Assembly (NCBI GenBank): GCA_017744315.1
Contig: JAGIBN010000002.1
Span: forward strand, 310,001-374,000
DNA length: 64,000 nucleotides
Direction: 5' to 3'
From: Porphyrobacter sp.
GTDB taxonomy: Bacteria > Pseudomonadota > Alphaproteobacteria > Sphingomonadales > Sphingomonadaceae
Below, piece by piece: positions 1-64,000 of this stretch. Position 1 is the first letter of the stretch; each line of letters opens with the position of its first letter. A program made the position numbers and the translations under genes. The notes below the pieces were generated by a model. The model was given only the letters and a program-made list of their open reading frames with translations. It was not told the DNA's origin and did no database searches.

Positions 1-1116
1 AGAGCGGCTCGCGAAACCTATCGCGGAACAATCGCCTCGGCGGGGAAGGGCGGTGTCCTCGTCGATTGCCTGTTCGGCAGCGGGCTTACGCGACCCCTCT
101 CATCGGAATTGGTCGCGTTGTTGACGCAGGAGGCCGCCCACCACTCCACGCTTGTGGCCGTGGACATGCCGAGTGGTGTCGACAGCGATAGCGGCTTGTC
201 ACTCAATCACGATCTACCTGCGAACGACATCACCCTGGCCCTCGGCGCCTGGAAGCTTGCTCACTGGCTGATGCCTGCCATGGCGAACATGGGCGAGAAG
301 CGTCTGGTCCCGATCGGGGTCGAGCCAGTCGAGGGGGCGGCAACCTTGCTCCGACGCCCACACTTCTCGGTTCCGGCCATAGATGCGCACAAGTACACTC
401 GGGGCCTGGTCCTCGTGGTGAGCGGAGCGATGCCTGGCGCCGCACAGCTGGCGTGCGAAGGCGCCCTGCGCGCGGGAGCGGGTTGCGTCCGTCTTGCGGC
501 GCAGGGGCTGCATCCATCGGCTACGCCAGACCTGGTTCTCAAGCGCGGCCCGCTCGTCGACCTCCTTGCTGACGATCGCACGTCAGCCGTTCTTGCCGGC
601 CCCGGCCTTGGCCTCGATGAAACGGCGCGGGTGAAGCTCGGCGAGGTCCTGGCGGCTGACCGTCCGACCGTACTTGATGCCGATGCCCTGACGTTGCTGC
701 GTCCCCGTGCCTGCGACGGCCGCTCAGCCGCCTTGATCCTCACTCCTCACGAAGGCGAAATGGCCCGGCTTGGCGAGAGCTTCGGGATCGATGCAAGCAA
801 CCGGATCGATCGCGCTGCCCAGCTTGCACAGGCGGCTCAGGCCGTGGTGATCTCGAAGGGGCCCGATACCCTGATCGCTTCGCCGAGCGGCCAACTCACC
901 ATCGCCCCCGCGGCTCCAAGCTGGCTCTCGGTCGCCGGAAGCGGTGACGTGCTTGCCGGCATTGCCGTCAGCCGGCTCTCCACCGGAGCAGAGGCCTACA
1001 CCGCCGCTTGCGAGGCGGTGTGGCTTCATGGTGAGGCCGCGCGCCTTGCTGGAATGGCTTTTACTGCCTCCGGGCTGGCGCAACACGTTTCGGACGCCTA
1101 CGCGGCCGCGCTGTGA
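1..1116 (+). CDS. nnr: Bifunctional NAD(P)H-hydrate epimerase / ADP-dependent dehydratase, 5' truncated
   Basis: The reading frame is open from base 1, so the true start lies left of the window. The visible N-terminal part carries the end of a YjeF_N epimerase domain (DCLFGSGLTRPL, then VDMPSGVDSDSG). The rest is the ribokinase-like dehydratase domain, with AGPGLGLDE, LDADAL, LTPHEGEMARLG, ISKGPDT and the nucleotide site VAGSGDVLAGI. The fused enzyme repairs hydrated NADH and NADPH: the epimerase interconverts R- and S-NAD(P)HX and the dehydratase restores NAD(P)H using ADP. The stop overlaps the next gene's GTG by 4 bases, so the two are probably co-translated. Confidence 0.93.
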   Translation, partial: RAARETYRGTIASAGKGGVLVDCLFGSGLTRPLSSELVALLTQEAAHHSTLVAVDMPSGVDSDSGLSLNHDLPANDITLALGAWKLAHWLMPAMANMGEKRLVPIGVEPVEGAATLLRRPHFSVPAIDAHKYTRGLVLVVSGAMPGAAQLACEGALRAGAGCVRLAAQGLHPSATPDLVLKRGPLVDLLADDRTSAVLAGPGLGLDETARVKLGEVLAADRPTVLDADALTLLRPRACDGRSAALILTPHEGEMARLGESFGIDASNRIDRAAQLAQAAQAVVISKGPDTLIASPSGQLTIAPAAPSWLSVAGSGDVLAGIAVSRLSTGAEAYTAACEAVWLHGEAARLAGMAFTASGLAQHVSDAYAAAL

Positions 1117-2309
1117 GTACATCAGAAGAAATCGTTCGCGTCGCCGCCAAAGGCGATGGCGTCACCGCGTCGGGCCGCCACGTCGCCTTGAGTGCGCCCG
1201 GCGACCGCGTATTGCCCGATGGCACCCTCGAGTTCGGACCGCACCACGCCGAGCCGCCGTGCCGCCACTTCGGCCGTTGCGGCGGGTGTCAGCTGCAGCA
1301 GCTCGACGAGGAAGTTCTCGCCGGGTTCGTGCGCGACCGGGTGCTCAACGCGGCCGAAGGTCAGGGCCTAGTCCCGGAAAACGTTGCACCCGTCCACCTC
1401 TCACCGCCGAGGACCAGGCGCCGGGCCACGCTTCGCGCGATAAATGGCGGTGGAAAGCCGCTGATCGGTTTCAATGAGGGCGGCTCGCACCGGGTAGTCG
1501 ACATGCGCGAGTGCCATGTCCTGCATCCGGACCTGTTCGCGCTGATCGCCCCACTGCGCGAAATGCTGGCGCCGCGACGTGACAAATACGCGGTCGAGAT
1601 ATCGCTGACCCTCGCAGGCCAGGGTGTGGACTGCGCGATCAAAGGTCTCAAGCTCGAGGGTCTCACTCAGACGGAAGCCATGCTCGACTTCTGCCGCGAC
1701 CAAGGTCTCGCCCGCTTGACGCTGGATCAGGGTTACGGGGCGGAGACTTTCTGGGAGCCGGTGCCGGTGACGGTGTCCTTCGACGGGACCGAGGTCGCGA
1801 TGCCCGCTGGTTCGTTCTTGCAGGCGACGAGTGATGGAGAGGCTGCGCTGGTACAAGGGGCGCGGGAAGGGCTCGCTGGTTGCGGCAAGGTGGCAGATCT
1901 CTTCTCCGGCCTCGGCACGTTCACCTTCGCGCTCGCCGGTTCGGCCCGCGTGACGGCGGCTGAAGCTTCGCGTGAGGCGTTGCTCGCCTGCCGGTCCGCT
2001 GCTGGGCGCGCGGGCTTGTCGGTCGAGGCCCTGCATCGGGACCTGTTCCGAAATCCACTGCGCTCGGAGGAGCTTGCCAGCTTCGACGGCGTCCTGCTCG
2101 ATCCACCGAGGGCTGGCGCGCGTGAGCAGGTGGTCCAGTTGGCAGCGAGCCCTGTGCCGCGGATCGTCTATGTCAGCTGCAATCCCTCGAGCTGGGCCAG
2201 GGATGGCAAGGTCCTTGCGGATGCCGGCTATCGCCTCGCGGATCTGCGGCCTGTGGGTCAGTTCCGCTGGTCAACTCACGTTGAACTGGTGAGCTTGTTC
2301 GTTCGTTAG
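1113..2309 (+). CDS. TrmA/RumA-family RNA m5U methyltransferase, Fe-S type
   Basis: A 398-residue class I SAM-dependent RNA methyltransferase starting at a GTG that overlaps the nnr stop. Near residue 50 a cysteine cluster (CRHFGRCGGC), with a later Cys in MRECHVLHP, matches the [4Fe-4S] site of the RlmD/RumA family. The SAM fold shows DLFSGLGTFTF, LLDPPRAGA and YVSCNPSSWARD, whose Cys is the expected catalytic nucleophile. The family methylates C5 of uridines in 23S rRNA or tRNA; which RNA is the target here cannot be decided from sequence alone. It is convergent with the hydrolase on the other strand, and the two stop codons interlock in the same four bases, TTAG. Confidence 0.88.
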   Translation: MSTSEEIVRVAAKGDGVTASGRHVALSAPGDRVLPDGTLEFGPHHAEPPCRHFGRCGGCQLQQLDEEVLAGFVRDRVLNAAEGQGLVPENVAPVHLSPPRTRRRATLRAINGGGKPLIGFNEGGSHRVVDMRECHVLHPDLFALIAPLREMLAPRRDKYAVEISLTLAGQGVDCAIKGLKLEGLTQTEAMLDFCRDQGLARLTLDQGYGAETFWEPVPVTVSFDGTEVAMPAGSFLQATSDGEAALVQGAREGLAGCGKVADLFSGLGTFTFALAGSARVTAAEASREALLACRSAAGRAGLSVEALHRDLFRNPLRSEELASFDGVLLDPPRAGAREQVVQLAASPVPRIVYVSCNPSSWARDGKVLADAGYRLADLRPVGQFRWSTHVELVSLFVR

Positions 2310-3088
2310 GCGTCGGCGCTTTTCAATGCGGAGATAAGGTGCTCGAACAGCCATTCCCGGGCCGCGGGCTCGACGAAGGCATGGCTGGCGCCCGCACAGG
2401 TCGACAGGCGTTGGTCATTTCGGTCCCACGTGGCGAGGAAGGCTTGGGCAGTTCGATCGCGATCGGCGATGAGGATTCGTGCCGGGCCGGCAAACGCGTC
2501 GAGACCGGCCTTCATCTCCTGAGCCAGCCCGGTGGGCGCAGTGGGTGCAGCGGCGGCGCGCTTCAGGCCTGATGCAAGCTTGCGCAGAGAGACGCCACCA
2601 GTGACCAGACGTATCACCTCCTTCGGGTCGCGTAGCTTCTGGGCATAGCGAGACCGAATCGCCTCGGGCGGTGGGGCGCCGTCGTCTTCTTCGATGGTCC
2701 AGGGATTGGCGAGCACCAGCGCGTCACATCCGGCGCCGGAGTTGAGCATCAGGGCGCTCGCTGCATCGCAGTTGCCGAAGCCGACCAGGCGCGTAAGACC
2801 CGGTCGTTCGGCCTTGAAGGCTCCAATCGCGGCCGCAAGGTCTTCGCCGCTGTCACGAAACTCCCTGTTCTCGCCGCTGCTGTCCCCGATCCCGCGGCGG
2901 TCATAGCGGAAAACGGGGAAGCCTGCTTCGGCCAGGCGCGCTGCCAATCTAGCCTGACCCGCGAAAGAGCCGGAGCGGATCTCGTTACCGCCGCTTACGA
3001 GCAGCAGGCCCGCGGTCCCTGCGGCATCGTCGAGGGTGCCGACGAGCGTGTCTCCCTCGCAGGTGAAGGTGACATGCCGTCGGTTCAT
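2306..3088 (-). CDS. Exosortase A system-associated alpha/beta hydrolase 1
   Basis: A 260-residue alpha/beta-hydrolase-fold protein of the type annotated 'hydrolase 1, exosortase A system-associated'. Visible features are the early oxyanion region (LLLVSGGNEIRSG), FRYDRRGIGDSSG, LVGFGNCDAASAL at the nucleophile-elbow position, and a C-terminal ASHAF that could supply the catalytic His. The elbow reads GFGNCDA rather than GxSxG, so a Cys may be the nucleophile, or catalysis may be altered. The chosen ATG at 3088 overlaps the stop of the upstream hydrolase (ATGA); a longer frame to 3166 would run deep into that gene. It is the last gene of a four-gene minus-strand operon, and its substrate is unknown. 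Confidence 0.82.
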   Translation of the reverse strand: MNRRHVTFTCEGDTLVGTLDDAAGTAGLLLVSGGNEIRSGSFAGQARLAARLAEAGFPVFRYDRRGIGDSSGENREFRDSGEDLAAAIGAFKAERPGLTRLVGFGNCDAASALMLNSGAGCDALVLANPWTIEEDDGAPPPEAIRSRYAQKLRDPKEVIRLVTGGVSLRKLASGLKRAAAAPTAPTGLAQEMKAGLDAFAGPARILIADRDRTAQAFLATWDRNDQRLSTCAGASHAFVEPAAREWLFEHLISALKSADA

Positions 3089-3750
3089 GCTGCCAGCTCC
3101 GATATGACTATCGCAGCCAGAGCCTCCGCCTGGGCCGGATCGTGATCGGGCTCGGCGCGGAGCCACAGGCCCGCCCCACCGAGGTCGCCCTGCGCGATGT
3201 TGGAAAGAGCCGCGCCATCCGAGGGTTCGCTCGTTTCAAGCTCCCGGATCATCCGGGAGCAGAGAGAGTAGCCCGCCAGTTCCAGACCTCCACGGCGGCC
3301 CAATTCCAGAAGCGCCTCCCGGTTCTCCTCGATCCCGGCTTCCTTGCTGGCGATCAAGCGAGCCCGCAGCATGGCGCGCAGGATCGAGGAACCCGTCGCG
3401 GGCGCATAGCGGATCACCGGTAATTGAAACGGTGCCACCAGGGCGCCACCGCGTATCGTCAGAACGTGCGTTGCGTCGAAGAACGAAGCCGCAGCTGTGG
3501 CCGCCTCGCGCCAGCTCTCGATCGATTGGCCTTCCAGCGGTGTCAGGCTCTCGTTGCAACCAGGCAGGTCAGGCAAGAGCGAGGCGATGCCTGCGCGTTC
3601 GAGCCGGCGCATGACCTCGACCGTGAAGTGGCGCAGCTTGTTCGCTTCATCGAACAGCGCAGGGAGGATCAGGACCCGCGTCCCGCCGACGTTGCCGAAG
3701 GTCAACGCGTATTCGTCATCGCCGGTCGGGCTGGGCCAGGCGGCGATCAC
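3085..3750 (-). CDS. Exosortase A system-associated hydrolase 2
   Basis: A 221-residue protein with a GTG start, resembling the 'hydrolase 2, exosortase A system-associated' family. It has an alpha/beta-hydrolase-like beginning (VLILPALFDEANKLRH, then LLPDLPGCNESLTPL) but no clear GxSxG; the central strand reads VLTIRGGALV, so catalytic competence is uncertain. It begins 9 bases after the acyl carrier protein stop and overlaps hydrolase 1 by 4 bases, indicating tight co-expression. Next to a carrier protein, such hydrolases could unload or edit thioesters, but that is inference. Confidence 0.75.
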   Translation of the reverse strand: MIAAWPSPTGDDEYALTFGNVGGTRVLILPALFDEANKLRHFTVEVMRRLERAGIASLLPDLPGCNESLTPLEGQSIESWREAATAAASFFDATHVLTIRGGALVAPFQLPVIRYAPATGSSILRAMLRARLIASKEAGIEENREALLELGRRGGLELAGYSLCSRMIRELETSEPSDGAALSNIAQGDLGGAGLWLRAEPDHDPAQAEALAAIVISELAA

Positions 3751-3759
3751 TGCGAAGGA

Positions 3760-4050
3760 TCAGCCGCCGCGGCGCTTGGTCTCGACGAAGCCGAGCAGCG
3801 CCCCATAAGTCTCGAGCATTTCTCCGTCGACCTCGTCATCCTCGATGATGATGTCGAGCCGATCCTCGATCTCGGTCAGCAGGCCTGCGACGGCCATGGA
3901 ATCGAGTTCGGGCAGGTGGCCGAAGAGGCCGGTGTCAGCGGTAAAGGCATCGACGCGTTCAGGGCTGAGGCCCAGCACGTCGCGCAAGACCTCGCGCAGG
4001 ATCAGGTCGATCTCGGAAAACTGGCCCATGGAAACCGGCTCGCTCGACAT
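3760..4050 (-). CDS. Acyl carrier protein of the XrtA locus
   Basis: About 96 residues with an acyl/peptidyl carrier fold. The phosphopantetheine attachment Ser is in the motif LPELDSMAV near residue 50, followed by an acidic helix (EDRLDIIIEDDEVDG) typical of carrier proteins that dock basic partners. Two in-frame ATGs exist (4056 and 4050). The downstream one is preferred because the purine tract AAGGGG sits about 8 bases upstream of it, against about 2 for the first. The gene lies between a GNAT/FemAB-like acyltransferase and two hydrolases, with a ligase and a decarboxylase divergent from them, so it probably carries an activated acyl or amino-acid group for this locus, not for bulk fatty acid synthesis. 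Confidence 0.85.
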   Translation of the reverse strand: MSSEPVSMGQFSEIDLILREVLRDVLGLSPERVDAFTADTGLFGHLPELDSMAVAGLLTEIEDRLDIIIEDDEVDGEMLETYGALLGFVETKRRGG

Positions 4051-4077
4051 GCACATCGCCCCTTCTTGCGCGGCCCC

Positions 4078-5064
4078 CTACAGAGGGCTTGGCCGCGAAA
4101 CAAGCTGGCGCAGCAGCGACTTGCCGATTGCCGGCCAGTTACGGGGACTTCCAGTGCGCCAACACGTGAGGCGATAGCGTGGACGTACCGTCTCCATCCA
4201 GTCGCGCTTGTAGGGATCATCGCCGGTGCCGAAGTCGACCCAGTCGACGCGATCGCGGTCGATAACCTGTTCGAACAGCGCAGCGGTCAGCGTCGTGCCA
4301 GCGGATAGTGGCTTGGCGCTTTCGAGGTGGGCCAGCTTGTGGATGTAGGCGGTGCCATGATCGACGGTCCACATCTGCGCGGCGACGACTTCGCCTTCGT
4401 GCGAAGCGAGGCCCAATCTCAGGCGGCCCGCTTTGCCCTCGGACTCAGCAAATTGACGTAGGAGTTCGGGATCGCCCTCTTCAGGTTTCCAGCTATGAGC
4501 ATAGACGGCCTGGTAGCTATGCCAGGCATTATCCTGAAAATCAGTGAAAAGCCTAACCTCAACCTTCTTCGCTTTGCGCTTCAGAGTGGTCCGGAGAGGA
4601 CCTGGACGCCCCGCAAGAAAATCGACATGAGAGCGCCCGTTCACCGGCAGGATGTGGTTCCGGTCGCACTGCTCACGGTGAACGAACCAACCGGCGTCAC
4701 GAAAGGCGCGTTCGAGATGGGTGGCAGTATCGTCCTCGTCGGAAAGCTTGGAAAGCACGACGCGGTCAGTCTTGAGTGCCAGATCTCTGGCAAGCCGCTC
4801 AAGCAATAGCCCTCGCGGTGCTCCTTCGGTCACCAAGTCCGACCAGGTGAAGGCGTACCAGTTGCTGAGCGTTTCGAGCCCGTGCAAATTGCGGGACAGG
4901 GGAAGGGCGAGGGCATCCTGGCCATCGCGGGCGAGCGCGATCAGCGGCCTAGCGCCAGCCCCTTCAAGCAAGGCAAACCACTCCGGACGGCTGAACGGAT
5001 TGCGGCTCTTGAAACCTAAGCCTTGCAGATCGTTAACCGTGTCGTGATAGCTGACCGCCGTCAC
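4078..5064 (-). CDS. FemAB/GNAT-like N-acyltransferase of the carrier-protein module
   Basis: A 328-residue protein (GTG start at 5064, GGAG about 9 bases upstream) with the two-lobe acyltransferase fold shared by GNAT and FemAB enzymes. Recognisable parts are NPFSRPEWFALLEG at the N-terminus, LRTTLKRKAKKV in the middle, VVAAQMWTVDHGTAYIHKLAH and VDWVDFGTGDDPYKRDWM near the C-terminus. The last motif is characteristic of proteins that move an acyl or aminoacyl group onto an amine or sugar. It is the first gene of the minus-strand operon and directly precedes the carrier protein, which is the obvious candidate donor. The frame stays open to 5127, but that would overlap the divergent ligase gene. 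Confidence 0.78.
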   Translation of the reverse strand: MTAVSYHDTVNDLQGLGFKSRNPFSRPEWFALLEGAGARPLIALARDGQDALALPLSRNLHGLETLSNWYAFTWSDLVTEGAPRGLLLERLARDLALKTDRVVLSKLSDEDDTATHLERAFRDAGWFVHREQCDRNHILPVNGRSHVDFLAGRPGPLRTTLKRKAKKVEVRLFTDFQDNAWHSYQAVYAHSWKPEEGDPELLRQFAESEGKAGRLRLGLASHEGEVVAAQMWTVDHGTAYIHKLAHLESAKPLSAGTTLTAALFEQVIDRDRVDWVDFGTGDDPYKRDWMETVRPRYRLTCWRTGSPRNWPAIGKSLLRQLVSRPSPL

Positions 5065-5085
5065 ACTTTCGCACTCCAGGAAACC

Positions 5086-6600
5086 ATGAATTCCGTGCCC
5101 GATCCCAAGCCCCGGCCGCTCGATCATCTCGCCGAATTGGGACGGGACGATGCGCCGGCGCTGGTCCTGCGCGGAACGGTGCTTAGCTGGAAGGACTTAA
5201 GAACCCGTGTCGCCAGGATGGCCGCCTGGCTGGCGCAGCGGGTTCCGGAGAAGGGCGCGAGGGTCGCCACCTGGGCGGCCAAGGGCGAGCTGACTTGCCT
5301 AATGCCGCTCGCCGCGGCCAGGGCGGGACTGGTGCATGTACCGATCAATCCGCTGCTCAAGCGGGCGCAGATCGCGCATATTGTCGCCGACAGCGAAGCG
5401 ACGCTTCTCCTCGCCACTGCTGCGCGGCTCCAGTCGCTCGAAGAGGGCGACGTGCCGGCTTCATGCGAGATCATTTCCGAGGATGTCGCGCTTGCCGCAA
5501 TCGCGGAGGGCGTGGACGTACTCGAACCCTCCGACTGGAATCCCGAAACACTCGCCGCCTTGCTTTACACTAGCGGTTCGACCGGCCGCCCCAAGGGCGT
5601 GATGCTGAGCCACGCCAACATGTGGCTCGGCGCAGTCAGCGTGGCCCATTACCTGGGGCTGGCAGAAGACGACGTGACCCTGGCGGTCTTGCCGTTGAGC
5701 TTCGACTACGGACAGAACCAGCTGCTCTCGACATGGTATGCAGGCGCCTGTGTCGTGCCGCTCGATTATCTTACCCCGCGTGACGTCATCAAGGCCTGCG
5801 CGCGTCACGGCGTCACGACGCTGGCTGCCGTACCGCCGCTCTGGGTTCAACTCGTCGAGCAGGACTGGCCCACCGACGCGGTGACGCCAATGCGGCGACT
5901 GACCAACAGCGGGGGTGCGTTGACCCAGGATCTCGTTCGAGCATTGCGCAGCAAGTTCCCGCAAGCCAGGCTGTTCCCGATGTACGGACTGACCGAAGCC
6001 TTCCGTTCAACCTACCTCGACCCCTCGTTGGTCGACACTCACCCGACCTCCATGGGCAAGGCGATTCCGTTCGCCGAAATCCTCGTCATAAGCGAAAACG
6101 GTGACGTCACGACGTCAGGAGAGGAGGGCGAGCTGGTCCATTGCGGCCCCTTGGTGGCTCACGGCTATTGGAACGACCCGCAGCGCACTGCCGAGCGATT
6201 CAAGCCCGCTCCGGCGGCGTCGCATTATGGCGGCACGGCAGTATGGTCCGGTGACCGCGTGACGCGCGACGAGGAGGGGCTGCTCTATTTCGTTGGTCGC
6301 CGCGACGCGATGATTAAGAGTGCTGGCAATCGCATCAGTCCGCAGGAGATCGAGGAGGCGGCCTTGGCCAGCGGCCTCGTAGCCGAAGCTGCGGCTCTGG
6401 GCGTTCGAGACGAACGCTTGGGACAAGCGGTCCATCTCGTCGTCAGAGGGACGGGTGACGAGGAAGGCTTGCGCGCTGCCCTTCGGCGCGATCTACCCAA
6501 CTTCATGCAACCGCAGGTCATACACTGGGTCGAGGCCATGCCGCTCAATCCGAACGGCAAAATCGACCGCGCCGCGCTGCAGGCGGAGCTGGCGGCATGA
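5086..6600 (+). CDS. Acyl-CoA ligase (AMP-forming), exosortase A system-associated
   Basis: A 504-residue member of the adenylate-forming superfamily, matching the type 'acyl-CoA ligase (AMP-forming), exosortase A system-associated'. Core motifs are in order: LLYTSGSTGRPKGVML (phosphate-binding loop), MYGLTEAFRSTYL, the hinge region YFVGRRDAMIKSAGNRISP and the C-terminal PNGKIDRAAL with the catalytic Lys. It should activate a carboxylate as an adenylate and load it on CoA or on the nearby carrier protein. The start is set at the ATG at 5086, with AGGA about 7 bases upstream. Its stop overlaps the following decarboxylase ATG by 4 bases. The substrate cannot be read from sequence. Confidence 0.88.
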   Translation: MNSVPDPKPRPLDHLAELGRDDAPALVLRGTVLSWKDLRTRVARMAAWLAQRVPEKGARVATWAAKGELTCLMPLAAARAGLVHVPINPLLKRAQIAHIVADSEATLLLATAARLQSLEEGDVPASCEIISEDVALAAIAEGVDVLEPSDWNPETLAALLYTSGSTGRPKGVMLSHANMWLGAVSVAHYLGLAEDDVTLAVLPLSFDYGQNQLLSTWYAGACVVPLDYLTPRDVIKACARHGVTTLAAVPPLWVQLVEQDWPTDAVTPMRRLTNSGGALTQDLVRALRSKFPQARLFPMYGLTEAFRSTYLDPSLVDTHPTSMGKAIPFAEILVISENGDVTTSGEEGELVHCGPLVAHGYWNDPQRTAERFKPAPAASHYGGTAVWSGDRVTRDEEGLLYFVGRRDAMIKSAGNRISPQEIEEAALASGLVAEAAALGVRDERLGQAVHLVVRGTGDEEGLRAALRRDLPNFMQPQVIHWVEAMPLNPNGKIDRAALQAELAA

Positions 6601-7823
6601 AACCGCTCGGTCCCATTCCCGCGGGATTTGAGGCGCTCGACGGCGAACTCGGCATCGCCGGTCGCACCGCGAGCGACTGGGCCGCGGAGGCGGGCGGCAC
6701 TCCTCTGTTCCTCTACTCCCAAGATCTCATCCGGCGTCGGGTGGCCATGTTGCGGCAAGCCATGCCTGAACGGTTGCGGACACATTATGCCATAAAAGCA
6801 AATTCCTATCGACCAATCCTCGAATTGATGAGAGCTCTGGTCGATGGTTTTGACATAGCTTCTGCCGGCGAGCTCCGCATGGCGATGGATGCTGGGCAGG
6901 ACCCTGCGCTCATCAGCTTCGCCGGTCCGGGCAAGCGGGATGAGGAACTGGAGCTGGCCATTCGCCACGGAGTTACTCTCAACCTCGAGTCCGAAGGTGA
7001 GGCGCACCGGGCGCTTGGTATCGGTGACCGGATCGGCATCACACCTCGCCTGGCAATCCGAGTGAATCCCAGCTTTGAACTCCGAGGTTCGGGGATGAAG
7101 ATGGGCGGCGGTGCCAAGCCCTTCGGCATCGATCAGGAGCGAGTTGCAGACCTTGCTCGCGCGTTGATAGCCGCGGGCGCTGAATGGCGCGGGCTGCATA
7201 TCTTCACGGGCAGCCAGGCGCTCGACGCCTCGGCTATCATCGAGACGCAGGCCAACGTGCTCGATCTCGCGGCGCGCCTGACGGGCGAGATCGGAGCACC
7301 GCTCACGCATCTCAACATGGGCGGTGGCTTCGGGATCCCCTATTTCCACGGCGATCAACCTCTCGATGTCGCCGTCGTGGGCTCGGCCCTTAGTGATCGG
7401 TTCGAAACGTTGCCGGATGAACTCACCGAGACCGAGTTTGCCATCGAACTGGGGCGCTACCTCGTGGGTGAGGCGGGCGTCTACCTGACGCGGATCATCG
7501 ACCGCAAGGAAAGCCACGGCCAAGTCTTCCTCGTCACCGACGGCGGACTGCACCACCAGCTGGCAGCCTCGGGCAATTTTGGCACGGTCGTGCGTCGTAA
7601 CTATCCCGCGGTGATCGCCTCGCGCTTCGGCGCAGAACCCGAGGAAGAGGCGAACATCGTCGGCTGTCTTTGTACTCCGCTCGACCGGCTTGCGGACCAG
7701 GCGCTCCTGCCCCGAGCCGAAGTGGGCGACCTCGTGGCGATCTTCTGCGCGGGAGCCTATGGGGCCAGCGCCAGCCCGTCCGCGTTCCTGGGCCAGGGAC
7801 CGGCGCTCGAAAGGCTCGTTTAG
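6597..7823 (+). CDS. PLP-dependent decarboxylase, exosortase A system-associated
   Basis: A 408-residue fold-type III PLP enzyme related to diaminopimelate and ornithine decarboxylases. The PLP lysine lies in HYAIKANS near residue 66, a glycine-rich phosphate site in NMGGGFGIPYF, and the second-subunit cysteine motif in GCLCTPLDRLADQ. FCAGAYGASASPSAFLG closes the domain. The usual HIGSQ appears as FTGSQ, a feature that may distinguish this subfamily. It is translationally coupled to the ligase, which suggests that an amino-acid-like substrate is decarboxylated in the same route. It is unlikely to be the housekeeping LysA, given the context and divergence. Confidence 0.87.
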   Translation: MKPLGPIPAGFEALDGELGIAGRTASDWAAEAGGTPLFLYSQDLIRRRVAMLRQAMPERLRTHYAIKANSYRPILELMRALVDGFDIASAGELRMAMDAGQDPALISFAGPGKRDEELELAIRHGVTLNLESEGEAHRALGIGDRIGITPRLAIRVNPSFELRGSGMKMGGGAKPFGIDQERVADLARALIAAGAEWRGLHIFTGSQALDASAIIETQANVLDLAARLTGEIGAPLTHLNMGGGFGIPYFHGDQPLDVAVVGSALSDRFETLPDELTETEFAIELGRYLVGEAGVYLTRIIDRKESHGQVFLVTDGGLHHQLAASGNFGTVVRRNYPAVIASRFGAEPEEEANIVGCLCTPLDRLADQALLPRAEVGDLVAIFCAGAYGASASPSAFLGQGPALERLV

Positions 7824-7839
7824 AGTTTTGCCTGCCGCT

Positions 7840-7854
7840 GTCCCGATCCGGGAC
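7840..7854. terminator. Possible weak terminator hairpin after the decarboxylase gene
   Basis: A 6-base inverted repeat, GTCCCG/CGGGAC, with a 3-base loop lies 17 bases after the decarboxylase stop. No T-run follows, so factor-independent termination is doubtful. It marks the boundary before the 140-base leader of the export gene. Confidence 0.3.
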
Positions 7855-7995
7855 GGCGCTCTCGTAACCCGCGAAACCGTGGGCTTTCCGCGCTTAAGAC
7901 TAACGCAATGTTCACGCTTTCCGGCGATGACGGGGTCTTATCCCCCCGAACTCCGGTGAGCCGGCCGTTCGCCCGATACTGCAAGGACGCAAGGC

Positions 7996-8637
7996 ATGCG
8001 CAAGTCATTCGTTGGCCAGTCCCTCGCCATAGCTGCGAGTGCGACACTTCTCCTGAGCGGCTGCGCAAGCAGCAGTGGGGCTCAGCTGGCGCCCGCCAGC
8101 TTCGTCTCGGCCCAGGAAGGCCCGGGTGAGGAATATGTCATCGGTCCGCTCGATCAGCTGACGATCCATGTCTGGCGCAACGACGAACTGGGCGCGAAGG
8201 TCCAGGTCCGGCCCGACGGGCGGATCACCACGCCGCTGGTCGCGGACATGACCGCCGTCGGCAAGACGCCGTCAATGCTGGCCGATGACATCCGCGTGAA
8301 GCTGTCGCAGTACATTTCCGAGCCGCTGGTGACCGTGATCGTCAATGAGTTCGCCGGCACCTTCAGTCAGCAAGTGCGCGTCGTGGGTGCCACCGAAAAG
8401 CCAGCCTCGCTGCCGTACCGTGCGAACATGACGCTGCTCGACGCGATGATCGCCGTTGGCGGGCTCAGCGAGTTCGCTGCTGGCAATCGGGCCAAGCTGG
8501 TCCGCTTCGACAAGGCCAGCGGCAGCCAGCAGGAATACAAGCTGCGTCTCGGCGACCTGCTCAAGCAGGGCGACAGCAAGGCCAACGTGATGCTGATGCC
8601 GGGTGACGTGATCATCATCCCCGAAAGCATGTTCTGA
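7996..8637 (+). CDS. XrtA-system polysaccharide export lipoprotein (Wza-like)
   Basis: A 213-residue outer-membrane lipoprotein. The signal sequence ends in the lipobox LLSGC near residue 22. The polysaccharide export (Poly_export) domain follows, with EEYVIGPLDQLTIHVW and VRPDGRITTPLVAD, and then a SLBB-type segment running from RVVGATEKPASLPY to MPGDVIIIPES. It is expected to form the periplasmic/outer-membrane export channel with the chain-length protein encoded next. The short length compared with E. coli Wza (about 380 residues) is usual for this PEP-CTERM-associated family. It follows a 172-base gap and is probably the first gene of the envelope-machinery operon; an AAGGA lies upstream of the ATG. 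Confidence 0.9.
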   Translation: MRKSFVGQSLAIAASATLLLSGCASSSGAQLAPASFVSAQEGPGEEYVIGPLDQLTIHVWRNDELGAKVQVRPDGRITTPLVADMTAVGKTPSMLADDIRVKLSQYISEPLVTVIVNEFAGTFSQQVRVVGATEKPASLPYRANMTLLDAMIAVGGLSEFAAGNRAKLVRFDKASGSQQEYKLRLGDLLKQGDSKANVMLMPGDVIIIPESMF

Positions 8638-8659
8638 ACGAGCTGCGGGGAGGGGTCTG

Positions 8660-10180
8660 TTGAACGCCATACTCGAAGAATTCCGGGCGGCCCTCTGGAC
8701 CATCTGGAACCGCCGCTGGCTGGCGCTGGCGGTGGCGTGGGGCGTCTGTGTCCTGGGTTGGCTGGCCATAGCTCTATTCCCGAACAGCTATTCCTCCGAG
8801 GCCAAGCTGTTTCTCCAGCTTGACGATGCCCTGGCCGAACAGATCGGTATCGGTGCTGCCACCCGGCAGAAGGACATCGACCGGGTCCGCGAGACGGTGA
8901 CGAGCGCGGCAAACCTCGAGAAGATTGTCCGCTCGACCCGCCTCGGCGACAGCGTCACGGGCGCGAGCCAGATGGAGAAGGCGGTCAAGGATCTGTCCGA
9001 GGACATCAAGATCGTCGCCGACGACAAGAACGTCTTCAAGATCACGACCACCAGTGGCCGCAGAAGCCTCTCGGACGCCGCCAATGCGCAACTCGCCCAT
9101 GAGATCGCGCAGCGTCTGGTCGACGTATTCCGCGAGGAGAACCTCGGTGGAAGCCGCGGCGAGATGCGCGAGACGATCGACTTTCTCGACCGTCAGTTGG
9201 CAGATCGTCAACGAGAGCTGGAGGAAGCCGAACAGCGCCGTCTCTCGTTCGAAGCGGAACATCCCGATCTGATCGGCGGAGCGGCTTCGATTTCAGCGCA
9301 GCTCAGCGCGACCCGTTCGGAGTTGCGGAGCGTCGAAGCGGACCTGGCAGCGGCTCAATCGGCAATGGCGGCGATTGAAGGACAGCTGGCGGGCACCCCG
9401 CGCACGCTGGTGACCAGCGGAACCGGTGGCCCTCGGGCGGCACTGGCACAGGCCGAGGCCAATCTCGCGGCGCTGGAGAGCCGGGGGCTGACCGACAACC
9501 ATCCCGATGTCGTTGCGGTGAAGAAGCAGATCGCGGCTCTCCGGCCGCAGGCGCAGGGTGCGGCGGCGGACTTGGGCGGCACGCCGAACCCGGCCTTCTC
9601 CTCGCTCCAGGCGATGAAGGTAGAGCGGCAGGCCAACGTGCAGGCCCTGCAATCGCGCGCGGCTGCGCTCAATTCCGAGATCGCCTCGATCCTTGCCAGC
9701 CAGGCCCAGGAACCCGGCGCAGCGGCCGAGGCTCAGCGCATCAGCCGCGACTACGAAGTCCTACGGGCGCAGTACGACAAGCTGTTGCAGGATCGCGAGG
9801 AGCTTCGCCTGCGCGGTCAGGTCGAGACCGAGCGCAGCGCCATTAAGTTCGAGATCATCGATCCGCCGAGCACTCCGCGAGTGCCTTCCGCTCCGAACCG
9901 CCCGCTGCTGCTGTTCGCGGTGCTGGTGATCGCGATCGGCGCCGGTGGCGGTGCGGCTTTTGCCATGGGACAGGTCAACGGAACCTTCGCGACTGCCGCG
10001 AAGCTGGAGCGAACGTTCGAGCTGCCGGTGATCGGCACGGTCTCGCATACGATGACCGAGGCGACGCGCGGGCTCCACCGTCGCAAGCTGAAGCGCTTCG
10101 TGGTGGCCTCAGGCGTGCTCTGCGGACTGTTCGTGGTGCTGGTGGGTGTCGAGTTCATCCAGCGCAGCATGGTGGCCTGA
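8660..10180 (+). CDS. XrtA-system polysaccharide chain-length determinant (Wzz/GumC-like)
   Basis: 506 residues starting at TTG. An N-terminal membrane segment (residues about 14-34) precedes a long periplasmic coiled-coil region rich in Glu, Arg, Ala and Gln. Hydrophobic segments follow near residues 412-434 and at the C-terminus (about 478-498). This is the layout of polysaccharide co-polymerases that set chain length and link inner-membrane synthesis to the Wza channel. It lacks a cytoplasmic kinase domain, which is supplied by the separate gene immediately downstream, as in other XrtA loci. Confidence 0.88.
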   Translation: MNAILEEFRAALWTIWNRRWLALAVAWGVCVLGWLAIALFPNSYSSEAKLFLQLDDALAEQIGIGAATRQKDIDRVRETVTSAANLEKIVRSTRLGDSVTGASQMEKAVKDLSEDIKIVADDKNVFKITTTSGRRSLSDAANAQLAHEIAQRLVDVFREENLGGSRGEMRETIDFLDRQLADRQRELEEAEQRRLSFEAEHPDLIGGAASISAQLSATRSELRSVEADLAAAQSAMAAIEGQLAGTPRTLVTSGTGGPRAALAQAEANLAALESRGLTDNHPDVVAVKKQIAALRPQAQGAAADLGGTPNPAFSSLQAMKVERQANVQALQSRAAALNSEIASILASQAQEPGAAAEAQRISRDYEVLRAQYDKLLQDREELRLRGQVETERSAIKFEIIDPPSTPRVPSAPNRPLLLFAVLVIAIGAGGGAAFAMGQVNGTFATAAKLERTFELPVIGTVSHTMTEATRGLHRRKLKRFVVASGVLCGLFVVLVGVEFIQRSMVA

Positions 10181-10190
10181 GGAGCGACGG

Positions 10191-11219
10191 ATGACCGAGC
10201 ACAGCAAGATCCCGCTTCCCGGCCAACGCGACAACGGCGGTTCGCTGTTTGAGCGCGCCGAGGGGCTGTTCGGCGCACACGGCGAGCTCAAGGCCGCGCC
10301 CGTCCCGACCAACCTTGCGCCTCCGACCAATCGGGTTCGTCGGCCTGCTCCGCTGCCGACTGTTCAGCGCCAGGAGGATGCGCCCGAGCAGGTCCCCGCC
10401 GGAGCTAATGCGGTAACGCCTGCTCCTGCTTCACCGACACCGACTGTCGCCGCAAAGCGGGTGGAGTTCACCGCACCTAAGCAAGTGGTCGATCGTGCGC
10501 GGCTACAAGAACAGGGCTTCATTGTCCCCGATGGCCCGGTGACCGCGCTGCTCGAAGAGTTCCGCATCGTGAAGCGCCAGCTTCTCCTTTCGATGCGAGA
10601 AGCGCGTGCCAACGCCAAGCAGTCAGCTGAGCTGCAGCGGGTGCTGGTGTGCTCGCCATTGCCAGGAGAGGGCAAGACCTTCTGCGCCACCAATCTCGCG
10701 CTGGCGGTGACGGCGGAGAAAGATGCCGAGGTCGTGCTGGTCGATGCCGACTTTGCCAAGCCTTCGATCCTCTCGCTGCTCGGACTTTCGGGCAACAAGG
10801 GTTTGATGGACGCGCTGGCTGACCCGGCCATACGCGTTGAGGACTGCGTGGTCGCCACCGATATCCCGGGCTTCTACGTCCTTCCCGCTGGGAATCGTAC
10901 CTCGTCGGATAGTGAATTCCTCGCCAGCGGTCGGACGCGAGAGGTGCTCGGCAGGCTGACGGCCGGGGCTTCCAACCGGGTGGTGATCTTTGACTCGCCG
11001 CCGGCACTGGCTGCCTCGCCGGCTGCCGAACTGGCGAAGTACGTGGGTCAGGCGCTGGTCATCTGTCGCGCGGACCAGACGGGGCAACGGGCTCTCGAAG
11101 ACGCGCTTTCGTTGTTGTCGATCTGTCCTGACATCAAGCTGCTGTTGAATTCCGCCAACTTCAGCCCAAGCGGCCGCCGCTTCGGTGCCTATTACGGATA
11201 TGGTGGGGATGGGGAGTGA
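10191..11219 (+). CDS. XrtA-associated bacterial tyrosine autokinase (CpsD/CapB type)
   Basis: 342 residues. A Pro/Ala-rich N-terminal tail of about 100 residues is followed by a BY-kinase ATPase domain: Walker A SPLPGEGKT (about residues 155-163), Walker A' VVLVDADFAKPS and Walker B VVIFDSPPA. The C-terminus has a short tyrosine-containing tail (FGAYYGYGG), the expected autophosphorylation cluster. It acts in the cytoplasm on the chain-length protein encoded just upstream to control polymer export. The gene starts 10 bases after the preceding stop, and its own stop overlaps the following GTG. Confidence 0.9.
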   Translation: MTEHSKIPLPGQRDNGGSLFERAEGLFGAHGELKAAPVPTNLAPPTNRVRRPAPLPTVQRQEDAPEQVPAGANAVTPAPASPTPTVAAKRVEFTAPKQVVDRARLQEQGFIVPDGPVTALLEEFRIVKRQLLLSMREARANAKQSAELQRVLVCSPLPGEGKTFCATNLALAVTAEKDAEVVLVDADFAKPSILSLLGLSGNKGLMDALADPAIRVEDCVVATDIPGFYVLPAGNRTSSDSEFLASGRTREVLGRLTAGASNRVVIFDSPPALAASPAAELAKYVGQALVICRADQTGQRALEDALSLLSICPDIKLLLNSANFSPSGRRFGAYYGYGGDGE

Positions 11220-12853
11220 GGCAATTCACGCTTCGCCTTGTTCTTGCGCTGGCCGCGCTCGGCCTGCCGGGCGCCGCTGAGGCTGCCGATGGCGCGCTGT
11301 CCACCAATGCGGACGGCTATCACACCGAAGTGGTCCCTTACATCGAGGCGGCTCAGGTCGTCAGCGCGCAGATCGATCCGGTCAACGATGTGGTGACCTG
11401 GACCAATTTTGCCGTTGGGCTCGACGTTTCGATCTCCGGAAAGCGAAGCGCGGCTTCGGCCGCCCTGCGTTACGAGCGCAGGATTGGGTGGAACGACGAC
11501 GACGTCGACGGCGATACTGTGAGCGGTGTCGCTCGCGCCGGCGTCGCACTGGCGGAGGGCCTGACGATCGAGGCCGGTGGCTTTGCCGCACGCACTCGTG
11601 TCGAGGCCGACGGATCGACGTCTCTTGGCGGCTTCGTCAGCGACGATTCCACCAGCCAGATCTATTCCGCCTACGCGGGCCCTTCGGTGCACACGATGGT
11701 CGACCAGGTTGAGGTCGAGGGGCACTATCGCTTCGGCTATACCAAGGTCGAAGAACCCGACGCGGTCGTCGTCGCACCGGGCCAGCAGCCGGCCGACATA
11801 TTCGACGAGAGCACGATCCACATGGCCCAAGCCCGCGCCGGGATCGGTCCTGACGTGATCGCGCCGTTCGGTTTTGGTGCCGGCGGGGGATTCACCCAGC
11901 AGGACATCTCGAATTTCGACCAGCGCGTGCGTGACGCCTACGCGCGCGCCGACGCGACACTACCGGTAAGCCCGAGTGTCGCTTTAGTCGGTGGCGTCGG
12001 CCTTGAAAACGTGGAAGTCTCGAGCCGCGACGTGGTGCGCGACGGGTCGGGCAATCCAGTGGTTGGTCCCGATGGCCGCTTCATCACGGACGAAAGTTCA
12101 CCGCGCCGCATCGATTACCAGACCGACGGCCTCATCTGGGATGCCGGCGTCATGTGGCGCCCGAGCCGCCGGACCTCGCTAGAGGCTTATGTCGGCCACC
12201 GCTACGGGTCGATGAACTACCACGGGACGTTCTCTTACGCCCCGAATGCGCGAGAGAGCTACGGCGTCGCGGTCTATGACAACCTGACCAGCTTTGGCGG
12301 GGCGCTCGTGAACCAGCTGGCCGGGCTGCCGGCGAACTTCGATGCCTTCGTCAATCCGATCAACGGCCAGGTCGGCGGCTGTGTAGCTAGCCTCGATAGC
12401 GGGAACTGCCTCGCCGGCGCGCTGGGTTCGCTGCGTTCCTCGGTGTTCAGAAGCCGCGGCATTGTCGCGAGCCATTCGCTCAATCTCGGTCGCACGCAGG
12501 TCAGCACCGGAGTCGGCTACGATCAGCGGAAGTACATCCCCGCGGCCGGTAGCGGCGTGGACGTCAGCGGCGTGACTGACGACATGATCTGGGTGGCAGT
12601 CTACGGCAGCACCCAGCTCGATCTCCATTCCTCGTTCTCGGCCGGAGCTTCGATCAACTGGTTCGACGGTGGGTTCGAAGGCGACGGCAAGTCGACCGGC
12701 TACTCGATGTCGATGGCCTACAACCGCGACTTCATACGGGGCCTGAGCGGCGTCGCCGCTGTCGGCCTCGATGGCGTGGCGCGTGACAACGTGCCCGATT
12801 TTCTCGCTGCATCGGCCCTCCTGGGCCTGCGCTATTCCTTTTTTGACCGGTGA
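11216..12853 (+). CDS. XrtA-locus outer-membrane beta-barrel protein
   Basis: 545 residues with a GTG start, a signal peptide ending LPGAAEAA near residue 24, and a body of alternating hydrophobic and polar residues rich in Tyr, Gly and Asp. The final residue pattern LGLRYSFFDR, ending near an aromatic, is typical of outer-membrane barrels. Position and character match the PEP-CTERM-associated outer-membrane protein family found between the tyrosine kinase and the ExeA-like ATPase of these loci. A role in passing polysaccharide or PEP-CTERM proteins across the outer membrane is plausible but unproven. Confidence 0.8.
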   Translation: MRQFTLRLVLALAALGLPGAAEAADGALSTNADGYHTEVVPYIEAAQVVSAQIDPVNDVVTWTNFAVGLDVSISGKRSAASAALRYERRIGWNDDDVDGDTVSGVARAGVALAEGLTIEAGGFAARTRVEADGSTSLGGFVSDDSTSQIYSAYAGPSVHTMVDQVEVEGHYRFGYTKVEEPDAVVVAPGQQPADIFDESTIHMAQARAGIGPDVIAPFGFGAGGGFTQQDISNFDQRVRDAYARADATLPVSPSVALVGGVGLENVEVSSRDVVRDGSGNPVVGPDGRFITDESSPRRIDYQTDGLIWDAGVMWRPSRRTSLEAYVGHRYGSMNYHGTFSYAPNARESYGVAVYDNLTSFGGALVNQLAGLPANFDAFVNPINGQVGGCVASLDSGNCLAGALGSLRSSVFRSRGIVASHSLNLGRTQVSTGVGYDQRKYIPAAGSGVDVSGVTDDMIWVAVYGSTQLDLHSSFSAGASINWFDGGFEGDGKSTGYSMSMAYNRDFIRGLSGVAAVGLDGVARDNVPDFLAASALLGLRYSFFDR

Positions 12854-12868
12854 ACCGGAGGTATCGCA

Positions 12869-14023
12869 ATGTTTGCTGAATTCTACGGCCTGACAGGGAA
12901 GCCCTTCCAGCTTACGCCTGACCCGGCGTTCTATTTCCGCAGCGTTACCCATCGCAAGGCGCTGTCCTACCTCGGCTATGGCCTGGCACAGGGTGAGGGC
13001 TTCATGGTCATCACCGGCGAAGTCGGGGCGGGCAAGTCCACCTTGGTGGCCCACCTGATGGGCTCGGTCGATCCGTCGCAGCTGAGCGTAGCCCAGATCG
13101 TCACCAGCAAGCTCGATGAGGAAGAGATCATCCACGTCGTGGCCCAGAGCTTCGGGCTCGAGATCATTGGGCACGACAAGGCGAGCGCGCTGGGCGCGAT
13201 CGAAGGCTTCCTGCACGACGAGGCGCGGGCGGGCCGGCGTTGCCTGCTGATCGTCGACGAGTCCCAGAACCTCTCGGTCTCGGCCCTCGAAGAACTGCGC
13301 ATGCTTTCGAACTTCCAGTTGGGAAATCACCCGCTGCTGCAGACCCTGCTGCTCGGCCAGCCCGAGTTCCGCACGACACTGCAGGGGCATCAGTCGCTCG
13401 AACAGTTGCGCCAGCGAGTGATCGCTGCGCACCACCTCGAAGCGATGGAGGCGAGCGAGGTCGAACCCTACATCGCTCACCGGCTCAAGACGGTTGGCTG
13501 GAACGGCAGTCCGCAGTTCGACGAAGCCGTGTTTGCCGAACTCTACGAAGCCAGCGGGGGCATTCCGCGGCGGGTCAACCAGATCGCCAACCGGTTGTTG
13601 CTGCTCGGCGCGGTCGAACAGAACAACCGCATCGACCTCACAATGCTCAGAACGGTAGTCGCCGAGATGGAGGGCGAGCGTGCCTTTGCTGAGGTGCCGA
13701 CGCCAGAGGTTCTCCAGCCCGAGCCGGAACTCGACCGCGTCCAAGTTACCCCGTCAGTACAGCACGTGGACCAGAGCGAGTTCGAAGCTCTCCTGGCGCT
13801 GCGCGACGCTCAGATCATTGAGCTGCAAGACGCCGTGATCGAGTTGGCCACCCACCTCAAGAACGCGACCGAAACGTCCTCCACACCGGAGGCTGTCGCC
13901 CTGAAGGATCAGGTGGCCCAGATGGAAGACCGCCTGCTCGAGCAGGAACAGGCCGTGCGCCAAACACTCGGAATGCTCATCGAGTGGATGGAAGCCGAGA
14001 TGGATCAGGCGAGGGCAGCTTAA
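12869..14023 (+). CDS. XrtA/PEP-CTERM-associated ExeA-like ATPase
   Basis: 384 residues of the ExeA/GspA-like AAA type. The N-terminus MFAEFYGLTGKPFQLTPDP is the family signature; Walker A is GEVGAGKST (residues about 50-58) and Walker B is CLLIVDESQNLS. GGIPRRVNQIANRLLL marks the sensor/lid region. The last 100 residues are predicted coiled coil. Such ATPases are found in nearly every XrtA locus and may energise assembly of the envelope apparatus. An AACCGGAGGT ribosome site precedes the ATG. Confidence 0.9.
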   Translation: MFAEFYGLTGKPFQLTPDPAFYFRSVTHRKALSYLGYGLAQGEGFMVITGEVGAGKSTLVAHLMGSVDPSQLSVAQIVTSKLDEEEIIHVVAQSFGLEIIGHDKASALGAIEGFLHDEARAGRRCLLIVDESQNLSVSALEELRMLSNFQLGNHPLLQTLLLGQPEFRTTLQGHQSLEQLRQRVIAAHHLEAMEASEVEPYIAHRLKTVGWNGSPQFDEAVFAELYEASGGIPRRVNQIANRLLLLGAVEQNNRIDLTMLRTVVAEMEGERAFAEVPTPEVLQPEPELDRVQVTPSVQHVDQSEFEALLALRDAQIIELQDAVIELATHLKNATETSSTPEAVALKDQVAQMEDRLLEQEQAVRQTLGMLIEWMEAEMDQARAA

Positions 14024-14979
14024 TCGCTGCTCTGGACCAGGCTATCGACGTGGATGCGACATTCTCTCCCGAACCGCTGATCGACCTGTCGGATGTGCAG
14101 GCCACGATCGTCAACGGCCTGTCCGTCGACGTCGAGGACTGGTTCCAGGTCGGCGCTTTCGAAAACGTCATCGAGCGGGGCGAATGGGGCAGCCTTGCCG
14201 ATCGCGTAGACCGAAACGTGCGCGAGATTCTCGACCTGTTCGATGAGGTCGAGGCCAAGGCGACCTTCTTCACACTGGGCTGGGTAGCGCAGCGGCACGG
14301 GGCTCTGTTGCGCGAGGTCGCTGCCCGCGGGCATGAGATAGCTAGTCACGGGTGGGATCATCGCCGGATCTTCACCATGGATCGCGCTGAGTTTGGCGAT
14401 GACATCCGGAAGGCGCGCCAGGTCCTTGAAGACGTGTCCGGAGCGCGCGTCATCGGATATCGCGCGCCAAGCTTTTCGATCGATCGACGCACGCCCTGGG
14501 CCTTTATGGAACTGGCCGAGCAAGGCTATGTCTATTCCTCCAGCGTCGCCCCGGTTCACCACGATCACTACGGTTGGCCCGATGCGCCGCGCTTCGCGTT
14601 CCGCCCTTTGCCGTGGAAGCCTCTGCTTGAGATCCCGGTCACAACCGCCATGTTCGGCGCCAAGCGGCTTGCGGCGGGTGGAGGCGGGTTTTTCCGCGTG
14701 CTCCCTTACGCTTTCAGCCGTTGGGCGATCCGGCAAGTCAACCGCCGCGAGCAGCGTCCGGCAATCTTCTACTTCCATCCGTGGGAGATCGATCCAGGCC
14801 AGCCTCGGGTGGCGGGAGCGCCGCTGAAGTCGCGCCTTCGGCATTACACCAAGCTTGAACAGATGGCGCCCAAGCTCCGTCATTTGGTGCGAGAGTTCCA
14901 GTGGGGCCGGATGGATCTTTTGGCCCATCGTGAAAGCGCCAGACTCGATGCAGAGCGGGCGATGGCGTCCGCGGGATGA
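13984..14979 (+). CDS. XrtA-system polysaccharide deacetylase (NodB fold)
   Basis: Up to 331 residues. The NodB motifs are present: SVDVEDWFQ (metal-binding and catalytic Asp), ASHGWDHRR (metal His pair), GYRAPSFSI and FHPWEIDP. It probably removes acetyl groups from the exported polysaccharide. The GTG at 13984 overlaps the ATPase gene by 40 bases; a GTG at 14050 would remove the overlap and start closer to the conserved core, so the true start is uncertain. The stop overlaps the FemAB gene by 4 bases. Confidence 0.87.
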   Translation: MDGSRDGSGEGSLIAALDQAIDVDATFSPEPLIDLSDVQATIVNGLSVDVEDWFQVGAFENVIERGEWGSLADRVDRNVREILDLFDEVEAKATFFTLGWVAQRHGALLREVAARGHEIASHGWDHRRIFTMDRAEFGDDIRKARQVLEDVSGARVIGYRAPSFSIDRRTPWAFMELAEQGYVYSSSVAPVHHDHYGWPDAPRFAFRPLPWKPLLEIPVTTAMFGAKRLAAGGGGFFRVLPYAFSRWAIRQVNRREQRPAIFYFHPWEIDPGQPRVAGAPLKSRLRHYTKLEQMAPKLRHLVREFQWGRMDLLAHRESARLDAERAMASAG

Positions 14980-16034
14980 ACGCGCCCTTCGCTCTGTTGA
15001 CGGAACGCGTCCGTTTGGCCGACCTGCGCCAGCCGGATGAGGTCGCGCGGATCGAGGGTTTCGTTGCGGCCTTGAACGGCCAGGTGTTCCATCGTCCCGC
15101 GTGGCTCCGGGCAATCGAGCGCGGAACCGGTCAGCGCGGGCTCGGGCTCGTGGCAGAGAAGGGCGGTATACTCACCGGTTGGCTGCCTTTGAGCGAGGTT
15201 CATTCGCCGATCTTCGGACGAATGTTGGCGTCGAGCGGATTTGCGGTCGATGGCGGGCCACTCGCCGATCGGGAGAGCACCTCGGTGCTGCTCTGCCGCG
15301 CGGCCGAAGAACTGGCCACGCGATTGTCGTGCACCACGATCGAGCTGCGCGGCGGAATTGCGCCGGAACGGTGGGTTCGGCGTAGCGATAGCCACTGTGG
15401 CTTCGTAAAGTCGCTGGCGGCAGATGATGACGCTGAACTCGCCGCGATCCCGCGCAAGCAGCGTGCTGAAGTTCGCAAGGGGCTGGAGAATGATCTCGAG
15501 ATTGCCATCAGCACTCGTGCACCCGAACAGGCCGCGTTCTACGCTGCCTTTTCCGAGAGCGTGCGCAACCTTGGAACGCCGGTCTTCCCGCGCAAACTGT
15601 TCGAGGCTGTGCTCGACGAGCTTGATGCCGATATCCTGACCGTCCGCCACCGCAGCCATCCCGTCGCCGCAGTGCTCACGATCTACCATGGTGAGACGGC
15701 CATGCCCTATTGGGGTGGCGGTGTTCGGGCGGCTCGCGGTCTCCGCGCCAACGACCGGATGTATTTCGAACTCATGCTCCATGCTCGGGCTCAGGGCTTC
15801 ACGCGGTTTGATTTCGGGCGCAGCAAAACCGGCAGCGGTAACCACGCCTACAAGAAGAACTGGGGCTTCGAGGCTGAACCCCTCACCTATTCGAGCTGGA
15901 CCGCTCCGGGTGAGAGTTCGCGGGATGCCGATCCCACGAGCAGCCGGCACGCCGCTCGGATCGCGCTGTGGCGCAAGCTGCCTTTGCCCGTCGCAAACCG
16001 TCTTGGGCCGCTGATCGCCAGGGGGTTGGGATGA
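14976..16034 (+). CDS. FemAB-family XrtA/PEP-CTERM-associated protein
   Basis: 352 residues with a tandem GNAT-like FemAB fold. It shows LNGQVFHRPAWLRAIERG near the start, KQRAEVRKGLEND in the middle and FDFGRSKTGSGNHAYKKNWGF near the C-terminus, the last being the signature of the PEP-CTERM-associated FemAB family. FemAB relatives transfer amino acids from tRNA or other donors to peptidoglycan or sugars; here the acceptor may be the polysaccharide. It is the second FemAB/GNAT-type enzyme of the locus, the first being at 4078-5064. It overlaps both neighbours by 4 bases, indicating translational coupling. Confidence 0.88.
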   Translation: MNAPFALLTERVRLADLRQPDEVARIEGFVAALNGQVFHRPAWLRAIERGTGQRGLGLVAEKGGILTGWLPLSEVHSPIFGRMLASSGFAVDGGPLADRESTSVLLCRAAEELATRLSCTTIELRGGIAPERWVRRSDSHCGFVKSLAADDDAELAAIPRKQRAEVRKGLENDLEIAISTRAPEQAAFYAAFSESVRNLGTPVFPRKLFEAVLDELDADILTVRHRSHPVAAVLTIYHGETAMPYWGGGVRAARGLRANDRMYFELMLHARAQGFTRFDFGRSKTGSGNHAYKKNWGFEAEPLTYSSWTAPGESSRDADPTSSRHAARIALWRKLPLPVANRLGPLIARGLG

Positions 16035-17263
16035 ACGGCATCCTTTTCCTGGCCCATCGCGTGCCATTTCCGCCGGATCGCGGAGACAAGATTCGCTCGC
16101 ATCATATCCTCCGGGCGCTGTCGAACCTTGGACCGGTCTATGTCGGCTGCCTCGCGGACACCGCGGCCGAGAAGGCTGGCGAAATGGAGCTGGCCCGTGT
16201 CAGCACCGGCTATTGCATGCCGGCACGGACCAAACCGCTCCCGATGGCCGGGTTCGAAGCGCTCTGCGCGGGGCAGCCGGTGAGCCTCAAGGCTTTTCAT
16301 CACCATGACTTGGCGCGATGGGTCAAGCACCTGCTCGCGACCACGGATATCGATACGATCTACGTCTTCTCCGGACAGATGGGCCAATACGTCCCCAAGG
16401 ATTGGGCGGGGCGGCTCGTGGTCGATCTGGTCGACGTCGATTCCGCGAAGTTCGAGGCCTATTCGGCCGAGAAGCCCATGCCGATGCGCTGGGTCAATAG
16501 CCGTGAGGCACGCTTGCTGCGCGAGGAAGAGGCGCGACTGGCAGCGCAAGCGACGCACACCTTGCTGGTGAGCGAGGCGGAGGCCGCACTACTGGCGTCC
16601 CGACTGCCCGAGGGGCTGCAGGCCAATATCTCGGCGGTCGGCAACGGCATCGATGCGACGGCTTTCAATCCTGGGCGGGTTCGCGCTCATCCGGCGCTCG
16701 CCAAAGAGAGCGCGAGCATCGTCTTCACCGGGCAGATGGATTACCCTCCCAATGTCGATGCCGCGCTACGCATGATCGACTGCATCATGCCGCGGATCCT
16801 CGCCGCGATGCCTGAAGCTCGGCTCCACATCGTCGGGCGTTCTCCGGCCCCGGAACTGCTCGCCCGAGATGGCATGTGCCGCTCGCGAGTTTGGGGAGAG
16901 GTTCCTGACGTTCGGCCGTTCCTGTCCGGAGCGGATGTCGTACTCGCGCCTCTGACGATTGCCCGCGGGGTTCAGAACAAGGTGCTGGAGGCCATGGCAA
17001 TGGCGCGGCCCGTCGTTTTGACGACAGCGGCGGCGACGGGTTTGCCGGGAAGCGACGGAACTCACTTCGCGGTCGCGGATACGGACCAGGACATTGCCCG
17101 CCGAACGCTGGACCTGCTCTCCGATCGTGAACGGGGATCGCGCATGGGCGCTGCCGCTCGCGATGTCGTAGTGGAGCAACGAAGCTGGCGGGCGATGCTC
17201 AAGCCGCTGCCGGGTATTGTCGGCAGGGAACGAGATCACAGCAGGCGACGTCATGCCGCGTGA
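16031..17263 (+). CDS. PEP-CTERM/XrtA-system glycosyltransferase (GT4-like)
   Basis: 410 residues of the GT-B fold. ILFLAHRVPFPPDRGDKIRSHH is the typical start of the XrtA-associated sugar transferase family. The C-terminal donor-binding half has IVFTGQMDYPPNVDAA, LHIVGRSPAPEL and the segment GVQNKVLEAMAMARPVVLT that binds the nucleotide sugar. It should add one sugar of the polysaccharide repeat unit. The ATG at 16031 overlaps the preceding stop (ATGA), and its 3' end overlaps the exosortase start by 11 bases. Confidence 0.88.
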   Translation: MNGILFLAHRVPFPPDRGDKIRSHHILRALSNLGPVYVGCLADTAAEKAGEMELARVSTGYCMPARTKPLPMAGFEALCAGQPVSLKAFHHHDLARWVKHLLATTDIDTIYVFSGQMGQYVPKDWAGRLVVDLVDVDSAKFEAYSAEKPMPMRWVNSREARLLREEEARLAAQATHTLLVSEAEAALLASRLPEGLQANISAVGNGIDATAFNPGRVRAHPALAKESASIVFTGQMDYPPNVDAALRMIDCIMPRILAAMPEARLHIVGRSPAPELLARDGMCRSRVWGEVPDVRPFLSGADVVLAPLTIARGVQNKVLEAMAMARPVVLTTAAATGLPGSDGTHFAVADTDQDIARRTLDLLSDRERGSRMGAAARDVVVEQRSWRAMLKPLPGIVGRERDHSRRRHAA

Positions 17264-18269
17264 AGCGACACTGCCAGGCGTGAGCGCCGCTGCGGTGTTG
17301 CCACGTGCGTGGCGCGGACCTCTGCAGCAACTGGCAATCGCCTGGGTCGGCTTGATCGCGCTCACCTGGGCGGACTGGGCTGAGATGGCGCACCAATGGT
17401 GGGACGTCTCGACCTACAATCATATCCTGCTGGTTCCCGCGATCCTCGCCTGGCTGGTGTGGACGCGGTGGCCCGACTTGGCGAACCTGACGCCCAAAGC
17501 CTGGTGGCCGGGTCTTGCCCTAATGGGCGCGGGCTTGCTGGCGTGGTCCGGGGGAAGCGCGGCGGAAATCAACCTCGTCAGCCAGTTTGGGGCGGTTCTG
17601 CTCCTTCAAGCGGCTGCGGTGACCCTCCTAGGCGTGCGAGTGGCAGCGGGACTGGCATTCCCGCTTGGCTACATGCTGTTCCTCGTGCCGTTCGGCGACG
17701 AGATCGTGCCGGCGCTCCAGGCGATCACAGCGAAACTGGCGATCGGCCTGACCCACGCAAGCGGTGTGCCGGCAACGATCGATGGCGTGTTCATCGACAC
17801 CCCGGCGGGCTTGTTCGAGGTCGCCGAAGCCTGTTCGGGCGTGAAGTTCCTTGTGGCCATGTTCGCTCTTGGCACCCTGGTCGCCCACCTCTGCTTTTCC
17901 GGCACCAAGCGCCGCCTGGTCTGGATGACGGCGGCAATCGTAGTCCCAGTCCTTGCCAATGGCGTTCGGGCGTGGGGCACGATCTATGTCGCGCAAAGCC
18001 AGGGCGTGGAGTTTGCGGCCGGGTTTGATCACATCGTCTACGGTTGGGTCTTCTTTGCGATCGTCATGGGCGGCCTGCTCGCCTCGTCCTGGAAGTTCTT
18101 CGATCGCTCGCCTGAGGATCAGTTGATCGATGTCGAGGCGATCGAAAACTCGCCCTTGCTTATGGCCCTGGCGACGCTTGAGATTGGGGGCTGGCGAGCG
18201 GTGCTGTTCATACTGTTTGCCACGGCAGCCACCGCCGCGGCGATGGACCGCGTCGGGCTTCTGACCTAA
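17253..18269 (+). CDS. xrtA: Exosortase A
   Basis: About 338 residues from the ATG at 17253, with about eight membrane segments. The catalytic triad of exosortases is visible: Cys in FEVAEACSGVKFLVAM, Arg in LANGVRAWG and His in DHIVYGW. The enzyme is the presumed transpeptidase that cleaves PEP-CTERM sorting signals in the inner membrane. Many XrtA proteins of sphingomonads and betaproteobacteria, as remembered, carry a C-terminal EpsI domain; this one stops soon after the last membrane helix (AAMDRVGLLT) and lacks it. The next gene starts 12 bases later, so the missing domain is not simply frameshifted downstream. Confidence 0.92.
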   Translation: MPREATLPGVSAAAVLPRAWRGPLQQLAIAWVGLIALTWADWAEMAHQWWDVSTYNHILLVPAILAWLVWTRWPDLANLTPKAWWPGLALMGAGLLAWSGGSAAEINLVSQFGAVLLLQAAAVTLLGVRVAAGLAFPLGYMLFLVPFGDEIVPALQAITAKLAIGLTHASGVPATIDGVFIDTPAGLFEVAEACSGVKFLVAMFALGTLVAHLCFSGTKRRLVWMTAAIVVPVLANGVRAWGTIYVAQSQGVEFAAGFDHIVYGWVFFAIVMGGLLASSWKFFDRSPEDQLIDVEAIENSPLLMALATLEIGGWRAVLFILFATAATAAAMDRVGLLT

Positions 18270-18281
18270 CGGTCGCTCCAC

Positions 18282-20180
18282 ATGTGCGGGATCGCTGGGA
18301 TATTCCATTGCGGCACGATCAAGCCGGTCGACCCAGCGCGGGTCGAAAGGATGTGCGACGCGCTCGTTCATCGCGGGCCTGACGGCTCCGGGGTGTGGAC
18401 AGCACCCGGCGTAGGACTTGGCCATCGCCGCCTGTCAATCATCGACCTTGCAGGCTCACCCCAGCCGATGCTCTCGGCCGACGGTGGCGCGGTGATCGTC
18501 TTCAATGGCGAGATCTACAATTTCCGCGAATTGCGGAAGGAACTCGAAGGCCTCGGCGCCCAATTCAGAACCAATGGCGATACCGAAGTAATTCTTGCCG
18601 CATATGAGCGTTGGGGCGACGAGTGCCTCTCCCGCCTCCACGGCATGTTCGCCTTCGCGCTCTACGACCTGCGGCGACGGACACTGCTTCTCGCCCGCGA
18701 CAGGCTGGGGGTGAAACCGCTGTTCATGGCTCCGCTTTCGGACGGCAGCATAGCGTTCGCCTCGGAACTCAAGGGTCTGCTCGTCCATCCTCTCCTGAGG
18801 CGTGAAGTCGACCCGCTGGCGGTCGAGGACTACCTGACCTGGGGCTATGTGCCCGATCACCGGTCCATCCTCGCGGGCGTTGAGAAACTGCCCGCAGGCC
18901 ATTTTCGTCTGCTCAGCCACGACAAGCCAGCAACTCCGCCGATCAAGTGGTGGGACGTCAGCTTCACCGAACGTCATCGCGGCTCGGAGCGTGACCTTGA
19001 GGCCGAGCTGTTGCACCACATGCGCGAGGCCGTGGCGAGCCGCATGGTGGCCGACGTACCGCTTGGCGCGTTCCTGTCGGGCGGGGTGGATTCCTCGAGC
19101 GTGGTCGCGCTGATGGCCGAGGCGAGCCGTGAGCCTGTGCGGACCTGCACGATAGGGTTCGACGTCGCTGCCGTCGACGAGACGAGCTACGCGGCGCAGA
19201 TCGCTGACAAGTTCGGCACCGACCATCGCGCGCGGCAGGTGAGCTCGGACGATTTCGACGCGCTGGATACCCTTTCCGCCATGTTCGACGAGCCCTTCGC
19301 CGACGCCTCGGCTCTTCCGACGTGGCGTGTCTGCCAATTGGCGCGCGAGAACGTGACGGTAGCCCTGTCCGGCGATGGGGCGGACGAGGCGATGGCAGGT
19401 TACCGGCGGCAGGTCTTCCAGCTTCACGAGGACCGGGTGCGAGGATTTCTTCCCGCAGCATTCAGACGCAACGTGCTGGGGCCGCTCGGCCGGGTCTATC
19501 CCAAGGCCGACTGGGCCCCGCGACCGCTTCGGGCCAAGACGACATTGCTCTCGCTCGCCGGCGACAGTTCATCTGGATACGCCCTAGGGCTCTCGGTCCT
19601 GCCGCCCGGGCTTCGGGACGGTCTCTACAGTTCGTCATTCAGGCGGGAGCTGGGGGGCTATCGGGCCGAACAACCCTTGATTGAGATGATGAACCGCGCT
19701 CCGGCTCGAAGTGGTCTCGATCGAGCGCAATATGCCGATCTGAAGTTCTGGTTGCCCGGGGACATCCTTACCAAGGTCGACCGCACCAGCATGGCCGTCA
19801 GCCTCGAAGCGCGTGAGCCCTTGCTCGATCATCGGCTGATCGAATTCGCCGCTGCCTTGCCTCATCGGATGCGGGTTCGCGGGGGGCAGGGGAAGTGGCT
19901 GCTCAAGAAGGCCATGCGTCGCTATTTGCCCGACGACATCCTCTATCGACCCAAGCAGGGCTTCGTGACGCCGATCAAGGAATGGCTGCGTGGACCGCTC
20001 GCTAACGAGGCTAAGGCAACAACGACAAACAGCGCGCTGGCGCGATCCGCCTGGTTCGACAAGTCAGCGCTAAGCTCGCTGGTTGATGCCCATTTGTCAG
20101 GTCTGGCCGACAATTCTCGCGTACTTTGGCAGCTGCTTATGCTTGAGCGATCTCTGGTCCGTTTAGGCATTTTCCCCTGA
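18282..20180 (+). CDS. XrtA/PEP-CTERM-system amidotransferase (asparagine-synthase-like)
   Basis: 632 residues. The mature N-terminus after Met is CGIAGIFH, giving the class II glutaminase Cys. The glutaminase domain continues with VHRGPDGSG and VFNGEIYNF. The synthetase domain holds the PP-loop FLSGGVDSSSV near residue 265 and LSGDGADEAMAGYRR. It transfers ammonia from glutamine to an adenylated carboxylate; in XrtA loci it is thought to amidate a uronic acid or other polysaccharide component. It is the last gene of the plus-strand XrtA run. Confidence 0.92.
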   Translation: MCGIAGIFHCGTIKPVDPARVERMCDALVHRGPDGSGVWTAPGVGLGHRRLSIIDLAGSPQPMLSADGGAVIVFNGEIYNFRELRKELEGLGAQFRTNGDTEVILAAYERWGDECLSRLHGMFAFALYDLRRRTLLLARDRLGVKPLFMAPLSDGSIAFASELKGLLVHPLLRREVDPLAVEDYLTWGYVPDHRSILAGVEKLPAGHFRLLSHDKPATPPIKWWDVSFTERHRGSERDLEAELLHHMREAVASRMVADVPLGAFLSGGVDSSSVVALMAEASREPVRTCTIGFDVAAVDETSYAAQIADKFGTDHRARQVSSDDFDALDTLSAMFDEPFADASALPTWRVCQLARENVTVALSGDGADEAMAGYRRQVFQLHEDRVRGFLPAAFRRNVLGPLGRVYPKADWAPRPLRAKTTLLSLAGDSSSGYALGLSVLPPGLRDGLYSSSFRRELGGYRAEQPLIEMMNRAPARSGLDRAQYADLKFWLPGDILTKVDRTSMAVSLEAREPLLDHRLIEFAAALPHRMRVRGGQGKWLLKKAMRRYLPDDILYRPKQGFVTPIKEWLRGPLANEAKATTTNSALARSAWFDKSALSSLVDAHLSGLADNSRVLWQLLMLERSLVRLGIFP

Positions 20181-20181
20181 G

Positions 20182-20207
20182 ACTACGTAATACTACGTAA
20201 CTTACGT
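20182..20207. promoter_or_regulatory. Direct repeats with TACGTA core upstream of the RpfF-like gene
   Basis: Two adjacent 10-base direct repeats, ACTACGTAAT and ACTACGTAAC, are followed by an inverted half-site TTACGT. Each core is itself a palindrome (TACGTA). The spacing of one helical turn suits a cooperative operator. The block starts directly after the amidotransferase stop and is 145 bases from the RpfF-like start codon. The regulator is unknown. Confidence 0.4.
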
Positions 20208-20277
20208 CTGTGCCATTTTAGGAACATGACCGGTCGCCCCTCTTGTCCCGTCAATTAATTCGTTGCCAATGAGACAA

Positions 20278-20293
20278 GTGATGATAGCATCAC
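20278..20293. promoter_or_regulatory. Perfect inverted repeat in the RpfF-like gene leader
   Basis: GTGATG-ATAG-CATCAC is a perfect 6-base inverted repeat with a 4-base spacer, 58 bases before the RpfF-like ATG. It could be an operator for a dimeric regulator or a small RNA hairpin. The surrounding leader is clearly more AT-rich than the neighbouring genes, as expected for a promoter region. Confidence 0.4.
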
Positions 20294-20351
20294 GTCACTT
20301 CAAAACGAACAAAAGCGCTGGCACTCCAGTGGGTTGCATGGGGGTTAATTT

Positions 20352-21317
20352 ATGGATCGGCTGTCGGGCCAGCTTGATCGTTTGAACGATAGCCTTTCTG
20401 AATCAGACGATAGCGTTATCGGCTTCGGGCCGGGCGAGGAACGTCTTGTCCAGGAAAGCAACAGGCATCTCCGTATTGATCGGCAACTGTTCGAGTTGTC
20501 CGAGCTCGATGTACTTTATCAGGGCAATCAGGCCGCTCTCTGGACTTTCATGCATCCGGAAGGCCGGCCAAGCTTTACGCCGTCGATGCTCCATGATTTC
20601 GAAGATTGGCAGAGGCTGATCGTCGAGAATTTCGGCTCGGGCCAGGTCCCGCTGCGCTACCTCATTCTCGGTAGCAGGGCGCCAGGCGTTTACTGCTTTG
20701 GCGGTGATCTGGAGCTGTTCGAACGGTTGATCCGCAACCGCGACCGCGACGGATTGGCGCGTTACGGTTATCGCTGCGTCGAAATCCTTCATCGCAACAT
20801 GAACGCGCTCGACCTGCCGATGCTGACGATTGGCCTGGTCCAAGGCGCGGCGCTGGGCGGAGGCTTTGAAGCCTTGCTGTCTTTCGACCACATCATTGCC
20901 GAACGCAGCGCGACTTTCGGCATGCCGGAGATCCTGTTCGGCCTGTTCCCCGGAATGGGCGCTCACGCCATCCTGTCGCGCAAGCTCGGCAGTGCCATGG
21001 CCGATCGGCTCATCCTATCGAACCGGACTTACACGGCCGAGGAGATGTACGAGTTCGGGATCGTCCATTACCTCGTCGATGACGGCGAGGGCGTGGCCGC
21101 CTGCGAGGACTTCATCCAGAAGTCTGAAAGACGTCACCCCGGCCTGGTCAACGCGCGCAAAGCCATGCGAGTGGCCAGCCCGATCGACCTCCAGGAACTC
21201 AAGCGGATTGTCGACCTTTGGGCCGACGCTGCACTTCAGCTCACCGATGGCGATCTCAAGGTCATGGGCCGGTTGACACGAGCTCAGCAGCGCGTCGGTA
21301 ATAAGGCCGCGGCCTGA
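20352..21317 (+). CDS. RpfF-like enoyl-CoA hydratase/isomerase, candidate DSF signal synthase
   Basis: 321 residues with the crotonase fold. The oxyanion-hole segment is GSRAPGVYCFGGDLELFERL, and the two glutamates expected in RpfF (Glu141 and Glu161 in Xanthomonas) fit GGGFEALLSFD and FGMPEILFGLFPGMGA. The N-terminal extension of about 70 residues and the overall length match RpfF better than ordinary enoyl-CoA hydratases of about 260 residues. RpfF dehydrates and hydrolyses 3-hydroxyacyl-ACP to release cis-2-unsaturated fatty acid signals. The ATG is preceded by a G-rich ribosome site about 8 bases upstream. It lies alone after the XrtA locus, with its own leader. Confidence 0.82.
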   Translation: MDRLSGQLDRLNDSLSESDDSVIGFGPGEERLVQESNRHLRIDRQLFELSELDVLYQGNQAALWTFMHPEGRPSFTPSMLHDFEDWQRLIVENFGSGQVPLRYLILGSRAPGVYCFGGDLELFERLIRNRDRDGLARYGYRCVEILHRNMNALDLPMLTIGLVQGAALGGGFEALLSFDHIIAERSATFGMPEILFGLFPGMGAHAILSRKLGSAMADRLILSNRTYTAEEMYEFGIVHYLVDDGEGVAACEDFIQKSERRHPGLVNARKAMRVASPIDLQELKRIVDLWADAALQLTDGDLKVMGRLTRAQQRVGNKAAA

Positions 21318-21328
21318 GGCTGTTCCGG

Positions 21329-21345
21329 CGCTCGCTCAGCGAGCG
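21329..21345. terminator. Hairpin between convergent RpfF-like and pirin genes
   Basis: CGCTCGC-TCA-GCGAGCG is a perfect 7-base stem. Its loop is the pirin stop codon (TCA read on the plus strand). It lies 11 bases after the RpfF-like stop, so it could end transcription from both sides, although no clear T-run follows. Confidence 0.5.
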
Positions 21346-22034
21346 TCGACCATCACCAGCTCGACGTCTTCGATCGCCTCGACCGTGATCGCCTCCTCGC
21401 CGGTGATGGCTATGCCATCCCGCGGGTTGGCTTCCTCACCGTTGATGCGGATCCGTCCGCCGGTGGCCACGAGGTATTGGTGGCGCCAGGGCGCGGCTTC
21501 GTAAGTCACCGTATCGCCGGCCGGTAGCGTGGCGGCGAGGATCTTCGCGTCGCTTCGGATAGGCAGCGAGTTGTCGCCTTCCGGATCGCCACTCGCCAGG
21601 ATCTCCCAGCGTCCGGCCCGGTCTCCACGGGGAAACTCACGCTGGCCCCAGTCGGGTGCCTCCCCTGCGCGATCAGGCATGATCCAGATCTGGAACAGCG
21701 AGGTATCCTCGTCCTCGAGGTTGTACTCGGCGTGCGTGACCCCGGTTCCGGCGCTCATGACCTGCACGTCTCCGGCGCCGGTCCGTCCGGTGTTGCCCAT
21801 GCTGTCCTTGTGGGTGATCGCTCCGCTCCTGACGAAGGTGATGATCTCCATGTCGCGGTGCGGATGGGGCGGGAAACCGCTTTTGGCCGCGATCAGATCG
21901 TCGTTCCAGACTCGGATACGGCCCCAGCCCATGCGGTCGAGGTCATGATAGTCAGCGAAACTGAAATGAAAGCGGGTATCGAGCCAGCCATGATTGCGAT
22001 GCGCCAGGCCGGCGAACGGACGGATTTCGATCAT
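21336..22034 (-). CDS. Pirin family protein (bicupin)
   Basis: 232 residues. The N-terminal cupin carries the metal-ligand pattern HPHRDMEIITFV and later GTGVTHAEYN, with RVWNDD preceding. The second cupin is more degenerate (RIRINGEEANPRDGIAITGEE). Bacterial pirins bind a metal; several, such as YhaK/YhhW relatives, have quercetin 2,3-dioxygenase activity, and others act as redox-sensing regulators. The physiological role here is unknown. It is convergent with the RpfF-like gene. Confidence 0.88.
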   Translation of the reverse strand: MIEIRPFAGLAHRNHGWLDTRFHFSFADYHDLDRMGWGRIRVWNDDLIAAKSGFPPHPHRDMEIITFVRSGAITHKDSMGNTGRTGAGDVQVMSAGTGVTHAEYNLEDEDTSLFQIWIMPDRAGEAPDWGQREFPRGDRAGRWEILASGDPEGDNSLPIRSDAKILAATLPAGDTVTYEAAPWRHQYLVATGGRIRINGEEANPRDGIAITGEEAITVEAIEDVELVMVDAR

Positions 22035-22104
22035 GTCAGGTAGTCCACTTCGGCGGGGTGTTGCCGCCGGAATATCCGATAGATGAGGGGCAGAGTGTCC
22101 CGGT

Positions 22105-22434
22105 TCAAGCTCCAGGCCCCCGAAGGCGGGGATCGCGTCCGGCGGGCTCGTAACGGCGTTCTCCCGTCAAAGGGTCGATCCACACTTCGAGCAGCTGGCC
22201 GGTTTCGTCATCGACAAAGCGCTCGTTCGTCAGCTGCCATGCCGTTGGCGGCACGTCCGTTGGCGCTCCGGGCCTGCCGTAGCGGCCCTCGAGCGCCAGG
22301 CTGGCGATGATCACCGCGCCGGTGATCAGCAGCCAAAGGCCGCCGCCACCGCCAGCCAGCGTCATCATTAGGGTGCCGCCAGCGACTGCCAGCGCCCCGA
22401 GTACGAAGGCGATGAGGCGAGCATTGGCGCTCAT
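22105..22434 (-). CDS. Small membrane protein of unknown function
   Basis: 109 residues. Two hydrophobic segments (about 5-25 and 31-48) are followed by a soluble, charged tail containing TNERFVDDETGQLLEVWIDPLTGERRY. The tail hints at a strand-rich domain facing the cytoplasm or periplasm. I do not recognise the family. It overlaps the upstream YbjQ-like gene by 4 bases, so the two are translated together. Confidence 0.65.
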   Translation of the reverse strand: MSANARLIAFVLGALAVAGGTLMMTLAGGGGGLWLLITGAVIIASLALEGRYGRPGAPTDVPPTAWQLTNERFVDDETGQLLEVWIDPLTGERRYEPAGRDPRLRGPGA

Positions 22435-22751
22435 TCCCGTTCCAGCTTCACCGCTGTGCCATAGGCAACGACTTCGTTCATCGTCTGGCCGATCGACCCT
22501 GAATCGAAACGCATCATAACCACCGCGTCGGCTCCCATCAGTTGGGCGTTCATGACCAGTCTGTCGATCGCGTGGCGCCGCGTGTCTTCGACAAGCGCGG
22601 TGTATTCCTTGATCTCGCCGCCAACCAGCGACCGCAGGCTCGCTACGACATTGCCGCCGAGACCGCGGCTGCGGACGACCACGCCGAACACCTGGCCGAT
22701 CGTCTCGATCTTGCGATAACCCGCAACATTCTCGGTGGTTACGACAAGCAT
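22431..22751 (-). CDS. YbjQ/UPF0145 family protein
   Basis: 106 residues from the ATG at 22751, which has a strong GGGGGAG ribosome site just upstream; a GTG at 22766 is in frame but lacks that support. The sequence shows MLVVTTENVAGYRKIETIGQ, SRGLGGNVVASLRSLVGGEI, ADAVVMMRFDS and NEVVAYGTAV, the hallmarks of the YbjQ family, which forms pentameric rings and is loosely called heavy-metal-binding. The function is unknown. Confidence 0.85.
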   Translation of the reverse strand: MLVVTTENVAGYRKIETIGQVFGVVVRSRGLGGNVVASLRSLVGGEIKEYTALVEDTRRHAIDRLVMNAQLMGADAVVMMRFDSGSIGQTMNEVVAYGTAVKLERE

Positions 22752-22786
22752 CTCATTCTCCCCCACAAGTGACTTTGGGGAGAAGC

Positions 22787-23896
22787 CTACACCTCGCCGT
22801 GGCCTTCCGCCATATAATCGGCGCTCTGCATTTCCTTGAGCCGGCTCACCGTACGATCGAATTCGAAACGGCCATCACCTACAGGATAGAGGCCTTCCGG
22901 CTCGGCCGCTGCCGAGGCGAGGAGCTTGACCTTGTTCTCGTAGAGCGCGTCGATCAGGGTCACGAACCGGGCGGCCTCGTTACGCATCTCGGGCCCCATG
23001 ATCGGAATCCCGACCACGATCACGGTGTGATAGGTGCGAGCCACCGCGAGATAGTCTGACGCGCCGCGCGCTTCGCCACACAGGCGTTTGAAGCTGAACA
23101 CCGCGACGCCCTTGAGGCTCTTCGGTACGCGAAGGGTTCGTCCGCCGCCAACGTCGAGCTCCGCAGAGGGCACATGCTCGGCATCCTCCGGGGGATAGTC
23201 GGTCAGGCGGAAGAAGGCCTCCCGCAGGTGTGCTGTCGCGTGGCCGTCAGCCGGAGAATACCAGGTATCCATGCCGCCGAGACGCTCGAGGCGATAATCG
23301 ACCGGTCCGTTGAGCTCGATGACTCCCAGTTCCTTCTCGATGAGGTCGATGAACGGCAGGAAGTGCTCGCGGTTGAGGCCGTCCTTGTAGAGGTCGCGGG
23401 GAGGGCGGTTGGAGGTCGTCACAACCGTTACGCCCTCGTCACAGATCAGCGCCCGGAACAGGCGGCTCATGATCATGGCGTCGGCGCTGTTGTTGACCAC
23501 CATCTCGTCGAACGCGAGGCAGCGCAGGTTTTCCGCGAGCGCTTGGGCGACCTGGGGGATTGGATCGCCGCTTTCGCTCTTGCGCGCTTCGCGTAGGCGC
23601 TGGTGGACTTCGAGCATGAAGGCGTGGAAGTGAACCCGTCGCTTGTCCTCGATGGCCAGCGTCGCGTGGAACAAGTCCATCAGCATCGACTTGCCCCGGC
23701 CGACGCCACCCCAGAGGTAGAGTCCCTTCGGGCGCTTCGGACGGGCGAAGAACCGACCGAGCAATCCGCCGGCGGGGACTGCTTCAAGCTCGCGCTGAAG
23801 GGCGCTCAGCCGTTCGGCCGCAGCTTTCTGCGCGGAGTCGGGCTGAAGCTCGCCCGCAGTTACGAGCGCACGATATCGATCGAGCAGTCCGCTCAG
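22787..23896 (-). CDS. zapE: Cell division protein ZapE (AFG1-like ATPase), non-standard start
   Basis: An AAA ATPase with Walker A in [15 protein letters not shown] and Walker B in LRCLAFDEM. The family member in E. coli acts at the division site under stress. The first standard start codon in frame is a TTG at 23764, which would give 325 residues and begin only about 12 residues before the P-loop region. However, the frame upstream reads [18 protein letters not shown], the normal ZapE N-terminus, and no ATG, GTG or TTG precedes it. The likely start is a CTG at 23896 overlapping the sdhB stop (CTGA), giving about 369 residues, the family's usual size. Confidence 0.8.
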
Positions 23897-24675
23897 GCGT
23901 GCCGCTCCGCGAGCATCTTCTTGGTTTCCGCGATCGCCTTGGCGGGGTTCAGGCCCTTGGGGCAGACGTTGGCGCAGTTCATGATGGTGTGGCAGCGGTA
24001 GAGCCGGAACGGATCTTCCAGCGCATCGAGTCGCTCACCGGTCATCTCGTCGCGGCTGTCGGCCAGCCAGCGATAGGCCTGGAGCAGGATCGCCGGGCCG
24101 AGGAACGCGTCGGAATTCCACCAGTAGCTCGGGCACGCGGTCGAGCAGCAGGCGCAGAGGATGCACTCGTAGAGGCCGTCGAGCTGCTCGCGCTGTTCGG
24201 GGCTCTGCAGCCGTTCCTTGCCGCTCGGCGTGGTCGAGACGGTCTGCAGCCACGGGCGGATCGAGGCGTATTGCGCGTAGAACTGGCTGAAGTCGGGAAC
24301 GAGGTCCTTCACCACTTCCATATGCGGCAGCGGTGTGACGCGGATCTCTCCGGAGAGATCTTCCATCGAGGTGGTGCAGGCCAAACCGTTGCGGCCGTTC
24401 ATGTTCATCGAGCACGACCCGCAGATCCCCTCGCGGCACGAACGGCGGAAGGTCAGGGTCGGATCGATCTCGTTCTTGATCTTGATCAGGGCGTCGAGGA
24501 CCATGGGGCCGCACTGGTCGAGATCGATCTCGAACGTGTCGTAGCGCGGATTCTCTCCGCTCTCCGGATCCCAGCGATAGATCTTGAACTTGCGCACGCG
24601 AGCGGCCCCGGGGGCTTTGTGCTCGCGGCCTTTGCCGGTGATCTTGCTGTTCGTCGGAAGCGTGAAGGTGGCCAT
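23893..24675 (-). CDS. sdhB: Succinate dehydrogenase iron-sulfur subunit
   Basis: 260 residues. The plant-type ferredoxin cluster is at [16 protein letters not shown] with a later Cys in GLACTTS. The C-terminal bacterial ferredoxin domain has [15 protein letters not shown] and [17 protein letters not shown], binding the [4Fe-4S] and [3Fe-4S] clusters. It passes electrons from SdhA flavin to ubiquinone in complex II. sdhC, sdhD and sdhA are not adjacent: the next gene upstream is on the other strand. zapE follows with overlapping codons. Confidence 0.96.
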
Positions 24676-24833
24676 CGGGAAATCCTGCTGCGTCGCGGCC
24701 TATCTAGCCGCTGTTGCGGACAGGGCAAGCGCTTGGGGTGAAACAGCTGTTGCAAGGAACGCACAGGGCGCTGCTGCGGAACCGAAGTTGGGACGATCTC
24801 GTTGAGCCCTGGACCAGTTAGGGACGCAAGACG

Positions 24834-24995
24834 ATGTCGAGAATTCCGAATTCGGCAATGCCACATGCCTGGGTGCAGAAGCAGGCGGAAGAACGCAAAG
24901 GCAGCCGTGGCGCCGCCTCGCTAGGTATTGCCGCGCTGGCGGGCGTTACGCTGCTTGGTTGGAAGCTCTTGCGAAGCCGTCGCGGCAACGCCTGA
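24834..24995 (+). CDS. Small single-pass membrane protein (53 residues)
   Basis: ATG at 24834, stop at 24993-24995. A basic, Gln-rich N-terminal part (HAWVQKQAEERKGSRG) precedes one hydrophobic segment (about residues 28-45, SLGIAALAGVTLLGWKLL) and a basic tail RSRRGNA. The arrangement suggests a short membrane-anchored protein. AGGGACG lies about 8 bases upstream as a possible ribosome site. It is divergent from sdhB and convergent with rne. I do not recognise a family; the call rests on codon character and the plausible membrane topology. Confidence 0.5.
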   Translation: MSRIPNSAMPHAWVQKQAEERKGSRGAASLGIAALAGVTLLGWKLLRSRRGNA

Positions 24996-25008
24996 GTAGG
25001 TCAGGCTG

Positions 25009-25052
25009 CGGGCGCCACCAGGCTGGCAAATTAGCCAACCCGACAGCGCCCG
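25009..25052. terminator. Possible bidirectional terminator between the small membrane protein and rne
   Basis: Inverted repeat CGGGCGC/GCGCCCG (7 bases) encloses a second short inverted repeat TGGC/GCCA around an AT-rich centre. It sits in the 67-base gap between convergent genes. There is no T-run, so confidence is low. Confidence 0.35.
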
Positions 25053-25062
25053 AACCATAACG

Positions 25063-27744
25063 TTATTCCCCGAAGGTGCGCTGCCACCAGCCGCGGCGCG
25101 GAGTTCCGGTAGCTTCTTCGGTCGCGTCTGCCTCGCCATTGGCATCGTTGGCGGCGTCGGGTGCCGGAGTCGGCTCAGGAGCCGCTTCGGCTTCGGCGGG
25201 CGCTTCGGCTTTCTTCCGACGCGTACGCTTGGGCTTCGGGGCTTCCTCTGCCGCCGGCTCAGGAGCCAGTTCCACGACTTCAGCGGGAGCAGCTTCCGCT
25301 GCCGCCTCAGCCTCTACGTCAGCCTTCTTGCGGCGAGTTCGCTTGGGCTTGGGGGCCGGCTCTGCAGCAGCTTCTTCAGAGGCTTCAACCGGAGCTTCGG
25401 CTGCGGTTTCCGCTTCCTCTACCTTAGGCTCGGCCTTGCGGCGGCGTCCGCGCGGCTTCGGCGCAGGGGCCTCGGCTTCTTCGGTCGGAGTTTCTGCCGG
25501 GAGCTCTTCGGTGACGGGCTCGGCAACCGCTTCGTCCGCTTCCGCTTCTTCCAGCTCTTCGGCCTGGCCTTCGGTCACGGCCTCGCCGTCACCACCCCGG
25601 CGCCGACGACGGCCACCGCGACGACGACGCTTCCGCGGACGGTCCTCGCCATCGGGAGCGCCTTCTTCGGAAGACTGCGGACGTTCCTCGCCGCCTTCGT
25701 CGCCAGCTTCTTCGCCCTCGACATCAGCAGACTGTTCGCCGCCTTCATCCTGACGATTGCGGCCACGGCCTCCACGGCGACGGCGACGGCGCTTGCCGCG
25801 GCCTTCACCCTCTGACTCGCGCTCGGGGCGAGCTTCGAAGGCTTCTTCGTCCTCGTCCTCGTACTCCTCGGGCAGGCTGTCGTCCGGTTCCTCGACAATC
25901 GGCTCGAAGCGCGGGACGGTCGTCGGGCGCGGGCCCGAGCTGCCGACGCGCATCTTGGCGCCTTCGTCTTCGCCTTCGGGAATGACTTCCACGGTCACAC
26001 CATAGCGCTCTTCGATCTCGGCGAGATCGGCGCGCTTGGCGTTGAGCAGATAGATCGCCGCTTCGGTCGAAGCATAGAGCGAGATCGTCGTGCCTTTGCC
26101 CTTGGCCGCTTCATCTTCGATCAGACGCAGGGCCGAAAGGCCGGCGCTGGAGGCGGTGCGGACGAGGCCGGTACCATCGCAGTGCGGACAGGCGCGGGTG
26201 GTGGCTTCGAGCACGCCGGTGCGCAGGCGCTGGCGGCTCATCTCCATCAAGCCGAAGCCCGAGATGCGTCCAACCTGAATGCGGGCGCGATCGTTCTTGA
26301 GCGCCTCCTTCATCGCCTTCTCGACCTTACGGATGTTTGATCCGTACTCCATGTCGATGAAGTCGATGACCACGAGACCGGCCATGTCGCGCAGGCGCAA
26401 CTGGCGGGCGATCTCGCGCGCGGCTTCGAGGTTGGTGTTGAGCGCGGTCGCTTCGATCCCATGCTCCTTGGTGGAGCGTCCCGAGTTGATGTCGATCGAC
26501 ACCAGCGCTTCGGTCGGGTTGATAACCAGGTAGCCGCCGCTCTTCAGCTGCACGACCGGATCGTACATCGCCGAGAGCTGGTCTTCCGCGCCGTAGCGCT
26601 GGAACAGCGGTACCGGATCCGCATACTGCTTCACGCGCCGGGCATGGCTCGGCATGAGAAGCTTCATGAATTCCTTCGCCGCGCGATAGCCGCCTTCGCC
26701 TTCGACGACGACTTCCTCGATCTCCTTATTGTAGATGTCGCGGATCGCCCGCTTCACCAGGTCGGAGTCCGAATGGATCATCATCGGCGCGCTTGAGGCG
26801 AGGGTCTTCTCGCGAATCTCATCCCACAGACGGGCGAGATAATCGAAGTCACGCTTGATCTCGGTCTTGGTACGCTGGAGGCCCGCGGTGCGGACGATCA
26901 GGCCCATCGACTTCGGCAGGCTCAACTCGCCGACGATCTGCTTCAAACGCTTGCGGTCGGCCGCGCTTGAGATCTTGCGGCTGATGCCGCCGCCGTGGCC
27001 CGAGTTGGGCATGAGCACGCAATAACGGCCAGCGAGGCTGAGGTAGGTGGTGAGGGCGGCACCCTTGTTGCCACGCTCTTCCTTGACGACCTGGACCAGC
27101 AGGACCTGACGGCGCTGGATGACGTCCTGGATCTTGTAGCGACGACGCAGCGCCTGGCGCTTGGCCCGCAGCTCGTCCATTTCCTTCGCCCGCGAGCGGC
27201 CCTGACGGCGCCCACGGCCACGGCGGCCGCGCGGAGCATCACCTTCAGCTGTTTCTTCGTCGCCCTCTTCACGAGCGGCGTCGGATTCCTCGTCGGCCTC
27301 GTCATCGCCGTTATCGAGATGACCGTCTTCGATTGTCGCGACATCGTCCTTCTCGCTCGTGTCGATTTCCTCGACATGCGAGTGTTCGAGATCGCCGTCG
27401 TCGGCCTCGTCATCGAACTCGTCTTCGTCGGCGCGAAGGGCGGCCTCTTCTTCCGCGTGGGCGCGTTCTTCCGCCAGCAGAGCCTCACGGTCCGCATGCG
27501 GGATCTGATAATAGTCAGGGTGGATCTCGCTGAAGGCGAGGAACCCGTGGCGATTTCCGCCGAAATCCACGAAGGCCGCCTGCAAAGACGGCTCCACGCG
27601 AGTTACTTTGGCTAGATAGATATTACCTTTGATCTGCTTGTGTTCAGCAGATTCGAAATCGAATTCTTCAATCCGGTTTCCCTTGAGCACCGCCACCCGC
27701 GTTTCTTCCGGGTGGCGCGCATCGATCAGCATGCGCGTTGCCAT
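25063..27744 (-). CDS. rne: Ribonuclease E
   Basis: 893 residues. The S1 domain begins IKGNIYLAKVTRVEPSLQAA and is interrupted by a very acidic insertion of about 110 residues (rich in Asp and Glu, residues about 90-175), followed by an Arg-rich stretch. The catalytic DNase I-like region has VSIDINSGRST and LVVIDFIDME, which hold the two metal-binding aspartates, and the zinc-link motif ACPHCDGTG. The C-terminal 280 residues are low-complexity, with Arg-rich clusters and repeated PKPKRTRRKKA, the expected RNA- and partner-binding scaffold of the degradosome. The ATG has GGAG about 9 bases upstream. The 477-base region upstream fits a long regulated leader. Confidence 0.96.
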   Translation of the reverse strand: MATRMLIDARHPEETRVAVLKGNRIEEFDFESAEHKQIKGNIYLAKVTRVEPSLQAAFVDFGGNRHGFLAFSEIHPDYYQIPHADREALLAEERAHAEEEAALRADEDEFDDEADDGDLEHSHVEEIDTSEKDDVATIEDGHLDNGDDEADEESDAAREEGDEETAEGDAPRGRRGRGRRQGRSRAKEMDELRAKRQALRRRYKIQDVIQRRQVLLVQVVKEERGNKGAALTTYLSLAGRYCVLMPNSGHGGGISRKISSAADRKRLKQIVGELSLPKSMGLIVRTAGLQRTKTEIKRDFDYLARLWDEIREKTLASSAPMMIHSDSDLVKRAIRDIYNKEIEEVVVEGEGGYRAAKEFMKLLMPSHARRVKQYADPVPLFQRYGAEDQLSAMYDPVVQLKSGGYLVINPTEALVSIDINSGRSTKEHGIEATALNTNLEAAREIARQLRLRDMAGLVVIDFIDMEYGSNIRKVEKAMKEALKNDRARIQVGRISGFGLMEMSRQRLRTGVLEATTRACPHCDGTGLVRTASSAGLSALRLIEDEAAKGKGTTISLYASTEAAIYLLNAKRADLAEIEERYGVTVEVIPEGEDEGAKMRVGSSGPRPTTVPRFEPIVEEPDDSLPEEYEDEDEEAFEARPERESEGEGRGKRRRRRRGGRGRNRQDEGGEQSADVEGEEAGDEGGEERPQSSEEGAPDGEDRPRKRRRRGGRRRRRGGDGEAVTEGQAEELEEAEADEAVAEPVTEELPAETPTEEAEAPAPKPRGRRRKAEPKVEEAETAAEAPVEASEEAAAEPAPKPKRTRRKKADVEAEAAAEAAPAEVVELAPEPAAEEAPKPKRTRRKKAEAPAEAEAAPEPTPAPDAANDANGEADATEEATGTPRRGWWQRTFGE
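25207..25464 (-). repeat. Degenerate repeats encoding KR-rich motifs in the rne 3' end
   Basis: Three copies of a short repeat at about 25207-25239, 25321-25352 and 25434-25464 encode PKPKRTRRKKA twice and a diverged PKPRGRRRKA, separated by acidic Ala/Glu-rich spacers. The pattern alternates basic and acidic blocks and probably binds RNA or partner proteins. Confidence 0.7.
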
Positions 27745-28221
27745 TCAATAGTCTCCAGGCGCGCGCGGCTGCCATGACCAGATTCCCGCTAGGAATGGCA
27801 TGGGCCGAAGCGCGCCGATCTTTGTGAATTCCGTCTCTTGCCGGACGATAGCCGGTAACTCGGACGGAGATTGGATTGGCGCCCCGTGCAAACTTGTACG
27901 CCAACTCGCGTGCAATGTTTTGGGGGGCGCTGTCGAATGTGTCTGCCGAAATGGGAAGGCGCGGGGGTATTGGCTGCGCCAGAGCGACCGCCATAGCGCA
28001 ACCTTGCGGCTGCGGACTGGCAATATGGCTCTTGCTTCTCATTATGGCATCAACCTGTAGGCTTTGCCGGGACCGCAGAAAGGCAGGCCGGCGTGGCCGG
28101 AAGGCTCAGCTCCCGGTCTCACGATTGCTAGCATCGGGGGAAAGCCTCGGCAACCTTATTGCGCGATGGCGCAAAATTCCCTTGTTCTCGGAATCTGGGT
28201 ATCGTTATCGATTGCGCGGGA
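27745..28221. other. 477-base divergent intergenic region between rne and the amidase gene
   Basis: No gene is convincing here. It must contain the promoters of both divergent genes; I cannot assign -35/-10 boxes with confidence. A structured segment lies near the amidase side: CCGGGA (28067-28072) can pair with TCCCGG (28111-28116) around smaller GC-rich palindromes. It could be part of a leader RNA, an attenuator or simply GC-rich DNA. RNase E leaders are known to control their own decay in E. coli, which may explain the long 5' region. Confidence 0.45.
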
Positions 28222-29097
28222 ATGCCACATCGTCTGCAGATAGCGTTGATCTTCATCGCCCCGTTGCTCCTGTTGGCGGGGCTTGTGGGTGCTGGTGTGC
28301 TGCTCGGGGTGGATGCGCCTCTGCTCGGGCGTAACTACGTCGTGCGTATGGTCCTCCCGGAACCAGGTGGGGCCGTGGGCCTGCCTGAAATCCTCGGACC
28401 GGAGGACGCAAGCCGACCGCTCGTCGTCATCGACGCCGGCCATGGAGGACATGACCCGGGGGCCAGCGCCGAGGGCCTGCAAGAAAAAGCTATCGCGCTT
28501 AGTCTTGCGAAAGCGCTGCGCGATGAGTTGCTGCGCGAGGGTGGCGTTCGCGTGGCGATGACCCGCGACGACGACAGCTATCTGGTGCTTGAGGAGCGCG
28601 CGGAAATTGCCCGCCGCCTTGGCGCCGACCTGTTCCTCTCGATTCATGCCGATTCCGCGGGGGACAAGGCGGCCGTCACCGGAGCCAGCGTCTATACGCT
28701 CTCGGACCGAGCATCGAGCGAGGCGGCAGCTCGCTTCGCGGCGCGGGAAAACAGTGCCGATACGGTCAACGGGGTCGAGCTCGCCAACCAGGACGCCGAC
28801 GTCAACGCGATCCTCATCGATCTGGCGCAACGCCATTCGCAGAAAGGCTCCGACGGGTTCGCGCGGCTGATCGTGCGAGAGGGAGGCGATACTCTGAAGT
28901 TCAATCCGCAGCCGCTGCGTTCCGCGGCGCTGGTCGTGCTCAAGTCGCCGGACGTCCCGTCGGCTCTGTTCGAAGCAGGCTTCGTTTCCAATCCGGAGGA
29001 CGCTGGGCGCCTTGCTTCGCCGGAGGGGCAGCAACGCTTTGCTGAGGCCATGGCGCGGGCCATCCGCATCTATTTCGCGCGCGAGGCTGGGGCGTAG
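28222..29097 (+). CDS. N-acetylmuramoyl-L-alanine amidase (Amidase_3)
   Basis: 291 residues from the ATG at 28222; a TTG at 28159 would add 21 residues without family similarity. A signal anchor (IALIFIAPLLLLAGLVGAGVLL) is followed by the zinc amidase domain: VVIDAGHGGHDPGA (zinc His), LQEKAIALSLAKAL (zinc Glu), LFLSIHADSA (zinc His) and FEAGFVSNPED (catalytic Glu). It cleaves the bond between MurNAc and the stem peptide, likely in cell separation. There is no AMIN domain, so localisation differs from E. coli AmiC. It is followed 76 bases later by the PBP1a gene. Confidence 0.9.
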   Translation: MPHRLQIALIFIAPLLLLAGLVGAGVLLGVDAPLLGRNYVVRMVLPEPGGAVGLPEILGPEDASRPLVVIDAGHGGHDPGASAEGLQEKAIALSLAKALRDELLREGGVRVAMTRDDDSYLVLEERAEIARRLGADLFLSIHADSAGDKAAVTGASVYTLSDRASSEAAARFAARENSADTVNGVELANQDADVNAILIDLAQRHSQKGSDGFARLIVREGGDTLKFNPQPLRSAALVVLKSPDVPSALFEAGFVSNPEDAGRLASPEGQQRFAEAMARAIRIYFAREAGA

Positions 29098-29173
29098 CAG
29101 GGAACAAGCTACAACCTCTTTCTGGCGCATCGTTCTGGCGCACGACAGAATCCGCATGCTAAGGGGCCGCCCA

Positions 29174-31699
29174 ATGGCCGAAACCGATCAGACCGCAGAA
29201 CCTTTCCACTACCGCATCCGCCGCGAAGCCGGGGGCGTCATCACGTGGTTTCGTGAGAATTGGCGCGAGAAGCGCTGGTTCCGCCTGGCGGGATACGGGC
29301 TCATTGGGCTCGCTGTGCTCTGGTTTGCGGCCTGGCTATTCGTGGCGCGCAACCTGCCTGATGCGGAAACACTGCTCGACTACGAGCCACCGCTTCCCTC
29401 GGTTGTCCGCGGCATCGATGGCGAGGTCGTTCATTCGTTTGCACGCGAGCGCCGGGTGCAGCTTCAGTACAAGGATTTTCCGGCGCAGCTGGTGAACGCC
29501 TATACCTCGGCTGAAGACGAAACCTTTTGGACCCATGGCGGGATCGACTATCCGGGCTTCGCCGGCGCCGTGCTCGACTACGTCAGCAAGATGGGCAGCG
29601 GTGAACGCGCCAAGGGCGGATCGACGATCACCCAGCAGGTCGCGAAGAATATCCTGATCGGTAACGAGTACTCGATCACCCGCAAGCTCAAGGAAATGAT
29701 TCTCGCCCGGCGCATCGAATCGGTGCTGACCAAGCGCGAGATCATGGAGCTCTATCTCAATGAGATTCCTCTCGGTCGCCGCAGCTTCGGCGTGCAGGCG
29801 GCGAGCCGGGCCTATTTCGACAAGGACGTCGGTGATCTCGATCTGCACGAGATGGCGTTCCTCGCGATCCTTCCCAAGGCCCCTGAACAATACGGTCGCG
29901 AGAAGTACAGCCAGCAGGCCCTCGATCGTCGTAACTTCGTGCTCGGTGTCATGGCTGAAAACGGCCACATCACCGCTGCTCAGGCGGCCGAGGCCAAGGC
30001 GCAACCGCTCGGGCTTATCCGCCAGCGGCCTGAGGCGAAGTCGGCCGATGCCGGCTATTTCCTTGAGGAAGTGCGGCGCCAGCTGATCGAGAAATACGGT
30101 GAGAAGGCCGAGGACGGACCGCACAGCGTCTATGCAGGCGGGCTTTGGGTGCGAACTTCGCTCGATACCGAGATGCAGGCTGCCGCAAGCGACTCCCTTC
30201 GCAAGGGGCTGCTGCGCTTCTCCGGGGGGCGGGGCTGGCATGCGATTGCCAACCTCGATCCGGGCAAGGGCGACCTGACAGAGCAACTGGCCAGCAGCAA
30301 TCTCGGCATCAGCTATGAGAACTGGCGGGTCGGCGTGGTTACGGACCGTGCCGGATCATCGGCTCGCATCGGGTTTTCGAACGGTGAAGAGGCTCCGCTG
30401 ATCGGCGCGCCGGACGCGATGAAGGTGGGCGATGTCACGGCCGTCTCGCCTAGCGGCAATGCCTGGGCCGTGCGGACCGTGCCGGAGGTTTCGGGCGGGT
30501 TCCTCGCGCAGGATCCGAACACAGGCCGCATCATGGCCATGCAGGGCGGGTTCGACTTCCGCCTGAGCGACTTCAACCGCTCGACCCAGGCGCAACGCCA
30601 GCCTGGCTCTACGATCAAGCCGTTCGTCTATGCGACGGGCCTCGACAACGGCATGACGCCGGCGACGATGGTCCCCGACCAGACCTATTGCTACTACCAA
30701 GGCGCAAACCTTGGCGAGAAGTGCTTCCGCAACTTCGGCGGCGAGGGCGGCGGCGTACACACGATGCGCTGGGGTCTCGAGCAGTCCCGCAACCTCATGA
30801 CGGTCCACATCGCGATGGACGCGGGGATGGACAACGTCACCCGGACCTTCGAGCGCGTGGGTATCGGCAAATACGGCAACTATCCCTCGTTCGCGCTAGG
30901 CGCAGGCGAAACGACTGTTGCGAAGATGGTCAATGCCTACGCAGCGCTGGTCAATCACGGGCTGCAGCACAGCGCGTCGGTGATCGACTACGTGCAGGAC
31001 CGGAACGGCAAGGTGATCTGGCGCGCCGACGAGCGCGAGTGCGTCGGCTGCAATATGGCCAAATGGGACGGCAAGGCGATGCCGCGCATTCGTGAGCAGG
31101 GCCGTCAGGTCCTCGATGCACGTACGGCCTATCAGGTCGTGCATATGCTCGAAGGCGTGGTCCAGCGCGGTACGGCTACCGTCCTGCGTGACTTGAACAT
31201 GCCGCTGTTTGGCAAGACCGGCACCACCAGCGGCCCGACGGACGTGTGGTTTGTCGGCGGATCGCCCGATATCGTTGCGGGTGTCTACATTGGCTACGAC
31301 AAGCCGCGCAGTCTCGGCGGATGGGCTCAAGGTGGCCGCGTGGCTGCGCCGATCTTCAAGGATTTCGTCAAGGAAACCCGCGACAAGTGGCAGGGCCGAC
31401 CGTTCCTTGCCCCGGCCGGCGTGCGCATGGTGCGGATCGACCGGCAGAGCGGCAGGCGTGTCTTCGCCGGATGGCCCACGTCCGATGATCCCAAGGCCTC
31501 GGTGATTTGGGAAGCGTTCAAGCCCGACACCGAACCGCGGCGGACGAGCCGTCAGGATGATGCCGATGCGCTGCGTGAGATGGTGCTCGCCCAGCTTCGG
31601 CGTGGGAGTGGCTCGGGCCATGGCGGCGGTGATGATGGCGGCCGGTCGCAGAATCAGGAACAGAGCGATTTCGTCGAGGAGAGCGGCGGTCTCTATTGA
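29174..31699 (+). CDS. mrcA: Penicillin-binding protein 1A (bifunctional transglycosylase/transpeptidase)
   Basis: 841 residues from the ATG at 29174, with AAGGGG 7 bases upstream; the frame is open further up but overlaps the amidase gene. A membrane anchor lies near residues 40-57 (LIGLAVLWFAAWLFVA). The glycosyltransferase (GT51) domain has SAEDETFWTHGGID, GGSTITQQVAKN and RRIESVLTKREIMELYLNEI. The transpeptidase has QPGSTIKPF (catalytic Ser and Lys), EQSRNLM and FGKTGTTSG. It polymerises and cross-links peptidoglycan in the periplasm. The Gly/Asp-rich C-terminal tail is disordered. Confidence 0.95.
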   Translation: MAETDQTAEPFHYRIRREAGGVITWFRENWREKRWFRLAGYGLIGLAVLWFAAWLFVARNLPDAETLLDYEPPLPSVVRGIDGEVVHSFARERRVQLQYKDFPAQLVNAYTSAEDETFWTHGGIDYPGFAGAVLDYVSKMGSGERAKGGSTITQQVAKNILIGNEYSITRKLKEMILARRIESVLTKREIMELYLNEIPLGRRSFGVQAASRAYFDKDVGDLDLHEMAFLAILPKAPEQYGREKYSQQALDRRNFVLGVMAENGHITAAQAAEAKAQPLGLIRQRPEAKSADAGYFLEEVRRQLIEKYGEKAEDGPHSVYAGGLWVRTSLDTEMQAAASDSLRKGLLRFSGGRGWHAIANLDPGKGDLTEQLASSNLGISYENWRVGVVTDRAGSSARIGFSNGEEAPLIGAPDAMKVGDVTAVSPSGNAWAVRTVPEVSGGFLAQDPNTGRIMAMQGGFDFRLSDFNRSTQAQRQPGSTIKPFVYATGLDNGMTPATMVPDQTYCYYQGANLGEKCFRNFGGEGGGVHTMRWGLEQSRNLMTVHIAMDAGMDNVTRTFERVGIGKYGNYPSFALGAGETTVAKMVNAYAALVNHGLQHSASVIDYVQDRNGKVIWRADERECVGCNMAKWDGKAMPRIREQGRQVLDARTAYQVVHMLEGVVQRGTATVLRDLNMPLFGKTGTTSGPTDVWFVGGSPDIVAGVYIGYDKPRSLGGWAQGGRVAAPIFKDFVKETRDKWQGRPFLAPAGVRMVRIDRQSGRRVFAGWPTSDDPKASVIWEAFKPDTEPRRTSRQDDADALREMVLAQLRRGSGSGHGGGDDGGRSQNQEQSDFVEESGGLY

Positions 31700-31816
31700 C
31701 CGTCCGTGGACTTTGTCCGTCAGGCAATATTCGGTTGATTCAGCATGCCCTTGGGCGCAGCATGAGCAACTGAGAGGTTCGATGGACTCAGTCCGGTAGA
31801 GGAAGCCAATTAAGCC

Positions 31817-32362
31817 ATGACCAAGCGACCCATGCTTTTCGCCGCCGCAGCTGCTGCGATGCTCGTTGCAGCCCCCGCTTCCGCGACCTTGCAGGAGGGC
31901 GCGCGCGTCCCCTCGTTGATCACGCAGGGCGCGCTCAACGGGAAGGCGTTCTCGTTCAACTTGCAGCAGGAACTGCGCAAGGGACCGGTGGTGCTCTACT
32001 TCTTCCCGAAGGCGTTCACCCCGGGCTGCAGCCAGGAGGCTCAGGCCTTCGCCGCTGCCATCGGTGATTTCAAAGCTGCTGGCGCCCAGGTGTTCGGCAT
32101 GTCGGGCGACTCCGTGGAAGACCTGGCGAAGTTCTCCGAGAAGGAGTGCGCCGGTGCATTCCCGGTGGCTCGGGCCACGCCGTCCAGCATTCAGGCGTTC
32201 GATGTCGCGCTGACCATGAACGGCCAGAAGAACGACAATTTGACTAGCCGTACGTCCTACGTGATCGCGCCCGACGGCAAGATCGTGATGGTGCACTCGG
32301 ACATGGACTGGCGCGAGCACGTCACCTCGACGCTGGCCGCGGTCCGCGCCCTGAAGGGGTAG
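31817..32362 (+). CDS. Exported peroxiredoxin (AhpC/TSA family)
   Basis: 181 residues. The signal peptide ends near AAPASA (about residue 23), so the protein is periplasmic. The peroxidatic Cys is in FFPKAFTPGCSQEAQAF; a second Cys in EKECAGAFP may be the resolving one. It resembles BCP/Prx-Q-like thiol peroxidases that reduce peroxides with an envelope thiol donor. It follows PBP1a after a 117-base gap, where no clear promoter was identified. Confidence 0.88.
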   Translation: MTKRPMLFAAAAAAMLVAAPASATLQEGARVPSLITQGALNGKAFSFNLQQELRKGPVVLYFFPKAFTPGCSQEAQAFAAAIGDFKAAGAQVFGMSGDSVEDLAKFSEKECAGAFPVARATPSSIQAFDVALTMNGQKNDNLTSRTSYVIAPDGKIVMVHSDMDWREHVTSTLAAVRALKG

Positions 32363-32452
32363 TTCAGAAGTTCGAACCGGCCTTGCCGGGCTGAACCGAG
32401 GCGTCTCCGGGTCGCAACCGGGGAGCGGGATGCAACGCGCCCTTTCCCTGAG

Positions 32453-32475
32453 GGCCCGCCTCGGCTAGGCGGGCC
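32453..32475 (+). terminator. Strong hairpin between the peroxiredoxin and prfB genes
   Basis: GGCCCGCCT-CGGCT-AGGCGGGCC is a perfect 9-base stem with a 5-base loop, followed by GCTTTCTG. It is 90 bases after the peroxiredoxin stop and 24 bases before the prfB start. It is either a terminator of the peroxiredoxin transcript or a structure in the prfB leader. Confidence 0.6.
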
Positions 32476-32499
32476 GCTTTCTGATGGAGACCAACTGAA

Positions 32500-33627
32500 A
32501 TGCGTGCCGAGGGGCAGGCCCATATCGACCGGATCGAAGCCGCGCTGGCGCTCGTCAGGCGTTCGCTCGACTGGGATCGCGCGGTTCGCCGCCTCGACGA
32601 ACTCAACGCCCGGGTCGAGGACCCGACGCTGTGGGACAATCCCAAGCAGGCGGAAGAAGTCATGCGCGAACGCCGCCGGCTCGACGCGGCGATCGGCACA
32701 GTGAAGGAAATCACCTCGGAGATGTCCGACGCCGTCGAGTTCGTCGAACTCGGCGAGATGGAGAACGACGAGGCCGTGGTCACCGAGGGCCTCTCCTCGT
32801 TGCACCGCCTCGCCGAACGCGCCGATGCCGACAAGGTCCAGGCCTTGCTCGCCGGCGAGGCTGACGCCAACGACACCTACATCGAAATTCACGCGGGCGC
32901 TGGCGGCACCGAGAGCCAGGACTGGGCCGAGATGCTGCTGCGCATGTACAGCCGCTGGGCCGAACGTAAGGGCTACAAGGTCGAAGTGGTCGAATACGGC
33001 GCCGGCGAACAGGCAGGCATCAAGTCCGCCACGTTGCTGGTGAAAGGCGAGAACGCCTATGGCTATGCCAAGACCGAGAGCGGCGTCCACCGCCTGGTGC
33101 GCATCAGCCCCTATGACAGCTCGGCACGCCGGCACACCTCGTTCAGCTCGGTCTGGGTCTACCCGGTGATCGATGACAATATCGATATCGAGATCAACGA
33201 CGGCGACTTGCGGATCGATACCTATCGCTCCAGCGGCGCGGGCGGTCAGCACATCAACACCACCGACAGCGCGGTCCGCATCACCCACCTTCCCACCGGG
33301 ATCGTGGTCGCGAGCCAGAACGACCGCAGCCAGCACAAGAACCGCGCCACCGCGATGAACATGCTGAAGGCGCGCCTCTACGAAGCCGAGCTCGCCAAGC
33401 GCGAGGCCGAAGCCCTGGGGCAGTACCAGGCCAAGACCGAGATTGGCTGGGGTCACCAGATCCGCAGCTACGTCCTCCAACCGTATCAGATGGTGAAGGA
33501 CTTGCGGACGGGCGTGACCTCAACCGCTCCGGGTGACGTGCTCGACGGCGAGATTGACGACTTCATCGCAGCGGCGCTGGCCCAGCGGGTCACGGGCGAA
33601 GCTGTCGAAGTGGAGGACGTCGACTGA
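32500..33627 (+). CDS. prfB: Peptide chain release factor 2
   Basis: 375 residues in one uninterrupted frame. The GGQ loop lies in SSGAGGQHINTTDSAV, which catalyses peptidyl-tRNA hydrolysis. The tripeptide that reads the stop codon is SPY (about residues 203-205, context ISPYDSSARRHTSF), where E. coli RF2 has SPF. There is no in-frame TGA with a CTTTGA slippery site near codon 25, so the autoregulatory frameshift of E. coli is absent; the N-terminal part (MRAEGQAHIDRIEAAL) is continuous. RF2 reads UAA and UGA. Confidence 0.95.
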   Translation: MRAEGQAHIDRIEAALALVRRSLDWDRAVRRLDELNARVEDPTLWDNPKQAEEVMRERRRLDAAIGTVKEITSEMSDAVEFVELGEMENDEAVVTEGLSSLHRLAERADADKVQALLAGEADANDTYIEIHAGAGGTESQDWAEMLLRMYSRWAERKGYKVEVVEYGAGEQAGIKSATLLVKGENAYGYAKTESGVHRLVRISPYDSSARRHTSFSSVWVYPVIDDNIDIEINDGDLRIDTYRSSGAGGQHINTTDSAVRITHLPTGIVVASQNDRSQHKNRATAMNMLKARLYEAELAKREAEALGQYQAKTEIGWGHQIRSYVLQPYQMVKDLRTGVTSTAPGDVLDGEIDDFIAAALAQRVTGEAVEVEDVD

Positions 33628-33636
33628 CGTCACGCG

Positions 33637-34383
33637 ATGGGTCTCGCTTTCGCCCGACTGGCATTGGCCACCTTGTTGCTCGTTGGCGCTTCCGCCTGCG
33701 ACAGGACACCCGACGACAGCGACCGGCCTGAAACCTCACGCGAGTTTCCGCGCGCTTACCGGCCGGCTCCGCAAGGCGGCAGCGCCGCTGTTTCAAGCGA
33801 AGAGGTGCGCGACGACCGGAACGAGGCCGTTACGGTCATGGACCTGGCGAATATCGAGCCAGGCATGACGGTGGCCGATATTGGCGCTGGCGACGGTTAC
33901 TACACGGTACGGCTCGCCGAGCGGGTCGGGCCGGGCGGGCGCGTGTTGGCCCAGGATATCGATCGTGATGCCCTGGCCCGGTTGGGCCGGCGCGTCGAGG
34001 ACGAACGGCTCGACAACGTCTCGATCAAGCTTGGCGCGCCGGACGATCCAAATCTACCGCCGAACAGTTTTGACCGGATCTTTCTGGTAGACATGTACCA
34101 CGAGGTCGAGGAGCCCTATGCGTTCCTGTGGCGCTTGCGCCCGGCCTTGGCGGAAGGCGGGCAGGTCATCGTGGTTGACGTCGGTGGCGCCGACAAGCAC
34201 GGGATCAGTCCGGAACTGCTATTCTGCGAATTCCAGCAAGTTGGGTTCCGACTGGTGGAATTTGTTCGCAAGCCGGAGCTTGCCGGGTATTATGCCCGAT
34301 TTGAAGCCGTGGGCCCGCGGCCGGAACCGGGCGACATTCAGCCTTGCAAGGGGCAAGGCACTAACGGGGAAGCATCGTCCTGA
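33637..34383 (+). CDS. Lipoprotein with a class I SAM-dependent methyltransferase domain
   Basis: 248 residues. The N-terminus is a signal peptide with a plausible lipobox (LLLVGASAC, Cys about residue 21), followed by a linker and a Rossmann methyltransferase domain: TVADIGAGDGYYTVRLAERV (SAM loop), VLAQDIDRDAL and FLVDMYHEVEEPYAF. A methyltransferase outside the cytoplasm would lack an obvious SAM supply, so either the signal is not processed, a downstream start is used, or the fold has another role. It lies 9 bases after prfB and is probably co-transcribed. Confidence 0.75.
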   Translation: MGLAFARLALATLLLVGASACDRTPDDSDRPETSREFPRAYRPAPQGGSAAVSSEEVRDDRNEAVTVMDLANIEPGMTVADIGAGDGYYTVRLAERVGPGGRVLAQDIDRDALARLGRRVEDERLDNVSIKLGAPDDPNLPPNSFDRIFLVDMYHEVEEPYAFLWRLRPALAEGGQVIVVDVGGADKHGISPELLFCEFQQVGFRLVEFVRKPELAGYYARFEAVGPRPEPGDIQPCKGQGTNGEASS

Positions 34384-34405
34384 CGGACGACGGTAGGATT
34401 TGACA

Positions 34406-35812
34406 ATGAGTTTCAAGGGTTTGAAGCCCATCATGTACGCCGGACGGGAAGTCTGGCCGCTGGTTGAAGGCGGCAAGGGCGTAGCTGCGACCAATCACAT
34501 GAGCTCCGGCGCCTGGGCGGCCGCGGGCGGCATTGGTACTGTCAGCGCGGTAAATGCCGACAGCTATGATGCTGAAGGCCGGATCATTCCGCAGATCTAC
34601 GATCAGCTGACCCGCACCGAACGGCACGATCAGCTCATCCGCTATGCGATCGACGGTGCGGTTGAGCAGGTTCGCCGCGCTTACGACATCGCCGGCGGCA
34701 AGGGCGCGATCAACATCAACGTCTTGTGGGAAATGGGCGGTGCCCAGCAGGTCCTTGAAGGCGTGCTCGAACGCACCAAAGGTCTCGTCGCGGGCGTCAC
34801 CTGCGGCGCCGGCATGCCTTACAAGCTGTCGGAAATCGCCGCCCGCTACAACGTCAACTACCTGCCGATCATCAGCTCGGCCCGCGCATTCCGTGCGCTG
34901 TGGAAGCGTGCTTACCACAAGGTCAGCGAGCTGATGGGCGCGGTGGTCTACGAAGATCCGTGGCTGGCTGGCGGGCACAACGGCCTGTCCAACGCCGAAG
35001 ATCCGCTGAAGCCGGAAGATCCGTTTCCGCGCGTGAAGGCGGTCCGCGACACGATGCGCGCCGAAGGCATCTCCGATGACGTGCCGATCATCATGGCCGG
35101 CGGCGTGTGGTTCCTGCGCGAGTGGGAGCACTGGATCGACAATCCCGAGCTCGGGCAGATCGCATTCCAGTACGGCACGCGTCCGCTGCTGACCGAAGAG
35201 AGCCCGATCCCGCAGGGTTGGAAGGACCGCCTGCGTACGCTCGACGAAGGCGATGTGCTGCTGCACCGCTTCTCGCCGACCGGTTTCTACAGCTCGGCCG
35301 TGCGCAACCCGTTTCTGCGTTCGCTTGAGGCGCGCAGCGATCGCCAGATCCCGTACTCGCGCGTTCAGGCCGGTGAACACACCGTCCAGCTCGATGTCGG
35401 GGTCAAGGGCAAGAACTTCTGGGTCGCTCCGCGCGATCTCGTCCGCGCTCGCGAATGGGTCGCCCAAGGGAATACCGAAGCGCTCAAGACGCCCGACGAC
35501 ACTGTGGTGTTCGTCACACCGGCCGAACGCGCCGAAATCCGCGAAGACCAGGCCGCCTGCATGGGCTGCCTCTCGCATTGCGGGTTCTCGTCGTGGAAGG
35601 ACCATGACGATTACACCACCGGTCGCCTGGCCGATCCGCGCAGCTTCTGCATCCAGAAGACCCTGCAGGATATCGCTCACGGTGGAGGCACCGAACAGAA
35701 CCTGATGTTCGCTGGCCACGCCGCCTACCGGTTCAAGCAGGACCCGTTCTACTCCAACAACTTCACCCCCACTGTGAAGCAGTTGGTGGACCGCATTCTT
35801 ACGGGGGATTGA
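34406..35812 (+). CDS. Nitronate monooxygenase-like FMN enzyme with a Cys-rich C-terminus
   Basis: 468 residues from the ATG at 34406. The TIM-barrel flavoprotein fold of the nitronate monooxygenase family is indicated by AATNHMSSGAWAAAGGIGTVSA, GLVAGVTCGAGMPYKLSE, AHSD-like positions replaced by IISSARAFRALW, and VPIIMAGGVWF. The protein is about 120 residues longer than typical bacterial nitronate monooxygenases. The extra C-terminal part has a Cys cluster (CMGCLSHCGFSSW, then SFCIQKTL) that may bind metal or Fe-S. The substrate is uncertain. Confidence 0.8.
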   Translation: MSFKGLKPIMYAGREVWPLVEGGKGVAATNHMSSGAWAAAGGIGTVSAVNADSYDAEGRIIPQIYDQLTRTERHDQLIRYAIDGAVEQVRRAYDIAGGKGAININVLWEMGGAQQVLEGVLERTKGLVAGVTCGAGMPYKLSEIAARYNVNYLPIISSARAFRALWKRAYHKVSELMGAVVYEDPWLAGGHNGLSNAEDPLKPEDPFPRVKAVRDTMRAEGISDDVPIIMAGGVWFLREWEHWIDNPELGQIAFQYGTRPLLTEESPIPQGWKDRLRTLDEGDVLLHRFSPTGFYSSAVRNPFLRSLEARSDRQIPYSRVQAGEHTVQLDVGVKGKNFWVAPRDLVRAREWVAQGNTEALKTPDDTVVFVTPAERAEIREDQAACMGCLSHCGFSSWKDHDDYTTGRLADPRSFCIQKTLQDIAHGGGTEQNLMFAGHAAYRFKQDPFYSNNFTPTVKQLVDRILTGD

Positions 35813-36573
35813 GACAGTCGGGGCAGGGCGAGACGCGCTCGCACCCGCTGACGCTGCGCAACACCCTTCGTGAGTTGCTGGCTTTGCCGAAAGTGATCGG
35901 CAATCCACTTCGTCCGGCGCTGCGGAGCGCAAGCTTCGGCGCCGGACGGCCCGTCTTGGTGATTCCAGGCCTGCTTACCGGCGATATTTCGACGTCGTTC
36001 CTGCGCCGATCGCTGAGCTTGGCCGGCTTCTGCGCCTATGGTTGGGAGCAGGGGATCAATACCGGCGCCAACCCAGCCAAGTTGGCGGCGCTGGAGGCCA
36101 GGGTTTCGGAGCTCCGCCGCGAACACGGGAAAAAGGCTACCGTCATCGGGTGGAGCCTGGGCGGGCTTTATGCCCGCGTACTGGCCCAAAGGATGGAAGC
36201 TGACGTGGCCATGGTTATGACCATCGCAAGCCCGTTCTCCGGGGACCCTCACGCCAATCGAGCTTGGCGATTGTATGAACTCCTCAACGACCACTCGGTG
36301 GACAATCCGCCGTTTGCGGAGGATTTGGCCCAGAAGCCTGCTGTGCCCACGATTGCTATTTGGTCTGCCGTCGATGGCGTCGTCTCGCCGGAATGCACGC
36401 TTGGCAAAGAGAGTGAATCCGATTTTCGCATACGCGTGGATGCACAGCACTTCGCGCTGGGTTCGTCTGGATGGTGTGTCGGACGAATATTGGAAATTCT
36501 GGCTGAGTTCTCACCACCCAACGATCCGGTTAAGGATAATCCGCAGTTGAAGCTCTCACCGGGTGCTTGTTAG
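35809..36573 (+). CDS. Alpha/beta hydrolase (esterase/lipase-like)
   Basis: 254 residues, starting at TTG in a TTGA overlap with the previous stop. VLVIPGLLTGD at the oxyanion position and the nucleophile elbow VIGWSLGGLYARVLA (GxSxG) identify an alpha/beta hydrolase. IWSAVDGVVSP probably contains the acid, and AQHFAL the catalytic His. MTIASPFSGDP resembles permeases of the PGAP1/lipase type. No signal peptide is evident, so it is probably cytoplasmic. Translational coupling to the nitronate-monooxygenase-like gene suggests a shared pathway that is not identifiable here. Confidence 0.8.
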   Translation: MRQSGQGETRSHPLTLRNTLRELLALPKVIGNPLRPALRSASFGAGRPVLVIPGLLTGDISTSFLRRSLSLAGFCAYGWEQGINTGANPAKLAALEARVSELRREHGKKATVIGWSLGGLYARVLAQRMEADVAMVMTIASPFSGDPHANRAWRLYELLNDHSVDNPPFAEDLAQKPAVPTIAIWSAVDGVVSPECTLGKESESDFRIRVDAQHFALGSSGWCVGRILEILAEFSPPNDPVKDNPQLKLSPGAC

Positions 36574-36582
36574 GGAGGAATG

Positions 36583-37053
36583 ATGCGCCGTCTCGCCGTT
36601 TCGGTATTCCCTCTGCTGTTCGCCATGATCGCCGTTCCCGCATCCGCGCAGGATCGGGAGGTGCCCTATTGGGCTACGCTGCGGTCTGAGGAAGTGAACA
36701 TGCGCGTAGGGCCGAGCGAGGCCTTTCCGATCGAGTGGGTCTATCAGCGCGAAGGCCTGCCCGTAAAGGTGATCCGCCTCCGTGAAGGATGGCGCCTGGT
36801 CGAAGATCCCGACGGCGCGCGCGGATGGATCGTCGCTCGCCTGCTCAATCCGAAGCGCGGAGCGATCGTCGTGGGCAAAGGGGTGGCGGAAATCCGCGCC
36901 AGTGCCGATGGCGAAGCCAAGCTGTTGTGGAAGGTCGAGCCGGGCAATGTCGGGTCGCTGGGCGATTGCGACTCAGGTTGGTGCCGCATGGACATCGGCG
37001 GCCACAAGGGGTGGATCCGCGAGGACCGCCTGTGGGGTGACGGCGAACCCTGA
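36583..37053 (+). CDS. Secreted bacterial SH3-domain protein
   Basis: 156 residues from the second of two adjacent ATGs (36580 and 36583); the GGGAGGA site is better spaced for the second. A signal peptide ends at VPASAQ. Two SH3-like repeats follow: EEVNMRVGPSEAFPIEWVY to RGWIVARLL, and AEIRASADGEAKLLWKVE to HKGWIREDRLW. The pattern matches periplasmic SH3b (SH3_4) proteins that bind cell wall or protein partners. It is convergent with the lipoprotein cluster 22 bases downstream. Confidence 0.87.
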   Translation: MRRLAVSVFPLLFAMIAVPASAQDREVPYWATLRSEEVNMRVGPSEAFPIEWVYQREGLPVKVIRLREGWRLVEDPDGARGWIVARLLNPKRGAIVVGKGVAEIRASADGEAKLLWKVEPGNVGSLGDCDSGWCRMDIGGHKGWIREDRLWGDGEP

Positions 37054-37074
37054 GACGGCGCAGGCCGCTGGATT

Positions 37075-37455
37075 TTAGCTGACCTTCTTCACTTTCACAG
37101 GATCGCCCACGTCAGGGGTGGCGACAAACGTCCCATCGGCTGCCGCTTCACCCAGGACATAGCACCGCGTGACTTCACCACTCTGGTCAGGGTCGAAACA
37201 GGTCTTGCCGTCGACTTCCGACCAGTTTCCCTCCTCGGTCTGACCGCCAAAGCGATCGACGTAGCGGCCGTCTTCAGTCAGGGCCGATGTGCCACGGGTC
37301 CCGTCCGCGAGCGTGACCTGGTAAGTGCCAATCGTTGAGGTCTCGGATGGCGGGACCTCGGCCGCGAGCGCTTCGGGCTCGTCCGATTCCTCGGCGGCCT
37401 GATCGCAACCGGCCAGAGTTCCAGCGAGAAGGGCAGCGAGAACGAGGCTCTTCAT
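37075..37455 (-). CDS. Small lipoprotein, paralogue 1 of three
   Basis: 126 residues. The signal peptide has the lipobox TLAGC (Cys about residue 18), followed by an acidic linker and a compact domain: YQVTLADGTRGTSALTEDG, GNWSEVDGKTCFDPD, TRCYVLGE and a final DPVKVKKVS. The domain plan of a TG/S-N-T-LxxDG strand, G-x-W, C, RCY and a closing V-K-V strand is shared with the next two genes, although this copy is the most diverged. The function is unknown; surface- or periplasm-facing after lipidation is likely. Confidence 0.78.
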   Translation of the reverse strand: MKSLVLAALLAGTLAGCDQAAEESDEPEALAAEVPPSETSTIGTYQVTLADGTRGTSALTEDGRYVDRFGGQTEEGNWSEVDGKTCFDPDQSGEVTRCYVLGEAAADGTFVATPDVGDPVKVKKVS

Positions 37456-37491
37456 GGTTCGTCCTTACCTGGTGGCGCGACCCGTATCGGA

Positions 37492-37872
37492 TCAGGTGAC
37501 TTTGCGCACCTCAACCGTCAGGCCATCGGCCATCACGCCCGTGAAGAGGCCTTTGCTGTCCGGACGGCTGAACCGGTAGCAGCGCTTGGCGGTGCCATCG
37601 TCGGGTATCAGGCAGCCGAGCTCGCCTTCCATCGCCCATTTGCCCTTCTCGACCGCGCCGCCGGTGACGGCGTTCGAGAATGTGCCGTCGGCGGCCAGGG
37701 TGTTGACGCCTGACACTCCATCGGAGCGGGTATATGAATAAGTTCCTGCCTCTAGCTGATATGGCCCAATTGGCGCCGCGACCGCTTCTGCAGCTTCACG
37801 CTCCGCCGGAGTCTCGCTTCGTGAGCAAGCAGCCAAGGCAGCCAGTACGCAAATTAGTGCGATCTTTTTCAT
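37492..37872 (-). CDS. Small lipoprotein, paralogue 2 of three
   Basis: 126 residues. Lipobox LAAC (signal MKKIALICVLAALAAC). The domain reads YSYTRSDGVSGVNTLAADG, GKWAMEGELGCLIPDDG, KRCYRFSRPDSKG and GLTVEVRKVT. It is strongly similar to paralogue 3, with the two conserved Cys probably bridged in the mature protein. The ribosome site GGAGG lies 6 bases upstream of ATG and can form a short CTCC/GGAG hairpin with the sequence before it. Confidence 0.8.
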   Translation of the reverse strand: MKKIALICVLAALAACSRSETPAEREAAEAVAAPIGPYQLEAGTYSYTRSDGVSGVNTLAADGTFSNAVTGGAVEKGKWAMEGELGCLIPDDGTAKRCYRFSRPDSKGLFTGVMADGLTVEVRKVT

Positions 37873-38035
37873 GGCTTGCCTCCATCTTGGAGAACCGCGC
37901 TCTTATCATAGATCGGCTCGCAAAAAGAGCGCTTTCGGAATTCTTTTCTGCAAACCCGCTACGGTTTTAGGTCAAACGACTTCACGGCGCGCTTTGCACC
38001 GTTCGGAATGAGTCTTCCTTACGAGCGGTCTAGGT

Positions 38036-38437
38036 TCAGCTTACCTTGCGGACTTCCACGGTGACGCCATCGGTCGTCGTTCCGGTGAATTTGCCCTCGG
38101 CGTCCGGCTGCGTGAACATATAGCAACGCTTTGTCGCGCCTTCGCCGTCCGGTATCAGGCAACTGAGGTCACCCTCTTGCGCCCATTTTCCGGTTTCCAC
38201 CTCGCCCGTCGACCGAGCGTTGGAGAAGGTCCCGTCAGCGTTGACGGTGTTGACCCCAGTCAGACCGTCGGAGCGTTTGTAATCATAGACGCCGGGTTGC
38301 AGCGCGAAAGCTGCGGCTGTGGTCGTGGCTGCGGCCGCAGCTTCCGTGGTGGCCGTAGCCTCGGGCTCCGTGGGAGTATTGGATTGCGAGCAGGCGGCAA
38401 GAGCGCCCAGCACGCTAACAAGCACGATCTTTCTCAT
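38036..38437 (-). CDS. Small lipoprotein, paralogue 3 of three
   Basis: 133 residues. Lipobox LAAC after MRKIVLVSVLGALAAC, then an Ala/Thr-rich linker (EATATTEAAAAATTT) and the shared domain: YDYKRSDGLTGVNTVNADG, GKWAQEGDLSCLIPDGEG, KRCYMFTQPDAEG and GVTVEVRKVS. The linker should hold the domain away from the membrane. The ribosome site is inside a perfect 7-base hairpin (see 38442-38461). The gap of 163 bases to paralogue 2 is large enough for a separate promoter. Confidence 0.8.
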   Translation of the reverse strand: MRKIVLVSVLGALAACSQSNTPTEPEATATTEAAAAATTTAAAFALQPGVYDYKRSDGLTGVNTVNADGTFSNARSTGEVETGKWAQEGDLSCLIPDGEGATKRCYMFTQPDAEGKFTGTTTDGVTVEVRKVS

Positions 38438-38441
38438 GGCA

Positions 38442-38461
38442 TCCCTCCTGTTTGGGAGGGA
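38442..38461 (-). promoter_or_regulatory. Hairpin sequestering the ribosome site of lipoprotein paralogue 3
   Basis: On the transcript, TCCCTCC-CAAACA-GGAGGGA forms a 7-base stem whose 3' arm is the Shine-Dalgarno sequence, 4 bases before ATG. Pairing would hide the site, so translation may depend on temperature, a binding factor or ribosome drafting. A terminator function for the upstream thiolase is less likely because no U-run follows. Confidence 0.5.
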
Positions 38462-38522
38462 GCCAGAGTTAACATGGTTTAAGTTCGAGAAAGAACGATT
38501 TCGTATCCGGTTGAAGGGCGGG

Positions 38523-39719
38523 CTAAATTAGCTCCACCGCCACGGCGGTTCCTTCGCCACCCCCGATGCAGAGGCTGGCAACGCCGCGCTTGAGACCCTT
38601 TTGCTTCAAGGCGTTGAGCAAGGTGACGATGATGCGTGTGCCGCTGGCTCCGATCGGGTGACCCAGGGCGGTGGCCCCGCCGTGGATGTTGATCTTGTCG
38701 TGCGGGATGCCGATGTCGCGCATCGCGAACATGGCGACGCAGGCGAACGCCTCGTTCACTTCCCACAAGTCGACGTCGTCGACCGACCATCCGGCCTTGT
38801 CGAGAACCTTACGGATCGCGCCGACCGGAGCGGTAGTGAAGTCCTTCGGCTCCTGCGCATGGGCTCCCATGGCAATGATGCGTGCCACGGGCTGCTTGCC
38901 CTCTGCCTTGGCCAGGCTTTCGCGGGTGATCACGACAGCGGCGGCGCCGTCGGAGATCGAGCTGGAGGTCGCCGCTGTGATAGTGCCGTCCTTGGCGAAG
39001 GCGGCACGAAGCTCGGGGATTTTGGCAGGGTTGCCCTTGCCGGGCTGCTCGTCGGTATCGATCGAGACTTCGCCCTTGCGCGTCTTGACGGTGACCGGGA
39101 CGACCTCGTCGGCAAACGCGCCGTTCTGGATCGCCGCGTTGGCCCGGGCGAGCGACTCGATTGCGTAGTCGTCCATGTCCTGGCGGGTCAGCTGGTACTC
39201 GTCGGCGGTGCATTGGGCGAAGGAGCCCATGGCCTTGCCGGCTTCGTAGGCGTCTTCCAGGCCGTCGAGTGCCATGTGGTCGTAGACGGTGTCATGGCCA
39301 AAGCGCGCACCCGACCGGTGCTTCTTGAGCAGGTAGGGGGCGTTGGTCATGCTCTCCATGCCGCCCGCGACAACCCAGTCGACGGTGCCGGATGCGAGGG
39401 CCTCTGCGCCCATGATGACGGTCTGCATGCCGCTGCCGCAGACCTTGTTGACCGTCGTCGCCTCGACCGATTTGGGTAGTCCGGCCTTGAGCGCCGCCTG
39501 GCGGGCAGGGGCCTGGCCGAGCCCGGCGGGAAGGACGCAGCCCATGTAGATTCGATCGATCGAGTCTCCGCTAACTCCGGCCCGCTCGACCGCAGCCTTC
39601 ACCGCAGTTGCGCCAAGGTCGGTCGCGTGCACATCGGCCAGCGCACCCTGCATCCCGCCCATCGGGGTGCGAGCATAAGAGAGAATGACGATCGGATCGG
39701 AATCATTGAATGAGGGCAT
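38523..39719 (-). CDS. Thiolase (acetyl-CoA C-acetyltransferase)
   Basis: 398 residues from the ATG at 39719; the frame continues to 39824 without family similarity. Catalytic motifs: nucleophile Cys in TVNKVCGSGMQTV (about residue 90), NEAFACVAMFAM, GGATALGHPIGASG (catalytic His) and the second Cys in LCIGGGEGTA. It condenses or cleaves acetoacetyl-CoA in fatty acid, PHB or amino-acid metabolism; the exact pathway is not shown by its neighbours. It is divergent from nuoA. Confidence 0.95.
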   Translation of the reverse strand: MPSFNDSDPIVILSYARTPMGGMQGALADVHATDLGATAVKAAVERAGVSGDSIDRIYMGCVLPAGLGQAPARQAALKAGLPKSVEATTVNKVCGSGMQTVIMGAEALASGTVDWVVAGGMESMTNAPYLLKKHRSGARFGHDTVYDHMALDGLEDAYEAGKAMGSFAQCTADEYQLTRQDMDDYAIESLARANAAIQNGAFADEVVPVTVKTRKGEVSIDTDEQPGKGNPAKIPELRAAFAKDGTITAATSSSISDGAAAVVITRESLAKAEGKQPVARIIAMGAHAQEPKDFTTAPVGAIRKVLDKAGWSVDDVDLWEVNEAFACVAMFAMRDIGIPHDKINIHGGATALGHPIGASGTRIIVTLLNALKQKGLKRGVASLCIGGGEGTAVAVELI

Positions 39720-39996
39720 GGAGAGGGCCTTCTGCTGATGATGGCTCGATAGGTAGTGACGCCCCCCGGCCATGGCAATCAGGGGCTTCACCAAGCGCGC
39801 CTTGGGCCGCACATTTGACGCCAAGATGTCTGCTAGTGAGAGGCATTCGCAAGTTCACGAATTCATTCACATATCGCTCCGCTGGAAGCACTTAGTAACG
39901 ATCCCATTTTGGCGGAGTCCGGGCCTTGCAGTATCATGGGGCTAGGCCTAGAGGCCCAACCGAATTCCGCCCTCCGATTCAACTTCAGAGACGTCT
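39720..39996. promoter_or_regulatory. 277-base divergent promoter region between the thiolase gene and the nuo operon
   Basis: No convincing coding sequence is present. The region must hold the promoter for the nuo operon and for the thiolase gene. I cannot assign -35 and -10 boxes safely. A GC-rich palindrome-like stretch (GGCCTAGAGGCC) lies near 39945-39956, about 40 bases before the nuoA start. Confidence 0.5.
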
Positions 39997-40371
39997 GTGG
40001 TCGACCTCGAACAATATCTGCCGATCCTGATCTTCCTCCTCATCGCAGGGGGCTTGTCGGCTGCTTTCGTGTTTCTCCCGATGGGAGTCGCTCGCCTGAC
40101 TGGTGCGCACAACCCTTCGGCAGAAAAGCTCAGCGAATACGAATGCGGTTTCCCCGCCTTCGAAGATCCGCGCAGCCAGTTCGACGTCAGGTTCTACCTG
40201 ATCGCGATCCTGTTCATCGTGTTCGACCTTGAAGCAGCGTTCCTGTTTCCGTGGGCGGTCAGCCTCGATCTCACCGGATGGCCGGGCTGGATCACCATGA
40301 TGGTGTTCCTGTTCGAACTGGCGGTGGGTCTTGCCTATGCGTGGAAGAAGGGAGCTCTGGAATGGGAGTGA
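39997..40371 (+). CDS. nuoA: NADH-quinone oxidoreductase subunit A
   Basis: 124 residues with a GTG start. Three membrane helices are visible ([18 protein letters not shown] near the start, then [22 protein letters not shown] and [16 protein letters not shown]). The conserved loop [24 protein letters not shown] is the NuoA signature and lies near the quinone site of complex I. It is the first gene of the operon; the end overlaps nuoB by 10 bases. Confidence 0.96.
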
Positions 40372-40910
40372 ATCAGCCCGTACCAGCGGCGCAGCCCGGA
40401 GAAATCCGCACGCCTGATGCGGATTTCTTCCATGCGCTTCAGGGAGAGGTCAACGACAAGGGCTTCCTTGTCACCTCGACCGAAGAGCTGTTCCAGTGGG
40501 CCCGCACCGGCTCGCTTTGGTGGATGACCTTCGGCCTCGCTTGCTGCGCGGTCGAGATGATCCACGTCAACATGCCGCGCTATGACATGGAACGCTTCGG
40601 CGTCGCCCCGCGCGCTTCACCGCGTCAGTCCGACGTGATGATCGTCGCGGGTACCCTCTGCAACAAGATGGCTCCGGCGCTGCGCAAGGTCTACGATCAG
40701 ATGTCGGACCCAAAGTACGTCATCTCAATGGGCAGCTGCGCCAATGGCGGCGGCTACTACCACTACAGCTACAGCGTCGTGCGCGGCTGCGACCGGATCG
40801 TGCCGGTGGACATCTACGTCCCCGGTTGCCCTCCGACAGCCGAAGCGCTGCTCTACGGCGTGATGCAATTGCAGCGGAAGATCCGCCGCGAAGGAACGAT
40901 CGAACGGTAA
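40362..40910 (+). CDS. nuoB: NADH-quinone oxidoreductase subunit B
   Basis: 182 residues from the ATG at 40362 inside the end of nuoA. The N2 cluster ligands are visible in [26 protein letters not shown] and [13 protein letters not shown]. This subunit carries the terminal [4Fe-4S] cluster that reduces quinone. An N-terminal tail rich in Pro and Gln ([12 protein letters not shown]) precedes the core. Confidence 0.97.
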
Positions 40911-40911
40911 T

Positions 40912-41766
40912 ATGGCGACTGTTCTGCACCCGGCCCCGCGCTTCGCATCCAACGAAGGCGTGAAGGACGCTCTGGGCGCTGCCCTGGGCGGCATGCTGCT
41001 CGCCTCGAAGGAAGAGCACGGCGAGATCGTCCTCGGCGTTCAGCGCGAGCGGATCGAGGACGCGCTGCGCTTGCTTCGTGACGAGCATGGCTATCAGCAA
41101 CTCATGGAGATTGCTGGCGTCGACTACCCGCAGCGCGATGAGCGCTTCGATGTAGTCTACATGCTGCTCTCGCTGACCAAGAACCATCGCATCCTGGTCA
41201 AGGTCCGTGCGGCCGAGAACACTCCGGTGCCGACGGTGACCACGCTGTGGCCCAACGCAGGTTGGCTCGAGCGCGAAGTGTTCGACCTCTACGGCGTGAT
41301 CTTCGAAGGCAATACCGACCTTCGCCGCATCCTGACCGATTACGGCTTCGAAGGGCATCCCTTCCGCAAGGACTTTCCGCTCACCGGCTATCAGGAACTG
41401 CGCTATTCCGAAGAGGAAAAGCGTGTGGTCTACGAGCCGGTCGAGCTGGCGCAAGACTTCCGCAAGTTCGAGTTCATGAGCCCCTGGGAAGGCGCTGACT
41501 ATATCCTGCCGGGTGACGAGAAGGCCGCTGTCGCGCCGCCTCCGCCGCCAGTCGCTCAGCCGAAGGTAACCGAAAAGCCTGCCGACACTGGCGCCGGAAA
41601 GGCCGCTGACGCGAAGGCGGCCGAAAAGGTCGACGAGGGCGCGCCTGCGCAGAAGCGTTCGCGCAACAAGGAGCCGGCCGCTCCTGCCGCAACTTCGGAT
41701 CGACCGGCCAAGGCGAAGGCACCGGCCAAGCCGCGCGCTCGCAAGCCCAAGAAGGATGCCGAATGA
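40912..41766 (+). CDS. nuoC: NADH-quinone oxidoreductase subunit C with a long basic C-terminal tail
   Basis: 284 residues. The NuoC core ends with LRRILTDYGFEGHPFRKDFPLTGY and FRKFEFMSPWEG near residue 200. After that comes an extension of about 80 residues that is rich in Ala, Pro and Lys (PPPPPVAQPK, then [18 protein letters not shown]), which ordinary NuoC proteins of about 200 residues lack. The core binds between NuoB and NuoD in the peripheral arm. The tail is basic and disordered and may be a local addition. The stop overlaps the next gene's start by 4 bases. Confidence 0.93.
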   Translation: MATVLHPAPRFASNEGVKDALGAALGGMLLASKEEHGEIVLGVQRERIEDALRLLRDEHGYQQLMEIAGVDYPQRDERFDVVYMLLSLTKNHRILVKVRAAENTPVPTVTTLWPNAGWLEREVFDLYGVIFEGNTDLRRILTDYGFEGHPFRKDFPLTGYQELRYSEEEKRVVYEPVELAQDFRKFEFMSPWEGADYILPGDEKAAVAPPPPPVAQPKVTEKPADTGAGKAADAKAAEKVDEGAPAQKRSRNKEPAAPAATSDRPAKAKAPAKPRARKPKKDAE

Positions 41767-42269
41767 GCAAGTCCATCGTTCTTGCCGCTGTTGCCGCCCT
41801 GGCGCTCGCTGGCTGCTCGCAGAAAAGCGATAACGCGGACGACGACTTCGCGTCGCGCGTTGGCGCGAACGGGGAGGCTGCTCCTGCGGCACCTGTCGCA
41901 ACTACGGCTGTCGTGGGTCCGCCCCCGGCCGGGACCGATGTCCGTACGCTCGATCAGTTGGGCAATATCAGCGGCGTCGACCTGGGTCAGCGGGATGGCG
42001 CCTGCACCTTCACCAGCGAAGGGACCGAAACGTTGATCGCGGCAGCACCCGCGGATCCGGCCAGCGCCGGCCGTGCGGTCGTACGGGTCGACGGCAAGCT
42101 CTATCAACTGGCCTCTAGCGGCGGCCTTCCCGCGATCCGAAAGGGTACCCGCTTCACTGGCGAGGGCATCACGGTCGATGTTGGCGGTAACGACCAATCG
42201 GCTGTTTTGACTGTCACCGACACCGCCGGACAGGTGAGGACCATCGGCGGCAAATGGATTTGCGCATGA
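41763..42269 (+). CDS. Lipoprotein encoded inside the nuo operon
   Basis: 168 residues. The signal peptide ends in the lipobox ALAGC (Cys about residue 18), followed by a low-complexity linker rich in Ala, Pro and Asp. The C-terminal domain of about 100 residues ([18 protein letters not shown], then [15 protein letters not shown], then [17 protein letters not shown] and a final KWICA) looks beta-rich with two Cys. It overlaps nuoC and nuoD by 4 bases each. It is not a known complex I subunit and the family is unrecognised. It would be exported, whereas NuoC and NuoD are in the cytoplasmic arm. Confidence 0.82.
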
Positions 42270-43483
42270 CCAGCGGTCTGACTTTCGACCAGTCGCCCAC
42301 CACGGGTGACGAGGTCATTACCAACTACACGATCAACTTCGGCCCGCAGCACCCTGCAGCGCACGGCGTGCTGCGCATGGTGATGGAGCTCGACGGCGAA
42401 ATCATCGAGCGGATCGATCCACACGTCGGCCTGCTTCACCGCGGCACCGAGAAGCTGATCGAGTACAAGACCTATCTCCAGGCGCTGCCGTACTTCGATC
42501 GCCTCGACTACTGCAGCCCGTTGGCGATGGAGCACAGCTACGTGCTCGCCATCGAGAAACTGCTCAATATCGAAGTGCCGGTGCGCGCGCAGTATCTCCG
42601 GGTGCTGTTCGCCGAACTGACCCGCATCTGCAATCACATGCTCAACATGGGCAGCCACGTGATGGACGTGGGCGCGATGACGCCGAACCTGTGGCTGTTT
42701 GAAATTCGTGAGGATTGCCTCAACTTCTTCGAGCGGGCCGCGGGTGCGCGCATGCACATGGCCTGGTATCGCCCTGGCGGCGTCCACCAGGACGTGCCGC
42801 TCAAGCTCCTGACCGACATCGCCGACTGGCTCGACACTCGCCTGCCCGAGCTGTTTGAGGATGCGATGAGCCTGGTCATCGACAACCGCATCTTCAAGCA
42901 GCGCAACGTCGACATCGCCGTGGTGAGCAAGGAAGATGCGGTGGCCTGGGGCTTCTCCGGCCCGATGATCCGCGCCGCCGGCATTCCGTGGGACCTGCGC
43001 AAGAGCCAACCCTACGACGTCTATGACCGCATGGATTTCGAAATCCCGGTGGGCACCAACTCCGACTGCTACGACCGCTTTATGGTCCGCGTCGAGGAAG
43101 TGCGTCAGTCGGCTCGCATCATGAAACAGTGCCTGCGCGAAATGCCCGAGGGCCCGATCGCCAGCACCGACCGCAAGGTTGTGCCGCCCAAGCGGGCCGA
43201 GATGAAGCAATCGATGGAAGCGCTGATCCATCACTTCAAGCTCTACACCGAAGGCTTCCACGTGCCGGCCGGCGAAGTCTACGTGGCGACCGAAAGCCCC
43301 AAGGGCGAATTCGGCGTCTATCTGGTGAGCGACGGCAGCAACAAGCCTTACCGCTGCAAGATCCGCCCGACCGCTTTCAGCCACCTCCAGGCAATGGATT
43401 TCATGAGCAAAGGCCACATGTTGCCCGACGCAACCGCCATTCTTGGCGCAATCGACGTGGTGTTCGGGGAGTGCGACCGGTGA
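42266..43483 (+). CDS. nuoD: NADH-quinone oxidoreductase subunit D
   Basis: 405 residues from the ATG at 42266 in an ATGA overlap with the lipoprotein stop; an ATG at 42254 is also in frame. The 49-kDa subunit signature [16 protein letters not shown] and later [17 protein letters not shown] are present, with the conserved [17 protein letters not shown] near the C-terminus. With NuoB it forms the quinone-binding site of complex I. It is followed by a tiny membrane protein that overlaps by 4 bases. Confidence 0.97.
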
Positions 43484-43686
43484 ACCTGACGCAACTCGAA
43501 CGCCTGTCCGTCCTCGCCTGTATCTCCGGCCTCGCGCTGGTGGCGATCTTCTTCGCGGCCGAATGGCTCGGCGCTCCGCCGCCCGAATGGCTGCCGATGG
43601 TCGTTGCCTCGATCGCCGGTTTCGAGATGTTCATGGTCTTCCAGGCTATCCGTGACCGCCGTGCCGGTGGAGGCTCGAATGGCTGA
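43480..43686 (+). CDS. Small membrane protein inside the nuo operon (68 residues)
   Basis: GTG start in a GTGA overlap with the nuoD stop, ending 8 bases inside nuoE. Two hydrophobic segments (about residues 8-27, [20 protein letters not shown], and 39-56, [18 protein letters not shown]) suggest a two-pass protein. The tail [11 protein letters not shown] is basic. It resembles no classical complex I subunit that I know. Translational coupling on both sides suggests that its dose matches NuoD and NuoE. Confidence 0.75.
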
Positions 43687-44347
43687 GCGTCATATCGAAG
43701 TCGACACGCCCGAACTGCGCGCGCGCTGGGGCAATTTCACCTGGACGGCCGAGAATGCGGCCAAGGCCAAGGAAATCGTCGCGCGCTACCCGGAAGGGCG
43801 TCAGCGTAGCGCGGTCATGCCGCTGCTCGACCTCGCCCAGCGGCAGGTCGGCGCAGAGACCAATACCCAGGGCTGGCTGCCCATTCCGGTGATGGAGTTC
43901 ATCGCGGGACAGCTCGACATGCCGGTGATCCGCGTGCTCGAGGTTGCGACCTTCTACACGATGTACAACGTCGCGCCTGTTGGCCGCTTCCACGTGCAGG
44001 TCTGTGGAACGACGCCGTGCGTGCTGCGCGGATCGGACGACATTCTCGCTGCTTGCAAGAAGCGCGGGATGGTGAAGGGCCACACGACCGACGACGGTCT
44101 GTGGACGCTGACCGAGGTTGAATGCATGGGCAACTGCTCAAGCGCGCCGATGGTTCAGATCAACGATGGCAACTACGAAGATCTCACCGCCGAGCGCTTT
44201 GATGCGGTGCTCGACGCGTTGGCCCGCGGCGAGACGCCGAAGGAAGGCACGCAGGACCCCGCACGCCACACGGTCGAACCGGTCGGCGCGCTGAGCACGC
44301 TTACCGAAATGGCCAAGTCCAACCACGATTATCGGAGCGAATGGTGA
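43679..44347 (+). CDS. nuoE: NADH-quinone oxidoreductase subunit E
   Basis: 222 residues from the ATG at 43679. The thioredoxin-fold [2Fe-2S] ligands are in [14 protein letters not shown] and [34 protein letters not shown] is the conserved approach to the first pair. With NuoF it forms the NADH-oxidising module. A C-terminal extension of about 40 residues follows the core. The stop overlaps the ATG of another small gene by one base. Confidence 0.96.
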
Positions 44348-44490
44348 TGGAACTGTTCATCCCCATCGCCGTCGCACTGGTGGCCGTCGTGGCCGCCTGG
44401 AAGCTGTTCAAGGGCCTGATGAAGACCGCTGCTCTGCTCACGATTTTGACGCTGGCCGGGTTTTACGCCCTGGGTGGAGGGTTCGCCTGA
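44347..44490 (+). CDS. Tiny membrane protein inside the nuo operon (47 residues)
   Basis: ATG at 44347 shares its first base with the nuoE stop, and the TGA at 44488-44490 overlaps the nuoF ATG. The protein is almost entirely hydrophobic with a short charged hinge: [16 protein letters not shown], then KLFKGLMK, then [16 protein letters not shown]. It fits a two-helix hairpin in the inner membrane. It is not a known subunit. The perfect coupling to nuoE and nuoF argues that it is translated. Confidence 0.7.
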
Positions 44491-45782
44491 TGCTCGCCGA
44501 TAAGGACCGCATCTTCACCAACCTCTACGGCTATCAGGACTGGGGCCTGAAGGCTGCACAGGCGCGCGGCGACTGGGACGCGACCAAGAAGCTGATGGAA
44601 GTCGGCCAGGACGCGATCATCGAGGAAGTGAAGGCCTCGGGCCTGCGCGGCCGTGGTGGCGCGGGCTTCCCGACCGGCATGAAGTGGTCCTTCATGCCCA
44701 AGGAGAGCAAGGACGGACGTCCGAGTTTCCTGGTCATCAACGCCGACGAATCCGAGCCCGGTTCGTGCAAGGACCGCGAGATCATCCGCCACGATCCGCA
44801 CAAGCTGATCGAAGGCGCGCTGATCGCGGGCTTCGCGATGCGGGCGAGGGCGGCCTACATCTACATCCGCGGCGAATATATCCGTGAGGCCGAGACGCTG
44901 TTTGCCGCCGTGGCTGAGGCTTATGCCGCCGGCCTGCTGGGCAAGAACGCGGCCGGTTCGGGCTACGATTTCGACGTCTTCGTCCATCGCGGTGCGGGCG
45001 CGTACATCTGCGGCGAAGAGACCGCGATGATCGAAAGCCTCGAAGGCAAGAAGGGGCAACCGCGCCTCAAGCCGCCGTTCCCGGCGGGTGCCGGCCTCTA
45101 CGGTTGCCCGACCACGGTCAATAACGTGGAATCGATCGCCGTCGTGCCCACGATCCTGCGTCGTGGCGCGGCCTGGTTCTCGAGCTTCGGCCGCGATAAC
45201 AACAAGGGCACCAAGCTGTTCCAGATCAGCGGCCACGTGGAAAAGCCCTGCGTGGTGGAAGAGGCGATGAGCATCTCCTTCCGCGAACTGATCGAGAAGC
45301 ATTGCGGCGGTATCCGCGGCGGGTGGGACAACCTGCTGGCGGTGATCCCCGGCGGTTCATCGGTTCCACTGGTTCCAGCAGCGCAGATCATGGACTGTCC
45401 GATGGATTTCGACGGTTTGCGTGAGGTCGGCTCGGGCCTCGGCACCGCGGCAGTGATCGTGATGGACAAGTCCACCGACATCGTTCGGGCGATTAGCCGT
45501 ATTTCCTACTTCTACAAGCACGAGTCATGCGGCCAATGCACTCCCTGTCGTGAAGGCACCGGGTGGATGTGGCGCGTAATGGAGCGCTTGCGTACCGGTG
45601 ATGCCGACTTGGGGGAGATCGACATGCTGCAACAGGTGACCAAACAGGTAGAAGGGCACACCATTTGCGCCCTTGGGGACGCGGCGGCGTGGCCAATTCA
45701 GGGCCTCATCCGTCACTTCCGGCCCGAACTGGAGCGCCGTATCACGGAGCGCACGGGCGGAATCCAAGAGGCTGCGGAATGA
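44490..45782 (+). CDS. nuoF: NADH-quinone oxidoreductase subunit F
   Basis: 430 residues. The FMN/NADH-binding segment [16 protein letters not shown] and the N3 [4Fe-4S] ligands [12 protein letters not shown], with a later Cys in [13 protein letters not shown], are all visible. This is the NADH-oxidising subunit. The stop overlaps the next gene's ATG in ATGA. Confidence 0.97.
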
Positions 45783-46564
45783 AGCGCCTCATCGGAGCCA
45801 TCGCTGCATTGACGGCAGTCGCGGTTGCCATGCCGGTTTACGCGCAGAGCAACAACGACGACTACACGCCACTCAATTCACGCATCAAGCGCAAGCGCCA
45901 GTTCCCGACGGAGTTGCACAATCCGTGGGGCAACCAAATGACCGAGGTCGCCCGCACCCGCAGCAAGGCGATGATGACGCAGTTCAGCCGCTGCGTATAT
46001 CAGCGCAGCCGTACTGGGTCGGTCGAGCTTCTCGACAAGACCGATTACGGCTTTGGCAGCTTCGAACAGATCGGGCTCGATCAGGAGCGAGCGCTTAGGA
46101 TTTACGGGTTCAGCGATTGCCTTACTCGCGTCGCCAACACCCATGGAACCGGGGTGCAGCTGCGCTTCAGCGCGGGCGCTCTCAGGCAATGGTTGGTTCA
46201 AGAAGCTTACATGGATCGCTTTGGTGACGGTCCGACCTGGGTTCAGCCGGGCAATGAGGTTGCTCCACGTGAGTTTCCGCTTTCTGCTGAATTTGGGGGC
46301 GTGCAGGCTGCCATGGATCTCGCTGACTGCGTTGTCGCGGCCGATCCCTATACCTCCGACTTCTTCTTCCGGACAGGCGCAGGATCGGATGCCGAAAAGC
46401 AGGCACTCGAGAAGCTCGTTCCCGCGATCGGTCCGTGCCTTCCGTCTGGGCAGCAAGTGCAACTTCAGCCCGCAATGCTTCGTATTTGGATCGGCGAGGG
46501 CCTTTGGCATGCGGCAACGCATTCCTCTCCGGCCGCGGCCGCAAGTTCCGAGAGTGCTCACTAA
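45779..46564 (+). CDS. Periplasmic protein encoded inside the nuo operon
   Basis: 261 residues with a cleavable signal peptide ([12 protein letters not shown], cut about residue 23). The mature protein has several Cys ([29 protein letters not shown] and AIGPCLPSG), in a pattern that suggests two or more disulfides. The pattern resembles a secreted family of sphingomonads with repeated short segments around single Cys residues, remembered but not verified here. It is coupled by 4-base and 1-base overlaps to nuoF and nuoG, although the protein is exported. No enzymatic motif is seen. Confidence 0.8.
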
Positions 46565-48582
46565 TGCCTAAAGTCACAGTAGACGGCATCGAGATCGAGG
46601 TCCCCAACGGGGCGACCGTGCTGCAGGCTTGCGAGCTTGCCGGCAAGGAGATCCCGCGCTTCTGCTATCACGAACGCCTGTCGATCGCCGGCAACTGCCG
46701 GATGTGCCTGGTCGAAGTGAAGCCCGGGCCGCCCAAGCCGCAGGCGAGCTGTGCTCTGCCGGCCGCCGAGGGCCAGGAGATCCGCACCGATAGTCCGATG
46801 GTCAAGACCGCGCGCGAAGGGGTGATGGAGTTCCTGCTCATCAACCACCCGCTCGACTGCCCGATCTGCGATCAGGGCGGCGAATGCGACTTGCAGGACC
46901 AGTCGGTCGCCTACGGCCGTGGTGCTTCTCGCTATGACGAGAACAAGCGCGCAGTGACCGAGAAGTACATGGGCCCGCTGATCAAAACGATCATGACCCG
47001 CTGCATCCACTGCACCCGCTGCGTGCGCTTCTCGGAAGAGATCGCCGGCGTGGACGAAATCGGCGCGCTTTATCGCGGCGAAGACATGCAGATCACCACC
47101 TACCTTGAGCAGGCGGCCAAGCATGAGCTGTCGGCCAACGTGATCGACTTGTGTCCGGTCGGCGCTCTGACGAGCCGTCCTTACGCCTACGAAGCGCGGC
47201 CGTGGGAACTGACCAAGACGCTCTCGATCGATGTGTCGGACGCGGTCGGTTCGAACATCCGCGTCGACAGCCGCGGGCGTGAAGTGCTGCGCGTGCTTCC
47301 TCGCAACAATGACGATGTCAACGAAGAGTGGATCAGCGACAAAGCGCGCTACCAGGTCGAAGGCCTGACCCGCCGGCGGCTCGACAAGGTGTGGATCCGC
47401 CGCAAGGGCAAGCTTGAACAGGCGAGCTGGGACGAGGCCTTCTCCACGATCGCCAAGTCCAAGGCTGGCAGCTCGATCGCAGCTATCGCCGGAGATCTGC
47501 TCGACTGCGAAACCATGTTCGCGGCCAAGAAGCTGCTCGGTGCGCTCGGTTCGAACCTGCTCGAGAGCCGGCAGGGTGGCATGGCTTATCCGGCGGACAA
47601 TCTCGCCGCAGTCAATTTCAACTCGACCTTCGCAGGGATCGAGGAAGCCGACGCGATCCTGATCGTCGGCAGTCAGGTCCGGTGGGAGGCTCCGCTCGTC
47701 AACGTCCGCCTGCGCAAGGCGGTCAAGCGCGGCGCCAAGGTGTTCATCGTCGGCCCGCATTGGGAGCCGACTTATGCAGCCGAATTCCTCGGCGATGACG
47801 CGTCCGTGCTCGGCAACCTTCCGGCCCATGTTGGGGAAGCGATGTCGAAGGCCGAACGTCCCGCGGTGATCGTCGGTGGCGCTGGCCTCGTGGCCGGAGC
47901 GCTGGCTCCTGCGCTGGCGCTCGCGGTGCAGTGGAACCTGGTCCGCGAGGGCTGGAACGGCTTCAACGTCCTCCACATGGCAGCCGCACGAATGGGTTCG
48001 CTGATGCTCGGGTTCGCTCAGAAGGGCGGCCTGGCCGATCTCGTGGCTGCCAAGCCGAAGGTGTTGCTGGCGCTGGGTGCGGACGAGGTGGATTTCAGCC
48101 AGTTCGACGGCTCGCTCAAGGTCTACATCGGCCACCACGGTGACAAGGGTGCTCACGCAGCGGACGTGATCCTGCCCGCGAGCGCCTACACCGAAAAGGC
48201 CGGCACTTACGTCAACACCGAAGGCCGCGTGCAGTTCGCCGACAAGGCGGTGTTCGCTCCCGGTGACGCGCGCGAAGATTGGACGATCCTGCGGGCTCTC
48301 GCCGATGCGCTGGGCGTAAAGGTCGGTTTCGATAGCTTCGGTGAACTGCGCGCTGCCATGGCGGCCGAGGTTCCGGCGCTTGGCGTCGAAGGGCTGGCTG
48401 ACTATGGGGCCTTGCCGAAGGGCGAAGGCGCAACGAAGACCGGGGCGAAGGCCGAGGGCACAATCGCCTATCCGATCAAGGATTTCTACATGACCAACGC
48501 CATCGCCCGGTCGAGCCCGACCATGCAGCGCTGCTCGGCTGAGCTGCTGCACGGCGAGGACTTCGCGGAGGCGGCGGAATGA
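46564..48582 (+). CDS. nuoG: NADH-quinone oxidoreductase subunit G
   Basis: 672 residues. The N-terminal [2Fe-2S] and [4Fe-4S] ligands are [19 protein letters not shown] with a later Cys in QASCALP, and [18 protein letters not shown]; next come [10 protein letters not shown] and LCPVGALTS. The C-terminal part is the molybdopterin-oxidoreductase-like domain without catalytic use. It forms the Fe-S chain in the peripheral arm. nuoH follows with a 4-base overlap. Confidence 0.96.
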
Positions 48583-49625
48583 CCGCGTTCTTCGAATCCC
48601 TTGGCATGAACTACGAGTGGGCGTGGTTCGTCGCGACCATCGCCGGCGTCCTGCTCATCGCGCTGCCGCTGATGCTGGCGGTGGCCATGATCATCTACGT
48701 CGACCGCAAGATCTGGGCGGCCATGGCGCTGCGCAAGGGACCTAACGTGGTCGGCCCCTTCGGCCTGCTGCAGAGCTTTGCTGACGGCCTGAAGGTGTTC
48801 CTGCAGGAAACCATCATTCCTTCGGCGTCGAACAAGGGCCTGTTCCTGCTAGCGCCGATCATCACCTTTACCGTCGCCTTGATGGCCTGGGCCGTTATCC
48901 CGTTCAATTCGGGTGCGGTGCTGGCGGACATCAACGTCGGCCTGCTCTACATCCTCGCAATCAGTTCGCTCGGCGTTTACGGGGTGGTGATTTCGGGATG
49001 GGCTTCCAACTCGAAGTACCCGTTTTTCAGCGCCATGCGCGCCGCTGCTCAGATGATTTCTTATGAAGTCTCGATCGGTTTCGTACTGATCTGCGTGGTT
49101 CTGTGGGCCGGCAGCTTCAACATGAACGCCATCATCGAGGCGCAGCGCGGCCACGGCTTCGGGATCGTCAACGGGTTCTTCTTCAACCTGCTGCTATTTC
49201 CGATGTGGGTGGTGTTCCTTATCTCGTCGCTGGCAGAAACCGCGCGCGCGCCGTTCGACCTGACCGAAGCAGAGAGCGAGCTCGTCGCGGGATACCAGAC
49301 CGAATATTCCTCGATGAGCTTCGCGCTGTTCTGGCTCGGCGAGTATGCCAACGTCCTGCTGATGTGCGCTCTCAACGCCATCCTGTTCTTCGGAGGCTGG
49401 TTGCCGCCCCTAGAGCTGCCGATCCTTTATTGGATCCCGGGCTGGATCTGGCTCTTCATCAAGATTTTCGCCTTCTTCTTCATCTTCTCGTGGGTGAAGG
49501 CCACCGTGCCGCGCTTCCGCTATGACCAGCTGATGCGCCTCGGTTGGAAGGTGTTCCTGCCGCTCAGCCTCATCTTCGTGGTGCTGATCTCCGGCTACCT
49601 CATGGCTACCGGACATTTCGCATGA
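48579..49625 (+). CDS. nuoH: NADH-quinone oxidoreductase subunit H
   Basis: 348 residues with about eight membrane helices. The ND1 signatures [20 protein letters not shown] and [20 protein letters not shown] are present, forming part of the quinone chamber at the arm junction. It overlaps nuoG and nuoI by 4 bases each. Confidence 0.97.
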
Positions 49626-50107
49626 CCGTCGCGCAACTTATCAAGTCGTTCACCCTGTGGGAGTTCGTGAAGGCGCATGCCCTCACGCTGAAGTACTTCT
49701 TCAAGCCCAAGGCGACGATCAACTATCCGTTCGAGAAGAACCCGCTGAGCCCGCGCTTCCGCGGGGAGCACGCTTTGCGTCGCTATCCCAACGGGGAAGA
49801 GCGCTGCATCGCCTGCAAGCTGTGCGAGGCCGTCTGCCCGGCGCAGGCAATCACGATCGAGGCGGAACCGCGCGAGGACGGCAGCCGCCGCACCACGCGC
49901 TACGATATCGACATGACCAAGTGCATCTACTGCGGCTTCTGTCAGGAAGCCTGTCCGGTGGATGCGATCGTCGAAGGGCCGAACTTCGAATACGCGACCG
50001 AAACGCGTGAAGAACTGCTTTACGACAAGGCTAAACTCCTGGCGAACGGGGACAAGTGGGAGCGGGCCATTGCCGCGAACCTTGAAGCCGACGCGCCGTA
50101 TCGCTAG
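49622..50107 (+). CDS. nuoI: NADH-quinone oxidoreductase subunit I
   Basis: 161 residues from the ATG at 49622. Two complete [4Fe-4S] motifs are seen, [16 protein letters not shown] and [16 protein letters not shown], carrying clusters N6a and N6b. It links the peripheral chain to NuoB. The N-terminal helix ([20 protein letters not shown]) sits at the membrane face. Confidence 0.97.
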
Positions 50108-50121
50108 GCGGCCCGCGATCC

Positions 50122-50742
50122 ATGATCCAGACAATCGCCTTTTACCTCTTCGCCGCCATGGTGATCGCCTCGGGCGCCTTCACCATCCTTGCGCGTAACC
50201 CGGTCCATTCGGTGTTGTGGCTGATCCTGGCGTTTTTCAACGCCGCGGGTCTCATGGTCATCGCCGGGGCCGAGTTCATCGCCATGCTGCTGATCATCGT
50301 CTACGTGGGCGCGATCGCGGTGCTGTTCCTGTTCGTCGTCATGATGCTCGACATCGATTTCGCCGAGCTGCGGGCCGGGTTCATGAAGAACTTCCCGCTT
50401 GGGATCGCCATCGCGCTGGTGCTGCTTTCGGAGTTGGTGCTCGGCTTCGGTGCCTATCGCTCTGGCGCCATGCAGCTCGGCACGCCGGACGGCAGTGCCG
50501 CGCCGCTGCTTGAACGCAGCAATATCGAGAGCATCGGTGCGCTGCTTTACAGCCGCTACCTGTTCCTGTTCGAAAGCGCCGGCATCATCCTGCTGGTGGC
50601 GATGATCGGCGCGATCGTGCTGACGCACCGCGGCGCCCGCGCCGTGCGCGGACAGCAGAACATCTCGAAGCAAATCGCTCGCAAGCCGAGCGAGGCAACC
50701 GTCAATACGCGGCCCGAAGTCGGCCAGGGGGTGGAGTTGTGA
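50122..50742 (+). CDS. nuoJ: NADH-quinone oxidoreductase subunit J
   Basis: 206 residues with five hydrophobic segments. The start resembles other NuoJ proteins ([20 protein letters not shown], then [19 protein letters not shown]) and the third helix [21 protein letters not shown] holds the conserved glycine and aromatic stretch. It is a membrane-arm subunit. The stop overlaps the nuoK GTG by 4 bases. Confidence 0.95.
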
Positions 50743-51044
50743 TCGGCATCGAACATTTCGTGGTCGTGAGCTCGATCCTGTTCGTGCTCGGCGTCCTCGG
50801 CATCTTCCTCAACCGCAAGAACGTCATCGTCATTCTCATGGCGATCGAGCTGATCCTGCTGTCGGTGAACATCAACTTCGTGGCTTTCAGCGCCTTCCTC
50901 GGCGATCTGACCGGCCAGATCTTCGCGATGTTCGTGCTGACCGTTGCCGCTGGTGAGGCGGCTATCGGCCTTGCGATCCTCGTCATCTATTTCCGCGGCC
51001 GCGGCACGATTGCCGTCGATAGCGTCGACCGGCTGAAGGGCTAA
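50739..51044 (+). CDS. nuoK: NADH-quinone oxidoreductase subunit K
   Basis: 101 residues with a GTG start. Three helices are visible, with conserved Glu in [17 protein letters not shown] and [15 protein letters not shown], which are part of the hydrophilic proton path. [11 protein letters not shown] is the conserved loop. Confidence 0.96.
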
Positions 51045-51047
51045 GAC

Positions 51048-53078
51048 GTGCACCCTATCCTGGTAATCGTATTCCTGCCGCTGCTCGCTGCGATCGTTGC
51101 CGGCCTCGGCAACCGCATGCTCGGCAATGTCGTGGCCAAGTCGATCACGACGGCCGGCCTGTTCATCGCCGCTGGGCTGAGCTGGCCGATCTTCATCGAC
51201 TTCCTCGGACACGAGGATGCCGCGACAGTAGTCCCCGTCATGAAGTGGGTCGCTTCCGGCACGCTGACGTTCGACTGGGCGCTGCGTGTAGATGCCCTCA
51301 CGGCGGTAATGCTGGTGGTGATCACCAGTGTCTCGGCGCTCGTGCACCTCTATTCCTGGGGCTACATGGCCGAGGACGCGGATCAGCCGCGCTTCTTCGC
51401 GTACCTCAGCCTGTTCACCTTCGCGATGCTGATGCTCGTGACCGCAGATAACCTGGTGCAGATGTTCTTCGGTTGGGAAGGCGTCGGCCTCGCCAGCTAT
51501 CTGCTGATCGGATTCTGGTTCAAGAAGCCGAGCGCCAATGCTGCGGCGATCAAGGCGTTCGTGGTCAACCGCGTCGGTGACCTTGGCTTCATGCTCGGTA
51601 TCTTTGGCACATTCCTGGTGTTCCAGACGACCTCGATCCCAGAGATCCTGGCTGCCGCGCCCGCGATGAAGGGCGTTTCGCACCTCACCTTCCTTGGCAC
51701 GCGGTTCGACACCATGACGATCCTGTGCCTGCTGCTCTTCGTGGGCGCCATGGGCAAGTCGGCCCAGTTCGGCCTGCACACCTGGTTGCCGGACGCGATG
51801 GAAGGCCCGACCCCGGTTTCCGCGCTGATTCACGCCGCGACCATGGTTACCGCAGGCGTGTTCATGGTCTGTCGTCTGTCACCGATGTTCGAAGCTGCAC
51901 CGGTGGCGCTTGGTTTCGTGACCTTTATCGGTGCGGCGACCTGTTTGTTCGCGGCCACCGTCGGCACGACGCAGTGGGACATCAAGCGAGTCATCGCTTA
52001 TTCGACCTGCTCGCAGCTCGGCTACATGTTCTTCGCGGCCGGTGTCGGTGCCTATGGCGCGGCGATGTTCCACCTGTTCACGCACGCCTTCTTCAAGGCG
52101 CTCCTGTTCCTCGGTGCTGGCTCGGTGATCCATGCGATGCACCACGAACAGGACATGCGCTATTACGGCAATCTGCGTAAGCACATTCCGATTACCTTCT
52201 GGGCGATGCTGGCTGGTACGCTGGCGATCACCGGCGTGGGTATTGCGGGCGTGTTCGGCTTCGCCGGGTTCTATTCGAAGGACGCCATTATCGAGGCCGC
52301 GTTTGCCAGCGGCAGCGAGTTTGGCCGTGCGGCGTTCTGGCTCGGTGCTTTCGCCGCCTTGCTGACGAGCTTCTATTCATGGCGCCTGATGTTCCTGACT
52401 TTCTGGGGCAAGGCGCGCTGGGCAGACAGCGAGCATATCCAGCACGCTGTGCACGGACATCACGAGAGCCCGGATGAAGAGCATGGCGACACGGCACACG
52501 CCGATGTCCATCCGCATGAGGGCACGGCGGGTTATCATCCGCATGAAAGCCCATGGCCGATGCTTCTGCCGTTGGTGTTGCTGTCGGTCGGTGCGATCTT
52601 TGCCGGTTTCGTGTTCCACCATTCCTTCCTGGAAGACCCGGACTTCTGGAACGGCTCGATCGCCTGGAACGAGCACATCATGCACGCGATGCACCAGGTT
52701 CCGACCTGGGTGAAGTTCACCGCGACCGTCGTGATGTTGATCGGCCTTTCGCTTGCCTGGCTGGCTTATGGCCGCGAGAGCTCGCTGCCTGGCAAGACTG
52801 CCGAGCAACTCGGTCCGGTCTATCGGTTCCTGTACAACAAGTGGTATTTCGACGAGCTCTACAACTTCCTGTTCGTGCGTCCGGCCTTCTGGCTCGGCCG
52901 CCAGCTTTGGAAGCGCGGTGATGAGGGTCTGATCGATCGTTTCGGCCCCGATGGAGCGGCCTGGGCGGTGGAGAAGGGCGCCGTGGGCGCACGCCTGGTC
53001 CAGTCCGGCAACCTGACCACTTACGCATTGGTCATGCTGCTCGGCCTTGTCGCCGCGATCAGCTGGGTGCTCGTCTGA
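51048..53078 (+). CDS. nuoL: NADH-quinone oxidoreductase subunit L
   Basis: 676 residues with a GTG start. The antiporter-like core has [17 protein letters not shown] (catalytic Glu), [20 protein letters not shown] (proton-channel Lys and His) and the long helical tail expected for the horizontal helix. A His-rich loop of about 45 residues lies near residues 461-505 ([16 protein letters not shown] and [15 protein letters not shown]), an unusual metal-binding-looking stretch between membrane segments. It is the distal proton-pumping subunit. Confidence 0.95.
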
Positions 53079-54616
53079 TGGAGGGTTTTCCCATTCTTTC
53101 GCTGATGTTGCTCGTCCCGATGGTGGGGGCGGCTGCCTGTCTGTTCGTTGGTGACAAGGCGGCGCGCACGATCGCGCTGGCGGCCACGCTGATCAACCTG
53201 GCGCTGGGCATCGCCCTCTGGGCCAATTTCGATATTGGCGGGCCGCAGTGGCAGTTCACTGAGCGGGCGCCGATTTTCGCCGGCTTCAGCTGGGCCCTGG
53301 GCATCGACGGCATCGCGATGATGCTGATCGTGCTGAGCGTGTTCCTGATGCCGATCTGCATCCTGGCGAGCGCCTCGATCGACAAGCGCGTCGGCGAGTA
53401 CATGGCTGCGTTCCTGTTCATGGAAACGCTGATGATCGGCGTGTTCGCCGCTCAGGACCTGTATTTGTTCTACATCTTCTTCGAAGCCGGCCTGATCCCG
53501 ATGTACCTGATTATCGGCATCTGGGGCGGGGCGAACCGGATTTACGCGGCCTACAAGTTCTTCCTCTACACGCTGCTCGGCTCGGTGCTGATGCTGATCG
53601 CGATGCTGTGGATGGTGAACGAGGCGGGCACCACCGACATCCCGACGCTGATGGCCTACGACTTCCCGGTGAAGGCGCAGACCTGGCTATGGCTGGCCTT
53701 CTTCGCGAGCTTCGCGGTGAAGATGCCGATGTGGCCGGTGCACACCTGGTTGCCTGACGCCCACGTGCAGGCGCCGACGGCGGGTTCGGTCATCCTGGCT
53801 GGCGTTCTGCTGAAGATGGGCGGCTACGGCTTCATCCGCTTCAGCTTGCCGATGTTCCCTGAAGCCAGCGCCCAACTAATGTGGCTGGTCTTTGCGCTGT
53901 CGATGGTCGCCGTGGTGGTCACCAGCCTGATCGCGCTGGTCCAGCACGACATGAAGAAGCTGATCGCCTATTCGTCGGTCGCCCACATGGCTATCGTGAC
54001 CGTGGGCCTGTTCGCGTTCAACGTGCAGGGCCTCGAAGGCTCGATGATCGTGATGCTGAGCCACGGCCTGGTCTCTGGCGCGTTGTTCCTCTGCGTCGGC
54101 GTGATCTACGATCGCCTGCATACCCGCGAGATCGACCGCTACGGCGGCCTTGCGATCAACATGCCGAAGTACGCGCTGTTCTTCATGCTGTTCACCATGG
54201 CCAGCATCGGCCTTCCGGGTACGAGCGGCTTCGTTGGTGAGTTCCTGAGCCTTGCGGGCATCTATCAGGTATCGAGCTGGGTGGCTTTCGTCTGCACGAC
54301 CGGCATCATCCTCGGCGCGGCCTACATGTTGTATCTCTACGCTCGGGTAGTGTTCGGGGTGCAAAAGAATGCCGACGCGGCTGCCATGCCGGACCTGTCC
54401 TGGCGTGAGTGGCTCATGCTCGGACCGATCGCTGCAGCGGTGCTGTGGATGGGTGTCTATCCGGAAAGCTTCCTGGCGCCGATGCGTGCCGACATCCAGG
54501 CACTCAACGCTCGTGTGGCTCGTGCTGCACCGGCCGGCGATGCTCGCCTGGTCATAAGCAAAGCGGCTCCGGCCAAAACCGAAGCGACAACTGAAGCGCA
54601 CGAGGGGGCGCACTAA
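53078..54616 (+). CDS. nuoM: NADH-quinone oxidoreductase subunit M
   Basis: 512 residues with about 14 membrane helices. The proton-channel signature FFASFAVKMPMWPVHTWLPD and the membrane Glu in LYFIFFEAGL-like context (FYIFFEAGLIPMY) are present. The C-terminal 40 residues are soluble and Ala/Thr-rich (KAAPAKTEATTEAHEG). The ATG overlaps the last base of the nuoL stop. Confidence 0.96.
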   Translation: MEGFPILSLMLLVPMVGAAACLFVGDKAARTIALAATLINLALGIALWANFDIGGPQWQFTERAPIFAGFSWALGIDGIAMMLIVLSVFLMPICILASASIDKRVGEYMAAFLFMETLMIGVFAAQDLYLFYIFFEAGLIPMYLIIGIWGGANRIYAAYKFFLYTLLGSVLMLIAMLWMVNEAGTTDIPTLMAYDFPVKAQTWLWLAFFASFAVKMPMWPVHTWLPDAHVQAPTAGSVILAGVLLKMGGYGFIRFSLPMFPEASAQLMWLVFALSMVAVVVTSLIALVQHDMKKLIAYSSVAHMAIVTVGLFAFNVQGLEGSMIVMLSHGLVSGALFLCVGVIYDRLHTREIDRYGGLAINMPKYALFFMLFTMASIGLPGTSGFVGEFLSLAGIYQVSSWVAFVCTTGIILGAAYMLYLYARVVFGVQKNADAAAMPDLSWREWLMLGPIAAAVLWMGVYPESFLAPMRADIQALNARVARAAPAGDARLVISKAAPAKTEATTEAHEGAH

Positions 54617-56079
54617 TGGATTTCGTGGCCTCTCTTGGACTGATCCTTCCCGAGTTGATTCTCTCGATCACGGGTCTCGTGCTGCTGCTCGTCGCGGCCT
54701 GGGCCGGTGACAAGGCGTCAAGCGCGATCAGCATCGCCGCCTGCGTGGCGTTGGGCGCCTGTTTCTTCATCGTCGCGCCGGCCGTTTGCTCCGGTGCTTC
54801 AGGGGCCGGTACGGTGGCGTTCTTCGGTCAATTCCGTGCAGACGCGTTCGCCGGCTTTGCCAAGCTCATGATCTACGCCGCGAGTGGTGCCGCGTTGGTC
54901 GTGGCACCGGCCTTCTTTGGCCGGACCGGCTCGATGAAGGCGGAATATCCGGTGCTCATCCTGTTCGCGACCGTCGGCATGAGCCTGATGGTCTCGGCGG
55001 GCGACCTGCTGACGCTGTACATCGGGCTCGAGATGAACTCGCTCGCCGCCTACGTCCTCGCTGCCTTCCTGCGCAACGACAGCCGTTCCTCGGAAGCGGG
55101 ACTCAAGTATTTCGTCCTCGGCGCGCTTGCGAGCGGCATCCTGCTGTTCGGCATGAGCCTGACCTACGGCTTCACCGGCACGATCAGCTATGAAGGCATT
55201 CGTACGGCTGTCAGCGGCGGTCTCGTCGGCGGTACTCTGTTCGGCCTCGTGTTCGTGTTCGCTGGCCTGGCGTTCAAGATCAGCGCCGTTCCGTTCCACA
55301 TGTGGACGCCAGACGTCTACGAAGGTGCGCCGACGCCGGTGACCGCGTTCTTTGCCAGCGCGCCCAAGGTCGCGGCCGTTGCGCTTACCACCCGCGTGGC
55401 GATTGAGGCCTTCGGATCGCAGGCCGACGCGTGGCGCCAGGTGGTCATCTTTGCAGCGCTTGCATCGATTGTGATCGGTGCACTGGGCGCGATCGGGCAG
55501 TCGAACATCAAGCGCCTGCTCGCCTATTCCTCGATCAACAACGTCGGCTTCATTCTCATCGGTCTGGCCTGCGCCACGCCCAAGGGTGTGAGTGGCCTGC
55601 TGGTCTATCTGGCGATCTACGTCGCCATGACCGTCGGCAGCTTTGTGGCCGTTTTGATGATGCGCGCTGAAGACGGTACTCCGATCGAAGGGATTGCCGA
55701 TCTGGCGGGGCTCTCACGGACGCGTCCGGCTTTGGCCTGGTGCCTCGCGATGCTGATGTTCAGCCTCGCCGGCATTCCACCGCTGTTCGGCTTCTGGGGC
55801 AAGTTCGTGGTGTTCCAGGCTGCGGTTCAGGCCAACCTGATCGCGCTGGCAGCCATCGGTATCGCCGCCTCGGTGATCGGTGCGTTCTACTACATCAAGA
55901 TCGTCAAGATCATGTTCTTCGACGAGCCGGCCGACACCATTCGGGGCAAGAGCGATTGGGCGCATTGGGCCTTGCTGGCAATCAGCGCGGTAGTGATTTC
56001 GCCGCTCGGATACCTGCTGACGGCCTGGCTCGGCAAACTGGCCGATGGTGCGGCCGCGGCGCTGTTCCTCCTTGCCTGA
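54616..56079 (+). CDS. nuoN: NADH-quinone oxidoreductase subunit N
   Basis: 487 residues. The antiporter-like core shows GLEMNSLAAYVLAAFLR, LGALASGILLFGMSL, FKISAVPFHMWTPDVYEGAPT and FGFWGKFVVFQAA. It is the last complex I subunit of the operon. The stop lies 5 bases inside the start region of birA, whose TTG at 56072 is upstream of it. Confidence 0.96.
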   Translation: MDFVASLGLILPELILSITGLVLLLVAAWAGDKASSAISIAACVALGACFFIVAPAVCSGASGAGTVAFFGQFRADAFAGFAKLMIYAASGAALVVAPAFFGRTGSMKAEYPVLILFATVGMSLMVSAGDLLTLYIGLEMNSLAAYVLAAFLRNDSRSSEAGLKYFVLGALASGILLFGMSLTYGFTGTISYEGIRTAVSGGLVGGTLFGLVFVFAGLAFKISAVPFHMWTPDVYEGAPTPVTAFFASAPKVAAVALTTRVAIEAFGSQADAWRQVVIFAALASIVIGALGAIGQSNIKRLLAYSSINNVGFILIGLACATPKGVSGLLVYLAIYVAMTVGSFVAVLMMRAEDGTPIEGIADLAGLSRTRPALAWCLAMLMFSLAGIPPLFGFWGKFVVFQAAVQANLIALAAIGIAASVIGAFYYIKIVKIMFFDEPADTIRGKSDWAHWALLAISAVVISPLGYLLTAWLGKLADGAAAALFLLA

Positions 56080-56806
56080 CAAAGCCCTCCGCATCGAGCT
56101 CATCGAAAAGACGGGTTCGACCAGCGCCGATCTCCTCCAGCGCCTTTCGGCGCTGGACCCGGTGGAAGAGGGCGCCTGGTTGGTAGCGGAGCGGCAGGTT
56201 TCCGGACGCGGCCGCCAGGGCCGTTCATGGCTGGATGGTCCGGGCAATTTCATGGGCTCGACCACGGTCCACCTTCACCCGCAGGATCCGCCGGCGCAGA
56301 CCCTGTCGTTTGCCGCAGCCCTCGCGACTTACGAGGCGGTCGTAGCCCATCTTGCCGTACCCCAGGCCTTGCAGCTCAAGTGGCCCAACGACCTGCTGCT
56401 CGGTGGAGCCAAGATCGCGGGCATCCTGCTCGAGAGGTCCGGAAACGTCGCGGTCGTCGGGATCGGGGTGAACCTGTCTGTCGCGCCGCATCTCGGTGAA
56501 AGAGCGACGGGCTATCTCGCCCAGCGTGGTCCAGCACCTGACCGGGATGCCTTCGCGCGCGATCTTGCAGCTTCGTTTGATCGCGAACTAGGGCGCTGGC
56601 GGCAATACGGCACCGAAGCGTTGTTCAAGCGGTGGCTCGCTGCTGCTCACCCGCTCGGATCGCCGCTTGCAGTGCATAACGCCGAGGGTGTGCGCGAGAC
56701 GGGCGAGTTCGCTGGGCTTGAACCCGACGGGGCACTTCGCTTGCGTCTTGCCGACGGCACGGTGCGTGTGGTTCATGCCGGTGATGTAACGATCGAGGGA
56801 GGCTGA
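56072..56806 (+). CDS. birA: Biotin-[acetyl-CoA-carboxylase] ligase without an N-terminal HTH
   Basis: 244 residues from the TTG at 56072 (PDKALRIELIEKTGSTSADL), overlapping the nuoN stop. The biotin-protein ligase motifs are present: GSTSADLLQR, RQVSGRGRQGRSW (biotinyl-AMP loop), NFMGST and KWPNDLLLGGAKIAGILLE. The frame is open upstream only inside nuoN and lacks the winged-helix domain of E. coli BirA, so it is a monofunctional ligase that cannot repress biotin genes. It biotinylates the acetyl-CoA carboxylase carrier protein. Its place after nuoN is typical for alphaproteobacteria. Confidence 0.9.
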   Translation: MPDKALRIELIEKTGSTSADLLQRLSALDPVEEGAWLVAERQVSGRGRQGRSWLDGPGNFMGSTTVHLHPQDPPAQTLSFAAALATYEAVVAHLAVPQALQLKWPNDLLLGGAKIAGILLERSGNVAVVGIGVNLSVAPHLGERATGYLAQRGPAPDRDAFARDLAASFDRELGRWRQYGTEALFKRWLAAAHPLGSPLAVHNAEGVRETGEFAGLEPDGALRLRLADGTVRVVHAGDVTIEGG

Positions 56807-56809
56807 GCG

Positions 56810-57589
56810 ATGCTGCTCGCGGTCGATGTCGGAAATACCAACGTGGTCTTCGCCTTGTTCGAAGGGCGCGAGATCCGCACTCGCTGGCGGATCGCGACCG
56901 ATCCCCGCAGAACCGGTGACGAGTATGCGGTCTGGCTGCTGCAACTCATGGCCATCGAAGGGATCGATCGGAACGCGGTGACGCAGATGATCGTCTCGAC
57001 TGTCGTTCCCAGGGCGCGGCATAATCTCGAAGTGCTGGGCGAGAAGTACTTCGGCCTGTCTCCACTGATCGCGGGTGAGGGCAGGGCGTCGTGGGATTTC
57101 CCGATCGATGTCGACGATCCCCGCACGTTGGGGGCCGATCGCGCCGTCAACGTGATAGCCGCCCACACGTTCTGGCAGGGTGATCTTGTGGTCGTCGACT
57201 TCGGTACGGCGACCACCTTTGAAGTGATCGACTTCAACGGCGCCTACAAGGGCGGCATCATCGCGCCCGGCATCAATCTCTCGCTCGATGCACTGGTCAA
57301 TAATACAGCCAAGCTGCCGCGTATTGCGATCGAGACACCACGTAGCGACGCCGTTATCGGGCGGAACACCGAGGACCAGATGTTGATCGGTGTGTTCTGG
57401 GGTTACGTTGCGATGATGGAAGGGCTTATCGCGCGCCTCCGTTCCGAAATCGGGCGCCCCATCAAGGTGATCGCAACCGGTGGTCTGGCGCTGCTGTTCG
57501 ATGAACACACTGAGATTTTTGAAGCTGTTGAGCCGGATCTGACGCTCAAGGGCATGGCCATACTCGCCGAAAGGGCCGCATTGCGTTGA
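56810..57589 (+). CDS. coaX: Type III pantothenate kinase
   Basis: 259 residues. The actin-like fold shows [17 protein letters not shown] (phosphate 1), [11 protein letters not shown] and [14 protein letters not shown] (phosphate 2), with [11 protein letters not shown]. It phosphorylates pantothenate in the first step of CoA synthesis. The stop overlaps the next gene's TTG in TTGA. Confidence 0.94.
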
Positions 57590-59235
57590 AGAAGAATTTC
57601 GCACCTGAAGACGAACTGCTGTTCCTTGCCCTTGGCGGGTCGGGCGAGATCGGCATGAACGTCAATCTCTATGGTTGCCGCGGCAAATGGCTGATGGTCG
57701 ACTTGGGCATGAGCTTTGGCGCCGCCGAGTATCCGGGCACCGAGCTGATCTTTGCCGATCCAGAGTTCATCGAAGAGCGTGTCGAGGACCTGCTGGGCAT
57801 CGTTCTCACCCACGCGCATGAGGATCACATCGGCGCCGTTCCCTACTTCGCGGCCGATCTTGGCGTCCCGCTCTACGCGACGCCGTTCACCGCGGAGCTG
57901 GTCCGCCGCAAGCTCGACGAGGCCGGGATCACCGACCAGGTCGAATTGATCGTGGTCGAAGAAGACCATGGATCGATCGCCCTCTGCCCTTTCGAAGTCA
58001 CTTACATCCCGCTCGCTCACTCGATCGCCGAGGGCAACGCGCTTCTGATCGAGACCCCGTTCGGGCGGGTGTTCCACACCGGGGACTGGAAGCTCGACGA
58101 GGAACCCTTGATCGGGCAGCCGGCCACCGAAGAGGAACTGACGCAGCTCGGCGACGAGGGTATCCTGGCGATGGTCTGCGATTCGACCAACGTCTTCAAT
58201 CCCCTGCCGTCAGGCTCCGAGGGCGCGGTCTATCGCGGGCTTTTGGAGGAAGTGCAGCGCCACGCAGGCAAGCGTGTGCTGGTCACCACTTTCGCCTCCA
58301 ACGTTGCCCGCTTGCAGACGCTGGGTCGCGTTGCGCGGGAGACGGGGCGTCAGTTGTGTGTTGCCGGTCGCTCGCTCGACCGGATGATCGAAGTCTCGCA
58401 GGCCAACGGCTATCTGGGCGACCTGCCTGAACCGGTCGATTTCGATACGGCGATGGACTTGCCGCGGGGCAAGGTGCTGATCATCGCAACTGGGGGCCAG
58501 GGAGAGCCGCGGGCCGCGCTGGCCCGCATTGCCGACGACAGCCACCCGATCAGCCTGACCGAGGGCGACGTGGTGCTGTTCTCCAGTCGTCAGATCCCGG
58601 GCAACGAGCTTGCCATCGGTCGGGTCCAGAACCAGCTCGCCGAGCGGGGCATCCAGATGGTTTCGGACCGTCAGAGCATGATCCACGTGTCCGGCCACCC
58701 GGGCCGCCCGGAGCTCGAAGCGCTTTACGGTTGGCTCAAACCCAAGATCCTCGTGCCGGTTCACGGAGAGATCCGTCACATGCACGAGCAGGCTCGCCTC
58801 GGCAGTGCTAGCGGAATTCCCGACACGGTGTTCCAGAAGAATGGTGACATAGTCCGCCTAGCACCGGGCAAGCCGGGGAAGCTCGCGTCGGTGCATACTG
58901 GCCGGCTCGTGCTCGATGGCGACATTGTCGTCCCCGCCGATGGAGAGGCGATCACGACCCGCCGCCGCCTGGCCCGCGATGGGCTGGTGATCGTGGCTCT
59001 CGACGGGAAGGGCAGGGCCCAGATCCATGGCCTGGGCCTGCCTCTCGACGAGGACTACGATGAGTTCGTCGCCGAGGCCGAGGCGGATGTGGCCGAAGCT
59101 CTCAAGCGCCTGAAGGGCGCTGCGGCGCGTGACCGGGATGCGATCTCGGAAGCCGCGAGACTGGCTGCGCGCCGCGCGGCCCAGCGCTGGTCGGGCAAGA
59201 AGCCGCAGACCAAAGTTATCTTGCCGGCGGAGTGA
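57586..59235 (+). CDS. rnj: Ribonuclease J
   Basis: 549 residues with a TTG start. The metallo-beta-lactamase zinc motif [11 protein letters not shown], a later GDWKLDEEP and the beta-CASP signature CDSTNVFNP are present, with the C-terminal [15 protein letters not shown]. It is a 5' exo- and endoribonuclease; the window thus encodes both RNase E and RNase J. The position after coaX is the usual alphaproteobacterial order. A Lys/Arg-rich tail ends the protein. Confidence 0.94.
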
Positions 59236-59239
59236 GGCG

Positions 59240-59545
59240 ATGAACTGGACGTCGGTGGTCGCGATTTACGCGCTGTTTTGGGTGATGAGCGCATTCTTGC
59301 TGCTCCCATTCGGGATCAGGACGCACGATGAGGCAGGGCTCGAGAAGATCCCTGGGCAGGCGGACAGCGCGCCGGCCAACTTTCGCCCTGGCAGGCTTGC
59401 CGTGAGGGCGACGATCCTCTCGGCGGTCCTCTGCGGTCTCTATGTCGCCAACTACGTCTATGGCTGGATCGAGCCGTCGGACCTCGACTTCTTTGGGGAG
59501 TGGGTCGGCTACCCGGACGAACAGCGGCCTGCCGACCCGCAGTAA
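59240..59545 (+). CDS. DUF1467 family membrane protein
   Basis: 101 residues from the ATG at 59240, 4 bases after the RNase J stop. Two membrane helices (about 6-24 and 57-76) flank a conserved loop (PFGIRTHDEAGLEKIPGQAD and SAPANFRPGRLAVRATILSA) that identifies the DUF1467 family. The function is unknown. It is the last gene of the run that starts with nuoA. Confidence 0.88.
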   Translation: MNWTSVVAIYALFWVMSAFLLLPFGIRTHDEAGLEKIPGQADSAPANFRPGRLAVRATILSAVLCGLYVANYVYGWIEPSDLDFFGEWVGYPDEQRPADPQ

Positions 59546-59548
59546 GCC

Positions 59549-62131
59549 TCAGGTCCGCAGGCGCTCGATTGCCTGTGCTAGCGCCACGTAGAGCTTGCCC
59601 ATATCCGACGACAGCAGGGTTACCGCCATCGCGTGACCGTCCCGCGTGGACAGCACGTTACGCAGCATCGCCTCGAAGTCGTGGATGTAGCGATTGACCG
59701 TTTCGCGGAAATCGCCGTCTTCCTGATAGATGTCCGCGATGGCGCGGACTTCCTGTGTGTTGAGCAGGCGCACCGCGCGTCGGGTAAAGATACCGCGATC
59801 ACCGCGCAGATAGCTGGCCCAGGCGGTGTCGGTGACCTCCGTATCGAGCGACTTGGCAATGTCGATCGCGCTCGAATTCAGGCTTTCGGTGATCAGCGCC
59901 ATGCGGCGGGCAAAGTCGTTGTCCACCTGCTCTTCGGCACGCTGGCGTGCGTGGGCGACGCGGCGTTCGAGATTGCCGGCCAGCTCATTGACGGCCGCCA
60001 GCTGGTCGCGAAGCTGAACCGTCGTGGCTCGGCCGGATTCGCTGGCCTGCTTTGCGGCTGCCTGCAGTTCCTCGATCGCCCCTGACGCGTGGACTCGCAG
60101 GGCCTCGTCGATTGCGGCGCTGCTCTCGCTGCCAATCCGTTCGGCGAGAGCTCTTACAGCCTCGGAATGCTGCCCCTGCAGGTTCGCGACGACCCCGCCG
60201 GTAGCCTTCTCAAGCGTCTCAATCGCCGCCACGAGTTCGTCCCGGGCGTGATCGGCCAAGCTCTCGGTCGCTCCCGCCAGGTCGGACAGGCGGGATTCGA
60301 GGGTCGAGAGCTGGACCAAGGTCGCCGAACCCTGTTCCTGGGCGGTCGCCACGTGATCCACCAGCGCCGCGCCCTTGTCGCCCGCTTCGTTGATCAGCGC
60401 GGTCAGTGCAACTGCCTGGGTCTCAAAGGTCTGGAGGCGCCGCTCGGCCTCGCCGAGAGACTGAGGGAGTTTCTCGCCGCTGTGTTCGGCACTTGAACGG
60501 ATGAGTTCGAGCAGGCGCACGCTGTCGTCGGTGAGGCGGATAAGTTCCTTGCCGCTGTTCGCGATCAGGCCTTGGCTTTCCGCCAGTCGCTCGACCAGAC
60601 CGGCTGCAGCTTCGGTCAGTCCGTCCTGGGTAAAGCGGCCTTGCCGTTCGAGACGCTCCATCTCCGCACTGAGGCCCGCCAGGCGTTCTGCAAGCGCATC
60701 CCCGCGTTCGGCAAGGCCGGCGACGTGGGCAAGGTGCTCTTCCTGCCGTTCAGAAATCTGTGTGTCGAACGCAGACAGGCGTTCCTGCATCGAGTTCAGG
60801 GCCGCGGTCTCTCGCTGCGATGCTTCGACGTGACGTTGCTCGAGATGCTGCTGGAAGGCCTGAACGCGCTCCACGATGGTGGCGTCGATCCGTTCAGCTT
60901 CGGTGCTGAGCGCGGCTAGGCGGCTCTGGGCATTTTCCATCGCCTTCGTGTCGACGTCGCGGACGCGTTGAATTGCCTCGACCATCCGCTGTTCGAGCTC
61001 GGTTACGGCGTTCTTCCAGGACAAGACCGCGTCGGCCTCGCCACTGCGCAAGGTTTCGGCCACTCGGGCGCCTTCGTCGCGCAACAGACTCATGCGTTCG
61101 CGCAGCGCGGTCAAAGTGGCGTCTTCGGCGAGATCATAGTCGTCGCGGCGAGCCTGTAGCTCGTTGCTCAAGGTATCAGCCCGGCGCCGGATCGCTGCGA
61201 ATGCTTCGACCTCGCGGGTATCCAGATCACTTCGGAACGCGGCGCTACGCTCAGCCAGGGCTGCGAAGCGGTTGGCCGCAATCTCGTCGAGCTGGGCGGC
61301 CTGGGCCGTGAAGGCCTGCAGGGCCTCGTCGACCTTTCCACGCAAGCTCAGGACCTGCCGGCTGCTGGCCTCGCCAAATTCGTTTAGTCGGTTGAAGCCC
61401 GCGACCAGTTCGTCGAGCTGATCCTTGGCCACTCCACCGGCATGGCCGATCTGGCTGGCCACGTCGCGGGCAGAGTTCGAAATGACCGGCAAATCGTCGC
61501 GCAGACGGTCCATGTTCTCGAGGGCCGTGGTGCTTACCCGCCCGATAGCCTCGACCTGGGTGCCGTTGTCCTGGATCAGGGCCTGCAGCCGGTCGGCATT
61601 CTGCGACAGACGGTCGCTCGCTACACGGCCAAGGGATTCGAGGTCGCGCGCTTGAGCGGCGATGAAGTCGCGCGCCAGGCTAAGTTCGCGATTGACCATG
61701 GCCAGGCGCCGTTCGAGCAAGGCTGATTCCTGCGACAGGGCCTGGGCGGCCTCACCAAAGCGAACGGCCTCGCGCCGGCTGTTCCGCATGGCGAGCAGCC
61801 ACGCGCCGATAACAAGCACGACCGGGACGGACCAGTCGACGATCCACTCGGACCATTGGGCAGGGCTCGCGCCGGCCAATAGAGCCTCTCGGTGAACCCA
61901 TCCGAAGAACCCAGTCCACCCCGCGACGGCGAGACCTGCAATTACAGGAGCTATCCAGCCTATGGCGCCGAAATGGCGCGGCTGTTCGTCTTCGACCCAC
62001 TCTTCGTCGAACGCGCCCGCAAGGTCATCGGCGCGAACTTCATCTGCCGATTGCGCATCCTGCGCGATCTCAGCCTGGTTTTCGAGTTGGGCTTCCGGGC
62101 CAAGCGCCACGAGGTTTTTCCTGCCTGCCAT
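59549..62131 (-). CDS. Large membrane-anchored coiled-coil protein (TipN-like architecture)
   Basis: 860 residues. A short acidic N-terminal cytoplasmic part (DEEWVEDEQ) is followed by two hydrophobic segments (about residues 56-78 and 98-116). Then come about 600 residues with heptad-like coiled coil (LNEFGEASSRQVLSLRGKVD and many similar segments). A globular, conserved-looking C-terminus closes the protein (RGDRGIFTRRAVRLLNTQEV and SSDMGKLYVALAQAIERL). The architecture is that of Caulobacter TipN, a polarity marker of the new pole; no claim of orthology is made. It is convergent with the DUF1467 gene and divergent from an Hpt-like gene. Confidence 0.78.
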   Translation of the reverse strand: MAGRKNLVALGPEAQLENQAEIAQDAQSADEVRADDLAGAFDEEWVEDEQPRHFGAIGWIAPVIAGLAVAGWTGFFGWVHREALLAGASPAQWSEWIVDWSVPVVLVIGAWLLAMRNSRREAVRFGEAAQALSQESALLERRLAMVNRELSLARDFIAAQARDLESLGRVASDRLSQNADRLQALIQDNGTQVEAIGRVSTTALENMDRLRDDLPVISNSARDVASQIGHAGGVAKDQLDELVAGFNRLNEFGEASSRQVLSLRGKVDEALQAFTAQAAQLDEIAANRFAALAERSAAFRSDLDTREVEAFAAIRRRADTLSNELQARRDDYDLAEDATLTALRERMSLLRDEGARVAETLRSGEADAVLSWKNAVTELEQRMVEAIQRVRDVDTKAMENAQSRLAALSTEAERIDATIVERVQAFQQHLEQRHVEASQRETAALNSMQERLSAFDTQISERQEEHLAHVAGLAERGDALAERLAGLSAEMERLERQGRFTQDGLTEAAAGLVERLAESQGLIANSGKELIRLTDDSVRLLELIRSSAEHSGEKLPQSLGEAERRLQTFETQAVALTALINEAGDKGAALVDHVATAQEQGSATLVQLSTLESRLSDLAGATESLADHARDELVAAIETLEKATGGVVANLQGQHSEAVRALAERIGSESSAAIDEALRVHASGAIEELQAAAKQASESGRATTVQLRDQLAAVNELAGNLERRVAHARQRAEEQVDNDFARRMALITESLNSSAIDIAKSLDTEVTDTAWASYLRGDRGIFTRRAVRLLNTQEVRAIADIYQEDGDFRETVNRYIHDFEAMLRNVLSTRDGHAMAVTLLSSDMGKLYVALAQAIERLRT

Positions 62132-62199
62132 TTTGGTAAACTACCACAGTGATCTGAGTGATAAACCCCGCCTTAACCATCTTCCACCATGGTGGACAG

Positions 62200-62511
62200 A
62201 TGGCTTACGCATCTGGAGATTTTGACTCGAACCTGGCCGCCGCCGCGGGCGATGACCTTGCCCTGCGTGAGGAGCTTCGCGCCGCGTTTCTTGAGAGCCT
62301 GTCACAGCAGATCGACTTGCTCGGCCGTTCACGTTGCGACGGGAACTGGGAGGTTGCGGCAATGCGGATTATAGGGCTGGGCACCAGCTTCCATGCGCAG
62401 GAACTTGTGGACCTAGCCAGCGAGGCACTCGACGGGGCCCCAAGCGACCCTGCCGCCGTTCGCAAGCTCAGCGCGCTATACAATCGTTTCGCCGACGAGC
62501 GTCCTTCCTGA
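62200..62511 (+). CDS. Hpt-like domain protein lacking the phosphoacceptor histidine
   Basis: 103 residues from the ATG at 62200 (GGTGGA 3 bases upstream); a GTG at 62158 is in frame but less likely. The helical pattern REELRAAFLESLSQQIDLL, then WEVAAMRIIGLGTSFHAQEL, then ASEALDGA fits the Hpt four-helix bundle. At the place where Hpt domains carry AHxLKG with the phosphorylated His, this protein has AMRIIG, so both the His and the following Lys are lost. It may act as a regulator of phosphotransfer instead of a phosphate donor. Alternatively the alignment is wrong and it belongs to another helical family. Confidence 0.6.
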   Translation: MAYASGDFDSNLAAAAGDDLALREELRAAFLESLSQQIDLLGRSRCDGNWEVAAMRIIGLGTSFHAQELVDLASEALDGAPSDPAAVRKLSALYNRFADERPS

Positions 62512-62580
62512 TATTCTCCCAGCTTGGCAGGTTCGTAGCGACCGCGTAGGTCGTACCCGCCTGTTGCGGGGAGGTGGAGG

Positions 62581-63744
62581 GTGCGCGCTGCCCTGATTTC
62601 GATTACCGGACAGCCGCGCGATCGGAGCGGCTCAGCCTTGTTGGTGGCGGGAAAGTCCGTCGCCGAGAGGCAACTTGAGTTTGCGCTCGCCGCAGGCTGC
62701 GAGCGGATTATCGCGCTCGGCAGCCTTCCTGACGTAATCGCTCTTCGCCATGCCGCCGAAGACGCCGGTGCCCAATTCCTCGCCGTAGGGAACAGCCACG
62801 GCTTGCTCGGTACGATCCGCGCGGCGGACGAGTTGATGGTTATCGCGCCAGGACTGCTTCCTGACGAACGAGCTGCCTTGCCAGTTTTGGCCAAGAGCAA
62901 TGTCGTGCTCGTCTTGCCGGCGACTTCCGGCGTTGCCGCGGGTTTTGAACGGATCGATCTCGAGCGAGCCTGGGCCGGCGCGGCCGTTGTTCCTGGCGGG
63001 CTTGTTGAGCGGTTGGCAGAGTTGCCCGCGGACGTTGAAGTGACCTCGGCACTTTTGCGGGTGGCACTGCAGTCGCGAGTACCAGAAGCTCGGCTTTCGG
63101 ATCGGGCGATCACCGATGGATCCTGGGTGATCGTGGAAAGTGGGGATGCCGAAGCGGTCGGTCAGGCGTGGCTCGATCGTCGCTTGAATGCGAACGCGTC
63201 GCAGGGCCTGTCAGCCTTCCTGGTCGGAAAAGCGCTACGTCCACTGGCACCGTGGTTTCTAGAACGAAAGCAGTCGTTTGCAGGCCTCGCTGCCGGAGCG
63301 GTCGCGCTTCTGGTTGGTGCCGTTACCGCCAGCTGGTTCGGCTATGCGCCGCTCGGTCTCTTGCTCGTGGTTCTTGGCGCTTTGGTGATACAGTTGGCGC
63401 TCGGCCTATTGCCCCTGCTCGACGGGCGTTTTCGACCGCCGCAGCGGAGAGCGAGCCTGATCCTCCCCGCACTTGTCGACGTGGCTCTTATCGTTTGTTC
63501 GGTGCTCGCCATCGAGGGGACTTGGCTACATCGCCTGTTTCCACCCGCCGTCTTGCTGGCATCGCTCTACTTGCGGGCTCCAGAAGGCATGCCACGGCTC
63601 GCCCATGCAGTCGGCGACCGCGCGCTCATCGCCGCCGTTTTCGCCGTAGCCTCGGTATTTGGCTACTCGGAACCGAGCATCATGGCCGCAGGATTGTTGG
63701 TGATTGGCCTGAAAGCCGCGCGTTTAGGCGCAATGCACGGCTAA
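62581..63744 (+). CDS. Membrane protein with an N-terminal nucleotidyltransferase-like domain
   Basis: 387 residues with a GTG start. The N-terminal half resembles sugar/alcohol-phosphate nucleotidyltransferases in outline (ALISITGQPRDRSGSALLVA, then GKSVAERQLEFALAAGCERI), but the classic GxGTRL loop is absent. The C-terminal half has about five to six membrane segments (AGLAAGAVALLVGAVTASWF and following). The overall plan recalls fused cytidylyltransferase/CDP-alcohol transferases of inositol-lipid synthesis, but the DGxxAR...D signature is not present, so catalysis is doubtful. The family is unrecognised. Confidence 0.6.
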   Translation: MRAALISITGQPRDRSGSALLVAGKSVAERQLEFALAAGCERIIALGSLPDVIALRHAAEDAGAQFLAVGNSHGLLGTIRAADELMVIAPGLLPDERAALPVLAKSNVVLVLPATSGVAAGFERIDLERAWAGAAVVPGGLVERLAELPADVEVTSALLRVALQSRVPEARLSDRAITDGSWVIVESGDAEAVGQAWLDRRLNANASQGLSAFLVGKALRPLAPWFLERKQSFAGLAAGAVALLVGAVTASWFGYAPLGLLLVVLGALVIQLALGLLPLLDGRFRPPQRRASLILPALVDVALIVCSVLAIEGTWLHRLFPPAVLLASLYLRAPEGMPRLAHAVGDRALIAAVFAVASVFGYSEPSIMAAGLLVIGLKAARLGAMHG

Positions 63745-63778
63745 CGCGGGCTTAACCCTATGCGGATATGGCGAACGG

Positions 63779-64000
63779 ATGAACGATGCTCCCTTCGCCG
63801 GGCAAACCGATGACTCGGTCCAGCACGCGTTGCGCGACGAACTCGTGCGCGGCGATGCGACGCTAGTGCGGGCGCGTTCGGTGCTGCTCAATCTGCTGCA
63901 GATCGAAGGGCAGGAACTGTTTAGCGACGAAGTGGTGGCCCGGATCCGGGGGATGTCGCTCGACGTGGCTGCCCAGGTGCTGGCTGCCGAGCTTGACGAG
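63779..64000 (+). CDS. Unidentified protein, truncated by the window edge
   Basis: Starts at the ATG at 63779 and remains open to the end of the window (74 codons). The visible part is helical and charged (VQHALRDELVRGDATLVRAR, then SVLLNLLQIEGQELFSDEVV). No signal peptide and no motif are visible, so no function is assigned. It begins 34 bases after the preceding stop and may be in the same transcript. Confidence 0.65.
   Translation, partial: MNDAPFAGQTDDSVQHALRDELVRGDATLVRARSVLLNLLQIEGQELFSDEVVARIRGMSLDVAAQVLAAELDE

Follow-up and report, generated by a model that had tools for sequence, protein, structure and literature searches.

An RpfF-family crotonase behind the XrtA exopolysaccharide locus of Porphyrobacter sp. 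and a candidate membrane GGDEF-EAL receptor encoded elsewhere in the genome

In a 64,000-nucleotide stretch of Porphyrobacter sp. DNA (the window), the open reading frame at 20352-21317 belongs, by its sequence, to the RpfF family of diffusible signal factor (DSF) synthases and encodes no ordinary enoyl-CoA hydratase. Comparison with related genomes revealed, besides this family placement, a conserved place of the gene, its co-occurrence with a candidate sensor, a side-by-side, convergent arrangement of the two in the nearest outgroups, and a palindrome also present at the promoter of an exopolysaccharide (EPS) locus. We consider it probable that these features belong to a split DSF circuit, in which expression of the synthase would be coupled to EPS, with an orphan c-di-GMP enzyme acting as the receptor; every step of this circuit beyond membership of the RpfF family is one that we infer.

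Identity of the crotonase

An open-frame check found the crotonase frame intact from the ATG at 20352 to the stop at 21317 on the plus strand. The features of the window that bear on it are the following.

3760-4056, minus strand: acyl carrier protein (ACP) of the XrtA locus (98 aa; motif DSM, read by eye)
5023-7823, plus strand: acyl-CoA ligase (TIGR03098) and PLP decarboxylase (TIGR03099) of the XrtA locus
7839-7855, plus strand: palindrome TGTCCCGATCCGGGACG upstream of the EPS export gene (21.5 bits)
7996-8637, plus strand: XrtA-system EPS export protein (TIGR03027), first gene after the palindrome
8660-12853, plus strand: EPS chain length determinant (TIGR03007), tyrosine autokinase-like protein (TIGR03018), and an unassigned 545-aa protein
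12869-17263, plus strand: XrtA-system ATPase, deacetylase, FemAB-like protein, and glycosyltransferase
17217-18269, plus strand: exosortase XrtA (TIGR03109; 322.7 bits versus a cut-off of 208)
18282-20180, plus strand: XrtA-system amidotransferase, asparagine-synthase-like (TIGR03108; 963.8 bits), directly 5' of the crotonase
20209-20225, plus strand: candidate operator TGTGCCATTTTAGGAAC, a weak copy of the EPS-promoter palindrome (8.3 bits)
20263-20290, plus strand: sigma-70-like promoter candidate, TTGCCA-16-TAGCAT with TG (consensus match only)
20352-21317, plus strand: RpfF-family crotonase, predicted DSF-type cis-2-enoic acid synthase (321 aa; E173/E193 as the catalytic pair)
21336-22034, minus strand: pirin-like cupin on the right flank, present in some relatives too
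22787-23764, minus strand: zapE, conserved right-hand neighbour of the crotonase

The XrtA/PEP-CTERM EPS locus has its marker genes, namely the XrtA, export, chain length, ATPase, deacetylase, FemAB, glycosyltransferase, and amidotransferase genes; its tyrosine autokinase-like protein matches TIGR03018 with 176.7 bits, under the cut-off of 230.65. The amidotransferase gene (asnB) comes right after XrtA and is followed, after a gap of 171 bp, by the crotonase.

The crotonase matched NF006452 with 347.5 bits, more than expected by chance and above the curated cut-off of 177, and stayed below the NCBIfam equivalog of Xanthomonas-type RpfF, NF053515 (210.8 versus 550 bits). Because two Burkholderia/Cronobacter-type relatives (L100 and L099) also stay below the latter cut-off, at ~181 bits, while L097, which is placed with 7zq7, passes it with 580.2 bits, NF053515 marks the Xanthomonas subtype only. 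Thus, the window crotonase is not to be filed under that subtype. Its top sequence matches in the PDB were 7zq7, 3m6m, 5fus, and 6dgn (187.5, 169.5, 137.5, and 136.9 bits), which are DSF synthases or their kin, 3m6m being Xanthomonas RpfF, 5fus BCAM0581, and 6dgn Cronobacter RpfF; the next crotonase in this search scored 62 bits. In the window's own genome (G000), the search for other RpfF-like proteins yielded no further one, only four crotonases with weak scores (E 7.5e-14 to 2.5e-4). The nearest named relative is from Croceibacterium selenioxidans LX-88, with 96% identity and a neighbourhood identical in kind.

In a tree of 57 rows, obtained from 81 crotonase rows after removal of 24 (near-duplicates, along with three of the genome's own four other crotonases), the window sequence fell in a clade of 20 rows with support of 100/100. 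This clade and the crotonases adjoining membrane GGDEF-EAL genes together form a group of 24 rows (100/99). For loci L033-L062, 28 of 30 had been recovered for the crotonase set, L052 and L058 being left out. The root of the tree and the join of the Burkholderia-type rows are unsure because both involve long branches: a very long one leads to the outgroup, a single ordinary hydratase, and another (L104) is met by the Burkholderia-type rows. The window clade sits on the path between two characterised DSF synthase types, Xanthomonas RpfF (3m6m) and BCAM0581 (5fus).

E173 and E193 align with E141 and E161 of Xanthomonas RpfF, and the equivalents of its catalytic and pocket residues E141, E161, M170, W258, and L276 were all kept in the alignment. 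The original prediction had counted the length, the N-terminal extension, and the two glutamates as marks of RpfF, and these did not hold up. The glutamate pair does not discriminate RpfF, since two of the four other crotonases of the genome (L002 and L003) carry both residues. The extension exceeds that of RpfF (the alignment with Xcc RpfF starts at residue 54), is poorly conserved, and has pLDDT below 50 over residues 1-39 of the AlphaFold model. In this model (six rows; mean pLDDT 72.9), residues 111-116 and 194-198 are also low. A structure search with it returned DSF synthases as the first five entries (Z 31.9 to 29.1), followed by the fatty acid oxidation complex 1wdk (Z 27.0); the predicted fold is closest to that of DSF synthases.

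These results also bear on the reading of the protein as an ordinary enoyl-CoA hydratase that serves fatty acid oxidation, with which it shares the crotonase fold and both glutamates. We rejected this reading, which now appears exceedingly improbable, on the PDB sequence matches, the alignment, the tree, and the structure search: sequence, tree, and fold are all closer to DSF synthases, and the window crotonase, unlike the genome's four others, retains the C-terminal RpfF positions W258/Q280. The RpfF-like identity proposed in the original prediction is therefore upheld, as the protein groups with ordinary hydratases neither by sequence nor by tree nor by fold and, in a phylogeny containing both families, lies between characterised DSF synthases.

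Genomic place and the palindrome of the EPS promoter

We surveyed 196 genomes of the order at an E-value of 1e-30 or better and found the crotonase in 28. Of these, 18 belong to the window clade and three (G122, G132, and G188) are close outgroups; in three more, an RpfC-like kinase adjoins the crotonase (G071 and G180 by Pfam, G152 by gene order), and in the other four the crotonases lie in long frames (G007, G016, G033, and G040). Both scanned long frames are fusions of an RpfF-family crotonase to a haem-oxygenase-like iron redox domain (PF14518; L090:8019-9911 and L094:8820-10886, in G007 and G016), similar long frames occur at L091 and L093, and the fusion at L090 lies near a hybrid histidine kinase; such a fusion is possibly a DSF-modifying or -decarboxylating enzyme. 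A further arrangement, at L067:826-6540 of a Beijerinckiaceae MAG, places an RpfF-family synthase beside a hybrid kinase and a REC-PAS-GGDEF-EAL protein, as a mixture of RpfC- and RpfR-like organization.

Within the window clade, XrtA lies at most 9 kb from the crotonase in 16 of the 18 genomes, and zapE is near it in all 18 (with two intervening genes at L078). The place behind the polysaccharide locus, first noticed in the window, is thus conserved. Additional open reading frames separate the amidotransferase from the synthase at L077, L078, and L080; those at L077:6510-10638 and L078:5441-10461 encode parts of ABC exporters, which might export the acid, and the set at L080 is similar by gene layout. 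G030 and G184 have no XrtA above the cut-off and no amidotransferase within the fetched 19 kb, and the synthase is still present. Therefore, the synthase needs neither XrtA nor the amidotransferase.

In 20 XrtA genomes without the crotonase, the amidotransferase (or pirin) gene directly adjoins zapE in 10, an EAL-motif frame fills the slot in 4 (three were scanned with Pfam and confirmed), the context differs in 5, and 1 was undecided. G000 holds a second XrtA locus (L226; G000:C9:547000-566000) with its own zapE and sdhB, the latter sharing 94% identity with its L078 counterpart (genus g15), which, together with an assembly contamination of 5.24%, points to a second organism or to a large transfer within the assembly. 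At this second locus (L226:13064-15442), as at L230, L231, L232, and L233 of genus g15, the slot between amidotransferase and zapE holds an EAL-domain protein, with CHASE2 in three of the four scanned (L226 and L230-L232).

The dedicated ACP of the locus had been taken as a sign that signal and polymer production are linked. This argument fails because the ACP is equally present in all seven crotonase-free XrtA loci examined (G145, G025, G110, G138, G159, G129, and G134), and we ruled out a link through it. The same count speaks against a purely metabolic role, in which an RpfF-family thioesterase/dehydratase would release or edit a fatty acid for EPS or for the XrtA machinery, perhaps together with the ACP and acyl-CoA ligase encoded there, and no signal would be made. 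Such a role would suit the location of the gene after the XrtA operon, seen in 16 of 18 genomes, the ACP and ligase within the locus, and the palindrome described below. We nevertheless regard it as unlikely, given that half of the 20 crotonase-free loci join amidotransferase/zapE or pirin/zapE directly, that the synthase remains without XrtA in G030 and G184, and that it co-occurs with a signalling enzyme.

In 19 of 21 loci, the EPS export gene is preceded at a distance of 138-191 bp by a palindrome, GTCC[CT]-N5-GGGA; these are 13 of the 15 fetched loci with the synthase, 5 of 5 without it, and the window. The window's EPS copy is the best match of the resulting matrix in the window, being itself part of that matrix. 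Trained on EPS export sites alone and applied at a threshold of 8 bits or more, the matrix found a site ahead of the crotonase in 14 of 20 regions, of which those of the window and LX-88 are nearly identical. In 40 shuffled sets the count averaged 0.5 and never exceeded 3, and tiled control windows, which cover whole loci and are mostly coding, matched in 23 of 1576 cases (1.5%). The window's own operator copy is weak and, at 8.3 bits, not significant in the window alone (6 matches of at least 8 bits versus 13 in one shuffle); it is supported by the relatives. No match was found upstream of the crotonase in the other 6 of the 20 regions (L065, L085, L077, L080, L076, and L083), two of which have genes inserted behind asnB, or at the seven crotonases outside the window clade (0/7). 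G000 contains three copies of the exact form GTCCC-N5-GGGAC and eight of the backwards control pattern. Each of the two XrtA export genes of G000 has one exact copy upstream; the third exact copy (C12), beside a hisF-like frame named by eye, was taken as chance.

Alternatively, a true DSF synthase might merely be parked behind the EPS locus, its signal controlling other things and the palindrome being a terminator or an unrelated element. The sites closely follow stop codons, the EPS palindrome lying 1-42 bp past that of the decarboxylase, a position as for a terminator, but no T tract was found in the window. The crotonase has a promoter candidate of its own, the TTGCCAA 7-mer of which recurs in 11 of 20 upstream regions, and the synthase is kept after loss of XrtA; both agree with parking, as does the weakness of the window's operator copy. 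L077 and L080, which have the site neither after asnB nor before the crotonase, also fit parking. At L078, by contrast, the site precedes the crotonase and is absent after asnB, and among crotonase-free loci only 3 of 21 carry it after asnB at 8 bits or more. Thus, the palindrome is not a feature of the amidotransferase gene. One of these three is G091, which belongs to a genus with synthase-bearing members and has itself retained the sensor. Two of only three exact genome copies lie upstream of XrtA export genes, which likewise speaks against parking, and on balance parking seems to us an improbable account. The proposed link between signal and polymer accordingly keeps the conserved position and the shared palindrome in its favour and loses the ACP.

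A PrsR-family protein scored above the cut-off in all 14 crotonase genomes searched. The main text of Haft 2006 (PMC1569441) leads one to expect a sigma-54 element alongside PrsR. Unlike the loci treated there, those compared here yielded a sigma-54-like element once in 41 upstream regions when searched with a simple pattern, and we discarded such a promoter at the EPS and crotonase genes.

A membrane GGDEF-EAL protein as candidate receptor

The crotonase gene is convergent with a GGDEF-EAL gene in G122, G188, G132, and Methylobacterium haplocladii, and an N-terminal membrane domain is common to all four GGDEF-EAL proteins. A profile of this domain (A1), made from three of the four and run on synthase-bearing genomes only, gave a single strong match (E 1e-35 to 1e-44) per genome throughout the 18 genomes of the window clade; the matching open frames, of 652-722 aa, are unlinked to the synthase. 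The window itself lacks a sensor gene, as had been remarked earlier; the candidate of this genome is encoded elsewhere, at G000:C9:268014-269927 on the minus strand, with intact GGDEF and EAL motifs. Despite the signs of a second organism in G000, the candidate is tied to the window organism by its 95.6% identity to the corresponding protein of LX-88. An mdh-like gene (named by eye) is found in the sensor region at 11 of 20 loci.

Pfam detected GGDEF and EAL domains only; the N-terminal part is hydrophobic, with 4 to 7 stretches by hydropathy, and had no Pfam match in the proteins scanned. Homology of this membrane domain to that of RpfC found no support (hhalign probability 0.7%) and was dismissed. 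No FI-PAS-GGDEF-EAL sensor adjoins the synthase, the candidate being unlinked and its N-terminal domain differing from that of RpfR, whose FI domain binds RpfF and is not visible here, and no RpfC-type membrane hybrid kinase was found among the neighbours of the window-clade synthase.

A wider profile (A2) detected the full-length sensor in 31 of 196 genomes: in all 21 with this crotonase type, in 0 of 7 with other RpfF types, and in 10 of 168 without a crotonase (10 of 175 others). The association (Fisher p 5e-21) ignores the kinship of the genomes and leans towards sensors in synthase genomes, because A2 was built from 22 synthase-bearing genomes only. In many genomes the sensor searches scored part of the first-look candidates (e.g., 15 of 23 or 8 of 25), and weak matches (E 1e-10 to 1e-16; six places, frames of 380-817 aa) were not counted as sensors. 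Across five variable genera (38 genomes with a genus code), 10 genomes have both genes, none the synthase only, one the sensor only, and 27 neither, so that the sensor varies in step with the synthase in all five. Furthermore, the sensor tree, which does not contain G019, repeats several groupings of the synthase tree.

An RNAG motif in the membrane domain is kept in 24 of 24 sensors of synthase-bearing genomes and altered in 8 of 10 sensors of sphingomonads without the synthase; GGDEF is changed in the synthase-free sensors of G134, G077, G050, G169, and G100. On a tree that leaves out the outlying sensors G207, G229, and G822, two of four independent contrasts differed, both in the expected way (sign test p 0.5), and we dropped the correlation between motif and synthase, which has no significance once descent is corrected for. 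A class-wide search found a sensor-like domain in 6 of 385 genomes. G207, G229, G822, and the sphingomonad G019 have the domain without a synthase, so it is not confined to synthase-bearing genomes. More distant forms of the domain also occur in other Alphaproteobacteria without the synthase (L251-L253; weak A1/A2 matches).

Only 1 of 19 sensor regions reached 8 bits with the palindrome matrix, and shared control of the sensor is therefore not claimed. Since G000 has 17 EAL-domain matches in total, other c-di-GMP enzymes could be the receptor; the patterns of co-occurrence and convergence make the multi-pass membrane GGDEF-EAL protein encoded away from the synthase the likely one.

The proposed circuit and known DSF systems

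According to PMC6361424, RpfF dehydrates 3-hydroxyacyl-ACP, hydrolyses the thioester, and frees the acid; low BDSF leaves the phosphodiesterase activity of RpfR low and c-di-GMP high. Because of its family membership and kept active-site residues, the window synthase is predicted to share this chemistry: it would dehydrate 3-hydroxyacyl-ACP to cis-2-enoyl-ACP and then release a free cis-2-unsaturated acid. In this clade the gene stands behind the XrtA EPS operon and away from the sensor, mostly with the palindrome of the export promoter, and through this common element the signal would be made when EPS is made. By analogy with RpfF-RpfR, EPS induction would raise the acid, which the membrane GGDEF-EAL protein would read in the membrane, changing c-di-GMP. 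The sensor-only genomes have a precedent, because E. coli, according to the same paper, keeps an RpfR homologue in the absence of a synthase. More tentatively, and with chances somewhat short of even, this may be a third kind of DSF circuit, with a membrane GGDEF-EAL receptor in which RNAG would hold the carboxylate, a synthase in the XrtA regulon, and a flow from EPS through the signal to c-di-GMP.

Like Xanthomonas campestris RpfF (3m6m/3m6n), the window protein is a crotonase-fold synthase with the active-site positions kept (37% identity over 64-314; Z 30.5). Unlike it, the protein scores below the NCBIfam RpfF equivalog cut-off, and in place of RpfC/RpfG, with no RpfC-type kinase adjoining, its partner candidate is the membrane GGDEF-EAL protein. 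The RpfF-RpfR pairs of Burkholderia and Cronobacter (5fus and 6dgn) are similar in having a GGDEF-EAL partner, convergent in the outgroups here, and include the top structure match (Z 31.9). In contrast to RpfR, the sensor candidate has a hydrophobic N-terminal domain and no FI-PAS module, and it is unlinked in the window clade. The EPS locus, for its part, resembles the XrtA/PEP-CTERM locus in the main text of Haft 2006 (PMC1569441) in its marker genes and in the PrsR-family proteins; neither "crotonase" nor "enoyl" occurs in that main text. In the literature collection searched, a term search found no paper on rpfF in Sphingomonadales, and a search on exosortase and diffusible signal factor gave LuxI/LuxR work only, with no such system among the matches listed.

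What is known of DSF signalling comes mainly from gamma- and betaproteobacteria that are pathogens of plants and humans. Here, a synthase travels with an orphan c-di-GMP enzyme of the membrane and with a promoter element of the EPS locus, which offers a directly testable link between DSF, c-di-GMP, and EPS, with the membrane GGDEF-EAL protein as a candidate for a new class of receptor. Such a link would concern environmental bacteria, including the named strain Croceibacterium selenioxidans LX-88.
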